Shown one piece after another: positions 1-48,260 of a DNA stretch of 48,260 nt. The stretch's first letter is position 1, and each line of letters opens with the position of its first letter. Position numbers and translations under genes: made by a program. The notes below the pieces were generated by a model that did no database searches, was not told the DNA's origin, and saw nothing but the letters and a program-made list of their open reading frames with translations. Source of the stretch: Aliihoeflea sp. 40Bstr573 (GTDB lineage Bacteria; Pseudomonadota; Alphaproteobacteria; Rhizobiales; Rhizobiaceae); NCBI RefSeq assembly GCF_024105655.1, contig NZ_JAAAMH010000022.1:1-48260 (forward strand). The letters are read 5' to 3'.

Positions 1-125
1 TGCTGGAGCCTATCGGCAACATCCCGCCGGCCGAAGCCGAGGAACGCTACTACGCCATGCTGGAGCAGCCAGACATGGCAGCGTAACTTAATTCAAACGG
101 CCTCCGGCAAACCCGGGGCGATTCA
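1..125 (+). mobile_element. Right end of an IS3-family insertion sequence
   Basis: The window opens inside an IS element. The transposase reading frame closes at 84-86. About 14 bases later, 100-125 reads as a right terminal inverted repeat with the core CCGGCAAACCCGGGGCG and ends in TTCA; its reverse complement starts TGAATCGCCCCGGG, close to IS3-family ends that begin TGAACCGCCCCGGG. The left part of the element lies outside the window, so its name and the target duplication cannot be read. Confidence 0.75.
3..86 (+). CDS. IS3-family transposase OrfB, C-terminal end (partial)
   Basis: The last 27 codons of a gene cut by the window edge. The peptide contains IGNIPPAEAEERYY, the usual tail of the DDE integrase (OrfB) of IS3-family elements after the catalytic core. 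It stops at TAA 84-86, just before the terminal inverted repeat. The catalytic residues lie upstream of the window, so whether the transposase is intact cannot be told. Confidence 0.85.
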   Translation: MEPIGNIPPAEAEERYYAMLEQPDMAA

Positions 126-404
126 GCTTCATTCCCGAGGCAACCACCAAGTAGACCTCTACTGGGGCGTGTTGCTGCCCAGATTCGGGGGCGAATGAAC
201 GACCGTTTTACCAGATTGATCGTCCAGAAGCGGGCAAGCAAAAAACCACCCCGGTCTAGCCGTTCGCAGCTCACGAAGGGGACGCATAGCTGTTTGGCTG
301 GAAGCGACCCCCTTCGCGACATAGCCGACAACGTTACCGTCAACCGACAGCAGACCTCTCGCTTCACGGCCCGCCACGCGGGTGTTGCGTGTTTCCTTGG
401 TCAT
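126..404. other. Intergenic, no supported gene
   Basis: Between the IS end and the candidate leader RNA. Frames are open on both strands (159-404 minus, 195-482 plus), but neither encodes a recognisable family, has a convincing ribosome binding site, or has neighbours in register. I see no tRNA or clear promoter. Confidence 0.5.
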
Positions 405-482
405 AGGCTAAAGAGCGCCATCCATCAGGACCCGGTGCAAATCCGGGTGGCTCTTCCGGCCGCCGATCCGCCGGACAACTGA
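405..482 (+). ncRNA. Candidate structured leader RNA upstream of sulP
   Basis: Two hairpins with perfect 6-bp stems sit side by side: 430-435 pairs with 443-448 (ACCCGG/CCGGGT, 7-nt loop), and 455-460 pairs with 470-475 (TCCGGC/GCCGGA, 9-nt loop). The first contains GGTGCAAATCC (434-444), the form of the conserved cobalamin-riboswitch core GGTGxAAxTCC; CAACTG follows at 476-481, where that family has CNACTG. The rest of the cobalamin consensus is not clearly present. A dedicated sulfate-transporter leader (the sul1 motif class of Alphaproteobacteria) is an alternative I cannot test here. The structure is seen; the function is inference. Confidence 0.3.
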
Positions 483-555
483 ATCAAATACCGTTCTCCC
501 GGTGCGACCCTCCTATGTCAGGGCCGCTGGTTTGGTTTTTCTCATCTGGAACTTC

Positions 556-2040
556 ATGACCTCCTTGTCCGCTTACCGCGCGCAATGGTTCGGGAATGTG
601 CGCGGTGACCTGCTCTCCGGGCTGGTCGTTGCACTTGCGCTCATTCCCGAAGCCATCGCATTTTCGATCATCGCCGGCGTTGATCCCAAGGTCGGCCTTT
701 ATGCCTCCTTCTCGATCGCCGTCCTCATCGCCTTCGTGGGCGGTCGCCCCGGCATGATCTCGGCAGCAACAGCCGCAACCGCCGTTCTCATGATCACGCT
801 GGTCCGCGATCACGGCCTGGAATATCTGCTCGCCGCAACGGTGCTAGCGGGGCTTCTGCAGATCGCCGCAGGCTTCCTGAGACTGGGCTCGGTAATGCGC
901 TTCGTTTCGCGCTCGGTGTTGACAGGCTTCGTCAACGCCTTGGCGATCCTGATCTTCATGGCGCAGATTCCCGAACTCGTCGGCGTGCCGAACCTGACCT
1001 ATGTGATGGTCGCAGCCGGCCTCGTGATCATCTATCTCTTTCCCTATGTGACAAAGGCGGTCCCGTCGCCACTCGTCTGCATCATCGTCCTAACCTCGGT
1101 CGCCATCCTGTTCGGCTTCGACGTCCGCACGGTCGGTGACATGGGCGAGTTGCCGTCCACTCTTCCCATCTTCCTGATCCCGGACATTCCACTGACCGTC
1201 GATACCTTGCTGATCATCTTGCCCTATTCGGCAGCGGTCGCCGTCGTGGGCCTACTCGAATCCTTGATGACGGCACAGATCGTTGATGACCTCACCGACA
1301 CGCCATCGGACCGGCATCAGGAATGCATCGGCCAGGGCATCGCCAACACGGCGACTGGCTTCATCGGCGGCATGGCCGGCTGCGCGATGATCGGTCAGTC
1401 GATCATCAACGTGAAGTCGGGCGGACGCGGACGACTGTCGACCTTTGCCGCTGGCGTCTTCCTCCTGTTCATGATCCTGGTTCTGGGCGATCTCGTAAGT
1501 CGGATTCCGATGGCTGCGCTCGTGGCGATTATGATCATGGTTTCGATCGGCACATTTTCATGGTCTTCGATCCTCAACCTGAGGGATCATCCCCGGTCCT
1601 CCTCCATCGTCATGCTGGCGACGGTCGTCACCGTCGTCGTCACCCACAATCTGGCCTATGGCGTGCTGAACGGCGTTCTTCTGTCAGGCATCTTCTTTGC
1701 CTGGAAGATCGCGCAGCTCTTTCGCGTCTCATCCAGCCTCAGCGCCGACGCGCGTCATCGGATCTACGTCGTCGAAGGCCAGCTCTTTTTCGCATCGGCG
1801 GAAGATTTTATGGCCGCTTTCGATTTCAAGGAGGTGCTCGAAAAGGTCACCATCGACGTGTCGGGCGCGCATATCTGGGACATTTCCAGCGTGGCCGCGC
1901 TCGACATGGCGGTACTGAAGTTCCGCCGGGATGGAGCCGAGGTGGAAATCGTCGGCATGAATGCGGCGAGCGAGACCATCGTCGACCAGCTCGCCATTCA
2001 CGACAAGCCCGGCGCGCTCGACAAACTGATGGCGCATTGA
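556..2040 (+). CDS. SulP-family anion (sulfate-type) transporter with STAS domain
   Basis: An inner-membrane transporter of the SLC26/SulP family, 494 residues from the ATG at 556. An in-frame GTG at 502 would add 18 residues; neither has a strong ribosome binding site, and I prefer the ATG because the family's N-terminal helices start soon after it. The first two thirds are a run of hydrophobic segments with the SulP-type stretch [16 protein letters not shown] near residue 25. The last ~100 residues form a cytoplasmic STAS domain ([16 protein letters not shown] onward). Substrates in the family include sulfate, bicarbonate and other oxyanions; the substrate here cannot be read. The gene lies 16 bp before a universal stress protein, a common pairing. 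Being next to the ars block, it may affect sulfate or thiol supply, which is inference. Confidence 0.93.
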
Positions 2041-2056
2041 GGAAAGGGACATACGA

Positions 2057-2908
2057 ATGACCGAAAAACTCATCGCCCTGATCGACGGCTCGATCTATTC
2101 CAAGAGCGTTTGCGACAACGCCGCTTGGATTTCGCGGCGCACTGGTGCGCCCATCGAACTCCTACACGTTCTCGGCCGGAGGGAAACGGCGAGTTCGGAC
2201 CTGTCCGGCTCGATCGCACTTGGCGCTCGCACGGCCCTGCTGGAAGAACTGTCGAGCCTCGACGAGCAGCGTTCCAAGCTGGCTCGGAAGCGTGGCCGTG
2301 CCATCCTCGAAGACGCCGAAGAAATTCTCCGCTCCGCTGGCGTCGAGAACGTAACTTCACGGCTTCGCCATGGCGATCTCCTGGAAGAGGTCGCGGCAGC
2401 CGAGTCGGATTCGCGCGGCATCGTCATAGGCAAGCGCGGGGAGGCTGCAGATTTCGCCAAATTGCACCTGGGCTCCAATCTTGAGCGCATCGCGCGATCT
2501 GCGACGAAACCGGTCTTTGTCGCCGCACGAGCATTCCGCCCGATCGAAAAGGTTCTCATTGCTTATGATGGTGGGCCGAGTGCGATGAAGGCGGTCGATC
2601 ATATTGCGCGAGCGCCGCTGTTCTCGGGACTCGATATCCGACTGCTGACCGTGGGAAGCGAGAGCACCGACCTGGGTCGGCGGCTGGAGGACGCGAAGGC
2701 CATCCTCAAGGCAGGCGGGCATAACGCATCGGCCGAAATAGTTCCTGGCCAAGTTGAAAAAGCGATCTCGGGCTTTGTGGATCGCGACAGCATCGACCTT
2801 CTCGTCATGGGAGCTTACGGTCACTCACGCATCCGCGCGATGATTATCGGTTCCACGACAGCGGAGATGATCCGCTTATGCAAAGTGCCGGTTGCGCTGT
2901 TTCGGTGA
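2057..2908 (+). CDS. Tandem-domain universal stress protein (UspA family)
   Basis: A 283-residue cytoplasmic protein with two Usp domains in a row (about 1-145 and 150-283). The second carries the ATP-binding pattern G-x2-G-x9-G-S/T as GAYG...IIGST near residue 258. The first keeps a related but less perfect loop (GKRGEAADF...LGSN). The start has a strong ribosome binding site (AGGAAAGGGA) in the 16-bp gap after sulP, so both are very likely co-transcribed. Usp proteins bind ATP or act as stress partners; beside SulP they are thought to modulate the transporter. No terminator is clear downstream. Confidence 0.93.
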   Translation: MTEKLIALIDGSIYSKSVCDNAAWISRRTGAPIELLHVLGRRETASSDLSGSIALGARTALLEELSSLDEQRSKLARKRGRAILEDAEEILRSAGVENVTSRLRHGDLLEEVAAAESDSRGIVIGKRGEAADFAKLHLGSNLERIARSATKPVFVAARAFRPIEKVLIAYDGGPSAMKAVDHIARAPLFSGLDIRLLTVGSESTDLGRRLEDAKAILKAGGHNASAEIVPGQVEKAISGFVDRDSIDLLVMGAYGHSRIRAMIIGSTTAEMIRLCKVPVALFR

Positions 2909-3210
2909 GTGAGGCGTCCGCCTTCTGCAATATGACCCTTGAAGCTGCTGGTCCGCTTCCCACCCCGCCGAGCCATTCCGGCGTGCGCAGCGCACACTGC
3001 CCGTGGACCGACAGGAGTCGACCCCATTGTGGTCATTTAGCTCGCATCGGCGGCGTCCCGAAAGCTGCCCTTAAACACCTAAGTCTGCGCTGAGGGCACG
3101 AGTCCCCAAATCTGCAACTGTTTATCCCGTATGGGCGGACGTAGCGTTGGCAACCGAGGAAATGCAAACCGTAGCGTCTGCAGCTACCTTCAGCATAAAT
3201 CCAGCGTTTG
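2909..3210. other. Convergent intergenic gap, no gene seen
   Basis: About 300 bp between the 3' ends of the usp and arsJ genes. Short frames exist (for example 2878-3093 plus and 3131-3331 plus) but none has a recognisable product. I see only short imperfect inverted repeats and no clear T-run terminator. Confidence 0.5.
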
Positions 3211-4485
3211 CTATGCCACCCCCAGCTCAGTTTTCCGCCCGGAATCAACGTCCAATCGCCGAGCCGCCCACCAGCTTAGGCCCGCCATGGTGCCTGCCGT
3301 TGCCAGGCATAAAGTCAGTCCGCCCATCTGATAGCTGATGCCAGACAAAAGCGTCCCAAGAAGGCGTCCGGCGGCGTTAGCCATGTAGTAGAATCCGACA
3401 TCGCGGGTGATCCGACTGGCGTCGCCGTAGGCGAGGATCAGGAACGAGTGAACGGCCGAGTTGATAGCGAACACGAAGCCGAACACGAACAGTCCGCCGA
3501 TAAGGAAGGCCGTCAACCAAGGAGACGGATTGCCCGAAGCAAACGCGGTCGCAGCCAAAATGAATGGGATAGGAACCAGCACACCGGCCCACCAGATGGC
3601 TTTCCTGGCAACTGCATTTTCATCGAGACTCGCGGCCTTCAGAATGCGGGGAGCCGAAGCCTGGACCGCTCCGTATATAATGATCCACGCAGCGAGGAAG
3701 CCACCGATCACGAAAAAGGCCCAACGTCGCCCTTCCTCGGTGCCGTCCGACAGGACGGCTTGGAAATAGATCGGCACGCCAACCACGAACCAGACGTCGC
3801 GGGCCGCGAACAGGAACATGCGGGCGAGGGAAAGTCGGTTGACGCGCTGATCCGGCGAACGCCAGGCAGAGAACTTCGCTCCTTTGTCCTTGGCGGGCAG
3901 CCCTGCCGGCAGGAAGAGGGCGACCGCAATCAAAATGGCGAGCAAAATCGCGGCCATTCCCCATATGGCCGTTTCGAACCCCGCCAGAGCCAGCAAAGCA
4001 GCACCTAGAAAAAATCCTAGACCCTTTACCGCATTCTTCGAGCCGGTCAGCAGTGCAACCCAGCGGAATAACGTGCCATCCCCTTGGGGCGCGAGCAGCT
4101 TGACCGCGGATTTCGAGGACATTTTGGCAAGGTCCTTCGCGACGCCGGAAATACCTTGGACTGCCATGACAAACACAACGGATGCGACGACACTCCATGT
4201 CGGATCGAGTTGCGCAAGCGCCGCCAATGCCGCGATTTGCAACGCAAGCCCGCCGTAGAGCGTAGCGGCTAATCCGAACCGCGCGGCCAGCCAGCCCGCG
4301 TATAGATTGGTCACGATCCCGGCTACTTCGTATAAGAGGAACAGCCAGGCGAGCTGGATCGGCGTGAAGCCGAGGCCATTGAAATGAAGCAACACCAGCA
4401 TGCGCAATGCGCCGTCCGACAGCATGAATGCCCAGTAGGAGGCCGTGACGGCAACATAGGCGCGCATAGGGCGGGTGGCACTCAC
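3211..4485 (-). CDS. arsJ: ArsJ, MFS exporter of 1-arseno-3-phosphoglycerate
   Basis: A 12-helix major facilitator protein of 424 residues. N-terminal YWAFMLSDGALRMLVLLHF and the later VAKDLAKMSSKSAVKLL are hallmarks of the ArsJ family. ArsJ exports 1-arseno-3-phosphoglycerate made by the partner GAPDH, which removes arsenate from the cell. The start chosen is GTG at 4485, which overlaps the GAPDH stop in a GTGA junction and gives a normal-length N terminus (MSATRPMRAYV); ATG at 4467 is the alternative. It is the last gene of the minus-strand operon arsR/C fusion - gap - arsJ, with translational coupling at both junctions. Confidence 0.95.
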   Translation of the reverse strand: MSATRPMRAYVAVTASYWAFMLSDGALRMLVLLHFNGLGFTPIQLAWLFLLYEVAGIVTNLYAGWLAARFGLAATLYGGLALQIAALAALAQLDPTWSVVASVVFVMAVQGISGVAKDLAKMSSKSAVKLLAPQGDGTLFRWVALLTGSKNAVKGLGFFLGAALLALAGFETAIWGMAAILLAILIAVALFLPAGLPAKDKGAKFSAWRSPDQRVNRLSLARMFLFAARDVWFVVGVPIYFQAVLSDGTEEGRRWAFFVIGGFLAAWIIIYGAVQASAPRILKAASLDENAVARKAIWWAGVLVPIPFILAATAFASGNPSPWLTAFLIGGLFVFGFVFAINSAVHSFLILAYGDASRITRDVGFYYMANAAGRLLGTLLSGISYQMGGLTLCLATAGTMAGLSWWAARRLDVDSGRKTELGVA

Positions 4486-5492
4486 AGCGCACCCGCTATC
4501 ATGCGGACGATATCGGCAAGACGGCAGGCATAGCCCCATTCATTGTCGTACCATGCATAGATTTTAAGCTGCGTGCCGTTGATCACCATGGTCGATGGGC
4601 CGTCGATCACAGCCGAGCGGGGATCGTTGGTGAAGTCGCTGCTTACAAGGGGACGCTCTTCGAAGCCCAAGATGTTCTTCAGCGGCCCTCTAGCCGCAGC
4701 CTTGAACAATTCATTGACCTCTTCTGCCGTCGTGGCTCGCTCAAGCTCGAAGACGCAATCAGTCAGTGAAGCGTTCAGCAAGGGTACGCGAACAGCGTGG
4801 CCGTTGAGACGGCCCTTCAGCTCGGGGTAGATAAGCGTGATTGCCGTTGCGCTGCCGGTCGTCGTCGGAATGAGATTCGTCAAGGCGGAGCGGGCGCGCC
4901 GCATGTCCTTGGCCGGACGGTCAACTATCGTCTGGGTGTTTGTGACGTCGTGGATCGTCGTGATCGATCCGTGACGGATCCCGAGATTTTCGTGAACGAC
5001 CTTCACCACTGGGGCAAGGCAGTTGGTCGTACAACTCGCCGCCGTCACCAGCCAGTGGCGGTCAGGTTCGTAGAGCTCATGATTGATTCCGTAAACGAGA
5101 TTGAGTGCGCCGCCGTCTTTGACCGGGGCTGATACAATCACCTTCTTCGCACCGCCGGTTCTATATGGTTGCACCTTCGCGGCGGTCTTGAATACGCCAG
5201 TGCAGTCGATCACCACGTCGACGCCGAGTTCAGCCAGTGGAAGCGCCTCGATCGTTCGTTCGCGAGCGAGGCGAATGCGTTTGCCGCCGAAGGTCAAGCT
5301 GTCGGCATCATGGCCGATTTCACGTTGCCATCTTCCGTGGATGCTGTCGAATTCCATGAGCAGCGCATGTTGCTCCGCATCTCCAGTTGCATCGTTCAGA
5401 AGAACGATGTCGCCTCCGGAGCCGTTGTCGATCAAATCCCTCAGAACGAGCTTCCCGATCCGGCCAAGACCGTTCAATGCGATGCGTGTCAT
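4482..5492 (-). CDS. gap: ArsJ-associated glyceraldehyde-3-phosphate dehydrogenase
   Basis: A 336-residue GAPDH. It has the NAD-binding start ALNGLGRIGK and the catalytic motif ASCTTNCLAP with the active cysteine at residue 154. In arsenate pathways this enzyme uses arsenate in place of phosphate with glyceraldehyde 3-phosphate and NAD, giving unstable 1-arseno-3-phosphoglycerate for ArsJ to export. The start overlaps the stop of the upstream ArsR/ArsC fusion by 4 bp, and the stop overlaps arsJ. The location strongly favours the resistance role over central glycolysis. Confidence 0.95.
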   Translation of the reverse strand: MTRIALNGLGRIGKLVLRDLIDNGSGGDIVLLNDATGDAEQHALLMEFDSIHGRWQREIGHDADSLTFGGKRIRLARERTIEALPLAELGVDVVIDCTGVFKTAAKVQPYRTGGAKKVIVSAPVKDGGALNLVYGINHELYEPDRHWLVTAASCTTNCLAPVVKVVHENLGIRHGSITTIHDVTNTQTIVDRPAKDMRRARSALTNLIPTTTGSATAITLIYPELKGRLNGHAVRVPLLNASLTDCVFELERATTAEEVNELFKAAARGPLKNILGFEERPLVSSDFTNDPRSAVIDGPSTMVINGTQLKIYAWYDNEWGYACRLADIVRMIAGAL

Positions 5493-6295
5493 GAGGATAG
5501 GGTTCCGATCCGGTCAAGTTGTCGTTGGAGGTCACGCGCTTCGAGCGCGTCAAAGGGGAGGTCTGAAAAAACTTCTATTCGTCGCCGTAGTGTCGCGTAG
5601 GTTTCCCGGAAAGCCTCGTTCTCATCGGGGCGGCCGACCGGGTCCGGTACGCCCCAATAGGAAGCAACAGGTCGACCTTTGTGGGGGATGCTGTCCGCGA
5701 CTGCCGCGCGGTCGCAAACGGTCAGCACGATGTCCATAGGCGGGCCGTCGACCAGCGTCCTCACACTCTTGGAGGCCAATCCCGACGTTTCGTGTCCGTT
5801 GCGGCCAAGGATAGCGAGCGTTCCGGAATGGATACGGCCCGTAGGCGAGGTGCCGGCCGAGAATGACCGAAACCGCTTTCCGCCAATGTCGCGCAGAAGC
5901 ACTTCCGCGCAGATCGAGCGGGCGGAGTTCCCCGAGCACAGAAACAGCACATTCAACCTGTCATCCGATCGCCGCCGCTTCCCTTTCGTAATCGGTCCGC
6001 ACAAATCCGGCCGTCCTCGACAACAATCGTCGACGAGAAATTGGACCAGGTTCTCGGTTGCCGCGAGATCTACGGAGTAGAATAGCGACCGGCCGCTTCT
6101 TTCAACCGACACCAGGCCTTGTTCGAAGAGTTCGGAAAGGTAGTGCGACAACGTGTTGGGCTTGAGACCCAGTTCAGCCCCGATCTCCGTAGGCCGCATT
6201 CCGTGTGGGACGAACCGCATGAGGAGGCGGAATACCCCCATACGGCCGGGATGGCCCAACGCGGCAAAACGCGAGACTGCTCGACTCGTTTCCAT
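5489..6295 (-). CDS. ArsR-type regulator fused to low-molecular-weight arsenate reductase
   Basis: A 268-residue two-domain protein. Residues 1-~95 are an ArsR winged helix (LGHPGRMGVFRLL ... GLKPNTLSHYLSEL). A vicinal CC at 91-92 and C99 could bind arsenite. From about 113 comes a tyrosine-phosphatase-like ArsC domain with the P-loop C120-SGNSAR-S and the acid loop VPDPVG. The fusion would reduce arsenate to arsenite and sense the product. It heads the gap-arsJ operon. The ATG at 6295 lies inside a palindrome and right at the expected transcription start, with no ribosome binding site, so a leaderless mRNA is possible. Such fusions are known in rhizobial and related ars clusters. Confidence 0.93.
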   Translation of the reverse strand: METSRAVSRFAALGHPGRMGVFRLLMRFVPHGMRPTEIGAELGLKPNTLSHYLSELFEQGLVSVERSGRSLFYSVDLAATENLVQFLVDDCCRGRPDLCGPITKGKRRRSDDRLNVLFLCSGNSARSICAEVLLRDIGGKRFRSFSAGTSPTGRIHSGTLAILGRNGHETSGLASKSVRTLVDGPPMDIVLTVCDRAAVADSIPHKGRPVASYWGVPDPVGRPDENEAFRETYATLRRRIEVFSDLPFDALEARDLQRQLDRIGTLSS

Positions 6296-6330
6296 ATTTC
6301 CCGAATATGGGAAATGTTATGCCGGGTCAA
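6292..6330 (-). promoter_or_regulatory. Promoter and operator of the arsR/C-gap-arsJ operon
   Basis: On the minus strand a -35-like TTGACC (6325-6330) is followed after 17 bp by a weak -10-like TATTCG (6302-6307). A perfect 7-bp palindrome, CCATATT-N5-AATATGG (6292-6310), covers the -10 and the start codon. This fits autorepression by the ArsR domain of the fusion. It differs from the ATCGAA-type palindromes found before arsH and arsR. Confidence 0.5.
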
Positions 6331-6397
6331 CCATCTGACGTATGGCCTCGCGGAAGTTGCTGGGGTTGACGGCACGGCGATGCATGAATATCTATAA

Positions 6398-6413
6398 TTC
6401 TAGTTATATCGAA
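6398..6413 (+). promoter_or_regulatory. Probable ArsR box before arsH
   Basis: TTCTAG-N4-ATCGAA has the layout of the perfect palindrome before arsR (TTCGAT-N4-ATCGAA at 7171-7186), with two mismatches in the left arm. It lies 12 bp before the arsH start, suggesting that one ArsR controls both units. Confidence 0.4.
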
Positions 6414-6425
6414 TAATAGGAATCA

Positions 6426-7160
6426 GTGTTGCCCCGCAACCATATCGAAATTGACGATCTGCCCAACATCTCCGCCGCTGAGTTCAAGGGCATCGACCGG
6501 GATGCCCTGTTCGGCGGGGGAGCATCAAGTCATGCCCCTCGTATCCTGATGCTCTATGGGTCCTTGCGTGAGAGATCCTTCTCGCGGCTTGCGACTGAAG
6601 AGGCTGCCCGCATCTTGAGACGCCTCGGCGCTGAGGTTCGGATCTTCAATCCATCCGGACTACCGCTCCCGGATTCGACCTCGCCCGATCATCCCAAGGT
6701 AAAGGAACTGCGTGACCTGTCACTTTGGTCGGAGGGCCAGGTCTGGTGCTCGCCCGAACGTCACGGCTCCATGACGGGAATAATGAAAGCCCAGATCGAC
6801 TGGCTTCCGCTCTCGTTGGGTGGCGTCCGGCCAACTCAGGGCCGAACGCTGGCGGTCATGCAGGTATGCGGCGGCTCGCAGAGCTTCAACGCGGTCAACC
6901 AACTGCGCGTTCTCGGCCGGTGGATGCGGATGTTTACCATCCCCAATCAGTCCTCGGTCGCAAAAGCTTTCAATGAGTTCGACGATAGCGGCCGCATGAA
7001 ACCATCTGCCTATTACAACCGCATCGTCGACGTCATGGAGGAACTGGTGAAGTTCACGCTCCTCTTGCGGGATCGTACCGACTATCTGACGGATCGTTAT
7101 TCCGAGCGCGTTGAAACCGCCGCCGAGGTTTCTAGGCGGGTTAATCAAGGATCGCATTGA
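6426..7160 (+). CDS. arsH: ArsH, NADPH-dependent FMN organoarsenical oxidase
   Basis: A 244-residue flavodoxin-like protein of the ArsH family, with the FMN phosphate loop [11 protein letters not shown] (about residues 42-52) and the family block [20 protein letters not shown]. ArsH oxidises trivalent methylated or aromatic arsenicals to less toxic pentavalent forms and can reduce quinones. The start is GTG at 6426 behind TAGGA; a TTG follows directly. It is divergent from the arsR/C fusion, and its promoter region holds an ArsR-like half-palindrome. No arsM methyltransferase is visible in this window, so its organoarsenical substrate would come from elsewhere. Confidence 0.95.
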
Positions 7161-7186
7161 CGAATGCTAATTCGATGATAATCGAA
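7157..7186 (+). promoter_or_regulatory. arsR promoter with perfect ArsR operator
   Basis: A -35-like TTGACG (7157-7162) and a -10-like TAATCG (7179-7184) are separated by 16 bp. The perfect palindrome TTCGAT-GATA-ATCGAA (7171-7186) lies over the -10 and spacer, as expected for an ArsR autorepressor site. A second possible promoter (TTGACG 7193-7198, 17 bp, TAGGCT 7216-7221) would start transcription at the arsR ATG. Confidence 0.55.
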
Positions 7187-7227
7187 ATTCATTTGACGGT
7201 GCCATTTTGCCCGCATAGGCTTTGGCC

Positions 7228-7560
7228 ATGAACCTCGATCAAGCAGCACGGCAACTGGAGGCGCTCGGCAATCCGACGCGTCTCAACATCTACCGGATCC
7301 TCGTCAGGGCGGGGGCCGAAGGACTGCCCGTAGGCAGCATCCAGGATAAGATCAAGATCCCGGCATCGACGCTTTCGCATCACTGCAAGAGGCTTGTCGA
7401 TACCGGTCTGGTCACGCAAGAACGGCAGGCAACGACACTCATCTGTCGCGCGCAATATCCGGCAATGCAGGCTTTGATAGGGTATCTGGCGGATGAATGC
7501 TGCGCAGATGGATCATGTCCTCCGGTATTGGCGTCGCGACGATTGAAATCCGAGGCTTAA
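7228..7560 (+). CDS. arsR: ArsR-family arsenite-responsive repressor
   Basis: A 110-residue winged-helix repressor: LGNPTRLNIYRILV and the recognition helix IPASTLSHHCKRL. The C-terminal cysteines C91, C92 and C97 (DECCADGSC) are a likely arsenite site. They are placed as in ArsR types that bind metalloid near the C-terminal end of the dimer rather than in the DNA-binding helix, which is inference. The ATG at 7228 is chosen because the in-frame TTG at 7222 gives only MA before it; no ribosome binding site is visible. The gene follows its own palindromic operator and is followed by the flavoprotein and MFS genes. Confidence 0.93.
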   Translation: MNLDQAARQLEALGNPTRLNIYRILVRAGAEGLPVGSIQDKIKIPASTLSHHCKRLVDTGLVTQERQATTLICRAQYPAMQALIGYLADECCADGSCPPVLASRRLKSEA

Positions 7561-7615
7561 TTTTTTTACCGTGCTATTTCGAAATTTCGAGAATAACCAA
7601 ATGAGGACGGCCGCT

Positions 7616-9019
7616 ATGTTGGATTTTCCAGTCGCGATCATCGGTGCCGGACCGGTCGGGCTTGCGGCCGCTGCCCATCTCGTCGAGCGCGGATTGAAAC
7701 CGGTCATCTTCGAGCGCGGCGAGGATGTCGGGGCGTCGATGCTTGAGTGGGGCCATGTGAGGGTGTTTTCGCCTTGGCGGTACAATATCGACCAAGCTGC
7801 GAAGCGTTTGCTGGAAAATGAAGGCTGGGTCCATCCTGATCCCGATGCCTATCCCACCGGTCGGGAGATCGTCGACTGCTACCTGCGCCCGATCGCACTG
7901 ACGGCACCAATCGCCGCGGGCCTTCACCGGGGTTCCGAAGTCACCGGAATAACGCGGCGCGGCCACGATCTGATGTCCAGCAGTGGACGCGAAGCCGCCC
8001 CGTTCGTCGTCCGCTACACTTCGCAGGGTGGGGCGCGTTCGTTCCTCGCACAGGCCGTTATCGATGCGTCGGGTACGTGGAGCCGTCCCAATCCGATCGG
8101 CGTCGATGGGCTCCCGGTCGATGGGGAACTCGAGAACGCAAACCGCATCGCCTACGGAATTCCAGATGTGCTTGGGCGGAATCGCCAAGCGTATGCCGGA
8201 CGCCGGGTCCTGATTGTCGGAAACGGCCATTCGGCCATCAGCACCGCGATGTCCCTTGTCGAACTCCAGAATCACGCTCCGAATACGGAAATCTTCTGGG
8301 CCCTTCGCCGCAATCGCGTCGAAAAGTTGATTGGCGGCGGATTGAACGATCAGCTGCCTGAACGAGGCGCTCTTGGTCTGGCCGCAAAACGGGCAATCGA
8401 TGCTGGGCGGGTTACCTTGTTGGCTCCGTTCTCGGCCGAGCGTATCGCACGCATCGGCAATGGGCTGCAGTTAGAAGCGATACTTGGGGGCAAGCCCTAT
8501 ACCCTCGTCGTCGATCAGATCGTCGTCGCGACCGGGTTCCGTCCCGACTTCTCGTTGCTGCGTGAACTGCGCATCGGGCTCGACCCTGTCGTGGAGGCCC
8601 CGCCCGCACTGGCTCCATTGATCGATCCCAACGTTCATTCCTGCGGAACCGTCCGTCCCCATGGGGTCGCGGAACTGCGCCATCCCGAACTCGGCCTTAC
8701 GATCGTCGGGTCGAAGTCCTATGGTCGGGCACCAACATTTCTAATGACTACGGGATATGAGCAGGTTCGGTCCGTGGTTGCAGACCTGGTGGGAGATCAC
8801 GAGGCGGCACGCGATGTCAGGCTTATCTTGCCCGAAACCGGGGTTTGCGGCGTGCCTGCCGACAACCCGGCGTCCACGCAGTGCTGTGGTGAACCCGCCG
8901 TAGCCGTGGATACTTGTTGTGCGGACGACGCCGCCGCGAAAGCGGCAGGTCAGTCGGGCTGCGGCTGCAGTATCGCAATACCGTCCCGCACCAAAAATGC
9001 GGTCGGTTGCTGCCCATGA
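7616..9019 (+). CDS. ArsO-like FAD/NAD(P)-binding oxidoreductase with cysteine-rich tail
   Basis: A 467-residue flavoprotein. It has an FAD Rossmann motif (IIGAGPVGLAAAAHL, near residue 8), an NADPH Rossmann motif (VLIVGNGHSAISTAMSL, near 200) and a closing ATGFRPD motif, the plan of flavin-containing monooxygenase-like proteins found in ars operons (ArsO type). Unusually, the last ~65 residues hold nine cysteines, including three adjacent pairs and a CGC, which suggests binding of trivalent arsenic or another soft metal. The ATG at 7616 has GAGGA about 8 bp upstream; in-frame ATG 7601 is possible. The stop overlaps the MFS start (ATGA), so both products probably work together. The substrate is not known to me. 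Confidence 0.85.
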   Translation: MLDFPVAIIGAGPVGLAAAAHLVERGLKPVIFERGEDVGASMLEWGHVRVFSPWRYNIDQAAKRLLENEGWVHPDPDAYPTGREIVDCYLRPIALTAPIAAGLHRGSEVTGITRRGHDLMSSSGREAAPFVVRYTSQGGARSFLAQAVIDASGTWSRPNPIGVDGLPVDGELENANRIAYGIPDVLGRNRQAYAGRRVLIVGNGHSAISTAMSLVELQNHAPNTEIFWALRRNRVEKLIGGGLNDQLPERGALGLAAKRAIDAGRVTLLAPFSAERIARIGNGLQLEAILGGKPYTLVVDQIVVATGFRPDFSLLRELRIGLDPVVEAPPALAPLIDPNVHSCGTVRPHGVAELRHPELGLTIVGSKSYGRAPTFLMTTGYEQVRSVVADLVGDHEAARDVRLILPETGVCGVPADNPASTQCCGEPAVAVDTCCADDAAAKAAGQSGCGCSIAIPSRTKNAVGCCP

Positions 9020-10230
9020 AGGGCGCGCCAGTGCCGGAACCGACCGGCTGGTTCATCAGCGCGCTCGGTATTGCGCAAATCTGCTCATGGGGCACGCTCT
9101 TCTACGGTTTCCCCCTGATCGCGGAAGCCATGCGCGCCGATCTGGGATGGTCCAAGCCGACGCTCTACGGTGCCGCGACGGTGGGAATGCTGCTCGCCGG
9201 GTTGGCCGCATATCCCGTCGGTGCCGCAATTGACCGCGGCCACGGACGTAGCCTGATGGCCGGTGCTTCGGTGGCGGCAGGGATTCTCATGGTGGCTTGG
9301 TCGCAGGTGCAGGGCCTGACGATGTTCTATCTGGTCCTGGCGGCACTGGGATGCATGCAGGCCGCGACGCTCTACGAGCCCGCCTTCGCAGTGATCGCGC
9401 GCCGCGTCGGACCGCTCAACGCCCGCAAGGGAATCACGGCACTCACCTTGTGGGGCGGCTTCGCGAGCACTGTATTCATTCCCGCAATCCAGATGACCAT
9501 CGAGTGGTATGGATGGCGGGGCGCGCTGCTGGCGATGGCGGCGGTCAACGTCGTTGTCTGTGGCGGGCTCTACTTCCTCGCTATCGATCCGTCCCGCGAT
9601 GCCATAATCCGTGCCGTCGATCCGGAAGGCCAATCGCCGCCGACCGGCAGGTCGGCCGTTGCAGCGGCGATGAGGAAGCCTGCATACTGGGGATTGTTGA
9701 TCGCATGGGTATCCTATGCGGCCGCTTTCGCCTCGCTCACCTACCACTTGTTCCCGCTGCTGCTTGAGAGAGGGCTGGATTCCGCTGGCACAGTGATCGT
9801 TCTGGCGGTCATCGGTCCCGCGCAGGTTGTCGGGCGCATTCTCGTCCGCGCATTCGCAGCCGAGGCACCAGTTCGCAGACTGGGCTCGATCATCGTCGTC
9901 GTCTTCCCGCTCGCTGTGATCGGCTTCGCGTTCGCACCTCCGGAGGTTACGACTATTGCTGCCGTGGCGGCCTTTTACGGCGCTGCGAACGGGATGATTA
10001 CAATCGTGCGCGGAATGGCCGTGCCGGAGATGATTTCGCGGGAGGGATATGGCGCAGTCAACGGCTCCCTGGTCGGGCCGATGAACATCATGACGGCGCT
10101 GGCACCCTTGACTGCTGCGCTCATCTGGCAGGCGAGCGGCGGATACGGGACCGTTCTGGTCGCAATCTTCGCAGGTTCAGTGACCCTGTGCGCGGGATTC
10201 TGGTTCGCGGCTTGGCAAACCCGAGGATGA
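9016..10230 (+). CDS. MFS transporter of the ars cluster (putative arsenical efflux)
   Basis: A 404-residue, 12-helix major facilitator protein beginning MKGAPVPEPTGWF. It keeps an MFS loop 2-3-type signature (YPVGAAIDRGHGRSLM, near residue 75). It is translationally coupled to the cysteine-tailed flavoprotein by an ATGA overlap and ends 50 bp before aioX. No ArsB or Acr3 permease lies in the window, so this is the best candidate here for exporting arsenite or the flavoprotein's product. MFS arsenite exporters (ArsK type) are known in Agrobacterium, but I cannot assign this one to that family from sequence alone. Confidence 0.85.
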   Translation: MKGAPVPEPTGWFISALGIAQICSWGTLFYGFPLIAEAMRADLGWSKPTLYGAATVGMLLAGLAAYPVGAAIDRGHGRSLMAGASVAAGILMVAWSQVQGLTMFYLVLAALGCMQAATLYEPAFAVIARRVGPLNARKGITALTLWGGFASTVFIPAIQMTIEWYGWRGALLAMAAVNVVVCGGLYFLAIDPSRDAIIRAVDPEGQSPPTGRSAVAAAMRKPAYWGLLIAWVSYAAAFASLTYHLFPLLLERGLDSAGTVIVLAVIGPAQVVGRILVRAFAAEAPVRRLGSIIVVVFPLAVIGFAFAPPEVTTIAAVAAFYGAANGMITIVRGMAVPEMISREGYGAVNGSLVGPMNIMTALAPLTAALIWQASGGYGTVLVAIFAGSVTLCAGFWFAAWQTRG

Positions 10231-10280
10231 GCCTTGGCGCGCGACGTTCCTAAGCGGTAATCTGCAAGCTGGAGGTCCGA

Positions 10281-11129
10281 ATGAAGCGTCGCGAGTTCCT
10301 GCAAATGACGAGCGCTGCGGCGCTATTTCCTCGCACGGCCCACGCGGGTTCGACGCCGTTCCGCTTCGGCCTGACGCCCGTCTTCTTGTCGAACGATCTC
10401 GAGGTCACGGAACGCCTCCGCAGCTACTTTGCGGCGAGGCTCGGGACTGACGTGGAGCTCGTCACCCGCCGCACCTATCAGGAGATCACGGCACTCGTCG
10501 TTTCCGGGCAGATCGATGCAGCCTGGATTTGCGGCTATCCTTACGTCCAGTATCGCGAAGAACTCGAGCTTCTTGCGGCTCCGGTATGGCGCGGCCGGTC
10601 ACTTTATCAGTCCTATCTGATCGTGCCGGCCGGTCGCCCGGTTGATGACTGGACGGACCTGCGCGGCGACGTCCATGCCTTCTCGGATCCGGATTCCAAT
10701 TCCGGCTACCTCGTCACCCAAGCCCTGCTCGCCGAGAGCGGCCTTCGCGAACAGGACTTCTTCCCGCGGACAATCTTCACTTACGGCCATCGCAACGTGA
10801 TCCGCGCTGTCGCTGCAGGCCTTTGCACGTCGGGGAGCGTCGACGGTTATGTCTGGGAGGTCATGCGGGCAACCGAACCGGCGCTGGTCGACCAGACGCA
10901 GGTCTTGCGCAAATCGGAGTGGCTTGCTTTCCCTCCGCTGGCAACTTCGAGGGGATTGCAAGACGACAAACGGGTTCGTGACTTTCGCGATGTACTCCTG
11001 GCCATGGCTGACGACCCTGAAGCGGCGTCGATCCTGTCCCAACTCCAACTCGATGGATTCGCCCATTGCGATCCTGCGGAGTTTGACGCGATCGCAACGA
11101 AGTTCGCAACCTACCGGAGGTTCGGTTGA
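10281..11129 (+). CDS. aioX: AioX, periplasmic arsenite-binding sensor protein
   Basis: A 282-residue PhnD/phosphonate-type substrate-binding protein with a twin-arginine-like leader (MKRREFLQM, cleavage near AHA-G). In arsenite oxidisers AioX binds arsenite in the periplasm and activates the AioS kinase. A conserved-looking cysteine lies in DAAWICGYPY (C84), with another near residue 180 (GLCTSG); arsenite binding through cysteine is expected for the family. The start has a good ribosome binding site (GGAGG, 7 bp). The stop overlaps aioS as TTGA, so X, S and R form one operon. Confidence 0.95.
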   Translation: MKRREFLQMTSAAALFPRTAHAGSTPFRFGLTPVFLSNDLEVTERLRSYFAARLGTDVELVTRRTYQEITALVVSGQIDAAWICGYPYVQYREELELLAAPVWRGRSLYQSYLIVPAGRPVDDWTDLRGDVHAFSDPDSNSGYLVTQALLAESGLREQDFFPRTIFTYGHRNVIRAVAAGLCTSGSVDGYVWEVMRATEPALVDQTQVLRKSEWLAFPPLATSRGLQDDKRVRDFRDVLLAMADDPEAASILSQLQLDGFAHCDPAEFDAIATKFATYRRFG

Positions 11130-12574
11130 TCGCTCGTTGGCGAGAGATACCTGTCACCTACAAAGTGCCGTTCATCGTGGCGCTGTTGATGGTCGCGATC
11201 AGCGCCGTCCTGTCGGAGCGTGTTCTCGATCGTTTGTCGAGAACGCAGGAAAGCCACATTCAAGGACTGGCCAGCACCTACCTGGATGGTCTGTCGTCGA
11301 CGGTTTTGCCTGCGGTGTTGCGGCAGGACGTCTGGGAAACGTTCGACGCGCTCGACCGGTCCGCCGATGCCTACGAGGCTTTGAGGCCGATCGACGCCGT
11401 CGTGACCGGCACCGACGGCAATGTCCTTGCTTCCAGCGACCCGGCGATGATCCCCTCGTTCCAACCACCGCCCGAAGGCTTTTTGGATCGGTATGTCGGC
11501 ACGGGAATCCAGATCGAAAAGTCTCAGGAAGTCGGCTACGCCAGGCGGGATCTCGTGTACCAGGGACTCCCGGTGGGCGCGATACACGTCTCTTTCGACG
11601 TTTCTCATCTGTTCGAGGAACGTCGCGAGATCCTCATGACCTTGTTGCTCACCAATGGCGTTCTGGCGCTTCTCTTCGGGGTGGCCGGCTTCCTCATCGT
11701 TCGTCAGATGATCGGGCCCATGCGGATTCTGGAAGACCATATGCGTGCTGCCGCATCCGGAATCGCCAAGCCAATTTCCGAGGGACTGGCAGGTCGCACG
11801 CCGTCAGAGGCCCGGAGACTCTTCGAGGGTTACAACGCACTGGTCGAAGCCGAGCGCGAGCGCAAGAATCTCGCGATGCGGCTTGTCGAAGAAGAGAAGG
11901 TGGCTGGTCTCGGGCGGCTCGCCTCTGGCATGGCGCATGAGGTCAACAACCCCCTCGGGGGGCTCCTGAACGCAGTCGACACACTCAAGACCCATGGAGA
12001 GAGCGAAAAGGTTCGCCGTACGTCGATCAGCCTGATCGAACGCGGGCTGCAAGGGATTCAGGCGGTGGTCGAAGCGATGCTGTCCACCTATCGTCCGGAA
12101 CGACAGGGCCGATCGCTCTCCCGTATAGATTTCGATGACATCGCCCTTTTGGTGGCACCGGAGCTGCGTCGGCGACAGCAGCGTATCGAATGGAGCTTCA
12201 ACTGGGCCGGGCACCCTGAGTTAGACATTCCGAGCGGGCCTGTCCGCCAAGCTCTGTTGAACCTCGTGCTGAATGCCATTGCCGCCTCGCCTGAACGCTC
12301 CGAGGTGCAGATCAACATTGGCGTGGATACCAGACGGATCCACATCGAGGTGATCGATGCCGGGGAAGGCATTCCGGCCGACATGGCCGTGATCCTGACC
12401 GACAGGAATCCTGATCCTATTCTGCAGTCCGGCAGGGGGCTGGGGCTCTGGATGGTGCGCCGCATGGTTGACGAGGTCGAAGGATCGGTCTCAATTTCGT
12501 TTTCGCAGGAAGGACACACGACAGTGTCGCTGGAATTGCCGTTTGGACGGGAGGAGAAAGCCGATGCAGCCTGA
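11126..12574 (+). CDS. aioS: AioS, sensor histidine kinase for arsenite
   Basis: A 482-residue membrane kinase. TTG at 11126 is taken as start because it overlaps the aioX stop and keeps the first membrane helix (about 14-30). A periplasmic sensor of ~130 residues, a second helix (about 170-192), a HAMP-like linker and a HisKA segment with phospho-acceptor H271 (GMAHEVNNPLGG) follow. The ATPase domain has the N box (LNLVLNAI), G1 (DAGEGIP) and G2 (GRGLGLWMV). It is expected to read the AioX-arsenite complex in the periplasm and phosphorylate AioR, whose gene overlaps it by 11 bp. Confidence 0.95.
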   Translation: MIARWREIPVTYKVPFIVALLMVAISAVLSERVLDRLSRTQESHIQGLASTYLDGLSSTVLPAVLRQDVWETFDALDRSADAYEALRPIDAVVTGTDGNVLASSDPAMIPSFQPPPEGFLDRYVGTGIQIEKSQEVGYARRDLVYQGLPVGAIHVSFDVSHLFEERREILMTLLLTNGVLALLFGVAGFLIVRQMIGPMRILEDHMRAAASGIAKPISEGLAGRTPSEARRLFEGYNALVEAERERKNLAMRLVEEEKVAGLGRLASGMAHEVNNPLGGLLNAVDTLKTHGESEKVRRTSISLIERGLQGIQAVVEAMLSTYRPERQGRSLSRIDFDDIALLVAPELRRRQQRIEWSFNWAGHPELDIPSGPVRQALLNLVLNAIAASPERSEVQINIGVDTRRIHIEVIDAGEGIPADMAVILTDRNPDPILQSGRGLGLWMVRRMVDEVEGSVSISFSQEGHTTVSLELPFGREEKADAA

Positions 12575-13895
12575 CCGGCCGTTGATCGGCCTTGTCGAGG
12601 ATGACGCGGTCATGGGCGGATCGCTTGTCCAGCGGCTTGATATCGAAGGTTATCGAACGGTCTGGTGGCAGAGCGGCGCAGACGCTTTGGCAGCATTGTT
12701 GGCGAGAGCCAGAGAGTTCGATCTTGTCGTGTGCGACATTCGCCTCCCTGACATGACGGGTGAAGACGTCTTCGAACGCCTCGCCAAGGAGCCGGAAGCG
12801 CCTCCAGTCATGTTCGTTACGGGATTTGCGGAACTGGATCAGGCCGTCCGGCTGATGCGCGCGGGGGCTGTTGACTTCATGACGAAGCCCTTTGCGACGC
12901 CAGACTTCCTGCAACGGCTTTCGAACAACCGCCGGAACAAAGTCCAACGCGAGCCGACCTCCTACGTGCTTGGCGAGTCGCCTGCAATTCGACGTGTCGA
13001 AGATCTGGTGCGCAAGTTCGCGGCGCACGACCTTCCGGTCCTCGTTACAGGTGAAACCGGGTCTGGCAAGGAAGTGGCGGCCCGTCTATTGCATGACCTG
13101 TCTCCGCGTGCAAATGCGCCCTTCATTGCCGTCAACTGCGCCGCCATTCCCGCAGAGCTGCTCGAGAGCGAACTGTTCGGCCACGAAAAAGGCGCGTTCA
13201 CGGGCGCGGTCCAGCGACACCTGGGGTACGCCGAGCGTGCGGGAGACGGAACGCTTTTCTTGGACGAGATCGGAGATATGCCGCCCTTGATGCAGGCTAA
13301 GCTCCTGCGACTGATCGAGGCCGGTTCCTTCTCGCGCGTCGGCGGAGAGGTGGAACTTCCCTTCCGCGCACGCGTGGTCGCAGCGAGCCATCGCGATCTT
13401 TCCATTGGCGGCGGATTCCGTGAGGACCTCTACTTCAGGATCGCCGTCTTGCCGGTCTCGATCCCGCCGCTGCGATCCCGCCCCGAGGACATCACCTGGC
13501 TGATGGATCGGTTTCTAGACGCAGCGGCAAGTCGGAGTGGCGGGCCCGGGTTTCGTATCAGTGCGCTCGCGGAGGACATGGCCCTGGAGCACGACTGGCG
13601 GGGAAATGTCCGTGAGCTAAGGAACCGGTGCGAACGGGCGGCCGCCTTGGCAGTGGATGACTGGATTATGCCGGGCGACCTCTTTCCCGAAAAGTCCTCA
13701 ATCCAGGGAGCAGGCGACTTCCTGCCATTGGCGGACGCTCGTGAGGCCGCAGAACGAAGGCAGATCGAACGCGCCTTGCGTGAGACATCCGGCCACATAT
13801 CCAAGGCTGCGACCTTGCTCGACGTGTCCCGAACGACACTGTTCAACAAGATGTCGAGGCACGGTATCGGAGAGCGTGAACGTTCAGAAACGTGA
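12564..13895 (+). CDS. aioR: AioR, sigma-54-dependent response regulator
   Basis: A 443-residue NtrC-class activator. The receiver domain has phospho-acceptor D58 (VVCDIRLPDM) and K108. The AAA+ domain has Walker A GETGSGKE (163-170) and the sigma-54-contacting loop GAFTGA (210-215). A Fis-type helix-turn-helix ends the protein (GHISKAATLLDVSRTTLFNKM). The ATG at 12564 is preceded by GGAGG and overlaps the aioS end. It should activate aioBA from the sigma-54 promoter at 13985-14000, about 100 bp downstream of its own stop. Confidence 0.96.
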   Translation: MQPDRPLIGLVEDDAVMGGSLVQRLDIEGYRTVWWQSGADALAALLARAREFDLVVCDIRLPDMTGEDVFERLAKEPEAPPVMFVTGFAELDQAVRLMRAGAVDFMTKPFATPDFLQRLSNNRRNKVQREPTSYVLGESPAIRRVEDLVRKFAAHDLPVLVTGETGSGKEVAARLLHDLSPRANAPFIAVNCAAIPAELLESELFGHEKGAFTGAVQRHLGYAERAGDGTLFLDEIGDMPPLMQAKLLRLIEAGSFSRVGGEVELPFRARVVAASHRDLSIGGGFREDLYFRIAVLPVSIPPLRSRPEDITWLMDRFLDAAASRSGGPGFRISALAEDMALEHDWRGNVRELRNRCERAAALAVDDWIMPGDLFPEKSSIQGAGDFLPLADAREAAERRQIERALRETSGHISKAATLLDVSRTTLFNKMSRHGIGERERSET

Positions 13896-13984
13896 ACATC
13901 GCCGGTCACGGACTGTTAAGTTTCTTGCACATTAGGATCGACAAAAAGCTTCGCGAACCGTTGGATCTCCGGGCTTTCACTATC

Positions 13985-14000
13985 TGGCATGCAGGATGCA
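13985..14000 (+). promoter_or_regulatory. Sigma-54 (RpoN) promoter of aioBA
   Basis: TGGCATG-N4-ATGCA matches the -24/-12 consensus TGGCACG-N4-TTGCA, with the invariant GG and GC at correct spacing. Transcription would begin near 14011, about 24 bp before the aioB ATG. It sits right after aioR, an NtrC-class gene with GAFTGA, and RpoN control of aioBA is established in rhizobial arsenite oxidisers. Confidence 0.85.
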
Positions 14001-14034
14001 GTGATCTTCCCGACGAACAGTGTGGGAGGACACC

Positions 14035-14565
14035 ATGTCAGGTTGCGAAAGACTCATCGACGCTGGGCGACGGCAATTCCTGCGGGGCAGCGCTTTTGCT
14101 GCCGCGGGCGCGGCCGCCTCGGCAACTCTTCCGGGCAATGCTGTCGCGCAGACTGCATCTCCCGCCATGGCACGGGTGGTTTACCCGTCGAACCGTCTCG
14201 CAAACGTCGCCGATCTGACGGTCAACGAACCGTTGGACGTCGCCTACCCGGACGATACGGCCACGGGCGTCCTGTTGAAGCTGGGAACCAAAGTCGAAGG
14301 CGGCGCGGGTCCGGACGAAGATATCGTCGGGTTCTCAACGGTGTGCCCGCACAAGGGCTATCCGCTGGTGTACAGCGCCGATGACCGGACCCTCAATTGC
14401 CCCGGCCACTATTCCCGCTTCGACTGTGAGGCTGGCGGCCAACAGATATGGGGCCAGGCAACCCAGAACCTGCCGCAATACGCACTGCGAGTGGACGAGA
14501 AGGGCGACATCTATGCCGAGGGCGTGGATGAACTCATCTACGGCCGCTTGTCCAACGTGCTCTGA
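14035..14565 (+). CDS. aioB: AioB, arsenite oxidase small (Rieske) subunit
   Basis: A 176-residue periplasmic Rieske [2Fe-2S] protein exported by a twin-arginine signal (GRRQFLRG ... AVAQT). Ligands are C104 and H106 (CPHKG) and C122 and H125 (CPGHY). The two positions that form the usual Rieske disulfide are Y109 and G124 here, so the disulfide is absent, as in the Rhizobium NT-26 enzyme and unlike Alcaligenes. The ATG at 14035 has GGGAGG upstream; an in-frame GTG at 14020 is less likely. It passes electrons from AioA to cytochrome c and co-exports AioA, which has no signal of its own. Confidence 0.96.
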   Translation: MSGCERLIDAGRRQFLRGSAFAAAGAAASATLPGNAVAQTASPAMARVVYPSNRLANVADLTVNEPLDVAYPDDTATGVLLKLGTKVEGGAGPDEDIVGFSTVCPHKGYPLVYSADDRTLNCPGHYSRFDCEAGGQQIWGQATQNLPQYALRVDEKGDIYAEGVDELIYGRLSNVL

Positions 14566-14576
14566 GGGAGGAAGTC

Positions 14577-17096
14577 ATGGCATACAAGAGACAGATCGAT
14601 CGCCTGCCGATCATCCCGGCCGATGCGACCCGGCAGAATGTCACCTGCCACTATTGCATCGTCGGTTGCGGCTACAACGCCTACTCGTGGCCGATCAACA
14701 AGCAGGGCGGCACGGCTGCGGCGGATAATGTTTTCGGGGTTGACCTCGCGGAGCAGCAGTACGCCGATTCAGACGCTTGGTATTCGCCGTCGATGTACAA
14801 CATCGTTAAGCAGAACGGGCGCGACGTCCACCTCGTGATCAAGCCTGACCAGGAATGCGTGGTCAACTCGGGACTGGGATCCGTGCGCGGCGCGCGCATG
14901 GCCGAAATGAGCTACTCGCGTGCGAGGTCCACCCAGCAGCAGCGTCTGACTGATCCGCTTGTCTGGCGGTATGGCCAGATGCAGCCGACATCCTGGGACG
15001 ATGCCCTCGATCTGGTAGCGCGCGTCACTGCCCGCGTCGTCGCCGACAAGGGTGAGGACGCGCTTTTTGTTTCCGCCTTCGACCATGGCGGAGCAGGCGG
15101 CGGTTACGAAAACACCTGGGGCACCGGCAAGCTCTATTTCGGCGCGATGAAGGTGAAGAACATCCGGATTCATAATCGTCCGGCCTACAATTCCGAGGTC
15201 CATGGAACGCGCGACATGGGCGTGGGCGAACTCAACAACTGCTACGAGGATGCCGAACTCGCGGACACGATCATGGTTGTGGGCGCGAACCCGCTTGAGA
15301 CCCAGACCAACTATTTCCTGAACCACTGGGTACCGAACCTTCGTGGCACATCCCTGGACAAGAAGGACGAGCAACTCGGGGGCGAGCCTCACGACCGCGG
15401 ACGCATCATCATCGTCGATCCGCGCCGCACCGTCACCGTCGCGGCCTGTGAGGCCGAGGCTGGAGCCGAGAACGTCCTTCATCTCCAGATCAATTCCGGC
15501 ACCGACCTCGCCTTGTTCAACGCGATATTCACTGAAATCGCAGAACGCGGGTGGGTCGATCATGAATTCATCGATGCGAGCACGGCGACGGAGCTAGGCA
15601 CAGGGGACGGCACCGATCCCGCCCGCCCGGCAGTATTGACGAACTTCGCCTCGGCGCGCGACGGCAACCGGATGACAGTGGAAGAAGCGGCAGAGATAAC
15701 CGGCATTTCCGCCGACGAAATCCGCAAGGCCGCAAGCTGGATTGCCGAGCCCAAGGAAGGTGGTGCGAGACGCCGCACCATGTTCGCCTACGAGAAGGGG
15801 TTGATCTGGGGCAACGACAACTACCGCACTAACGGAGCGCTGGTGAACATTGCGCTGGCGACAGGCAATGTCGGTCGTCCGGGAGGCGGCGTAGTGCGGC
15901 TTGGCGGCCATCAGGAAGGATATGTCCGTCCGGCCGATGGTCACGTGGGACGTCCGGCCGCTTATGTCGATCGCCTCCTGATAGAAGGCCAGGGCGGCGT
16001 CCATCACATCTGGGGTTGCGACCACTACAAGACGACGCTCAATGCTGCCGAATTCAAGCGGGTCTACAAGCAGCGCACCGACAAGGTGAAGGACGCCATG
16101 AACGCGGTCCCCTATGGCGACCGGGAGGCAATGGTTGACGCCATCGTCACTGCGATCGACGACGGCGGTCTCTTCGCGGTGGACGTGGACATCGTCCCGA
16201 CGAAGATCGGCGAGGCATGCCATGTGGTCCTTCCGGCGGCGACTTCGGGAGAAATGAACCTGACTTCGATGAATGGCGAGCGCCGAATGCGTTTGACCGA
16301 ACGCTATATGGACCCGCCCGGACAGGCCATGCCGGATTGCCTGATCGCGGCACGCATCGCCAACAACATGCAGCGCGTGTTCGGGGAGATCGGGAAATCG
16401 GAGATCGCTGGGAACTTCAATGGCTTCGACTGGCGGACCGAGGAAGACGCGTTCATGGACGGATACAACGCCAACGCAAACGGCGGCGAATTCGTCACCT
16501 ATGAGCGCCTTCGCGAGATGGGCAACAACGGCTTCCAGGAGCCCGCGACAGCGTATGAGAACGGCCGGATCGTCGGAACGCAGCGGTTGTACGCCGACGG
16601 CAAATTCGGGACGGAAGACGGCAAGGCTCGCTTCATGCTGGCTGAATGGCGCGGACTGCAGGCACCTGGCAAGCAGGAACAGAAGGACCGGTTCCCGTTC
16701 CTCATCAACAACGGGCGGGCAAACCTGGTCTGGCAGTCGGCATATCTCGACGTCGAGAATGATCTAGTGATGGATCGTTGGCCGTTCCCCTTCATCGAAA
16801 TGCATCCCGACGACATGTCGAAGGTCGGGGTCAAGGAAGGTGATCTCGTGGAAGTCTTCAATGAGGCCGGATCAACGCAGGCGATGGTCTATCCGACGCC
16901 CTCGGCCCGGCCGGGGGAAACCTTTATGCTGTTCGGCTATCCGACGGGCGTGCAGGGCAACGTTGTCAATGCCGGAACCAATGAACTGCACATCCCGAAC
17001 TACAAGCAGACCTGGGGCGACATTCGGAAGATTTCGGATGCCCCCGCTTCGGTTGCCCACCTCTCATTCAAATCCAAGGAATACAGGGCGGGCTGA
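14577..17096 (+). CDS. aioA: AioA, arsenite oxidase large molybdopterin subunit
   Basis: An 839-residue DMSO-reductase-family protein. C24, C27 and C31 (CHYCIVGCG) hold a [3Fe-4S] cluster; there is no fourth cysteine, which is typical of AioA. The bis-MGD molybdenum domain fills the rest. It oxidises arsenite to arsenate in the periplasm and feeds electrons through AioB to c-type cytochrome. The start is ATG with GGGAGG upstream, 11 bp after aioB. The protein lacks a signal peptide and should travel with AioB through Tat. Length matches the family. Confidence 0.97.
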   Translation: MAYKRQIDRLPIIPADATRQNVTCHYCIVGCGYNAYSWPINKQGGTAAADNVFGVDLAEQQYADSDAWYSPSMYNIVKQNGRDVHLVIKPDQECVVNSGLGSVRGARMAEMSYSRARSTQQQRLTDPLVWRYGQMQPTSWDDALDLVARVTARVVADKGEDALFVSAFDHGGAGGGYENTWGTGKLYFGAMKVKNIRIHNRPAYNSEVHGTRDMGVGELNNCYEDAELADTIMVVGANPLETQTNYFLNHWVPNLRGTSLDKKDEQLGGEPHDRGRIIIVDPRRTVTVAACEAEAGAENVLHLQINSGTDLALFNAIFTEIAERGWVDHEFIDASTATELGTGDGTDPARPAVLTNFASARDGNRMTVEEAAEITGISADEIRKAASWIAEPKEGGARRRTMFAYEKGLIWGNDNYRTNGALVNIALATGNVGRPGGGVVRLGGHQEGYVRPADGHVGRPAAYVDRLLIEGQGGVHHIWGCDHYKTTLNAAEFKRVYKQRTDKVKDAMNAVPYGDREAMVDAIVTAIDDGGLFAVDVDIVPTKIGEACHVVLPAATSGEMNLTSMNGERRMRLTERYMDPPGQAMPDCLIAARIANNMQRVFGEIGKSEIAGNFNGFDWRTEEDAFMDGYNANANGGEFVTYERLREMGNNGFQEPATAYENGRIVGTQRLYADGKFGTEDGKARFMLAEWRGLQAPGKQEQKDRFPFLINNGRANLVWQSAYLDVENDLVMDRWPFPFIEMHPDDMSKVGVKEGDLVEVFNEAGSTQAMVYPTPSARPGETFMLFGYPTGVQGNVVNAGTNELHIPNYKQTWGDIRKISDAPASVAHLSFKSKEYRAG

Positions 17097-17110
17097 GGGC
17101 CGATTTTCGG

Positions 17111-17145
17111 ACCGCCGTCATCATCCGGCGGCGGTTTCCCTTTCG
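17111..17145 (+). terminator. Hairpin between aioA and cytC (attenuator or partial terminator)
   Basis: ACCGCCG (17111-17117) pairs with CGGCGGT (17129-17135), followed by TTCCCTTTCG. The T-run is poor, so read-through into cytC is likely. It would raise aioBA mRNA relative to downstream genes or protect its 3' end. Confidence 0.45.
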
Positions 17146-17161
17146 ACAGCATTTCGGAGAG

Positions 17162-17551
17162 ATGATGAAATACCTTATCAAGTTTTTCGCCCCGGCGATT
17201 TTCGCAGCAGGTATCGGTCAAGCGACGGCCCAAGATGTGGAAGCAGGCAAGAAGCTCTTTGCCCGCTGTGTCGCGTGCCACAACATCGATACTACAGCCA
17301 ACAAGATGGGACCTCATCTTCAAGGGATTCTGGACCGCCCGGCGGCCTCCGTCGAGAGCTTCAAATATTCACCCGCCATGACCGAGGCTGCCGACGCGGG
17401 ACTTGTCTGGGACGAGGCATCCTTGCGCGAGTATCTTGCTGATCCGAAAAAGAAGGTTCCAGGGACACGGATGGTTTTCCCGGGATTGAAGAAGGATGAC
17501 GAGTTGTCGAACATCATCGCTTACCTCGAAAGTGTTCCGGCAACCGAATGA
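17162..17551 (+). CDS. cytC: Periplasmic cytochrome c of the aio operon
   Basis: A 129-residue class I c-type cytochrome with a cleavable signal (to about ATAQ-D). The haem motif is CVACH (C36, C39, H40); the likely methionine ligand lies in GTRMVFPGL. It is the probable electron acceptor for AioB, passing electrons to a terminal oxidase. The gene follows aioA by 65 bp across a hairpin and overlaps moeA by 4 bp (ATGA). ATG 17162 and 17165 are both possible, with GGAGAG upstream. Confidence 0.94.
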   Translation: MMKYLIKFFAPAIFAAGIGQATAQDVEAGKKLFARCVACHNIDTTANKMGPHLQGILDRPAASVESFKYSPAMTEAADAGLVWDEASLREYLADPKKKVPGTRMVFPGLKKDDELSNIIAYLESVPATE

Positions 17552-18819
17552 ATACGCGGGCGGCAATCGCTTCCCACGATTGCGAAGCAGCCGCTGGAAA
17601 AGCGCCGGCGGTCAGCGTGGATGCTGCTCGAAGAATGGCTGTGGAGGCTGCCGACGCGGTCGCGCAGACGACAACGCTCGACCTGGGTTCGGCGATCGGG
17701 CGCGTGATCGCCGCTGATTATTCGTCGCGTCTGGATTTGCCTCCGTTCAACGCTTCCGCAATGGATGGCTACGCCGTTCGCGGCCCCTACGGGTCGAACG
17801 AAGGACCAAGTCGGTACCGTATCGTTGCGGAGACCCGCGCAGGCGATGCTGCCGCTTCCTGCATCGATAGCGGAGAGACCGTACGCATCTTCACCGGCGC
17901 GTCGGTGCCGACGGGCTGCGACGCCGTCCTGGTGCAGGAGCAGTGCATTCAGGTCGAGGATTCGATCGAGCATTTCGGTCGGGTTCGTGCTGGGCAAAAT
18001 GTTCGGAGGCGCGGCGAAGACGTCAGGCTTGGCCAGAGCCTCGCACAGTCCGGCATCACCCTGACGGCAGGTCGAGCGGCATTGCTGGCGGCTGGCGGCC
18101 ACTCTGCGGTCTCTGTCTTTCGAAGGATAAAGGTCGGGCTGCTCTCCACCGGAAACGAGCTGCGCGAACCTGGAGCGGACTTGTCGTTCGGCCAGATTTA
18201 CAACTCGAACCGCATGTTCCTGTCCGGAATGCTGGCAACCCATGCCTGGGTCGAGATCGTCGATCTTGGAACCGTCCCGGACGATCCTGCATTGCTGCAT
18301 CGCGTCTTCCGCGAAGCGGAAGACTCCTGCGACGCCCTGCTCACGACGGGCGGTGTCTCCGCCGGATCGGCTGACCATGTGACACGCGTCATGCGAGAAG
18401 CAGGCGCACGATTCGACGTGATGAAGGTTGCCATGCGTCCGGGAAAGCCTTTGAAGATCGGGCGGCTCCGGAAGCTCATGGTGCTGGGGCTTCCCGGTAA
18501 TCCGGTAGCTGCCTTGGTCGGGTTCCGCCAATTTGCACTGCCGGCCCTTAGAAAGATTGCCGGGCATGTATCTACCGGGCCTGTATGGAGAACAGGTGTT
18601 GCCGCCTTTTCCTATGCCAAGCGAACGGGACGGACAGAATTCTTACCGATCAATTTGGTCGGCGAGGACGATGACGGACGGCCGCTAGCGCACTTGGCAG
18701 GCAGCGGATCGTCGGCCAGCGTTTTTGGTTTGGGCAGCGCGGAGGCGATCTGCATGCTGCCTTCGGGTACCGACCGTCTTGTGCCGGGGGATCGTGTATC
18801 CTTCGAAGCGCTGTACTGA
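17548..18819 (+). CDS. moeA: MoeA, molybdopterin molybdenumtransferase
   Basis: A 423-residue MoeA-family enzyme that inserts molybdate into adenylylated molybdopterin. Family motifs are NASAMDGYAV (near residue 72), the TGDELxxxG-like block STGNELREPG, TTGGVSAG and LPGNPVAALV. Placing it in the aio operon ensures cofactor supply to AioA; chlE/moeA genes occupy the same place in other rhizobial aio clusters. It is coupled to cytC by ATGA. After it comes a 140-bp gap with a Pho box. Confidence 0.95.
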   Translation: MNTRAAIASHDCEAAAGKAPAVSVDAARRMAVEAADAVAQTTTLDLGSAIGRVIAADYSSRLDLPPFNASAMDGYAVRGPYGSNEGPSRYRIVAETRAGDAAASCIDSGETVRIFTGASVPTGCDAVLVQEQCIQVEDSIEHFGRVRAGQNVRRRGEDVRLGQSLAQSGITLTAGRAALLAAGGHSAVSVFRRIKVGLLSTGNELREPGADLSFGQIYNSNRMFLSGMLATHAWVEIVDLGTVPDDPALLHRVFREAEDSCDALLTTGGVSAGSADHVTRVMREAGARFDVMKVAMRPGKPLKIGRLRKLMVLGLPGNPVAALVGFRQFALPALRKIAGHVSTGPVWRTGVAAFSYAKRTGRTEFLPINLVGEDDDGRPLAHLAGSGSSASVFGLGSAEAICMLPSGTDRLVPGDRVSFEALY

Positions 18820-18868
18820 AGGTTTGGCCCGTCCACTGCTGGCTGAAGGCGCTCGGACCGCAATCTAA

Positions 18869-18886
18869 CTGTCATCCACTTGTTAC
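18869..18886 (+). promoter_or_regulatory. Pho box upstream of pstS
   Basis: CTGTCAT-N4-TTGTTAC: two 7-bp direct repeats spaced 11 bp start to start, as in PhoB sites (CTGTCAT-N4-CTGTCAC). The first repeat is perfect; the second has two C-to-T changes. It lies 74 bp before the pstS ATG, within the moeA-pstS gap, and implies control by PhoB, whose gene closes the operon. Confidence 0.75.
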
Positions 18887-18959
18887 ATGGACTCGGTACT
18901 CCAAGACCGTCGCCTCGCAAGGCGTCAGCAGAAGAAAATTCTGAACAGGAGTGGGCTCC

Positions 18960-19997
18960 ATGAACAAATTCGTCTTGACGGCCTCTGTGGCCGCCATCGC
19001 AATCGGCGCGGCCGCTGGCATCGCCAACGCTCAATCGCGCGACCAGATCCGCATCGTCGGCTCGTCGACAGTGTTTCCCTATACGCAGGCGGTTGCCGAA
19101 GAATTCGCCAACATGGGCAACACGGCACCGGTCCTGGAATCGACTGGCACGGGCGGTGGCATGCAGATTTTCTGCGGCGGAGTCGGCACGGAACATCCGG
19201 ACATCACGGGTGCCTCGCGTGCCATGACCGAGGGCGAGTACGAGACCTGCGTCGCAAACGGCGTCGACAACATCACCGAAGTCCTTATTGGCAATGACGG
19301 CCTCGCAATCGCCATCTCGCAGGATGGTCCGGACATGGACCTGACCAAGGCCCAGATTTTCCAGGCGCTCGCGGCTGAAGTCGAGGTCGATGGCGAAGTC
19401 GTCGCCAACCCCTATACGCGCTGGAACGAGATCGACGCGTCGCTCCCCGACACCGCCATCAACGTTTTCGGCCCACCGCCCACATCCGGCACGCGCGACG
19501 CATTCGTCGAGCTTGTGATGGAAGAAGGCTGTGAATCCTTCGAGGCCATCGCCGCTCTGGAAGAAGAGCGGATGGAAGAGGTCTGCCAGCGCATGCGTAC
19601 CGACGGTCCGTTCGTCGAAGCTGGCGAAAACGACAATCTCATTGTCCAGCGTCTCCAGGCCGACGACAATGCGGTCGGCATCTTCGGGTACTCGTTCCTG
19701 TTCGAGAACCAGGACACGCTGAAGGCGGTCGCCGTAGATGGCGTCGAGCCGAATGCCGACACCATTGCCGACGAATCCTACGGTGTCGCGCGCCCGCTGT
19801 TCTTCTACATCAAGAATGCCCACCGGGGGGTGATCCCGGGTCTGCAGGAGTTCGCGGAAGAGTACGTCTCGGAAGAGTCGTTCGGCCCGGGCGGCTATCT
19901 GGAAGAACGGGGCCTGATCCCGCTCGCGGACGAACAGCGTGAAACTACGCGGACGACCGTGGCAGAAGGTGCGCATTTCGACCGCTACACGCAGTAA
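18960..19997 (+). CDS. pstS: PstS, periplasmic phosphate-binding protein
   Basis: A 345-residue substrate-binding protein with a signal peptide (to about ANA-Q). The ligand loop IVGSSTVFPY and GSSTVxP-like start, STGTGGGM and PPTSGTRDAF are PstS hallmarks for phosphate oxyanion binding. The ATG at 18960 has AGGAG 8 bp upstream. It is the first gene of pstSCAB-phoU-phoB. In arsenic islands such PstS proteins are thought to discriminate phosphate from arsenate or to act in arsenite-oxidation regulation; which applies here cannot be read. A strong hairpin separates it from pstC. Confidence 0.95.
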   Translation: MNKFVLTASVAAIAIGAAAGIANAQSRDQIRIVGSSTVFPYTQAVAEEFANMGNTAPVLESTGTGGGMQIFCGGVGTEHPDITGASRAMTEGEYETCVANGVDNITEVLIGNDGLAIAISQDGPDMDLTKAQIFQALAAEVEVDGEVVANPYTRWNEIDASLPDTAINVFGPPPTSGTRDAFVELVMEEGCESFEAIAALEEERMEEVCQRMRTDGPFVEAGENDNLIVQRLQADDNAVGIFGYSFLFENQDTLKAVAVDGVEPNADTIADESYGVARPLFFYIKNAHRGVIPGLQEFAEEYVSEESFGPGGYLEERGLIPLADEQRETTRTTVAEGAHFDRYTQ

Positions 19998-20009
19998 CCG
20001 TATCCCTGG

Positions 20010-20047
20010 GTTATCCGGGCCGCGTTTCGCTATGCGGCCCGGATAAC
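20010..20047 (+). repeat. Perfect 14-bp stem hairpin between pstS and pstC
   Basis: GTTATCCGGGCCGC (20010-20023) pairs perfectly with 20034-20047 around a 10-nt loop. No T-run follows, so it is more likely an mRNA-stabilising or attenuating structure than a full terminator. It would let the binding protein be made in excess over the membrane channel, a familiar need in ABC operons. Confidence 0.7.
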
Positions 20048-20078
20048 AACCTTTGCTGGCGACATCTCGAGGGGTGCC

Positions 20079-21461
20079 ATGACCGGATATCTCTCCCTGA
20101 CGATCATCTTGTTTTCGCTGGCCGCGTTCTATGTCGGAAGATCCGCCGCAACCCGCTTTGCCGTTGCCGGAGACCGCCTGGCCGTCCATTCCAGACCAAT
20201 CTATCACGGTGCGTTTGCCGCCATTTGGGTCGGCTTGCCCGCTCTCGTCCTTGTCTTGGTATGGTTGCTATTCCAGGACGGAGTGGTGCGGACCCTAGTC
20301 GTGCAATCGCTGCCACCCTCACTGACGGAAGGGGCGAGCTCGTCCCAGATTTCCCTGTTCGTCAGCGAAATCCGCAACGTTGCGGCCGGTCGTATTTTCG
20401 CCGAGCCGCGACCGGAAATCGCAGCCGCTGCCGAACGCTATGCAAGTTGGACCGTCCTTGCCAATTGGGCGATGGTCGTTGTCGCGTTATGCATGATGGC
20501 CTTGGCCCTCTTCCTGGCGCGGGTTCGGATTTCCCCGCGCTACCGTGCCCGTCAGAGCTTCGAGCGCGCGCTCGACATCATCATGATCTCCTCGGCTGCG
20601 CTCGCCATTCTCGTGACGTTCGGGATCATCGTTTCCCTGACCTATGAAGCGATCCAGTTCTTCCGGCTCGTTCCGCCGACCGAATTCTTCTTCGGTCTGA
20701 ATTGGGAGCCCCAGATCGCCATCCGCGCCGACCAGGTCGCTGGGACCGGTGCATTCGGTGCCGTTCCGGTCTTTACGGGTACATTGCTGATTGCCGCGAT
20801 CGCGCTGATCGTCGCCATACCGGTAGGGCTCCTGTCCGCAATCTACCTCGTGGAATTCGCAAACCGCCGAGTTCGCGGCATCGTCAAGCCGATCCTGGAA
20901 ATCCTCGCTGGCGTCCCGACGGTTGTCTACGGCTTCTTCGCAGTCCTGACCGTCGCGCCGGCAGTCCGACAGACTGGCTCGCTGTTCGGTATTGCCATTT
21001 CCCCCAACAGTGCGCTCGTTGCAGGCGGGGTGATGGGCATCATGATCATTCCCTTCATCTCATCCCTTGCGGACGACGCTCTCAAGGCTGTGCCGCAGTC
21101 CATGCGCGACGGTTCGCTTGCATTAGGCGCTACGCCCGCGGAAACTATCACTAAGGTTCTGGTGCCGGCAGCCTTGCCCGGAATCATGGGCGGCATCCTC
21201 CTGGCGGCCAGTCGGGCAATCGGCGAGACGATGATCGTCGTCATGGCGGCCGGACTGACTGCCAACCTTACAGCAAATCCGCTGGAGGGCGTTACGACCG
21301 TCACGGTCCAGATCGTCACTCTGCTGATCGGCGACACTGCCTTCGACAACCCAAAGACCCTATCGGCCTTCGCACTCGGTCTCGTGCTGTTCGTCGTCAC
21401 GCTTTGTTTGAATGTCGCGGCCCTAAAAATCGTCCAGCGATATCGCGAGAAATATGAGTAA
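20079..21461 (+). CDS. pstC: PstC, phosphate ABC transporter permease
   Basis: A 460-residue inner-membrane permease. It has extra N-terminal helices and a periplasmic stretch (to about residue 140), seen in rhizobial PstC, then the BPD_transp_1 core with the EAA loop region (DDALKAVPQSMRDGSLALGAT). It pairs with PstA to form the channel for phosphate delivered by PstS. Its stop lies inside the pstA start (8-bp overlap), so the two are coupled. Confidence 0.95.
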   Translation: MTGYLSLTIILFSLAAFYVGRSAATRFAVAGDRLAVHSRPIYHGAFAAIWVGLPALVLVLVWLLFQDGVVRTLVVQSLPPSLTEGASSSQISLFVSEIRNVAAGRIFAEPRPEIAAAAERYASWTVLANWAMVVVALCMMALALFLARVRISPRYRARQSFERALDIIMISSAALAILVTFGIIVSLTYEAIQFFRLVPPTEFFFGLNWEPQIAIRADQVAGTGAFGAVPVFTGTLLIAAIALIVAIPVGLLSAIYLVEFANRRVRGIVKPILEILAGVPTVVYGFFAVLTVAPAVRQTGSLFGIAISPNSALVAGGVMGIMIIPFISSLADDALKAVPQSMRDGSLALGATPAETITKVLVPAALPGIMGGILLAASRAIGETMIVVMAAGLTANLTANPLEGVTTVTVQIVTLLIGDTAFDNPKTLSAFALGLVLFVVTLCLNVAALKIVQRYREKYE

Positions 21462-22764
21462 TCCGATGATAGAGCCAACGACGACGACCCGCGCGGCAGC
21501 CAGGATTGACTGGAACTCCGGCACGGCACGCTCCCTGCGCAAGAAGCGATACGCGGCCGATCGACGGCTGCGGTTCTACGGCATCGCGGCGATCTCCATC
21601 GCGGTTCTCCTGTTGGGCATCTTGCTCACCTCGCTCGTATCCACAGGCTATCTTGCCTTCGTACAGACACACGTGACGATGGACGTGGCCATCGATCCGG
21701 AACAAGTGCCGGTCGACAATCCGGCCGAAGGCAATTACCGAGCGATCGTCGCGGACGCTGTCCAGCGGCTGTTTCCAGACATCGATGGTCGTTCCGAGCT
21801 TCGGAACGCGGTAGGGATCGTCACGAACGGCGCACAGGTGATGTTGCGCAACCAAGTGATCTCCGACCCTTCCTTGATCGGCAAGACGTTCTCAATCCAG
21901 GTCCCCGTGTCGGATCCGTACGACCAGCTATACAAGGACGTTATCGACAGGGATTTGCCTGAGAACCGGAGGCGTTTGAACGACGAGCAAATTGCTCTCT
22001 TCGAGACGCTGGAAGACCGCGGGCTGATCGAGGCCAAGGCGAACTGGGCACTTCTGTTCAATGCCGACAGCCGCTTCCCCGAACTGGCCGGTCTGGCGGG
22101 GGCGATCGTTGGCTCGTTCTACGCGTTGCTACTGTGCTTCGTGATCTCGTTTCCGGTCGGCATCGCGGCCGCTATCTATCTGGAGGAATTCGCGCCCAAG
22201 AACCGCTGGACGGACCTGATCGAGGTCAACATCAACAACCTCGCAGCGGTGCCATCGATCATTTTCGGCCTGCTCGGACTCGCCGTCTTCATTCAAGTCT
22301 TCGGCCTCCCGCGTTCGGCCCCACTGGTCGGCGGCCTGGTCTTGGCATTGATGACACTCCCGACCATCATCATCGTCACGCGCAACTCCCTCAAAGCAGT
22401 GCCGCCCTCGATCCGCGAGGCCGCCCTGGGCATCGGCGCATCCCGGCATGAAGTGATCCTGCATCACCTTCTGCCGCTTGCTATCCCAGGTATCCTTACG
22501 GGAACCATCATCGGAATGGCCCAGGCATTGGGTGAGACCGCTCCGCTGCTCCTGATCGGCATGAACGCCTTTCTTACCTCTCCGCCTGGCGGAATCATGG
22601 AGCCGGCGACATCTCTGCCGACGCAAATTTTTATCTGGGCTGACAGTCCCGAACGCGGATTTGTTTCCCGCACCTCGGCGGCAATCCTCGTCCTGCTCGG
22701 CTTCCTGATCCTCATGAATGCCATCGCCATTTACCTGCGATCGAAACTAGAGAGAAAATGGTAG
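21454..22764 (+). CDS. pstA: PstA, phosphate ABC transporter permease
   Basis: A 436-residue permease partner of PstC. The N-terminal cytoplasmic stretch and first helix (about 43-65) are followed by a long periplasmic domain and then the permease core with the EAA loop ([21 protein letters not shown]) for contact with PstB. The long form is usual in Alphaproteobacteria. It overlaps pstC and is followed 13 bp later by pstB. Confidence 0.95.
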
Positions 22765-22777
22765 GGGGCTTCGAGGA

Positions 22778-23593
22778 ATGAATCGCATGACCCAGTGGAC
22801 TCTTGATCCTGAAACCAGAACGACCGAGCCGGCTTCCCTGCCGAAGATGCGGGGGGAGAACGTCAACGTCTTCTACGGTACGAAGCAGGCTCTCTTCGAC
22901 GTCAATCTCGCCGTGCCGGAGCACCAGGTCACGGCTTTGATTGGGCCGTCCGGCTGCGGCAAGTCTACGTTTCTGCGCTGTCTCAACAGAATGAACGACA
23001 CGATCGACATCGCTCGCGTCGAGGGCGAGATCACGCTCGATGGCCGTAGCATCTACGACCCGAAGATCGATGTCGTGGAACTTCGCGCCCAAGTGGGGAT
23101 GGCATTCCAAAAACCGAACCCGTTTCCCAAATCGATCTTCGAGAACGTCGCCTACGGCCCTACAATCCACGGCCGCGCCTCCGCAAAGGCGGATCTGGAG
23201 CAGATTGTGGTCGACAGCCTTCGAAAGGCCGGTCTGTACGAGGAAGTCAAAGAGAGGCTTCACGAGCCCGGAACCGGTCTTTCCGGCGGACAGCAGCAAC
23301 GACTCTGCATTGCACGCGCGATCGCCGTCGCGCCCGAAGTGATCCTAATGGACGAGCCTTGTTCCGCACTCGATCCCATCGCAACGGCGAAGATCGAAGA
23401 GCTCATCGACGAACTGCGCGAAAACTTCACCATCGTCATCGTTACACACTCGATGCAGCAGGCGGCACGCGTCTCCCAACGCACGGCCTTCTTTCACCTC
23501 GGCGTACTCGTGGAGGAAGGTCCGACGAGCGAGATATTCACGTCACCGAACGACAAGCGGACGCAGGACTACGTCACCGGACGGTTTGGCTGA
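22778..23593 (+). CDS. pstB: PstB, phosphate ABC transporter ATPase
   Basis: A 271-residue ATPase. Walker A is GPSGCGKST, the signature is LSGGQQQRL and Walker B is [23 protein letters not shown] is typical of PstB. It powers PstCA. The ATG at 22778 has GAGGA very close upstream; the in-frame ATG at 22787 would give a better spacing. It lies between pstA and phoU in the usual order. Confidence 0.96.
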
Positions 23594-23609
23594 CCGCTAG
23601 GGAGCACCG

Positions 23610-24314
23610 ATGATGACCGCGCATATTGTAGCTTCGTTCGACGACGAACTCGCCAAAATCGACCTTCTGATAACCGACATGGGAGACTTAGCGCAAACGA
23701 TGCTTGCTGACGCCACGCGTGCTTTGGTCGAGGCTGACCTGCCGTTAGCGCAACGCGTTATATCCGACGATGTCGTCATGGATGCAAGACAGAGAGAAAT
23801 AGACGAACGGTGCGTCGCTCTCATCGCCAAGAGGCAACCTATGGCGCAAGACTTGCGGGCAGTGATCGGCTCAATCCGAATAGCAAGCGACCTTGAACGG
23901 ATCGGCGATCTCTCGAAAAACATCGCTAAACGTGTGGGGGCTGTCGGCGCAGGTCCGATGCAACGTCGGTTTTCACATTCGTTATCCGGCATGACGGGGA
24001 TGGTCGGCGACCAGCTTGAAGGCGTCGTTCGAAGCCACGTCACCAAAGACGTTGATGCGCTCGTCACACTGAGAGCGGACGACAAACGGATCGACATTCA
24101 GTACACCGCCGTTTTCCGCGAGCTCCTCACTTACATGATGGAGGATCCGCGCAACATCACGGCCTGCACTCACCTTCTATTCTGCGCCAAAAACCTCGAA
24201 CGCATCGGCGACCACGCGACGAACATCGCCGAGAACGCTTTCTACATGACTACGGGACGCCAGCTTCCCGCAGATCGTCCCAAGACCGACGAAACCACTC
24301 ATACCGGGAGCTGA
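23610..24314 (+). CDS. phoU: PhoU, phosphate signalling adaptor
   Basis: A 234-residue protein made of two three-helix PhoU repeats, each with the metal-binding E/DxxxD-type helix (SDLERIGDLSKNIAKR and KNLERIGDHATNIAEN). It couples Pst activity to the PhoR/PhoB two-component system and limits phosphate uptake. It lies 16 bp after pstB and 3 bp before phoB. No phoR is present here, so signalling must use a kinase encoded elsewhere. Confidence 0.95.
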   Translation: MMTAHIVASFDDELAKIDLLITDMGDLAQTMLADATRALVEADLPLAQRVISDDVVMDARQREIDERCVALIAKRQPMAQDLRAVIGSIRIASDLERIGDLSKNIAKRVGAVGAGPMQRRFSHSLSGMTGMVGDQLEGVVRSHVTKDVDALVTLRADDKRIDIQYTAVFRELLTYMMEDPRNITACTHLLFCAKNLERIGDHATNIAENAFYMTTGRQLPADRPKTDETTHTGS

Positions 24315-24317
24315 ACA

Positions 24318-25013
24318 ATGGCGGCGATGGCACCAAAGATCATGGTAGTCGAGGACGAAGAGCCGCTATGCGAATTGATCCGATATAATCTTGAAGCCGA
24401 AAACTACGCCGTGGAAATCGTCAATCGCGGCGATGAAGCTGAGCTGAGGCTGCTCGAATCCGTTCCGGATCTCCTCGTATTGGACTGGATGCTGCCGTCG
24501 CTTTCGGGAATCGAACTCTGCCGCCGTTTGCGCATCCGACCGGTGACTGAGCGGTTGCCCATCATCATGCTGACGGCGCGTGGCGAAGAGATGGATCGAG
24601 TACGGGGACTGTCGACGGGTGCCGACGATTACATGGTCAAGCCGTTTTCCGTTCCCGAATTGGTTGCCCGCGTTCGGGCGCTCCTACGTCGAGCCAACCC
24701 TGCAGTCATCGCGAGCATTCTGACGGTGGACGACTTGATGCTGGACCGGGAACAGCACCAAGTCTTTCGTGCCGGTGCGAAGGTGCATGTGGGCCCAACG
24801 GAATATCGACTGCTCGAGTTTCTGATGCTCGCCCCGGGTCGCGTCTTCTCACGCGAACAACTGCTCGACAGCATTTGGGGCAATACGGTCTATATCGACG
24901 AAAGGACCGTCGACGTCCATATCGGTAGGTTGAGGAAATGCCTGAACCCTGAGGGAACTCGGGACGTAATTCGAACCGTGCGCGGCGCGGGTTATGCCTT
25001 GGGTGGCAACTAG
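24318..25013 (+). CDS. phoB: PhoB, OmpR-type phosphate response regulator
   Basis: A 231-residue regulator. The receiver domain has the acidic pair EDEE, phospho-acceptor D in LLVLDWMLPSLSG (about D56) and K in MVKPFS. The C-terminal winged helix has the PhoB-type VDVHIGRLRKCLNPEG. It should bind the Pho box before pstS. Local phoB copies are typical of arsenic islands and link phosphate status to arsenite oxidation. No clear terminator follows; the next ~200 bp are unrecognised. Confidence 0.95.
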   Translation: MAAMAPKIMVVEDEEPLCELIRYNLEAENYAVEIVNRGDEAELRLLESVPDLLVLDWMLPSLSGIELCRRLRIRPVTERLPIIMLTARGEEMDRVRGLSTGADDYMVKPFSVPELVARVRALLRRANPAVIASILTVDDLMLDREQHQVFRAGAKVHVGPTEYRLLEFLMLAPGRVFSREQLLDSIWGNTVYIDERTVDVHIGRLRKCLNPEGTRDVIRTVRGAGYALGGN

Positions 25014-25227
25014 CGCAGATTGGGAATGCCTCGGCAGTCCGACTGGTCTTGATACTGAATTGGCGGCACCTCAGCTTACGAGTAAATGCACCGTTTGCCT
25101 GAACCCCCGAGTTGGGTATCGCATTGCGTTGCGAGCCCGGCGACCACTGAAGGGCCGCTTTCCAACTCCATTGCCCGTAAGCGGACAGACCGGAAGCCAT
25201 CCCATTTCGGTCGTTGCCGAGTCAAAA

Positions 25228-25410
25228 ATGGAATCTCAAAAGCGGATCGCAGTGCCCATGCTCGGTGGCATGGTGTCATCGTTGCTGTTGACGTTGATCG
25301 TCATCCCAGCGGTCTACGCGATCGTGAAGGGCTGGGGCTTGAAGGAAGGCGCTCCATCCGAGGCCGATACAAGGCTCCGGATTTCCGTCGAGCCCCAACC
25401 GGTTGGATGA
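25228..25410 (+). pseudogene. C-terminal remnant of a CusA/CzcA-type RND efflux pump
   Basis: About 60 codons encode KRIAVPMLGGMVSSLLLTLI followed by VIPAVYAIVKGWGL, the last membrane helix of heavy-metal RND pumps. More than 900 upstream residues are missing. The frame stays open upstream to 24994, but that part (over the phoB end and 25014-25227) has no RND similarity I can see. It is a deletion remnant, probably of a copper/silver pump, and marks decay at the left edge of the metal block. Confidence 0.75.
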
Positions 25411-25490
25411 GCGACGAGACTCGACCATGCAGGCTCCATCCCCGGGGTGTCATGAAAGTTGGCCGAAAGCTTCACTGATGCCGGATGAAT

Positions 25491-25521
25491 CGTCTGCGGC
25501 CCCGGCTCGTTGCCGCAGACG
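25491..25521. terminator. 10-bp hairpin after the csp gene
   Basis: CGTCTGCGGC (25491-25500) pairs with GCCGCAGACG (25512-25521) around an 11-nt loop. It lies 23 bp after the csp stop on the minus strand, and also after the RND remnant on the plus strand, so it could end transcription from both sides. No strong T-run is present. Confidence 0.5.
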
Positions 25522-25543
25522 CTAAGGCCTTATGGAGTGCTAA

Positions 25544-25876
25544 TCAGGCAGCCATGCTGCGGCAGGATTCGGCGCAGCGGCGGCAGGCCTCGACACATTC
25601 GTCCATTTCGCCGACCCGCTCGCAATCATCTGCGCATTGCGTACATATTTCTGCGCATTCGGCACATAGATGTTTGTGATGCTCGGAGCCAATCAACATG
25701 AAATGAGCCGCGGTCCGGCAAATTTCGGCGCACGCCATCATGAGCTTGAAGTGCTTCTTTTCGGTGTGCTGGCCGCCCATTTCCAAGCAGTGCCCCATCG
25801 CGTTCGACAGGCAGACACCGTAGCAATTCAGGCACTCATCGATGCAACGTTTCAACTCTGGGTCCATGTGATGCAT
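25544..25876 (-). CDS. Csp-type four-helix-bundle copper storage protein
   Basis: A 110-residue protein with 16 cysteines spaced along four helices (CxxxC repeats such as CIDECLNCYGVC and CAECAEICTQC). This is the plan of bacterial copper storage proteins (Csp3/DUF326), where cysteines line the core and bind many Cu(I) ions. It has no signal peptide, so it is cytosolic and Csp3-like. The ATG at 25876 has GGAG 9 bp upstream; the longer open frame to 26077 gives a low-complexity, unrelated N terminus. It would buffer copper for the nearby exporters and chaperones. Confidence 0.9.
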   Translation of the reverse strand: MHHMDPELKRCIDECLNCYGVCLSNAMGHCLEMGGQHTEKKHFKLMMACAEICRTAAHFMLIGSEHHKHLCAECAEICTQCADDCERVGEMDECVEACRRCAESCRSMAA

Positions 25877-26030
25877 GCAGGTTTCTCCGTAGATCCGTGA
25901 TCGTGCAGGCAAGCTCTTGCAGCCTGGCCGCGCGCTTTCCAATCGATGGAGGCACAGGTTGTTCCCGCCCACATCTGGCTTCGTCTTGTTGACGAGCAAG
26001 CGAGTCTCCAGGCTTTTCGCCGCGCGAGAG

Positions 26031-26285
26031 CTAGACGGAGATCGTGGTAAAGGCGTAGCCCTCGTAGGCTGCATCACCTTCGTTCTGCCGTCGGCGGCTG
26101 ATCCAGTCCTGAAACTCGAATGTCACGGGGAATTTCCCTCGTTTGCTCGCGTTCGCTCGCGACGTCGTATCGATGAGGATGTCATATCGCTGTGCGGTTG
26201 ACAGGTAGATGGTCTCGCCCGCGGGAATCACGACGCTTTCGTTCCAAGGCTGGTTGAGCGCCCTTCCGTCGACCGATACCACAGC
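26031..26285 (-). pseudogene. Internal fragment of a multicopper oxidase
   Basis: About 84 codons match a middle cupredoxin domain of periplasmic multicopper oxidases ([10 protein letters not shown]...VVIPAGET ... RYDILIDT ... FPVTFEFQDW ... AAYEGYAFTT), then stop at TAG 26031-26033. The N-terminal part and the C-terminal HCHxxxH copper site are absent. Upstream, the frame hits a TAG at 26286-26288, exactly where mntR-like sequence begins on the other strand. This is a gene cut by rearrangement. Confidence 0.7.
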
Positions 26286-26557
26286 CTACCGTAGCCAAGA
26301 TGCTAAAGCGTCTGGCCGCCGAGGGCCTGGTCCAGCAGAAGCGCTATCGCGGCATTTTTCTAACCGAGGAAGGTGCCGGGCTCGCCGCGATGTGCCGCGA
26401 CCGCCACCAGGTGGTGGAATCCTTCCTTCGTGCCCTTGGCATCAGCCCCGAGACGGCACGGCTCGATTCGGAAGGAATCGAACATCACGTCAGCGTTGAA
26501 ACGCTGGATGCGTTCCGGCGCTTTGCAGCGGGGAAGCCAATCGGTGACGATCGATAG
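26282..26557 (+). pseudogene. mntR: 3' fragment of an MntR-type (DtxR family) regulator
   Basis: From 26282 the frame reads [18 protein letters not shown] and continues through [10 protein letters not shown] ... [19 protein letters not shown] ... [15 protein letters not shown]. This is the second half of the MntR winged helix plus its dimerisation region. The first ~60 residues, including the start of the DNA-binding domain, are missing, so the ATG at 26300 is probably not a functional start. It abuts the multicopper oxidase fragment head to head with no spacer. MntR normally represses manganese uptake. Confidence 0.75.
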
Positions 26558-26570
26558 CGGTCTTCGTCCG

Positions 26571-26924
26571 CTAGAGGAGATCTTTCAGTACGCAATGCCC
26601 ATTATCGACGATGGTTACGATTCCGGCATCTACCGAATTTATCGAAACCGCTCCCGAGTCGAGGTCGATCACCAAGCGGTGCTCCGGGGTAGCCGCTGTC
26701 TCCGATCGGCAGGCAAGGGTTGCCTTGCGATCGCCAATTTCCGTCGTCATCGCTCGCTGACCGCATTCGGCAAGACGCGATCCGTTGAAGGTGCCGTCCG
26801 ACTCGCGGCGGATAACGATCTTCAAATTGACGCCTGACGTCAGATTACAGGTCGCTAGCGTGCCGCCTGCATGCGGCAAGGCGACTGACGGGATCAGCAG
26901 GAACAACGCGACGTATCGAAGCAT
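26571..26924 (-). CDS. Small exported protein, unknown function
   Basis: A 117-residue protein with a clear signal peptide (MLRYVALFLLIPSVALPHA-G). The mature part (~98 residues) has four cysteines in two well-separated pairs of positions (ATCNL, LAECGQ, LACRSE, GHCVLK), likely two disulfides. The ATG at 26924 has GGGAG upstream; the longer frame to 26990 has no better start. I recognise no family. It is divergent from the copper operon across 209 bp, and its 3' end faces the mntR fragment. Confidence 0.65.
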   Translation of the reverse strand: MLRYVALFLLIPSVALPHAGGTLATCNLTSGVNLKIVIRRESDGTFNGSRLAECGQRAMTTEIGDRKATLACRSETAATPEHRLVIDLDSGAVSINSVDAGIVTIVDNGHCVLKDLL

Positions 26925-27133
26925 GGCCAACTCCCAGGTCAAAGAATGCGCCTTGCTCTTCGGCGCGTCAACGACCTCAAAACAGTGCACGCCACACGTT
27001 CGAAGCAGCCGTACCAGTTTCAGAACAGGCAGTTCGGGACGGTGGTTTTCGAAAGCACACGTACCGGGACTTGAACCTCACCCTGCTAGAGGTCTTAAGA
27101 GCATTTTCAAGATACCGGATCAGGAACCCTTTG

Positions 27134-27625
27134 ATGCTTTTTCTCCGTTTAGGACTGACCGCCGCCATCATCGCCTCCGGGTCGATCGCTCGACTCGATT
27201 TCGCCTTCGCAGCCGAGAGCGAAGTTGTCATCGAAGAGGCGAAGATTGCGATGCCTCCCCGGGGGGCACCCTCGATGGCCGGCTATCTCGTCATCAGGAA
27301 CGGTTCGGACGAGGCCGTTGCCGTCGAGGCGGTCGAAAGCGAGATGTTCGGTTCGATTTCGATCCATGTCACGACAATCGAAAACGGTGTCGCCTCGATG
27401 CGACCCGCGCCCATACCGTTTCAAATCCCCGGTCATAGCGAATTGCAGATGAAGCCGGGCGGCGTCCATCTCATGATCGCGGACCCCAGCGCCGGACTTG
27501 AAGCCGGTGGCAGCGTCGGCCTCGACGTGCGGTTCACCGACGGAAGCGTCGTTAGAGCTGAGGCCGAGTTAGTCCCGTTCGGCGGGCGTCCCGCCGACCA
27601 CCACCACGGAGCCTCGCACGAATGA
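27134..27625 (+). CDS. PCuAC periplasmic copper chaperone
   Basis: A 163-residue protein with a signal peptide (to about AFA-A) and a cupredoxin-like PCuAC/DUF461 fold. The Cu(I) motif H-x10-M...HxM is visible as IHVTTIENGVASM and, later, GGVHLM. A C-terminal DHHHGASHE tail adds likely Cu(II) ligands. PCuAC delivers copper to cytochrome oxidase with SCO. The ATG at 27134 has AGGA 8 bp upstream; the frame stays open to 27071. It is the first gene of the PCuAC-SCO-DUF411 operon, coupled to SCO by ATGA. Confidence 0.93.
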   Translation: MLFLRLGLTAAIIASGSIARLDFAFAAESEVVIEEAKIAMPPRGAPSMAGYLVIRNGSDEAVAVEAVESEMFGSISIHVTTIENGVASMRPAPIPFQIPGHSELQMKPGGVHLMIADPSAGLEAGGSVGLDVRFTDGSVVRAEAELVPFGGRPADHHHGASHE

Positions 27626-28257
27626 GCGCCATGGGCATTTTCCGCGCCGCGGTATGGGGCCTGATTGCCGGATGCGTCGCGATCATCGTCTATTTCGGCG
27701 CGTTGCAACCGCGAATGACGAATGAACTGCCGCCCGCAGCTGCGGCAGGCGCGGATTCAACGTCGGGAATTGGCGGGCCGTTCACCATGACGGCGCATAC
27801 GGGTGAAACGGTCACCGAAGCCACCTATTCCGGAAAGCCCTGGCTGATGTTCATGGGCTTCACCCATTGTCCCGACATCTGTCCCACGACACTCGCCGAA
27901 ATGACGTCCTGGTTCGAGGAACTCGGATCGGATGCCGATCTCATCCAAGCCTTCCTTGTGACCGTAGACCCTGAGCGCGATACCGTCGATGTCCTCGCGC
28001 AATACATGACCTCCTTCGACGAACGGATTCTCGCTCTGAGGCCCGCGCCGGAGGAACTGGAACGGTTCGCCAAGGCTTTCAAGATCCACTACGAGAAAGT
28101 ACCGTTCGGGGAAGACGACTACACGATGGACCATACTGCTGGCGTCCTGATGTTCGACAGCGAAGGAGAGTTCTCCGGAACGCTTGATCTCCACGAACCG
28201 CGCGACACCACGATCTCCAAACTGCGCCGCCTCATCGGAAAGGACCGAACGACATGA
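27622..28257 (+). CDS. SCO1/SenC/PrrC-family copper chaperone
   Basis: A 211-residue membrane-anchored thioredoxin-fold protein. A single helix is at about 7-27; the copper-binding CPDICP (C83, C87) and a distal histidine in YTMDHTAG are present. It hands copper to the CuA site of cytochrome c oxidase or keeps it reduced. The start overlaps PCuAC and the stop overlaps the DUF411 gene, both as ATGA, so the three are co-translated. Confidence 0.94.
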   Translation: MSAMGIFRAAVWGLIAGCVAIIVYFGALQPRMTNELPPAAAAGADSTSGIGGPFTMTAHTGETVTEATYSGKPWLMFMGFTHCPDICPTTLAEMTSWFEELGSDADLIQAFLVTVDPERDTVDVLAQYMTSFDERILALRPAPEELERFAKAFKIHYEKVPFGEDDYTMDHTAGVLMFDSEGEFSGTLDLHEPRDTTISKLRRLIGKDRTT

Positions 28258-28712
28258 GCATATTCCGCATTCCGTTGGCCGCTGCCGCTCTTTTCGCCCT
28301 GACGGGCATCGCTGCAGCCGAAGCCTTGACGTTCGACCTGGCCAGGACGCAATCCTGCGGTTGCTGCCTCGCCTACGCCAAAAGGCTGGAGGACAGCGGT
28401 CACGTTGTCCAAGTCTCCGACCTGCCCATGGCGTCTCTCATGCAAATGAAGAACGAACTCGGTGTCCCGGCCGAACTGGCAGGATGCCATACGTCAAAGG
28501 TCGGCAACTACGTCATTGAAGGCCATGTGCCGGCGGCAGACGTCGAGCGGCTCGTCAGCGAAGCACCCGATGCGGTCGGCCTCGCAGTGGCCGGAATGCC
28601 GGTCGGGTCACCCGGCATGGAATATGGCGACAGACGCGACGCCTACGATGTCACCTTGATCCACCGCGATGGCTCGACATCCGTCTACAACAGCTATCCG
28701 GCAAAAGACTGA
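28254..28712 (+). CDS. DUF411 exported metal-binding protein
   Basis: A 152-residue periplasmic protein with a signal peptide (to about AAA-E). It has the DUF411 start SCGCCLAYAKRLEDSGH (C35, C37, C38), then LAGCHTSKVGNYVIEGHVPA and GMPVGSPGME. DUF411 proteins are common beside copper genes and probably bind Cu through the CGCC and CH motifs. It is coupled to SCO by ATGA. Its role in transfer or storage is not established. Confidence 0.9.
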   Translation: MSIFRIPLAAAALFALTGIAAAEALTFDLARTQSCGCCLAYAKRLEDSGHVVQVSDLPMASLMQMKNELGVPAELAGCHTSKVGNYVIEGHVPAADVERLVSEAPDAVGLAVAGMPVGSPGMEYGDRRDAYDVTLIHRDGSTSVYNSYPAKD

Positions 28713-28747
28713 ACGGACCGGTCGGCCAAATGAAGGGAACGCCAACC

Positions 28748-28867
28748 ATGATGGACGGAATGGGCACCATGATGTGGGGTATGGGATTTGCCGGTCTGCT
28801 CGGGCTGGTCGTCCTGATCCTTATGGTTGCCGCCTTGATCAAGTACCTGTTCTTCCATCGGCCTTAG
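28748..28867 (+). CDS. Met-rich 39-residue membrane microprotein
   Basis: Starts MMDGMGTMMWGMGFAGLLG and continues as one hydrophobic helix ending LIKYLFFHRP. There are seven methionines in the first 12 residues. The ATG at 28748 has AAGGGA 9 bp upstream; the in-frame ATG at 28730 is an alternative. It lies 35 bp after DUF411 and 8 bp before the CDF gene, same strand. Met-rich tips often bind Cu(I), so this may be a small copper accessory; that is inference. Confidence 0.65.
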   Translation: MMDGMGTMMWGMGFAGLLGLVVLILMVAALIKYLFFHRP

Positions 28868-28875
28868 GATTCGCT

Positions 28876-29787
28876 ATGTCGGCGCATTCGCACGGGCACG
28901 CGAGCGGGGCTTCCGGGGACCGACGGGTAATTTGGGCCATCGGGGTCAACCTTTTGCTGACGATCGCGCAAGTGGTGGGCGGTATCGTTTCGGGCAGCCT
29001 TTCGCTCGTCGCCGATGCCATCCACAACCTCAGCGACGCCATGGCCTTGGTGATCGCCTTCGTAGCTAGGCGGGTTGCCCGCAAGCCTGCCGACGAATTC
29101 ATGACGTGGGGGTACGGCCGCGCCGAAGCGGTAGCCGCGCTCGTCAATTACACGACGCTCATCGTCATCGGCCTCTATCTCGTCTACGAAGGCGTTTTCC
29201 GACTTTTTGAACCCCAACCGGTGGGAGGCTGGATCGTGGTCGCGGTCGCGGGATTGGCCTTGGCGGTCGACACCGCGACAGCGGTTCTGACCTATGCGCT
29301 TTCGAAACGCAGCATGAATATCCGCGCGGCCTTCCTGCACAACGTATCCGACGCGCTCGGCTCCGTCGGCGTTATCGTGGCGGGCACGCTCATCATCCTC
29401 TATGACTGGCGCATCGTCGATCCGATCGTAACGCTGATGATCGCGGCCTACGTGCTGTGGCAATCGTTCCGGGAGATAGGCGCGTCCATCCGCCTGCTCA
29501 TGATGGGAGCGCCGGCGGGCCTTGATCTTCGAAGCCTGGTCGCTGACATTTCAGCGATTGAAGGTGTTCGCGCCGTCTATCACATCCATGCCTGGACGGT
29601 GACCGAGGAGACAAGCGCGTTCGAGGCCCGCATCGTCATTTCCGACGACCACTCGCCCAAGGATGTGCGCGAACAGGTCGATTCGCTGCTTAAGGAAAGG
29701 CATGGCATCACACATGTCAGCCTCGCGATCGAGCGCGGCCAAGGCAGCCACGGCGAACATCCTGTCGTGGGTCACCGCCAAGAGTGA
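28876..29787 (+). CDS. Cation diffusion facilitator (CzcD/ZitB-like) metal exporter
   Basis: A 303-residue inner-membrane antiporter for Zn, Cd or Co. The N terminus is His-rich (HSHGHASG). The metal-site helices carry HNLSD (TM2) and HNVSD (TM5), giving the HD-HD site typical of Zn/Cd CDFs. A cytoplasmic ferredoxin-like C-terminal domain follows (SAIEGVRAVYHIHAWTV). The start is ATG at 28876, 8 bp after the microprotein. It sits between copper-handling genes and zntA, which transcribes toward it. Confidence 0.94.
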   Translation: MSAHSHGHASGASGDRRVIWAIGVNLLLTIAQVVGGIVSGSLSLVADAIHNLSDAMALVIAFVARRVARKPADEFMTWGYGRAEAVAALVNYTTLIVIGLYLVYEGVFRLFEPQPVGGWIVVAVAGLALAVDTATAVLTYALSKRSMNIRAAFLHNVSDALGSVGVIVAGTLIILYDWRIVDPIVTLMIAAYVLWQSFREIGASIRLLMMGAPAGLDLRSLVADISAIEGVRAVYHIHAWTVTEETSAFEARIVISDDHSPKDVREQVDSLLKERHGITHVSLAIERGQGSHGEHPVVGHRQE

Positions 29788-29808
29788 AGGTCCGTGGCCG
29801 GGTTGCGG

Positions 29809-31980
29809 CTAGTCACTGCCCCGCCACGACAGCAGCCGCATCGCGTTCGCTGTGACAAGCACGGTCGCGCCCGTATCCGCCAGGATTGCTGGCCAGAGGC
29901 CCGTGACGCCAATGACGGTCGTGACGAGGAACACGGCTTTCAGCCCGAGCGCTATCGTGATGTTCTGGTAGATGTTCCGCAAAGTCAGTCGAGACAGAAG
30001 GACCATGTCGGCGACGTCCCTCACGCGTCCGTGCAGGACGGCGGCGTCGGCCGTTTCGAGCGCGACGTCCGTGCCGCTTCCCATGGCGATACCGATGTCG
30101 GCCGCAGCGAGAGCAGGCGCATCGTTGATGCCGTCGCCGACTTTCGCGACGAAGCTTCCCGACTGCCGCATCTCCGCGACGATGCGTTGCTTGTCCTCCG
30201 GCAGCAGTTCTGCGCGTGCCTCGATGCCGAGCGTTTGCGCGATCGCCTTGGCGGTTCGCGCGTTGTCGCCGGTCAGCATGATCGCATCCGCGCCGATTGC
30301 GCGAAGAGCCGCCACACCCTCCGCCGCGTCGTCTCGCGGTTCATCCCGCATGCCTATAAGGCCTGCAACCGTGTCGCCGACCATCAGAACCGAAACTGTC
30401 TTGCCTTGGTCGTTGAGGGCTTCGATCTGCATGGACAGATCGTTGTCCATGGCGATGCGCTGGGCTGCGGCACCGGGCGAACCGAGGAACAGCCTTTCCC
30501 CGGCCAGCGTCCCCTGGACACCCTTGCCGCCGAGCGCCGAGGCCTCTTGCGCAGCGGTGATCTGGATGCCGTCATCTTTGGCCCGGGCAAGGATAGCTGT
30601 AGCGAGCGGATGGCTCGAGCCGACTTCGAGCGACGCCGCCAACCGAAGAACCTCGCCGCCCAAACGGCCAACGGCCACGATGTCCGTGACCACTGGTTTG
30701 CCTTCGGTCAGCGTTCCCGTCTTGTCGAACGCGACGCGATCGACCTTTCCCAAGCCTTCCAGAACCGCACCGCCCTTCATCAAAAGCCCGCGCCGGGCCC
30801 CCGCCGAGAGTGCCGCCGCGATCGCCGCAGGCGTGGAGATGACAAGGGCGCAGGGGCACCCAATCAGCAGAACCGCGAGCCCGCGATAGACCCACGTCGC
30901 CCAATCCTCCCCAGCAAAGAGCGGCGGCATCACTGCGACGAGAGCCGCCACCACCATCACGCCGGGCGTATAGTATTTGGAGAACTTGTCGATGAAGCGC
31001 TCGGTCGGAGCCTTCGATTCCTGCGCCTCTTCGACGAGTGCAATGATGCGGGCGATCGTGTTGTCGGCGGCACCCGCCGTCACCTCGACGCGCAGCACGC
31101 CGTCGTGGTTGACCGTTCCAGCATAGACCCTGTCGCCTTCTTCCTTTCGCTTGGGCACCGATTCACCGGTTACCGGAGCCTCGTCGACCGTGCTTTCTCC
31201 CGAGGCGACCGTTCCGTCCGCCGGGAGCCTGTCGCCAGGCCGCACGATCACGATGTTGCCGATCGCAAGGCTATCGGCGGGTACTGTTTTCGTGGAATCT
31301 CCGTCCTCGAGGAGGGCCGTCCGGGGCATCAGCTTTGCGAGGGCACGGATGCCCGCGCGCGCCCTGCCGGCAGCGACGCCTTCGAGCATTTCACCGACGA
31401 GGAAAAGGACGACGACGACCGCCGCCTCTTCGGCCGCATTGATGAACACGGCACCGACCGCCGCGACCGTCATGAGGGTTTCTATGGAGAACGGACTGCC
31501 GTTGACCGCGCCTGCGACCGCCCGACGCGCGATGGGCACCAGTCCCACCGACATGGCCAGGATAAAGCCCCAGGGTTGCGTGGCCGGAACGAGATACGAG
31601 AAGACGAAAGCCACAGCCAGAGCGAGGCCGCAGGCAATCGTCAGCCGCGCCTTGCGTCCCGACCACCAAGCTCCTTCCGGGTCGATTTCCGCATGATGGG
31701 AGACATTGGCCGCGCTGCCGGTCACTGCGTCCGGATCGCGGGTACTCTTGCCCTCGGCTCCCGCCAGAAGAGCAGCTTCGTAGCCCAGCGATTTCACCTT
31801 CGTTGCGATCTCTCCAAGGTTCGCGCCGGGCCCGTGCAGGACTGTCATCGAACCCGACACCACCGAGACCTGAACGTCTTCGACCTCCGCCATCCGGCGC
31901 ACTGCGGTATCGACCTTCGACGCGCAAGCGGCACAATCCATTCCGGATACACGGAAGCGGGTCGTCGTTTGTCGTTGCAT
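29809..31980 (-). CDS. zntA: ZntA/CadA-type Zn/Cd/Pb-exporting P-type ATPase
   Basis: A 723-residue P1B ATPase. One HMA domain (GMDCAACASK, 13-22) is followed by eight helices, the transport motif CPC (375-377), the phosphorylation loop DKTGT (419-423), and GDGINDAP. The last helix has DTGATVLVTANA, the aspartate-containing motif of Zn/Cd/Pb pumps (ZntA type) rather than the copper type. The promoter at 32008-32038 has the MerR-type long spacer. A CadR/ZntR-like regulator lies ~630 bp upstream on the same strand. It is convergent with the CDF gene. Confidence 0.96.
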   Translation of the reverse strand: MQRQTTTRFRVSGMDCAACASKVDTAVRRMAEVEDVQVSVVSGSMTVLHGPGANLGEIATKVKSLGYEAALLAGAEGKSTRDPDAVTGSAANVSHHAEIDPEGAWWSGRKARLTIACGLALAVAFVFSYLVPATQPWGFILAMSVGLVPIARRAVAGAVNGSPFSIETLMTVAAVGAVFINAAEEAAVVVVLFLVGEMLEGVAAGRARAGIRALAKLMPRTALLEDGDSTKTVPADSLAIGNIVIVRPGDRLPADGTVASGESTVDEAPVTGESVPKRKEEGDRVYAGTVNHDGVLRVEVTAGAADNTIARIIALVEEAQESKAPTERFIDKFSKYYTPGVMVVAALVAVMPPLFAGEDWATWVYRGLAVLLIGCPCALVISTPAAIAAALSAGARRGLLMKGGAVLEGLGKVDRVAFDKTGTLTEGKPVVTDIVAVGRLGGEVLRLAASLEVGSSHPLATAILARAKDDGIQITAAQEASALGGKGVQGTLAGERLFLGSPGAAAQRIAMDNDLSMQIEALNDQGKTVSVLMVGDTVAGLIGMRDEPRDDAAEGVAALRAIGADAIMLTGDNARTAKAIAQTLGIEARAELLPEDKQRIVAEMRQSGSFVAKVGDGINDAPALAAADIGIAMGSGTDVALETADAAVLHGRVRDVADMVLLSRLTLRNIYQNITIALGLKAVFLVTTVIGVTGLWPAILADTGATVLVTANAMRLLSWRGSD

Positions 31981-32007
31981 GGCTTGGCTCCTGATAGCGA
32001 GAGCATA

Positions 32008-32038
32008 GCCATAGGACCTCTAGTACCTATAGGATCAA
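32008..32038 (-). promoter_or_regulatory. MerR-type promoter of zntA
   Basis: On the minus strand TTGATC (32033-32038) and TATGGC (32008-32013) are 19 bp apart. The spacer holds an imperfect dyad (CTATAGGTACTAGAGG, framed by CCTATA and TCCTATGG). Overlong 19-20-bp spacers that need DNA distortion by the bound activator are the hallmark of MerR-family metal sensors, so the nearby MerR-like protein is the likely activator. Confidence 0.75.
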
Positions 32039-32085
32039 GCGTAATTCGTCAGAGGGGCGGATGATTGCACGATGGACAAAAAACT

Positions 32086-32598
32086 ATGTCCGGATACTCA
32101 CTCGCGTTGATCCGCTGCGTTGCGGCCGCATTTCTGGCCAGTCAGGCTCCCGACGTAGCGGCAACCGGTAGCGAAAGCCCGCGCGCATATCTCTACCATC
32201 CAGACCAGCAGGAAGCGCCTACGGAAGCGGACTGCGTAGCTGCCGTGTCGCGAACACGCGCATCGACCGAGAAGGCCTTGGCGTCGCTCTGGGGACGAAA
32301 TCCCTACGGGGCCGAGCTCGAATTCTATCTGGTGATATCGGACGGTCGAATGGATACGACGTTCGCCGCCGAGGGCGACTATGATTCCGGAACGGTGAAT
32401 TTCGGTCCGACGATTCTCGACCGAACGCCGTTCCTGCTTGTACCCGACGACCATCCGAATCTCCGCCTGCGCGGCGAGATTGCCTCAAGTCCCGGAAGTC
32501 CCGTCGTGACGGTCATTCTTCGCGACGTCCCGTCGGTTTCGGGCGCTGCGGACCGCACGAGCTACTATTGCAGCTTGGACGACGGGACCGTGACCTGA
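32086..32598 (+). CDS. Exported protein, unknown function
   Basis: A 170-residue protein with a likely signal peptide (to about VAAT). No family recognised. The mature part has two cysteines (EADCVAAV, SYYCSL) and few motifs. The ATG at 32086 is chosen; a TTG at 32065 in frame would lengthen it by seven residues. Its 5' end is 48 bp from the MerR-type promoter of zntA in the divergent direction, so it may share control. Its 3' end faces the MerR gene. Confidence 0.6.
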   Translation: MSGYSLALIRCVAAAFLASQAPDVAATGSESPRAYLYHPDQQEAPTEADCVAAVSRTRASTEKALASLWGRNPYGAELEFYLVISDGRMDTTFAAEGDYDSGTVNFGPTILDRTPFLLVPDDHPNLRLRGEIASSPGSPVVTVILRDVPSVSGAADRTSYYCSLDDGTVT

Positions 32599-32611
32599 AA
32601 CCCGGCCTTGG

Positions 32612-33025
32612 CTAGTGGTCCGTTTGGCAAAGGTCGTGGTTCGATAGCGATTGGATGACGTAGCAATCCCGCACCTGTTCGCCGTGACAGCACGAGGAGA
32701 TGCGGCCCAGTTCCCGTTCGAGACTCTGAAGCTGGACAATCTTGGCGCGGACAGCTTCGAGTTGGCGTGCGGCGATCTGGTCTGCATCGGCGCACGGCTT
32801 CTCCGGATGCGCGGACAGTTCCAGGAGTTCCCGGATCGCTTCGATGGTGAAGCCGAGATCCCTGGCATGTTTGATGAACGCGAGCCGATTCCTGTCTGCC
32901 GATTCATAGCGGCGCTGGTTTCCGCGCGATCGTCCCGCCTCGTGCAAGAGGCCCATTTGTTCGTAGTAGCGGATCGTGGGCACCTTGACCCCGGTGTCGC
33001 GCGCCAGATCACCGATTGTCAGCAT
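32612..33025 (-). CDS. MerR-family Zn/Cd/Pb-sensing activator (CadR/ZntR-like)
   Basis: A 137-residue regulator. The N-terminal winged helix is MLTIGDLARDTGVKVPTIRY (YY follows). The coiled-coil dimer helix and metal loop carry C78 (KPCADAD), C112, C113, H114 and C121 (CCHGEQVRDC), which match the ZntR/CadR ligand pattern. It should activate the 19-bp-spacer promoter of zntA. The exact metal preference cannot be read. No ribosome binding site stands out (GGGGGTGAGCA). Confidence 0.92.
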   Translation of the reverse strand: MLTIGDLARDTGVKVPTIRYYEQMGLLHEAGRSRGNQRRYESADRNRLAFIKHARDLGFTIEAIRELLELSAHPEKPCADADQIAARQLEAVRAKIVQLQSLERELGRISSCCHGEQVRDCYVIQSLSNHDLCQTDH

Positions 33026-33059
33026 TGCTCACCCCCGAGCTTGACCGTGCTGGACCGCC

Positions 33060-33248
33060 TCATCTATTCAAGCCTTCATACGTGATATCGGCCGAAACAC
33101 CCATCTCGCGCTGCGCATGATCAATGCTAAAGGCGTACATCGCGCCGGTTACGGCAATTAGAGCGGCCCCGATCCACAGGTTCGATCTGGACCTTGTCCG
33201 GCCTATCTGTCTGGTATCGTCGACACTCAATTGCTTCTCGATTTCCAT
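33060..33248 (-). CDS. Small single-helix membrane protein, unknown
   Basis: A 62-residue protein with one hydrophobic helix (about 24-41, LWIGAALIAVTGAMYAFSI), a basic N-side and an acidic C-side. The ATG at 33248 has a strong ribosome binding site (AAGGGAG, 6 bp). It lies 34 bp before the MerR gene on the same strand. I do not recognise a family; it looks like a small inner-membrane accessory. Confidence 0.6.
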   Translation of the reverse strand: MEIEKQLSVDDTRQIGRTRSRSNLWIGAALIAVTGAMYAFSIDHAQREMGVSADITYEGLNR

Positions 33249-33423
33249 GTATGGCTCCCTTGGATCATTCGGCTGTTCGATCAGATAGAAGGTGATGGTG
33301 GTTTCCCAGAGGCGCGCAAAGTGCGGTCGATTGCCGCTGGCGCTGTCGGTATACGCCATGTTAACCAAACCGGTGCGCAGATGTGCTGTCGATCCGAAAG
33401 CGACGACAGACGGGACGGAGACG

Positions 33424-34416
33424 ATGAAGCGACTGATCACGTTGGCGGCCTTCGGTTCGCTCCTGTTTCTCGCGGGATGCGTGACGAGCGTTCTGGACGT
33501 GGAGTCCCGTGGCACCCAACCGGTTCCTTCGCGCCTCCTCGCCGAGATGTCGGCGAAGTCGATGCAGCCGGCGAGCCCGGTCCTTGTCCGCATCTTCAAG
33601 CAGGAAAGCGAACTCGAGGTCTGGAAAACGGACCGCAGCGGCCGATACGCCCTCCTCAAGACATATCCGATGTGCCGCTGGTCGGGAAAGCTCGGACCGA
33701 AAACCCGCGATGGGGACAGGCAAGCGCCTGAAGGATTTTACCACGTCTCCTCCGCGATGCTGAACCCGACCTCGCAATACTACCTGTCTTTCAACCTCGG
33801 GTATCCCAACCGCCTGGAATCGGCGCTTGGCTATACGGGCGAGGCGTTGATGGTCCACGGCGCATGTTCGTCCTCCGGTTGCTTCGCCCTTACAGACGAG
33901 GGCGTCGCCGAAATCTACGCCGTCGCGCGAGACGCGCTGAAAGGCGGCCAGGCATCCTTCCAGGTCCAGTCATTTCCATTCCGGATGACGGCGACCAACA
34001 TGGCCAAACACAGGCAAGACCCGAACTTCGCCTTCTGGACCGATCTCAAGCGTGGCCACGACCTGTTCGAAACCACACGCCGCCAGCCAAAGGTGTCTTA
34101 TTGCGGCGGCCGCTACGCATTCGACGTAGCCTTTGCCGGAACCGACCCGCTCGCTGCTTGTCCTCCGGAGGCAGACACACCGCCGCCCGCGATCGCCGCG
34201 AAATTCGAGGCCGACCGGATCAAGGCGGATGCGTTGATCAGCACGGGGACGGCGCTCTCGGCCCATGCCTATTCCGATGGCGGAATGCACCCCGTGTTCC
34301 GCAAATTGCTCGCGCGCGATGGTGAGAAGTCGCTGGCGAAGCGGGTGTCGACTTCCTCCGTTCCCATCAGCAGACCGGCGGCGGCGCTCGCCGATCCGCA
34401 TTCGCCGCGCGAGTAG
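33424..34416 (+). CDS. YafK-type L,D-transpeptidase lipoprotein
   Basis: A 330-residue lipoprotein with lipobox LAGC (C19). The L,D-transpeptidase (YkuD-fold) domain has the HG...S-x2-GC catalytic pattern as MVHGACSSSGCFALT, with active Cys near 160. The order and sequence match the YafK/DpaA family, which cuts or makes peptidoglycan crosslinks or releases Lpp. The ATG at 33424 is preceded by GACGGAGACG; the frame stays open upstream to 33292. It is the first gene of an eight-gene plus-strand envelope operon, 8 bp from the next. Confidence 0.9.
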   Translation: MKRLITLAAFGSLLFLAGCVTSVLDVESRGTQPVPSRLLAEMSAKSMQPASPVLVRIFKQESELEVWKTDRSGRYALLKTYPMCRWSGKLGPKTRDGDRQAPEGFYHVSSAMLNPTSQYYLSFNLGYPNRLESALGYTGEALMVHGACSSSGCFALTDEGVAEIYAVARDALKGGQASFQVQSFPFRMTATNMAKHRQDPNFAFWTDLKRGHDLFETTRRQPKVSYCGGRYAFDVAFAGTDPLAACPPEADTPPPAIAAKFEADRIKADALISTGTALSAHAYSDGGMHPVFRKLLARDGEKSLAKRVSTSSVPISRPAAALADPHSPRE

Positions 34417-34423
34417 ACAAGCA

Positions 34424-34744
34424 GTGAAACTATTGGCCGCGCTCATTGCCTGTCTCGTCTGCCTGCATCTTGCGGCACCTTCGAGTGCCAGCGAGGAAGT
34501 CAGGCTAAGACCGCAAGTGGATGCGCAGGAAATCGGCTTCGATACCGCTATCGCGGTCAATAGCACGCCTGACACCGCCCACTTCAAGGGAGGCAAGGTC
34601 GCCGCGGCTTGCGGCGACCATTGCCATGCCACGGCGCAATCTTTCGACCCGTCCGTAGGCGACATGACTGCTGCTCCGGCGATGTCCTCGATGCACGCCT
34701 TCAGGCCGACGCCGGTCCGTCTGCTCGTTCCCCCTCCACAATAG
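34424..34744 (+). CDS. Small exported protein with CxxxC motif, unknown
   Basis: A 106-residue protein with a good signal peptide (MKLLAALIACLVCLHLAAPS), starting at GTG 34424, 8 bp after the yafK-type gene. The mature part (~85 residues) has a short CGDHCHA motif that could bind metal, and a Met-rich stretch (MTAAPAMSSMHAF). No family recognised. Operon position suggests a periplasmic role with the L,D-transpeptidases. Confidence 0.55.
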   Translation: MKLLAALIACLVCLHLAAPSSASEEVRLRPQVDAQEIGFDTAIAVNSTPDTAHFKGGKVAAACGDHCHATAQSFDPSVGDMTAAPAMSSMHAFRPTPVRLLVPPPQ

Positions 34745-34799
34745 ATCGACTTCGCCGGACGGACAGCCAACTTCGCCTCCCGCATCCGCGCGGGCTGGA

Positions 34800-35576
34800 G
34801 TGCTGTCGCCGTTCAAGACAATCCGTCCGCGACGCGCGGACGTGACCCAAGCGAGCGATCCATTGAAAAGCAGAATCCTTGAGACTCGACACTCCCGACG
34901 CACGTTCCTGTCGCTGGCGGCAACGTCCGCGGCGGCGCTAACTTTGCCAGGGTGTACGACGGCCGGCGATGCCCCATCGGAACCCGCAACAAGCGCGCCG
35001 ACCATAGATCCGTCCTACGTTGCCATGTATCGGGCGATGCCGGAGGAGGAATACCCGCTTCCCGCCGTCGATTTGACACGCCTGGACGAGCGGTTCTTCC
35101 GCCAGATCGTCGACGACCCCACAGGCGAGCGCCCGGGCACCATCGTCGTCGATACGGAAGCTTATTTCCTCTATCTGGTCCAGCCCGGCGGAAAGGCGCT
35201 ACGCTACGGCGTCGGCCTCGGCCGCCAGGGGTTCACCTGGTCGGGTAACGGGGTCATCCAGTACAAGCGGGCGTGGCCCACGTGGACTCCTCCCTCCGAG
35301 ATGATCGAGAGGCAACCGGAACTGGCAAAGTTCAGCGCCGAGAACGGCGGCCAGCCACCGGGGCTGGACAACCCGCTCGGCGCGCGTGCGCTCTACATCT
35401 TCCAGGACGGCGAGGACACGCTTTACCGCCTTCACGGCACGCCGGAATTCTGGACGATCGGCAAAGCCGTCTCCAGTGGCTGCGTGCGCCTCATCAACCA
35501 GGATATTATCGATCTCTACGGCCGCGTCTCCGTGCCGTCTCCGCTTGTGGTCAGGGGCGGCCCGCGATCCGCGTGA
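34800..35576 (+). CDS. ErfK/YbiS-type L,D-transpeptidase
   Basis: A YkuD-domain protein (258 residues from GTG 34800). A twin-arginine-like leader and lipobox (RRTFLSLAATSAAALTLPGC) anchor it. The catalytic site is complete: YRLHGTPEFWTIGKAVSSGC followed by VRL, i.e. HG...S-S-G-C-V-R. It forms 3-3 peptidoglycan crosslinks or attaches lipoproteins. Starts at GTG 34842 or TTG 34863 are also possible; the leader is intact with each. It is the second L,D-transpeptidase of this operon, of a different family from the first. Confidence 0.92.
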   Translation: MLSPFKTIRPRRADVTQASDPLKSRILETRHSRRTFLSLAATSAAALTLPGCTTAGDAPSEPATSAPTIDPSYVAMYRAMPEEEYPLPAVDLTRLDERFFRQIVDDPTGERPGTIVVDTEAYFLYLVQPGGKALRYGVGLGRQGFTWSGNGVIQYKRAWPTWTPPSEMIERQPELAKFSAENGGQPPGLDNPLGARALYIFQDGEDTLYRLHGTPEFWTIGKAVSSGCVRLINQDIIDLYGRVSVPSPLVVRGGPRSA

Positions 35577-35647
35577 TCCCTCACAATTCGGCCTTGCCCC
35601 TCAAGGGGCTAGAGGTTGCATTCAGAAAGAAAGCGAAAGGAAAAGCG

Positions 35648-36280
35648 ATGAAACGTCGTGAATTTATCATGCTGATGGCAAGCGCCGCGGCCTCGTGTTC
35701 GATACCCTTGGCAGCGAATGCGCAGCCGACCGCACAGGATCTTCTAGAGTCCGGCGATCTTCCCGAAATGACGCTTGGCTCTGCCGACGCTCCGGTGACG
35801 GTCATTGAATACGCATCGATGACCTGCGGACATTGTCGGACCTTTCACCTCAAGACCTGGCCGAAATTCAAGGAGAAGTACGTCGATACCGGCAAGGTTC
35901 GGTTCATCGTCCGGGAGTTCCCCTTCGACCCGCGCGCATCGGCCGCCTTCATGCTGGCCCGGTGCTCGGGCGACGACAAATGGTACCCCACCATCGACCT
36001 CCTATTCCGCACCCAGGATCGATGGGCGCGCGCGCCCGAAGGTGGCGAAGCGTTGAAGACCGTCATGGGCATGACGGGGATGAACGCGGCGGCCTTCGAA
36101 GCCTGTCTGGCCGATGAGGACCTGCTCGCCAAGATTACCGCCGTGGCGGATCGCGGCAAGTCGTTCGGGGTGGATTCCACGCCGACGTTTTTCGTCAACG
36201 GCGAGATGCACAAGGGAGCGCTCTCGATCGAGCAGTTCTCGCAGATCGTCGACCCCCTGCTCGCCGCCGTGAAGGGTTAG
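35648..36280 (+). CDS. DsbA-family periplasmic thiol oxidoreductase
   Basis: A 210-residue thioredoxin-fold protein with a Tat-like leader (MKRREFIMLMASAAASCSIP). The active site is CGHC (ASMTCGHCRTFH) and the cis-proline loop is VDSTPTFFVNG, as in the DsbA/BdbD type common in Alphaproteobacteria. It introduces or isomerises disulfides in exported proteins. A strong ribosome binding site (AAGGA) precedes ATG 35648. It is followed after 4 bp by the PPIase, forming a periplasmic folding pair. Confidence 0.93.
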   Translation: MKRREFIMLMASAAASCSIPLAANAQPTAQDLLESGDLPEMTLGSADAPVTVIEYASMTCGHCRTFHLKTWPKFKEKYVDTGKVRFIVREFPFDPRASAAFMLARCSGDDKWYPTIDLLFRTQDRWARAPEGGEALKTVMGMTGMNAAAFEACLADEDLLAKITAVADRGKSFGVDSTPTFFVNGEMHKGALSIEQFSQIVDPLLAAVKG

Positions 36281-36284
36281 AACC

Positions 36285-37166
36285 GTGACTGTTGAACTCA
36301 TTTCCAAAAGCACCCTACGGGGTGTGCAGACGACCTTCGCCACGATCCTTTTCGGCGTGTCGCTGTTCTGCGGGCAACCCGCAAGTGCGCAGGACGACAG
36401 GGCGGTCGCTCGTGTCAACGGCGACGAAATCACGGAAGCCGATCTGGCGTTGGCCGAAGAAGCGTTCGCGCCACAGCTCGGCGAAATGCCGGAGGACGCC
36501 AAACGCTCGATCCTCGTGGACGCCCTTATCGATATGCGCCTCGCAGCGGATGCCGCGAAGGCGGACGGCGTTCTCGAGCGCCCCGAGGTCAAGCGCCGCC
36601 TGGCGTTCATGGAGCAGCAGACGTTGCGGTCGATCTATGCCGACGAAGCCTTGGCCGACGCTGTACCCGATGACGCCGTCCGCGCCCTTTACGACGAGCA
36701 GATGGCCTCGATCCCGGCGCAAGAGGAAACGCGGCTGCGTCACGTCCTTGTTGGCACTGCAGCCGAAGCCAGAGCCGTCATCGACGGAATTGCGGCGGGC
36801 GAGCCATTCGAGGATGTCGCCCGGAATAAGTCTCTCGACGAAATCTCAAAATCGGAAGGCGGTGACCTTGGGTACCTGACCGAAGACGAAATGCTGCCGG
36901 AGATCGCTTCGGCTGTCGCCGGTCTCAAGAAGGGCGAGCATACGGTCGAGCCCGTCGAGACGGCTTTCGGCTTCCACGTCGTCAAGGTGGAGGACATTCG
37001 CGACCAGCCGGGTCCGGCTTTCGAAGAACTCGCGCTGCGGATCAGGCAAGCGCTCGAGGCTCGCGCGCAGAGAGAACTGATTGCGGGCCTGCGCGAAAGC
37101 GCGGAAATCGAGAAACTCGTGCCCGACGTCGCGCCACCGCCGCCCGATGACGGTCATCAGCACTGA
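36285..37166 (+). CDS. Periplasmic PpiC/parvulin-type peptidyl-prolyl isomerase
   Basis: A 293-residue SurA/PpiD-like protein. It has a signal (to about ASAQ), an N-terminal chaperone helix domain (ARVNGDEITEADLAL) and a rotamase (parvulin) domain from about 140 (ETRLRHVLVGT ... GGDLGYLTEDEM ... FGFHVVKVEDI). It helps fold outer-membrane or periplasmic proteins. The start is GTG at 36285, 4 bp after dsbA. The C terminus is Pro- and His-rich (PPPPDDGHQH). Confidence 0.93.
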   Translation: MTVELISKSTLRGVQTTFATILFGVSLFCGQPASAQDDRAVARVNGDEITEADLALAEEAFAPQLGEMPEDAKRSILVDALIDMRLAADAAKADGVLERPEVKRRLAFMEQQTLRSIYADEALADAVPDDAVRALYDEQMASIPAQEETRLRHVLVGTAAEARAVIDGIAAGEPFEDVARNKSLDEISKSEGGDLGYLTEDEMLPEIASAVAGLKKGEHTVEPVETAFGFHVVKVEDIRDQPGPAFEELALRIRQALEARAQRELIAGLRESAEIEKLVPDVAPPPPDDGHQH

Positions 37167-37175
37167 GGCGGCGGT

Positions 37176-38279
37176 ATGGATACGGGAACGGTTCTCGTCG
37201 TGGGGGCGGGTCAGGCGGGCCTCGCCGCCGGATATTACCTCCGTGCTTCCGGAACGGCTTTTGCGATCGTCGAGGCATACGATCGCGTAGGCGACGGCTG
37301 GCGAAGGCGCTACGACGGGCTCACTTTGTTCACGCCCAGGCGGTTCAGCCGTTTGCCGGGATTGGCCATGCCGGGCGATCCTGCTGGCTACCCGACGAAA
37401 GACGAGTTCGCGGATTACCTCGAAGCCTATGTGCAGAAGTTTCGGTTGCCGGTCCGGACGGGCAAGCGCCTTGTGCGTTTGGTAAAGGAGGACGAGCTCT
37501 TCTCGGCCTCCTTCGAAGACGGAACAGTCCGACGCGCCGAAAGAGTCATCGTCGCGACGGGAGGTTTCCAGAAGCCGGTCGTGCCTCACCTCGCGTCCGG
37601 GTTCGGCTCCGAAGTTTTGCAACTGACGGCCGAGGACTACCGTAATCCGCTCGACCTCCCGTCCGGCACCATCCTCGTCGTCGGCGACGGCGCGAGCGGC
37701 CGCGACATCGCCACCGAGTGCGTCGGGCGGGGCCGGGTCCTACTAGCCGTCGGAAACCCTCGCAGGTTGCTGCCGGAGCGCGTGCTCGGCCAGCCCATCT
37801 GGTGGTGGCTCGACGCGAGCGGCCTGCTGCGTGCAGGCCCCCAGTCCATCGTTGGCCGAATGTTGCGCAAAGCCGATGCGTTTCCCGATCGCGGCAACAG
37901 TCTCGACGCGCTGGCGGCAGCGGGTGTCGAGATCATGCCGCGCTTGGTGGGCGCTGATGGGAATCTGGCGACATTCGAGGACTGCCGTTCATCCGACATT
38001 AGCGCCATCGTTTGGTGCGTCGGCTACAGGGACGAGACTGGCTGGATGCAGATCGAAGGAGCCACGGACGGGAACGGAGCGCTTCTGCACGAGGAAGGCG
38101 TCTCTCCGGTCCCGGGTCTCTACTTCGTAGGCAAACCGTGGCAGCGGAACCGCTCTTCCGCCCTGGTCATGGGAGCAGGACCGGATGCGCGGGCAGTGAC
38201 GGAAAGCATTCGTCGTGCGGCGGAGAATCCAGCAATCCGGAGCCGGTCTTATGGTGCTCCAAGATGGAGCCGCCAGTGA
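37176..38279 (+). CDS. CzcO-like flavin-containing monooxygenase/oxidoreductase
   Basis: A 367-residue flavoprotein. The FAD motif is VVGAGQAGLAAGYYL, the NAD(P) motif is LVVGDGASGRDIATE, and the end contains GLYFVGKPWQRNR. It belongs with CzcO/TrkA-type oxidoreductases found in metal clusters, whose substrate is not well established. Unlike the ars flavoprotein at 7616, it has no cysteine-rich tail. It lies 9 bp after ppiC and overlaps lspA by 16 bp. Confidence 0.88.
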   Translation: MDTGTVLVVGAGQAGLAAGYYLRASGTAFAIVEAYDRVGDGWRRRYDGLTLFTPRRFSRLPGLAMPGDPAGYPTKDEFADYLEAYVQKFRLPVRTGKRLVRLVKEDELFSASFEDGTVRRAERVIVATGGFQKPVVPHLASGFGSEVLQLTAEDYRNPLDLPSGTILVVGDGASGRDIATECVGRGRVLLAVGNPRRLLPERVLGQPIWWWLDASGLLRAGPQSIVGRMLRKADAFPDRGNSLDALAAAGVEIMPRLVGADGNLATFEDCRSSDISAIVWCVGYRDETGWMQIEGATDGNGALLHEEGVSPVPGLYFVGKPWQRNRSSALVMGAGPDARAVTESIRRAAENPAIRSRSYGAPRWSRQ

Positions 38280-38779
38280 GAACCGGAGCCGTGCCGTCAT
38301 CCGCAATCATCGGCCTCCTGTGCCTGGCAACAACGTTCACGCTGGACTTCTTTTCGAAGACGCTGATCGTCGAACTGGTGATGCAGCCGCCACGCAACAT
38401 TCCGCTCGCGAGCTTCATGAACCTCACGCTCGGATTTAACGAGGGGATCAGCTTCGGCCTCTTCGCCGATTTCTTCCGGTCGTTTCCCACACTGCTCGTG
38501 GCCATCACCATCGCCCTGACGACAGGAATCCTGGTCTGGATGATGCGGTCGACCAGCAGGCTCGAAGCAGCAGGCTTGGGAGCGATCGCAGGGGGTGCGA
38601 TAGGCAACATCGTTGACCGCGTGTCCCGCGGTGCGGTCGTCGACTATCTCGATCTGCACGTGGCAGGGTGGCACTGGCCAGCGTTTAATCTCGCAGACGT
38701 CGGCATCGTCATCGGCGCGCTCGCCGTCACTGCCGCATCGCTGCTGGAATGGCGCACCCGCGAGCGTCGTGGTGGATAG
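38264..38779 (+). CDS. lspA: Signal peptidase II (LspA), lipoprotein processing
   Basis: A 171-residue, four-helix inner-membrane aspartic protease. Catalytic aspartates lie in GNIVDRVSRGAVVDYL and FNLADVGI; the NxGxxFGxF-type motif is FNEGISFGLF. It cuts lipoprotein signals. Extra lspA copies are common in Pb/Cd resistance operons (pbrC-like); this operon makes at least two lipoproteins as substrates. The ATG at 38264 is inside the flavoprotein gene. It overlaps the next gene by 11 bp. Confidence 0.94.
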   Translation: MEPPVRTGAVPSSAIIGLLCLATTFTLDFFSKTLIVELVMQPPRNIPLASFMNLTLGFNEGISFGLFADFFRSFPTLLVAITIALTTGILVWMMRSTSRLEAAGLGAIAGGAIGNIVDRVSRGAVVDYLDLHVAGWHWPAFNLADVGIVIGALAVTAASLLEWRTRERRGG

Positions 38780-39488
38780 GCGCGGAAGAATCGACCTGGT
38801 CGATTCCGCCAGGGGTCTCGCGATCCTGGGCGTCGTGCTGTTTCATGTCGTGTGGGACCTGGAATATGTGGGATTGATTTCGGGCATCGTCCGGAACGAA
38901 TGGTGGCTACTGTTCGGCAGGTTCCTGGCGATGTCCTTCATGTTCCTCGTCGGCGTCAGTCTGGTACTGGCCCACCGAGCAGGTTCACGGCCTGGCGCAT
39001 TCTCGAAGCGAGTCTTCGTCATCATGGCGGCTGCCGCAGCCATTACGGCTGTCACATACGTCGTGTTTCCGCAGACCTTCATCTACTTCGGCATCCTGCA
39101 CGCCATCGCAGCCGCCAGTTTCATCGGACGCCCGTTCGTCACGATCCGGCTCCGGATATGTGCGGCTTCGATCGTGCTCATGTTCGCAGCGCCCTTCGTG
39201 TTCGACATGGCATCTTTCGACACGAGGTGGCTAGCATGGACCGGTCTTGCGGCGAACCCGCCTGCCAGCAATGACTTTGTACCGGTTCTACCGTCGGTGG
39301 CCTTTACGCTGCTGGGTATCGTTGCAGCGCGCCTTTTGCGCAAACACACATTGGCGGAAGGCCGCATTCGATCGGTTGCCAATTGGGCATTTCTCATATG
39401 GATGGGAAGAAACAGCTTGGCGATCTATCTGCTCCATCAGCCAATCCTGTTGGGGGTCATTGTCTCTGCGGCGACCCTTGCGAACTGA
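38769..39488 (+). CDS. DUF1624-type multi-helix membrane protein (acyltransferase-like)
   Basis: A 239-residue protein with seven or so helices. RIDLVDSARGLAILGVVLFH is the typical start of DUF1624/heparan-alpha-glucosaminide acetyltransferase-like proteins, and the last helices hold the usual NSLAIYLLHQP. It may modify envelope glycans, which is inference. The start is GTG at 38769 (or 38772), inside lspA. The stop is followed at once by a P-type ATPase remnant. Confidence 0.85.
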   Translation: MVDRRGRIDLVDSARGLAILGVVLFHVVWDLEYVGLISGIVRNEWWLLFGRFLAMSFMFLVGVSLVLAHRAGSRPGAFSKRVFVIMAAAAAITAVTYVVFPQTFIYFGILHAIAAASFIGRPFVTIRLRICAASIVLMFAAPFVFDMASFDTRWLAWTGLAANPPASNDFVPVLPSVAFTLLGIVAARLLRKHTLAEGRIRSVANWAFLIWMGRNSLAIYLLHQPILLGVIVSAATLAN

Positions 39489-39496
39489 TTGCGCTC

Positions 39497-39760
39497 ATGG
39501 ACCGCCTGCCGGAACAGACAGCGGCCAGAATTGTCTCGCTCAGGCGCGAAGGTAGGCGGGTCGTGACGGTTGGTGACGGCGTGAACGAAGCGCCCGGGAT
39601 AGTCGAGTCCGATCTCGGCATCGGACCGAAGTTGGAACGGATGTCGTCCTCAATTCCATGCAGCGACCTAAGGGATGTCGCTACGGTACTCGGTCTGTTC
39701 CGCGCAACGTATCGACGCAGCTGCCATTCCGATGGCAGCGTGGACACGTTCGCCACCTGA
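39497..39760 (+). pseudogene. Degenerate P-type ATPase fragment
   Basis: About 87 codons keep the P-ATPase hinge: LPEQTAARIVSLRREGRRVV, then TVGDGVNEAPG (usual GDGVNDAP) and ESDLGIG, and a decayed DLRDVATVLGLFRATYRR like DLRGV...LSRATMRNI. The ATP site, ion channel and CPC/DKTGT motifs are missing, and an AMGTGT-type segment is replaced. It overlaps the end of the envelope operon and is a remnant of a second metal (probably copper) ATPase. Confidence 0.7.
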
Positions 39761-39924
39761 CTCCCAATGACCAGTCGTAGGGGAACCTTTCATGTCGTTC
39801 AGCACGGTCAAAGTCATCGTGCGCGCAGTTGCTTATATTTATCGAATGCAGCGCAACCACGATCGACGATCGTCGCGATGATAGGGAGCGAAGCGGACAC
39901 CGCAGGGTGCCCGCCCCGAATGAA

Positions 39925-40338
39925 TTACATGCCGACCTTGAAGGGCAATGCATAAGGCGTGTTGTCGGGACGCATTCCGGGCGTGTCGACATCGGTCATG
40001 CCCTCGGCGAAGTCGTACGTGTCGTTGTCGTTGGTCTCGTAGTGGATCATCGCAACGTAGTCGGTGCCTTCCATAGCTCCGCCTTCGATCTCGACGGAAA
40101 CGTTTTCGCTATCTCCAGCGGATACGGCAGTATGTCCGATCGACGCCGGGATGACAGGTTCGCCGCTCTCTACTGCATGGATCACAACGTAGCCGTCCTG
40201 GTCGATCTTGACGGCCGGAAAGACCACCGAATTGCCTTCGATCGTCGCGCCCTCGACATCGATATTCAGATGGTCGGCGTGAGCGACGGCCGGAACGGCC
40301 GCAATCGCGGTGACGAGTGCAATCTTGATAAGGTTCAT
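39925..40338 (-). CDS. Exported DUF7282-type domain protein
   Basis: A 137-residue secreted protein. The signal MNLIKIALVTAIAAVPAVAHA is followed by one beta-rich domain with the pattern VKIDQDGYVVIH ... GDSENVSVEI ... DYVAMIHYETNDNDTYDF, which resembles DUF7282 repeats of archaeal and bacterial surface proteins. Its role is unknown. The ATG at 40338 has GAGAG and GAG upstream; a longer frame to 40392 is less likely. It lies alone, convergent with the P-ATPase remnant. Confidence 0.75.
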   Translation of the reverse strand: MNLIKIALVTAIAAVPAVAHADHLNIDVEGATIEGNSVVFPAVKIDQDGYVVIHAVESGEPVIPASIGHTAVSAGDSENVSVEIEGGAMEGTDYVAMIHYETNDNDTYDFAEGMTDVDTPGMRPDNTPYALPFKVGM

Positions 40339-40392
40339 GGAACTCACTCTCTTCTCGTTTGACCGCGCAGGTACGAGCGGCATACGCAACAA

Positions 40393-40966
40393 GTTTCAGA
40401 GGCGGAAGGTTGAGAACAGCGGGCGAAGCTTATGCAAATCGTTTTGCCGCGCTTGCCGATACCGATAATGTCAGCTTCTTGGGCATTGCGACGTGAAAGC
40501 CGACTGGCAGGAAACCACCCCTTTGCCGAAGTTAGCTCGCACCGAGGTCATCATTTGCGAGGGATCCATTTCCGTGGTTTTCGGCGTGTCTGCGAACGAC
40601 GCGATTCTGGGATATGCGTCGCTGTAAGCGGCCGATAGTCCCGCGAAAATGCCTTACTAAGTTCCGCTTGATCCATGGCGGCGTTCCCAGCGCTGTCCTC
40701 GTCTCCAGTCGTCGCCACGGGCCCGGCCGGTTGAGATTCGCTCTGCGCCGGATTTAAGGCGACCCAGTGTTTGCCGGGAATTCAAGCTGGCGCTGAGAAA
40801 CTTCAGCCACGCCCTCCAGAGCCCCTGGCAGTGCCGAGCTCTGGAGGCGGCAGCGACGGCACCGGTCTCACCAACTGTCGTGCTCGCTGCCATCCCGCCC
40901 CCCTGAGGGGATGAATGACCGGGATGGGGGCGCAAAGCAGCCGGATTAATCGCGGCGATAGCGCAC
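40393..40966. other. Intergenic, no supported gene
   Basis: A 570-bp gap upstream of the DUF7282 gene and downstream of the AAA gene. Open frames such as 40657-41001 (minus) have skewed composition and no recognised family. The clearest structure is the inverted repeat at 40813-40847, listed separately. Confidence 0.5.
40813..40847. repeat. Perfect 10-bp inverted repeat
   Basis: CCTCCAGAGC (40813-40822) pairs with GCTCTGGAGG (40838-40847) around a 15-nt loop. It lies 120 bp after the AAA ATPase stop on the minus strand and may end that transcript, though no T-run follows. Confidence 0.5.
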
Positions 40967-42481
40967 CTATTGTCGGGAAAGCATCTGCTCTCTCGCTTCA
41001 ATCACGCACTCCATCAGCCTGTTCAATTGGCGCAATGATCCACCGTCCCAGACACTTAAAATGGCTTGGCGTTCGATCTCATCGAGAGGAATCGCCCATC
41101 GGTGATCGAAGCCACGTTCGCTATAGATTCGGCTCAAGATGCTGCCGCTGAGCGCAGCCAAGTGACTCCGGTTAGGTCGCGGAAAGCGGACGACGCGACA
41201 TCGGTCAAGCAGCGGTTTTGGAACACCTTCTAGGTCGTTCGCTGTCAGTATCCACGAAACCAAAGAGAGATCGCATTCCATCTGAAGGTATGGGTCATAC
41301 CACCGCCGCGCCGTTTCATCCTCAAAAAGACCAATGAGGACGGCATGTATACTTCCACCATGACCACCCGTCGCGACCTTTTCGAATTCATCAAGAATGA
41401 CGCCCGGGCCACAGCTGTTCGCGCGACATGCAGCGCTTATCGCGATACATGGCGCGCCAGTCTTCCATCGTCGGGGCGTTCCGCCAATGGCGCTGTCGCT
41501 CGTCCCTCCACAGGAAACGAGAGTGTAGGCCATCCCCAATTCTTCAAAAAGGCGTCGTGCAAATCTGGTCTTCCCGCTGCCCGGTTCGCCAACCAGAACC
41601 GTTGGTCGTACGCGAGGCCTGTTTAGACCCGACAGTTGTGCGAGAATACCTTCGATTGCTTCAGACGCATAGGGAAACTCCATCACGAGGTTTTGACGGA
41701 CATGGGTCGAATTCACCATCGCCGGATAAGGCAGGCGAGTTCCTACAAACGCGCTGAAGCTTGCCGAAATGTCCCGTCCTTCCGATGTCAGCTTGTTGCC
41801 AATTGCCGGGATTACGACGACCCCACCTTCGTCAGAATGGTTTGCGGGCTTTTCCTTTGCATGCTGCGGGTCGGCCAGGCGGGCCGTCGAGGGTAGCGCC
41901 ACTTTAAAGACCCCATCGAGCAATTCATCGCCATTGCGGATGATCTCTTTCATCATGTTGGGCGACATTGAAAACTTAAGGAACTCGCTGTCGAGCGACA
42001 CCGCAAGATGACTCCACGCCAGCGCCCGTTTGAACATGCTTGGGCATTCTGCGGAAGGCGGTATCTCCAACGCGTCTTGTGTCAAACGTCTTGAGACAGC
42101 CCACGCGGAGTCTGGGTCTCCAAAATAAGCAAGGTAGATCTGACACCTCAACATCGGATTGGCGACGTGCCGCGACTCTGTAGGCGGCATCTCGATCAAG
42201 GCATGGCGGAGGTGATCGACTAATTCTTGCCGAGGAGAAATAGCCAAGGCACCTGCCAATTCTGCCAACGGCTGGTATTTACCGCCGACTTTGGCCCACG
42301 CCGAAGAGTATCTGGTTGCAGATTCACGGATGTCGCTCGCGAGCAATGCCTCGAAGAAGTTCATTCCATATGCCAGCTCGCGCTCGGACGGCAAATAAGT
42401 TCCTTGAGTAGCTTTCCGATCGCGCGCTTGAAATCGCGCAGAATTAGGATCTAGCAACTTCACGCGGAGCGCCCATCGCAA
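40967..42481 (-). CDS. AAA-family ATPase, Lon-like ATPase domain, no protease
   Basis: A 504-residue protein. The first ~270 residues are helical and unrecognised. The AAA core follows with Walker A GEPGSGKT (298-305), Walker B VILDEFEK (361-368), sensor 1 in WILTANDLEGV (N415) and an arginine finger in LLDRCRVVRF (about R427). The ATPase part resembles that of Lon (TAND...PLLDR), but the protein ends ~70 residues later without a protease domain. Its start overlaps the upstream small gene by 22 bp, so the two are coupled. Possible roles are remodelling in a defence or toxin system; nothing in sequence proves it. Confidence 0.75.
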   Translation of the reverse strand: MRWALRVKLLDPNSARFQARDRKATQGTYLPSERELAYGMNFFEALLASDIRESATRYSSAWAKVGGKYQPLAELAGALAISPRQELVDHLRHALIEMPPTESRHVANPMLRCQIYLAYFGDPDSAWAVSRRLTQDALEIPPSAECPSMFKRALAWSHLAVSLDSEFLKFSMSPNMMKEIIRNGDELLDGVFKVALPSTARLADPQHAKEKPANHSDEGGVVVIPAIGNKLTSEGRDISASFSAFVGTRLPYPAMVNSTHVRQNLVMEFPYASEAIEGILAQLSGLNRPRVRPTVLVGEPGSGKTRFARRLFEELGMAYTLVSCGGTSDSAIGGTPRRWKTGAPCIAISAACRANSCGPGVILDEFEKVATGGHGGSIHAVLIGLFEDETARRWYDPYLQMECDLSLVSWILTANDLEGVPKPLLDRCRVVRFPRPNRSHLAALSGSILSRIYSERGFDHRWAIPLDEIERQAILSVWDGGSLRQLNRLMECVIEAREQMLSRQ

Positions 42482-42990
42482 CGAGTTCCGCGTCTTCGTC
42501 CAAGGCGGTAGTAGCGGGACAACGTGCGCGCGTATCCTTGTCCCTCATCGATATGAAGCAACAGCGACGTGCAAATGGGACGCGCGTATCCCGTCAGCTG
42601 CGGATGCCCGTAGACGAGGCCCTCCAGCCGCGGGGAGGAGAGTTCGTCACAGAATATCTCCCACTCGGTCAAGATCGGCATTGATGCGGGCTGCTGCTCG
42701 ACAATGCATTCGAACCTCCCTTCAACAATTAACAAGCGATGGAGGGAATCCCTGGCTAATCGAAATTTTTCGAGATGCACATCCGCCCCGGCTATATTTT
42801 CGGCGGCGATTTCACTGATCGAAAGGTCAAGCTGCCTTACCAGTTCGTCGAGCGTCCACTTTGTCGAACCACGAAAGCGCTCGTACCCCTGAAATCGGCT
42901 CGTCCCGATCTTTGAGTTCAACATTTCGTCGGCTCCAGGCAACGATTTTCGGAGGGCGGGGACACGGCTGAAAAACTTGAAAAGAAGCAT
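42460..42990 (-). CDS. Unknown protein coupled to the AAA ATPase
   Basis: A 176-residue, probably cytoplasmic protein beginning MLLFKFFSRVPALRKSLPGADEMLNSKIGT. I recognise no domain. It is rich in charged residues and aromatic pairs, with a Arg-rich end (RLGRRRGTRCDGRSA). The ATG at 42990 has AGAGG 6 bp upstream. It overlaps the AAA gene by 22 bp and is divergent from the XRE regulator, forming a three-gene module. Confidence 0.65.
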   Translation of the reverse strand: MLLFKFFSRVPALRKSLPGADEMLNSKIGTSRFQGYERFRGSTKWTLDELVRQLDLSISEIAAENIAGADVHLEKFRLARDSLHRLLIVEGRFECIVEQQPASMPILTEWEIFCDELSSPRLEGLVYGHPQLTGYARPICTSLLLHIDEGQGYARTLSRYYRLGRRRGTRCDGRSA

Positions 42991-42999
42991 AATGCCTCT

Positions 43000-43027
43000 T
43001 TTATAGAGCCTATTTGCCTCAGTTCAA
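43000..43027 (-). promoter_or_regulatory. Possible promoter of the unknown/AAA operon
   Basis: On the minus strand TTGAAC (43022-43027) and TATAAA (43000-43005) are 16 bp apart. The predicted start lies only a few bases from the ATG at 42990, which would make the mRNA almost leaderless, so the assignment is tentative. The divergent XRE gene starts 92 bp away and could regulate here. Confidence 0.35.
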
Positions 43028-43081
43028 GGTGTGGGTCGACAAATTGTTGACACCGTGCCCGGTACTGGACACCTCGGACCA

Positions 43082-43342
43082 ATGGGTCCACGTTTTAGCT
43101 CCGACAGTATTCGCGCCGCGCGCGTCCTCGCCGATTTGAGCCAAACCGATTTGGCCAAGCTAGCGCGCGTTTCTCGTGTCACCGTTCAACGAATTGAACA
43201 GGAACCGAACGATATTAGGAAGAATTCTTATGATCGCGTGATTGCAACTCTGGAGAGCCGCGGGGTTAGGTTGAGACGCGATCAAGACGATCCAAAGCTA
43301 GAGTGGCTTGGTAAACGGACCGACTGGGATGGTTCTGCTTAA
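43082..43342 (+). CDS. XRE-family helix-turn-helix regulator
   Basis: An 86-residue Cro/CI-type protein. The HTH runs about 10-60 (SIRAARVLADLSQTDLAKLA ... VTVQRIEQ). The ATG at 43082 is used; the frame is open to 43031, where another start lacks support. Small XRE proteins divergent from an operon often repress it, so this is the likely regulator of the unknown/AAA pair. The C-terminal ~25 residues are charged and unrecognised. Confidence 0.8.
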   Translation: MGPRFSSDSIRAARVLADLSQTDLAKLARVSRVTVQRIEQEPNDIRKNSYDRVIATLESRGVRLRRDQDDPKLEWLGKRTDWDGSA

Positions 43343-43423
43343 ATGTCATATAGGGTCAAATCATACCCTGAGCCATCGATGAAGCGCGAGATCAATCTCG
43401 CGAGCTTGCTGACGCTCGAGTGA
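43343..43423 (+). other. Possible 26-codon reading frame after XRE
   Basis: An ATG directly follows the XRE stop and opens MSYRVKSYPEPSMKREINLA, ending at TGA 43421-43423. It lacks its own ribosome binding site, but the contact with the XRE stop could allow reinitiation. The DNA also forms a perfect palindrome at 43385-43402 (CGCGAGAT-CA-ATCTCGCG), so the stretch may be regulatory instead. Confidence 0.25.
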
Positions 43424-43540
43424 AATGCGGGCATGGAAACGCCGAACCATCGCGAATCGGCAGCTGCCCGCAATCCAATCAGTGATTATCGACAAGCGGA
43501 TTCGGCCCCTTCCCTGAAAGGAGACACATCTCAAGGCTCT

Positions 43541-43572
43541 AAGGCCAGCACTAAATCAGCGGCCTTTTTTTT
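43541..43572 (+). terminator. Rho-independent-like terminator
   Basis: AAGGCC (43541-43546) pairs with GGCCTT at 43561-43566, followed by an unbroken run of Ts to 43572. It closes transcription from the XRE side, 200 bp after its stop. Confidence 0.7.
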
Positions 43573-43665
43573 GCGCCGTCATGACTGGCCGCAAACCAGC
43601 TGCAGACGACGAGTCGCCGAGAAAGCCCCTCCTTTCAGTCGGGGTCCAACAGCCAGGATGGATTC

Positions 43666-43712
43666 GGGGGCGGGCTGCGGCTTGCAGTTGAAGGCCTCCC
43701 CAGCCCGCCCCC
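43666..43712. repeat. Perfect 12-bp inverted repeat
   Basis: GGGGGCGGGCTG (43666-43677) pairs with CAGCCCGCCCCC (43701-43712) around a 23-nt loop. It lies 50 bp to the left of the gapR tail, in a non-coding stretch. Confidence 0.7.
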
Positions 43713-43761
43713 TGATCGGCAACGCAGGCGTTATCCAATGCAACACCCGCTCACACTAGAC

Positions 43762-43875
43762 CTACATGCCGAGTGCGTTCATATAGAGCTCGACCAGCGC
43801 TTCTTCTTCCTGGCGCTCGTTCGGGTCTTTCTTGCGCAGGCGGATGATGGTGCGGATCGCCTTGGTGTCGTAGCC
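43762..43875 (-). pseudogene. gapR: Detached 3' tail of gapR (DUF2312)
   Basis: 37 codons and a TAG encode [20 protein letters not shown] followed by [17 protein letters not shown]. This is the C-terminal third of the alphaproteobacterial nucleoid protein GapR/DUF2312. The codon just upstream is TAA and similarity ends there sharply, so the tail has been cut from its gene. With a recombinase trio 250 bp to the right on the same strand, it looks like the leftover of site-specific integration at the 3' end of gapR. Confidence 0.8.
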
Positions 43876-43909
43876 TTATCCCCCCTACTCAGAATTGTCG
43901 TTTGCGATA

Positions 43910-43995
43910 GTAGGCGGTGCGGCGAGGCTTCCACAGCGCAAGCGTCGCACCGCCTACGGGTCCAGCTTGGCAATTGGACCCGGCCGCAGGCCGGG
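43910..43995. repeat. Cluster of three hairpins next to the gapR tail
   Basis: Stem 1: GTAGGCGGTGCG (43910-43921) with 43946-43957, 12 bp perfect. Stem 2: GGGTCCA (43958-43964) with TGGACCC (43975-43981). Stem 3: CCCGGCC (43979-43985) with GGCCGGG (43989-43995), followed by CTTTCT. Stems 2 and 3 share three bases, so they cannot both form in full. It may be a small RNA, a terminator, or recombinase binding sites. Confidence 0.65.
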
Positions 43996-44031
43996 CTTTC
44001 TCATCCCGATCGAACGGAGCCTTCAGAGCTA

Positions 44032-44046
44032 CACTTACAGTAAGTG
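44032..44046. repeat. Near-palindrome, candidate recombination core
   Basis: CACTTA-CAG-TAAGTG: two 6-bp arms around three bases. It lies 80 bp from the end of the trio and 157 bp from the gapR tail. It could be an arm or core site for the tyrosine recombinases; there is no direct proof. Confidence 0.3.
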
Positions 44047-44125
44047 GTGTTCGGCTTAGGAATAGAGATTCCGTGCAGGCAAAGTTCGGCTGCTGTCGTC
44101 GAACACTAGCCTTTTCTACAGTCGG

Positions 44126-44905
44126 CTACCCGCCCACCGCGCCGGGATCGCCCAGCCCAGCCATCTTTTCCAGTAGCCTGAGTTCCTCCGCAACAACGAG
44201 ATCAGACCCAGGCGCATAGTCCATCTTGATCCGGTCGCCACTATAAGTGAGCCCGAACTCCGCAAGCGTCTTGGCGTCTTTAAGCCGACACACAAAATGC
44301 TGTAGAATCTCCTGTTCACGCGACGAGAGACTCGAAATGTCCGTGATACTCAGCCGTCCCTTTCGGAGGCCTTCGATGTCGGCGACAGGTCCTTGGCGCA
44401 AGGCGGCGCTCAGTATGTCAAACTGCCGCTTCCATTGCCGTCCCTCGGCAAGAGCTTGGCGCAACATTGCCTGACCGGTGAGCCCAGGTACGGTGTTGAC
44501 GATTTCCTCCAACTGGTGCGCGCGGTTGCTGCGAGCCTTGGACCGTTTGGGTGCGCTCACCTCGGCGAAACGGAGCTTGACGTAGTCCCTAAGTTCTCTA
44601 TCGGCGCGGATCGTGGTGCCAACAGGTCCTGTCCACTCCGACGAACCTTTCTCAGTTCGTTTGCGCAAACGGACGTACGTTTCAATTATTCGCGGATTGA
44701 GCTTGGGAAACTGAGGGTTAAAAGACTCTGGATTTTCGCCCACGGATTTCGCCCTGTGGTACGCCGCTCCCGACAAAATTTCGTCACATGCCTCGACCAA
44801 GCGGGCCAACGTACCAAGTCTGCGCCTGTCGCCGGCCATCCTCGCCGCAGACCGCAGGCGGTCCATCAGCTGTTCGGCGAGGGAATTCTGGTCACTACTG
44901 CTCAT
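44126..44905 (-). CDS. Third protein of the recombinase trio (GmtX-like)
   Basis: A 259-residue soluble, charged protein, without a recognised catalytic motif. It contains PRIIETYVRLRKRTEKGSSE, then WTGPVGTTIRADRELRDYVKLRFAEV, and a helical C-terminal half. The start at 44905 has AGAGGGA 8 bp upstream and overlaps the end of the large recombinase gene by 11 bp; ATG 44914 is too close to that site. Its place after a ~1100-residue tyrosine recombinase resembles gmtX of gamma-mobile-trio elements. That assignment rests on order, size and recollection. Confidence 0.65.
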   Translation of the reverse strand: MSSSDQNSLAEQLMDRLRSAARMAGDRRRLGTLARLVEACDEILSGAAYHRAKSVGENPESFNPQFPKLNPRIIETYVRLRKRTEKGSSEWTGPVGTTIRADRELRDYVKLRFAEVSAPKRSKARSNRAHQLEEIVNTVPGLTGQAMLRQALAEGRQWKRQFDILSAALRQGPVADIEGLRKGRLSITDISSLSSREQEILQHFVCRLKDAKTLAEFGLTYSGDRIKMDYAPGSDLVVAEELRLLEKMAGLGDPGAVGG

Positions 44906-47900
44906 GCCGGACATCCCTCTTGGAACCGGCCGATAAGCTGGGGACCACTGTTGCGATTTCTGCACGGATGCTGTCGAGAACGCGTTCGTCCAAACGAACA
45001 ATTCCTTCGAGCAACTGTTGAAATCGATCAGCGTCCGGAGAATCATCGAGTAACGCGTCGCCGATTCTTAAACAGGCGTCCGTTTCATCCTTCATTGGAA
45101 TTCTGATCATCAGATCACCCAAGTCGTTGACGCGCATTATCTCTCGCACCATAGCAATCATGTTTGCCTCTGCCCCATGCGGGATTTCCATGATTACTGA
45201 TGGAAGTAGTCGCATGTCCCTCACTAAGGAGTGTAGCAACTCAAAGTGATGGACTTCGACCAAGCTGCACGAAATAGCACTTGGATCGAAACCAGGTACG
45301 GATGGAATGAGGATGTTATCGGCCGTTTTTCCTTCTGACTTCGCTGCCCGCTCGACCTGCCTGATTATCTCGCTGACTTGCAGTTCTCTTGACAGCTCGA
45401 ACGTGAGATTGTCTTTGAGGCTGCTGTCTGCGTGCCGCAATTTACGGAGCCTGTGTGCCGTCTTGCCGGTCCGTTGCTCCTCGGCCTCTATTTGCTCGGC
45501 CAGTTGTCGCATCCGAACGCCGGTCAGTCGAAGCTCGGCCATGAGAATATTGATTCGACGCTTGATTCCGTCCTTGAACCTAGGCCCGGTTGCTCGGAAG
45601 CGGCATCCTGAGCATGCTCGATCTCTCCAAACAGGGCGAAACTTGCCCTCCATGTATTTCTGTCCGCCGATTGAACAGGTTCCTCCGGGACAGATGCCGT
45701 GATCGAATACATCCAGCAATGAGGCGCTCTTGTCTTCCGCGTGACGCCGCAGCAAGCCCGCCCCCACATGATCTTCGACGAATGGCGGCGTGATGGTTTG
45801 ATCGGCGTAATCCCGGATTAGATCGCTATTGCCTGAGACCAACTGGTCAAGTGCTTCGCTACGCATCGCCATAGCCTGCGCCACGGCAGTATTTAGCCGC
45901 GCACTGCGCAGCCCGTTGTAATGCCAGGTCATTATCCAAGTGGCATGCCCGACCAAATCCTTTACTATCTCAATATTGACCCCAGCAGACAGGAGGTTCG
46001 AGACCATGGTCACGCGCAATGAGTGGATGTCGAATAGTGGCCCGTTTTCATCCACCAGCGGGTACTCGTGACCAAGGAGCTTGTTCACGCCGTCTTGGCA
46101 CGCATGCAGCAGTTCTTTCCAATACCCGCGGACCTTTTCCTCACTGATAGCAAGATTCAGAGCCACCCCGGGGTCGCGGAAGAGAGGATAAATATCGGGA
46201 AATAGATTTGCGTCCGCCCTGGATGCTCTCGTTGTCTCTAATCGCTGGGTTACCGGCGACGTGATCGGATTGTATTTTTGCTGCAGGGCAAGCATCCTCT
46301 GTGTCGCTTGCACTATCGCGGGGTCCGTCCACGGAATGACGAATGGCTTTCCCGTTTTGTTCAGCCCCACACGCATTCCTATGGTCTTGGACGCTTCCCT
46401 TCCGGGTAGCGTGACCAATTGAAGAAAGCCCTCGTTTCGATCGACGGTTGCGCAGACATGCTGGTTTGGGACGGGTCTTCGCCCCTCAACGTCGAGGACG
46501 TATTGATCTCCTTCCCCGCTGTCGAGCCAGCGCGCACTGACAAGGCGCATTCCGGAATTCAGCAAAATATCCACGATGATCGCCTCAGCTGGCCAGAATA
46601 CGACTTCGAACTCACCCGTTTGGCGGTTACGAAGCCTGTATTGGAAGCGCCCGGGAGCGAGACTTCGTGCAAACGCAAAATCGCCTTCCCGGTTCATTCG
46701 AACAATGAACTCCCACACTTCCTGCTCCAGCGGCTTGCGAGGAGTCACATCGCTACGCTTTGCGCGCGACCTTCCTAGGCGGTCGTGTTCGAGGTCAAAC
46801 GGGCTTGTCTCGCTTACGAATTCGTCCCGTACGGATGCTAGGTAAAAAGCCTTTGCCATCGCGGAAATCGCACGATTTGCCCAGTCGGCTGCCTTCCCTG
46901 AAAAGTTCGCGACGAGAAACGTACGGAAGCCGGTTTTGTTGACGCCGCTCAAGTCGTGAACGTGCTTCGGGCGCGAGATCGATCGGAAGTCCGGCGGGGC
47001 ATCGGCCGCGTCCAGCGTCAGTAGATATATGAGCCATATATTAAGATCATTTTCGATCTGGCGGATGTCCTTGACACCGAAGTGCGGCAGTAACTCCCTC
47101 AATTGACCTGCCCACGATTTGACGTGCGCCGGAATAGCCGTGACTGGCGATCCGGTAATTCGCGCTGCTCGCTGGGTGTTTCGGGGCGTCGGTCTAGCTG
47201 TCCAGTCGAAGGCATCGACGCCGATCACGCCAATCCGGGCGGATGTCAGGAATAACCTAGCCTCGGGACCGCGGGGAGTGGCGTCTCCGAACCACTCGGT
47301 CGCCAGTTTGTAGACGGCATTGATCGACGTCGAGACTTGCACCTTGGACGAGAATTGGCCGGAGCATTCTTTGAAGGCAGCGAGTGGATACCAACGAAAC
47401 GGGCTGTCTTCTGACAGCCAAGTATTGCCTGCCAATGCTGACATTGCGAAGGCCTGTATGGTCATCGAGGCCGTTTGGTGTCGCTTGGTCTGATGAAAGC
47501 GGTAGACGAAATCGGCAAATTCACGCCGATCCCGACCGACCGACATCCGAGTGGCGAGCGGTAGATAACGACTGGGGTACAGGTAAATTATCCGCCCGAC
47601 GTATCGTGCCGGCCATATCCAAATGCCTCGTCTGGCTAGATACTGTGCGAACCAGCCATGGGCAAATTCCACAGCCTCTTCCGGTTTGAGGGATCTCCTG
47701 ACCCGAACGGCAGTGTCGCCCATCCAACGGTCAACCTTTCCGGCCAAGTAGCTGAGAAAGCTGAAGACGTCATCCGCCCGCGCGACCTTCTCGCGGAGCT
47801 CGCGCCATCCGACAGTGGAACCCTGCGACACCACCATCCAATCGTCGATGTCGCCCTGATTCACGATCGCTTCTATAAGGCACAGCTGTTGTTGACGGCT

Positions 47901-48161
47901 CAGAGTGAGCGTGAAGTCGACGATTGATCCCGTGCCTCTAGGCGAGTTTGTTCGTCGCTTGCCGTGCGGAGTCTTGTCGGACAGATATCCGAGCGCCACC
48001 GCAGCTTGAGTTAGCGCACTTTTCTTGAAATGCACTGATTTTGCCGGTTTGGCATACGAAATCATGCCGAATGGCAGATTCGCACGGGCCTCAAGGTTTA
48101 CCGCCCGGAAGTTCAGACCGCCGAGATTATCGGCCAGTTGGACACTTCGAACTACCGGCAT
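44895..48161 (-). CDS. Large tyrosine recombinase of the trio (GmtZ/VPA1269-like)
   Basis: A 1088-residue protein, far longer than ordinary integrases (300-450). The catalytic domain lies about 500-760: R539 (LLNSGMRLVSARWL), H713 and R716 (DIHSLRVT), H739 (LVGHATW) and nucleophile Y748 (HYNGLR), i.e. a complete R-HxxR-H-Y set. After it a four-cysteine cluster (C824, C829, C850, C853) could hold zinc. A ~300-residue helical end follows. The ATG at 48161 lies 0 bp from the stop of the upstream gene. It is likely the site-specific recombinase of a mobile island. Confidence 0.85.
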   Translation of the reverse strand: MPVVRSVQLADNLGGLNFRAVNLEARANLPFGMISYAKPAKSVHFKKSALTQAAVALGYLSDKTPHGKRRTNSPRGTGSIVDFTLTLSRQQQLCLIEAIVNQGDIDDWMVVSQGSTVGWRELREKVARADDVFSFLSYLAGKVDRWMGDTAVRVRRSLKPEEAVEFAHGWFAQYLARRGIWIWPARYVGRIIYLYPSRYLPLATRMSVGRDRREFADFVYRFHQTKRHQTASMTIQAFAMSALAGNTWLSEDSPFRWYPLAAFKECSGQFSSKVQVSTSINAVYKLATEWFGDATPRGPEARLFLTSARIGVIGVDAFDWTARPTPRNTQRAARITGSPVTAIPAHVKSWAGQLRELLPHFGVKDIRQIENDLNIWLIYLLTLDAADAPPDFRSISRPKHVHDLSGVNKTGFRTFLVANFSGKAADWANRAISAMAKAFYLASVRDEFVSETSPFDLEHDRLGRSRAKRSDVTPRKPLEQEVWEFIVRMNREGDFAFARSLAPGRFQYRLRNRQTGEFEVVFWPAEAIIVDILLNSGMRLVSARWLDSGEGDQYVLDVEGRRPVPNQHVCATVDRNEGFLQLVTLPGREASKTIGMRVGLNKTGKPFVIPWTDPAIVQATQRMLALQQKYNPITSPVTQRLETTRASRADANLFPDIYPLFRDPGVALNLAISEEKVRGYWKELLHACQDGVNKLLGHEYPLVDENGPLFDIHSLRVTMVSNLLSAGVNIEIVKDLVGHATWIMTWHYNGLRSARLNTAVAQAMAMRSEALDQLVSGNSDLIRDYADQTITPPFVEDHVGAGLLRRHAEDKSASLLDVFDHGICPGGTCSIGGQKYMEGKFRPVWRDRACSGCRFRATGPRFKDGIKRRINILMAELRLTGVRMRQLAEQIEAEEQRTGKTAHRLRKLRHADSSLKDNLTFELSRELQVSEIIRQVERAAKSEGKTADNILIPSVPGFDPSAISCSLVEVHHFELLHSLVRDMRLLPSVIMEIPHGAEANMIAMVREIMRVNDLGDLMIRIPMKDETDACLRIGDALLDDSPDADRFQQLLEGIVRLDERVLDSIRAEIATVVPSLSAGSKRDVRHEQ

Positions 48162-48260
48162 TTAGTAGACCGTAGGGCCGCGATTTGAGTTCTGCACGGC
48201 CTGACATGTGGCTGCGGCTTCGGCATCGGTCATCTGGGTTGGTGCGGGGCACCGATTTTC
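48162..48260 (-). CDS. C-terminal end of the first trio gene (partial)
   Basis: The frame is open from the window edge for 32 codons (ENRCPAPTQMTDAEAAATCQ, then AVQNSNRGPTVY) and ends with TAA 48164-48162, directly touching the next ATG. By position this would be the first recombinase (GmtY-like). No catalytic residues are in view. Confidence 0.5.
   Translation of the reverse strand, partial: ENRCPAPTQMTDAEAAATCQAVQNSNRGPTVY

Follow-up and report, generated by a model that had tools for sequence, protein, structure and literature searches.

A recombinase trio beside a split gapR in Aliihoeflea sp. 40Bstr573 probably marks an integrative element that carries a substitute gapR

Introduction

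Integrating islands commonly spare their host by using gene ends or by rebuilding the end of the target. Tn554 has radC as its target, and the gamma-mobile-trio (GMT) islands, with GmtY, GmtZ (VPA1269) and GmtX, are defined by the gene order recombinase, large integrase, X. The core of strand-biased circularizing integrative elements (SE) comprises four genes, one of them tfp, and the tfp-srap synteny was found only in Gammaproteobacteria; strand bias and the lack of an empty site once the circle has formed mark their recombination. For their ends, PMC10214605 describes inverted repeats on either side of a 6-bp spacer. PMC5385486 presents GInts as site-specific islands with several tyrosine recombinases, whose excision is compatible with 6-nt staggered cuts. 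The ginABCD genes of GInts encode three integrases and a small HLH protein.

We analyzed a 48,260-nucleotide stretch of Aliihoeflea sp. 40Bstr573 (the window). The genome is labeled G000 and the window contig C15; the other Gnnn labels are compared genomes, one per species. Positions 43876-48260 are very probably one end of an integrative element, element A, which was placed into gapR by tyrosine recombination and brought a substitute gapR. Element A resembles GMT in the gene order Y-Z-X and in its variable cargo, but its profile scores are far under the cut-offs and its X has no GmtX match. Set beside GMT, the gapR target and the carried gapR appear to be its own features. Its likeness to SE elements and Tn554 is a 6-bp spacer between imperfect inverted terminal repeats, seen in ten elements, and concerns the ends. 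Like GInt and RIT elements, it would be a site-specific island with several tyrosine recombinases; its conserved genes are two recombinases and X (Y, Z and X are the genes common to the copies, and G053 has one further recombinase-like protein). By analogy, element A would work like the GMT, SE and Tn554 elements. None of the matches listed from the open-licence literature described integration into gapR.

Results and Discussion

A stranded gapR 3' half in the window

The minus strand of 43762-43875 encodes a 37-codon gapR 3' half and a stop codon (GYDTKAIRT...NALGM), which matched Pfam GapR_DNA-bd with an E of 3.2e-15 over profile positions 37-72. Its likeness to intact gapR ends at the codons GGC TAC. 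This break is not a matter of chance, because the same break was found in nine other genomes. A gap of 250 bp separates the tail from the end of X. The sequence-only reading had described a gapR tail with its stop, a similarity break at one codon and the sizes and positions of the neighboring trio genes, all as found here. The features are as follows.

43765..43875, minus strand: gapR 3' half (GYDTK...NALGM), probably stranded by the insertion of element A
43870..43875, minus strand: 6-bp core GGCTAC (Gly-Tyr codons), the putative element A crossover site; all ten elements use this codon position
43876..43887, plus strand: element A terminal inverted repeat, TTATCCCCCCTA; its partner on contig C34 is TAATACCCCCTA, with 10 of 12 bases in common
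44126..44905, minus strand: X, 259 aa, a predicted helical partner protein without known family
44895..48161, minus strand: Z, a predicted 1088-aa large tyrosine recombinase, distant GmtZ relative
48162..48260, minus strand: 3' end of the upstream gene, putative recombinase Y, cut by the contig end

The contig ends where the window ends, at 48260, and the assembly therefore offers no sequence to the right for the extension that the sequence-only reading had proposed. The frame with its stop at 48162-48164 stays open to that point and its 32 residues do not reveal the identity of the gene, which we infer to be recombinase Y from the gene order in relatives.

A Pfam search of the whole G000 genome gave three GapR matches, namely the tail and two further pieces on contig C34.

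C34:27029-27175: gapR 5' half, 49 codons, which matches the tail (Pfam match at C34:27026-27142, ending in a stop)
C34:26666-26923: complete gapR (Pfam match at C34:26672-26887)

The cut falls mid-gene, after about 49 of 84 codons. The complete gapR is 74% identical to the host gene over 73 residues. Beside the 5' half lie genes that we take to be DUF1244, N-formylglutamate amidohydrolase and pyruvate kinase, and the DNA flanking it aligns to the same side of gapR in G003, a genome of the same genus in which gapR is uninterrupted at this locus. Among 14 control genomes, only Caulobacter gave a GapR match above the cut-off, and the GapR genes of G000 accordingly point to an alphaproteobacterial host.

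PMC7373187 assigns GapR residues 1-52 to helix H1 only, which self-associates without DNA binding, and residues 50 to 70 to H2. By these published H2 limits, the cut falls approximately at the boundary between H1 and the DNA-binding part.

Ten insertions at one codon pair

We found ten split-gapR insertions. Seven of them (G001, G002, G053, G342, G299, G216 and G376) are whole on one contig, where the 5' half is followed in turn by a complete gapR, the island and the 3' half. G001 and G002 belong to the genus of G000, and the other five represent five further genera, one genome each. The approximate element lengths are 62.5 kb in G001, 59.9 kb in G002, 11.9 kb in G053, 62.4 kb in G342, 95.6 kb in G299, 89 kb in G216 and 36 kb in G376. 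The same pieces lie on separate contigs in G214, a member of the G053 genus, and in G728, from a different family within the class; in these two and in G000, the linkage of the gapR halves is presumed. An assembly chimera was ruled out by the seven one-contig insertions, and G053 is a one-contig genome.

All ten elements contain trio genes, and three adjacent genes in the order Y-Z-X are complete in eight; contig ends cut the trio in G000 and G214. Z is in two pieces in G299. The trio lies at the tail end in G000, G001, G002, G216, G299 and G728, and at the upstream end in G053, G342, G376 and G214. With both its end and its direction variable, the trio is no fixed terminal module.

The cut was at Gly-Tyr/Phe codons in 10 of 10 elements, with a 6-bp core of GGNTWY and inverted ends throughout. 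The upstream/downstream cores are listed here.

G000: GGCTAC/GGCTAC
G001: GGCTAT/GGTTAC
G002: GGTTTC/GGCTAC
G342, G299, G376 and G214: GGCTTC/GGCTTC
G216: GGCTTT/GGCTTC
G053: GGGTTC/GGCTTC
G728: GGTTTC/GGCTTC

The two flanking cores are thus equal in five elements and different in the other five. The first 12 bases inside both ends had 7 to 10 in common (mean 9.1, ten elements), compared with a mean of 3.0 and a maximum of 7 in a slid control of 270 comparisons, none of which reached 8 or more. If joined, the ends would place inverted repeats on both sides of a 6-bp spacer, the arrangement described for SE elements. In eight of the ten, the 5' half meets a stop codon directly after the cut, supplied by the upstream end; in G214 and G728 it reads on.

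GapR was present in 383 of 388 family genomes. Forty of these had at least three GapR matches, and all forty were inspected, most by match ranges alone. Nine are split at the element A site, each with trio genes; in addition, G363 is split elsewhere and G107 has a lone 3' half. Among genomes with one or two matches, G006, G064 and unsplit controls were inspected for halves. A junction pattern scan with one mismatch allowed gave matches in 114 of 394 genomes, and five of the 30 loci checked hold a cut gapR; the true junctions of G053 and G216 lie beyond those 30 loci, and the pattern did not capture those of G376 and G214.

By comparison, then, the assignment of element A is based on the fixed position, the 6-bp core, the inverted ends, the trio genes inside and the complete gapR inside the upstream end. 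The proposal that a mobile element targets gapR was supported in that ten insertions share one codon pair and all have trio genes. The mode of insertion proposed with it fared differently. It had the element integrate at the 3' end of gapR and rebuild the gene at its other edge, so that the window would hold a displaced tail, repeated by the last ~110 bp of an intact gapR beyond it. A lone tail with a stop beside recombinases fits that picture, but in all ten elements the other edge is a truncated 5' half followed by a separate, complete and different gapR, the gene is cut in its middle, and we found no second DNA copy of the tail in the G000 genome. The seven of these insertions that are whole on one contig already contradict it, and we consider 3'-end integration hardly tenable.

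Association of Z with the split gapR

We searched the 388 family genomes at an E of 1e-20 with a four-row Z alignment, the rows of which came from four of the eight genomes with strong matches. A related Z was found in 13 genomes. The strong matches (E below 1e-250) fell in eight genomes, and gapR is split in all eight. The weak matches (E 4e-24 to 3e-27) fell in G098, G121, G424, G428 and G461, none of which has a split gapR; each has one intact gapR, except G121 with four whole ones. G214 is absent from the Z matches; its Z is cut by a contig end, and X and the 3' part of Z are present. In 385 genomes of the class, one further Z match was obtained, in G728, where gapR is split. The identity to the window Z was 57% for G342 and 29-55% for the others over the best aligned parts. 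The window Z alone, searched against genome contigs, gave four gammaproteobacterial relatives. A scan of viral contigs gave no relative.

These counts bear on the possibility that gapR is only a hot spot, into which another recombinase inserts islands with the trio as a passenger. The varying position and orientation of the trio would agree with this. So would an 809-aa protein beside the tail in G053, which fits neither a Pfam nor an NCBIfam family and whose C-terminus reads like a tyrosine recombinase; at a contig start next to the tail of G214 there is a fragment of a related protein (89% over 330 residues). Against it stand the trio genes in every one of the ten elements, the contrast between strong and weak Z matches (gapR split in 8/8 vs 0/5), and G728, in which the most distant trio goes with the most different ends. 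We regard the passenger explanation as improbable, and favor the trio as part of the element A machinery.

The trio as a relative of GMT

H713, R716, H739 and Y748 of Z are invariant in eight aligned Z sequences; we take these residues to be the HxxR..H..Y of a tyrosine recombinase. The sequence-only reading had likened the trio to GMT and proposed profile searches against GmtX, GmtY and GmtZ. The first part of the likeness stood: the trio order is that of GMT, GmtZ was the best NCBIfam match for three Z (E 2e-47 to 8e-37), and GmtY was the best for three Y (E 2e-33 to 3e-27). The curated cut-offs were missed, though. Z scored 138.6 bits (window), 126.7 bits (G053) and 161.7 bits (G001) against a GmtZ equivalog cut-off of 600 bits, and Y scored 104.1, 116.4 and 96.2 bits (G342, G376 and G299; no score is from G000) against a GmtY cut-off of 340 bits. 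No NCBIfam GmtX match was obtained for X of the window, G053, G001 or G342.

Bosea served as a comparison. It shows the same Y-Z-X order, and its Z, which adjoins an annotated gmtX, also misses the GmtZ cut-off (389.6), as its Y misses that of GmtY (300.9). The Bosea GmtX itself scored 89.7 against the GmtX model (cut-off 40). Z and the Bosea VPA1269 protein have a DSGEGD stretch and much else in common; VPA1269-family genes occur in Bosea and Acidiphilium records. An hhalign comparison of nine X with the Bosea GmtX gave a probability of 19.7% and an E of 0.0012, and X and GmtX are possibly very remote kin. The AlphaFold model of X (mean pLDDT 76, pTM 0.45) had no PDB match at an E of 0.001 or better.

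These results suggest that Y and Z are tyrosine recombinases distantly related to GmtY and GmtZ, and that element A is a GMT-related branch and not a certified GMT member. A reading as an ordinary phage integrase was rejected. The alphaproteobacterial host range, which had been put forward as new, is not new, because the alphaproteobacterium Bosea already has an annotated GmtX.

The carried gapR

Immediately within the upstream end, all ten elements carry a complete gapR on the strand of the host gapR, 47-144 bp past the cut, with distances that depend on start codons chosen by script. We built a gapR tree of 44 sequences and 73 columns for eight of the ten elements (without G214 and G728), in which many forks stayed open. 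The copies of G000, G001 and G002 fell outside the host gapR clade (support 100/94) and were 67-74% identical to their own host gapR. The element copies did not form one clade, and the G216 copy was 96% identical to its host's. Given the clade placement and the G216 identity, the carried gapR appears foreign in some elements and may have been recaptured from hosts in others.

The G216 identity, together with the two or more gapR found in many family genomes, could also mean that the complete gapR arose as an ordinary paralogue or by duplication of the host gene and is not a part of the element. The same-direction position just inside the upstream end in every element and the distance of the G000, G001 and G002 copies from the host clade make this very unlikely, and we treat the complete gapR as element cargo.

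The Asp-Thr-Lys codons beside the core are kept in one of ten element copies and in 19 of 28 other intact copies (Fisher p 0.0025, relatedness uncorrected). Their absence may protect the element copies from reinsertion. At the DNA level, where the right-arm window ranks 13/70, the element copy gives no clear sign of a recoded att site.

From these comparisons, we propose that element A inserts by site-specific tyrosine recombination at the Gly-Tyr/Phe codons of gapR, where the coiled-coil helix H1 gives way to the DNA-binding helices. Y and Z would perform the exchange and X would be accessory; both the mobility of element A and the role of the trio are deduced from sequence. To judge from position, transcription from the host gapR promoter could cross the stranded 5' half and continue into the gapR of the element, so that the cell would live on the element-borne GapR. 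Cells that lost the element by random deletion would then be penalized, and an exact excision would give back the host gene.

In the G000 region, the only one scanned for sigma-70 promoters, no promoter-like site appeared, which is a weak test either way. G000 has a strong hairpin (z -5.1) between its 5' half and its gapR copy, and is the only one of the ten elements below z -3.

Element B and a further gapR-splitting island

The DNA to the left of the tail could not be normal host downstream sequence, which was ruled out by a second island, element B.

123..43764, no strand assigned: part of element B (arsenic/metal island)
40967..43342, no strand assigned: AAA ATPase, DUF6634 protein and HTH regulator, gapR-side end of element B
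43765..43770, minus strand: proposed element B 6-bp core GGCATG, the last gapR codons; one insertion only, both ends seen in G001

Over 43772 bp, the window block 123-43894 shows 99.95% identity to G001:C16:72176-115946. Between G000 and G001, the host DNA that flanks gapR is about 86% identical, and the gapR tails differ. In G001, the block belongs to an island B of ~54.6 kb, which separates the gapR stop from the genes that normally follow it. The gapR end reads GGCATGGCCTGA in G002 and G003; in the window, GGCATG is followed by TAG of B, which supplies the stop codon of the tail (43762-43764). B is joined at the gapR stop and A at the core; therefore, two different elements use gapR in G000. 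Element B adjoins the stranded tail at its stop codon, and either of A and B may have arrived first. The far end of B was not found in G000, because the left end of the window is a contig end. In G001, this end has three large genes (336, 497 and 773 aa), which we read as tyrosine recombinases, with strong family matches for the 497-aa product only.

The island of G363 splits gapR near Asp codons and carries a complete gapR. Its three recombinase-like genes (407, 655 and 757 aa, read by eye) and those of B showed no match to each other. Both element B and the G363 element have trios of large genes that seem to resemble those of GInt and RIT elements.

G363 thus combines other recombinase-like genes, another cut site and a carried complete gapR, and is the case that we count toward a wider reading, in which gapR is a hostage gene. 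Unrelated recombinase trios would cut it at different codons, each bringing a complete, partly foreign substitute that uses the host promoter. The nucleoid protein of the host would be swapped, a non-DNA-binding coiled-coil fragment would perhaps be left, and loss of the element would cost the cell its GapR. We consider this wider reading evenly poised between right and wrong. A gene that has been reported as essential in Caulobacter is cut mid-gene and replaced whole, and the element seems to impose its own chromosome-organizing protein. This raises the questions of whether a nucleoid protein can act as an addiction module, whether a foreign GapR favors the element, and which part of the GMT-like trio picks the site. 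A relative (42%) of the AAA ATPase of element B lies inside the G363 gapR element.

Probable recent movement of an arsenic and metal island

The second island, inserted at the gapR stop codon to the left of the gapR tail, carries arsenic and metal genes and is near-identical in two species.

Window 123-43764 and G001:C16:72176-115816 (same-genus genome): arsenite oxidase subunits, ArsH, heavy-metal P-type ATPase, Pst-like permease and SulP

Because of this near-identity across the two species, the island appears to have moved recently between them.

Genes and sequences associated with gapR

AAA, DUF6634 and HTH genes, singly or jointly, were found repeatedly in gapR-linked elements, with some or all of them at the following positions.

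Window 40967-43342
L018:3779-6559 (own genome)
L053:2559-3333 (G053)
L175:18734-19975 (G363)

They are perhaps an accessory module common to these elements. An 809-aa recombinase-like protein with no family match (L053:3620-6049) adjoins the gapR tail in G053, and a partial relative (89% over 330 residues) adjoins that of G214 (L178:70-1059). In the window's own genome, the stretch from the cut gapR 5' half to the carried gapR contains a strong hairpin (L018:6925-7029, z -5.1), which the relatives do not share.

In G363, gapR is cut at another codon by an island (G363:C24:229945-263895, L174-L176) holding a different recombinase-like gene set, and a complete gapR copy is also present inside its upstream end. 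A gapR 3' half stands alone in G107 (G107:C32:140014-140136, L181), and none of the GapR matches of that genome was a 5' half to pair with it.

The native gapR locus of G004, a same-genus genome without the element, is occupied by an element-type gapR (G004:C37:42146-42361, L084), which is 88% identical to the element copy of the window's genome and may be a scar or a resistant allele.
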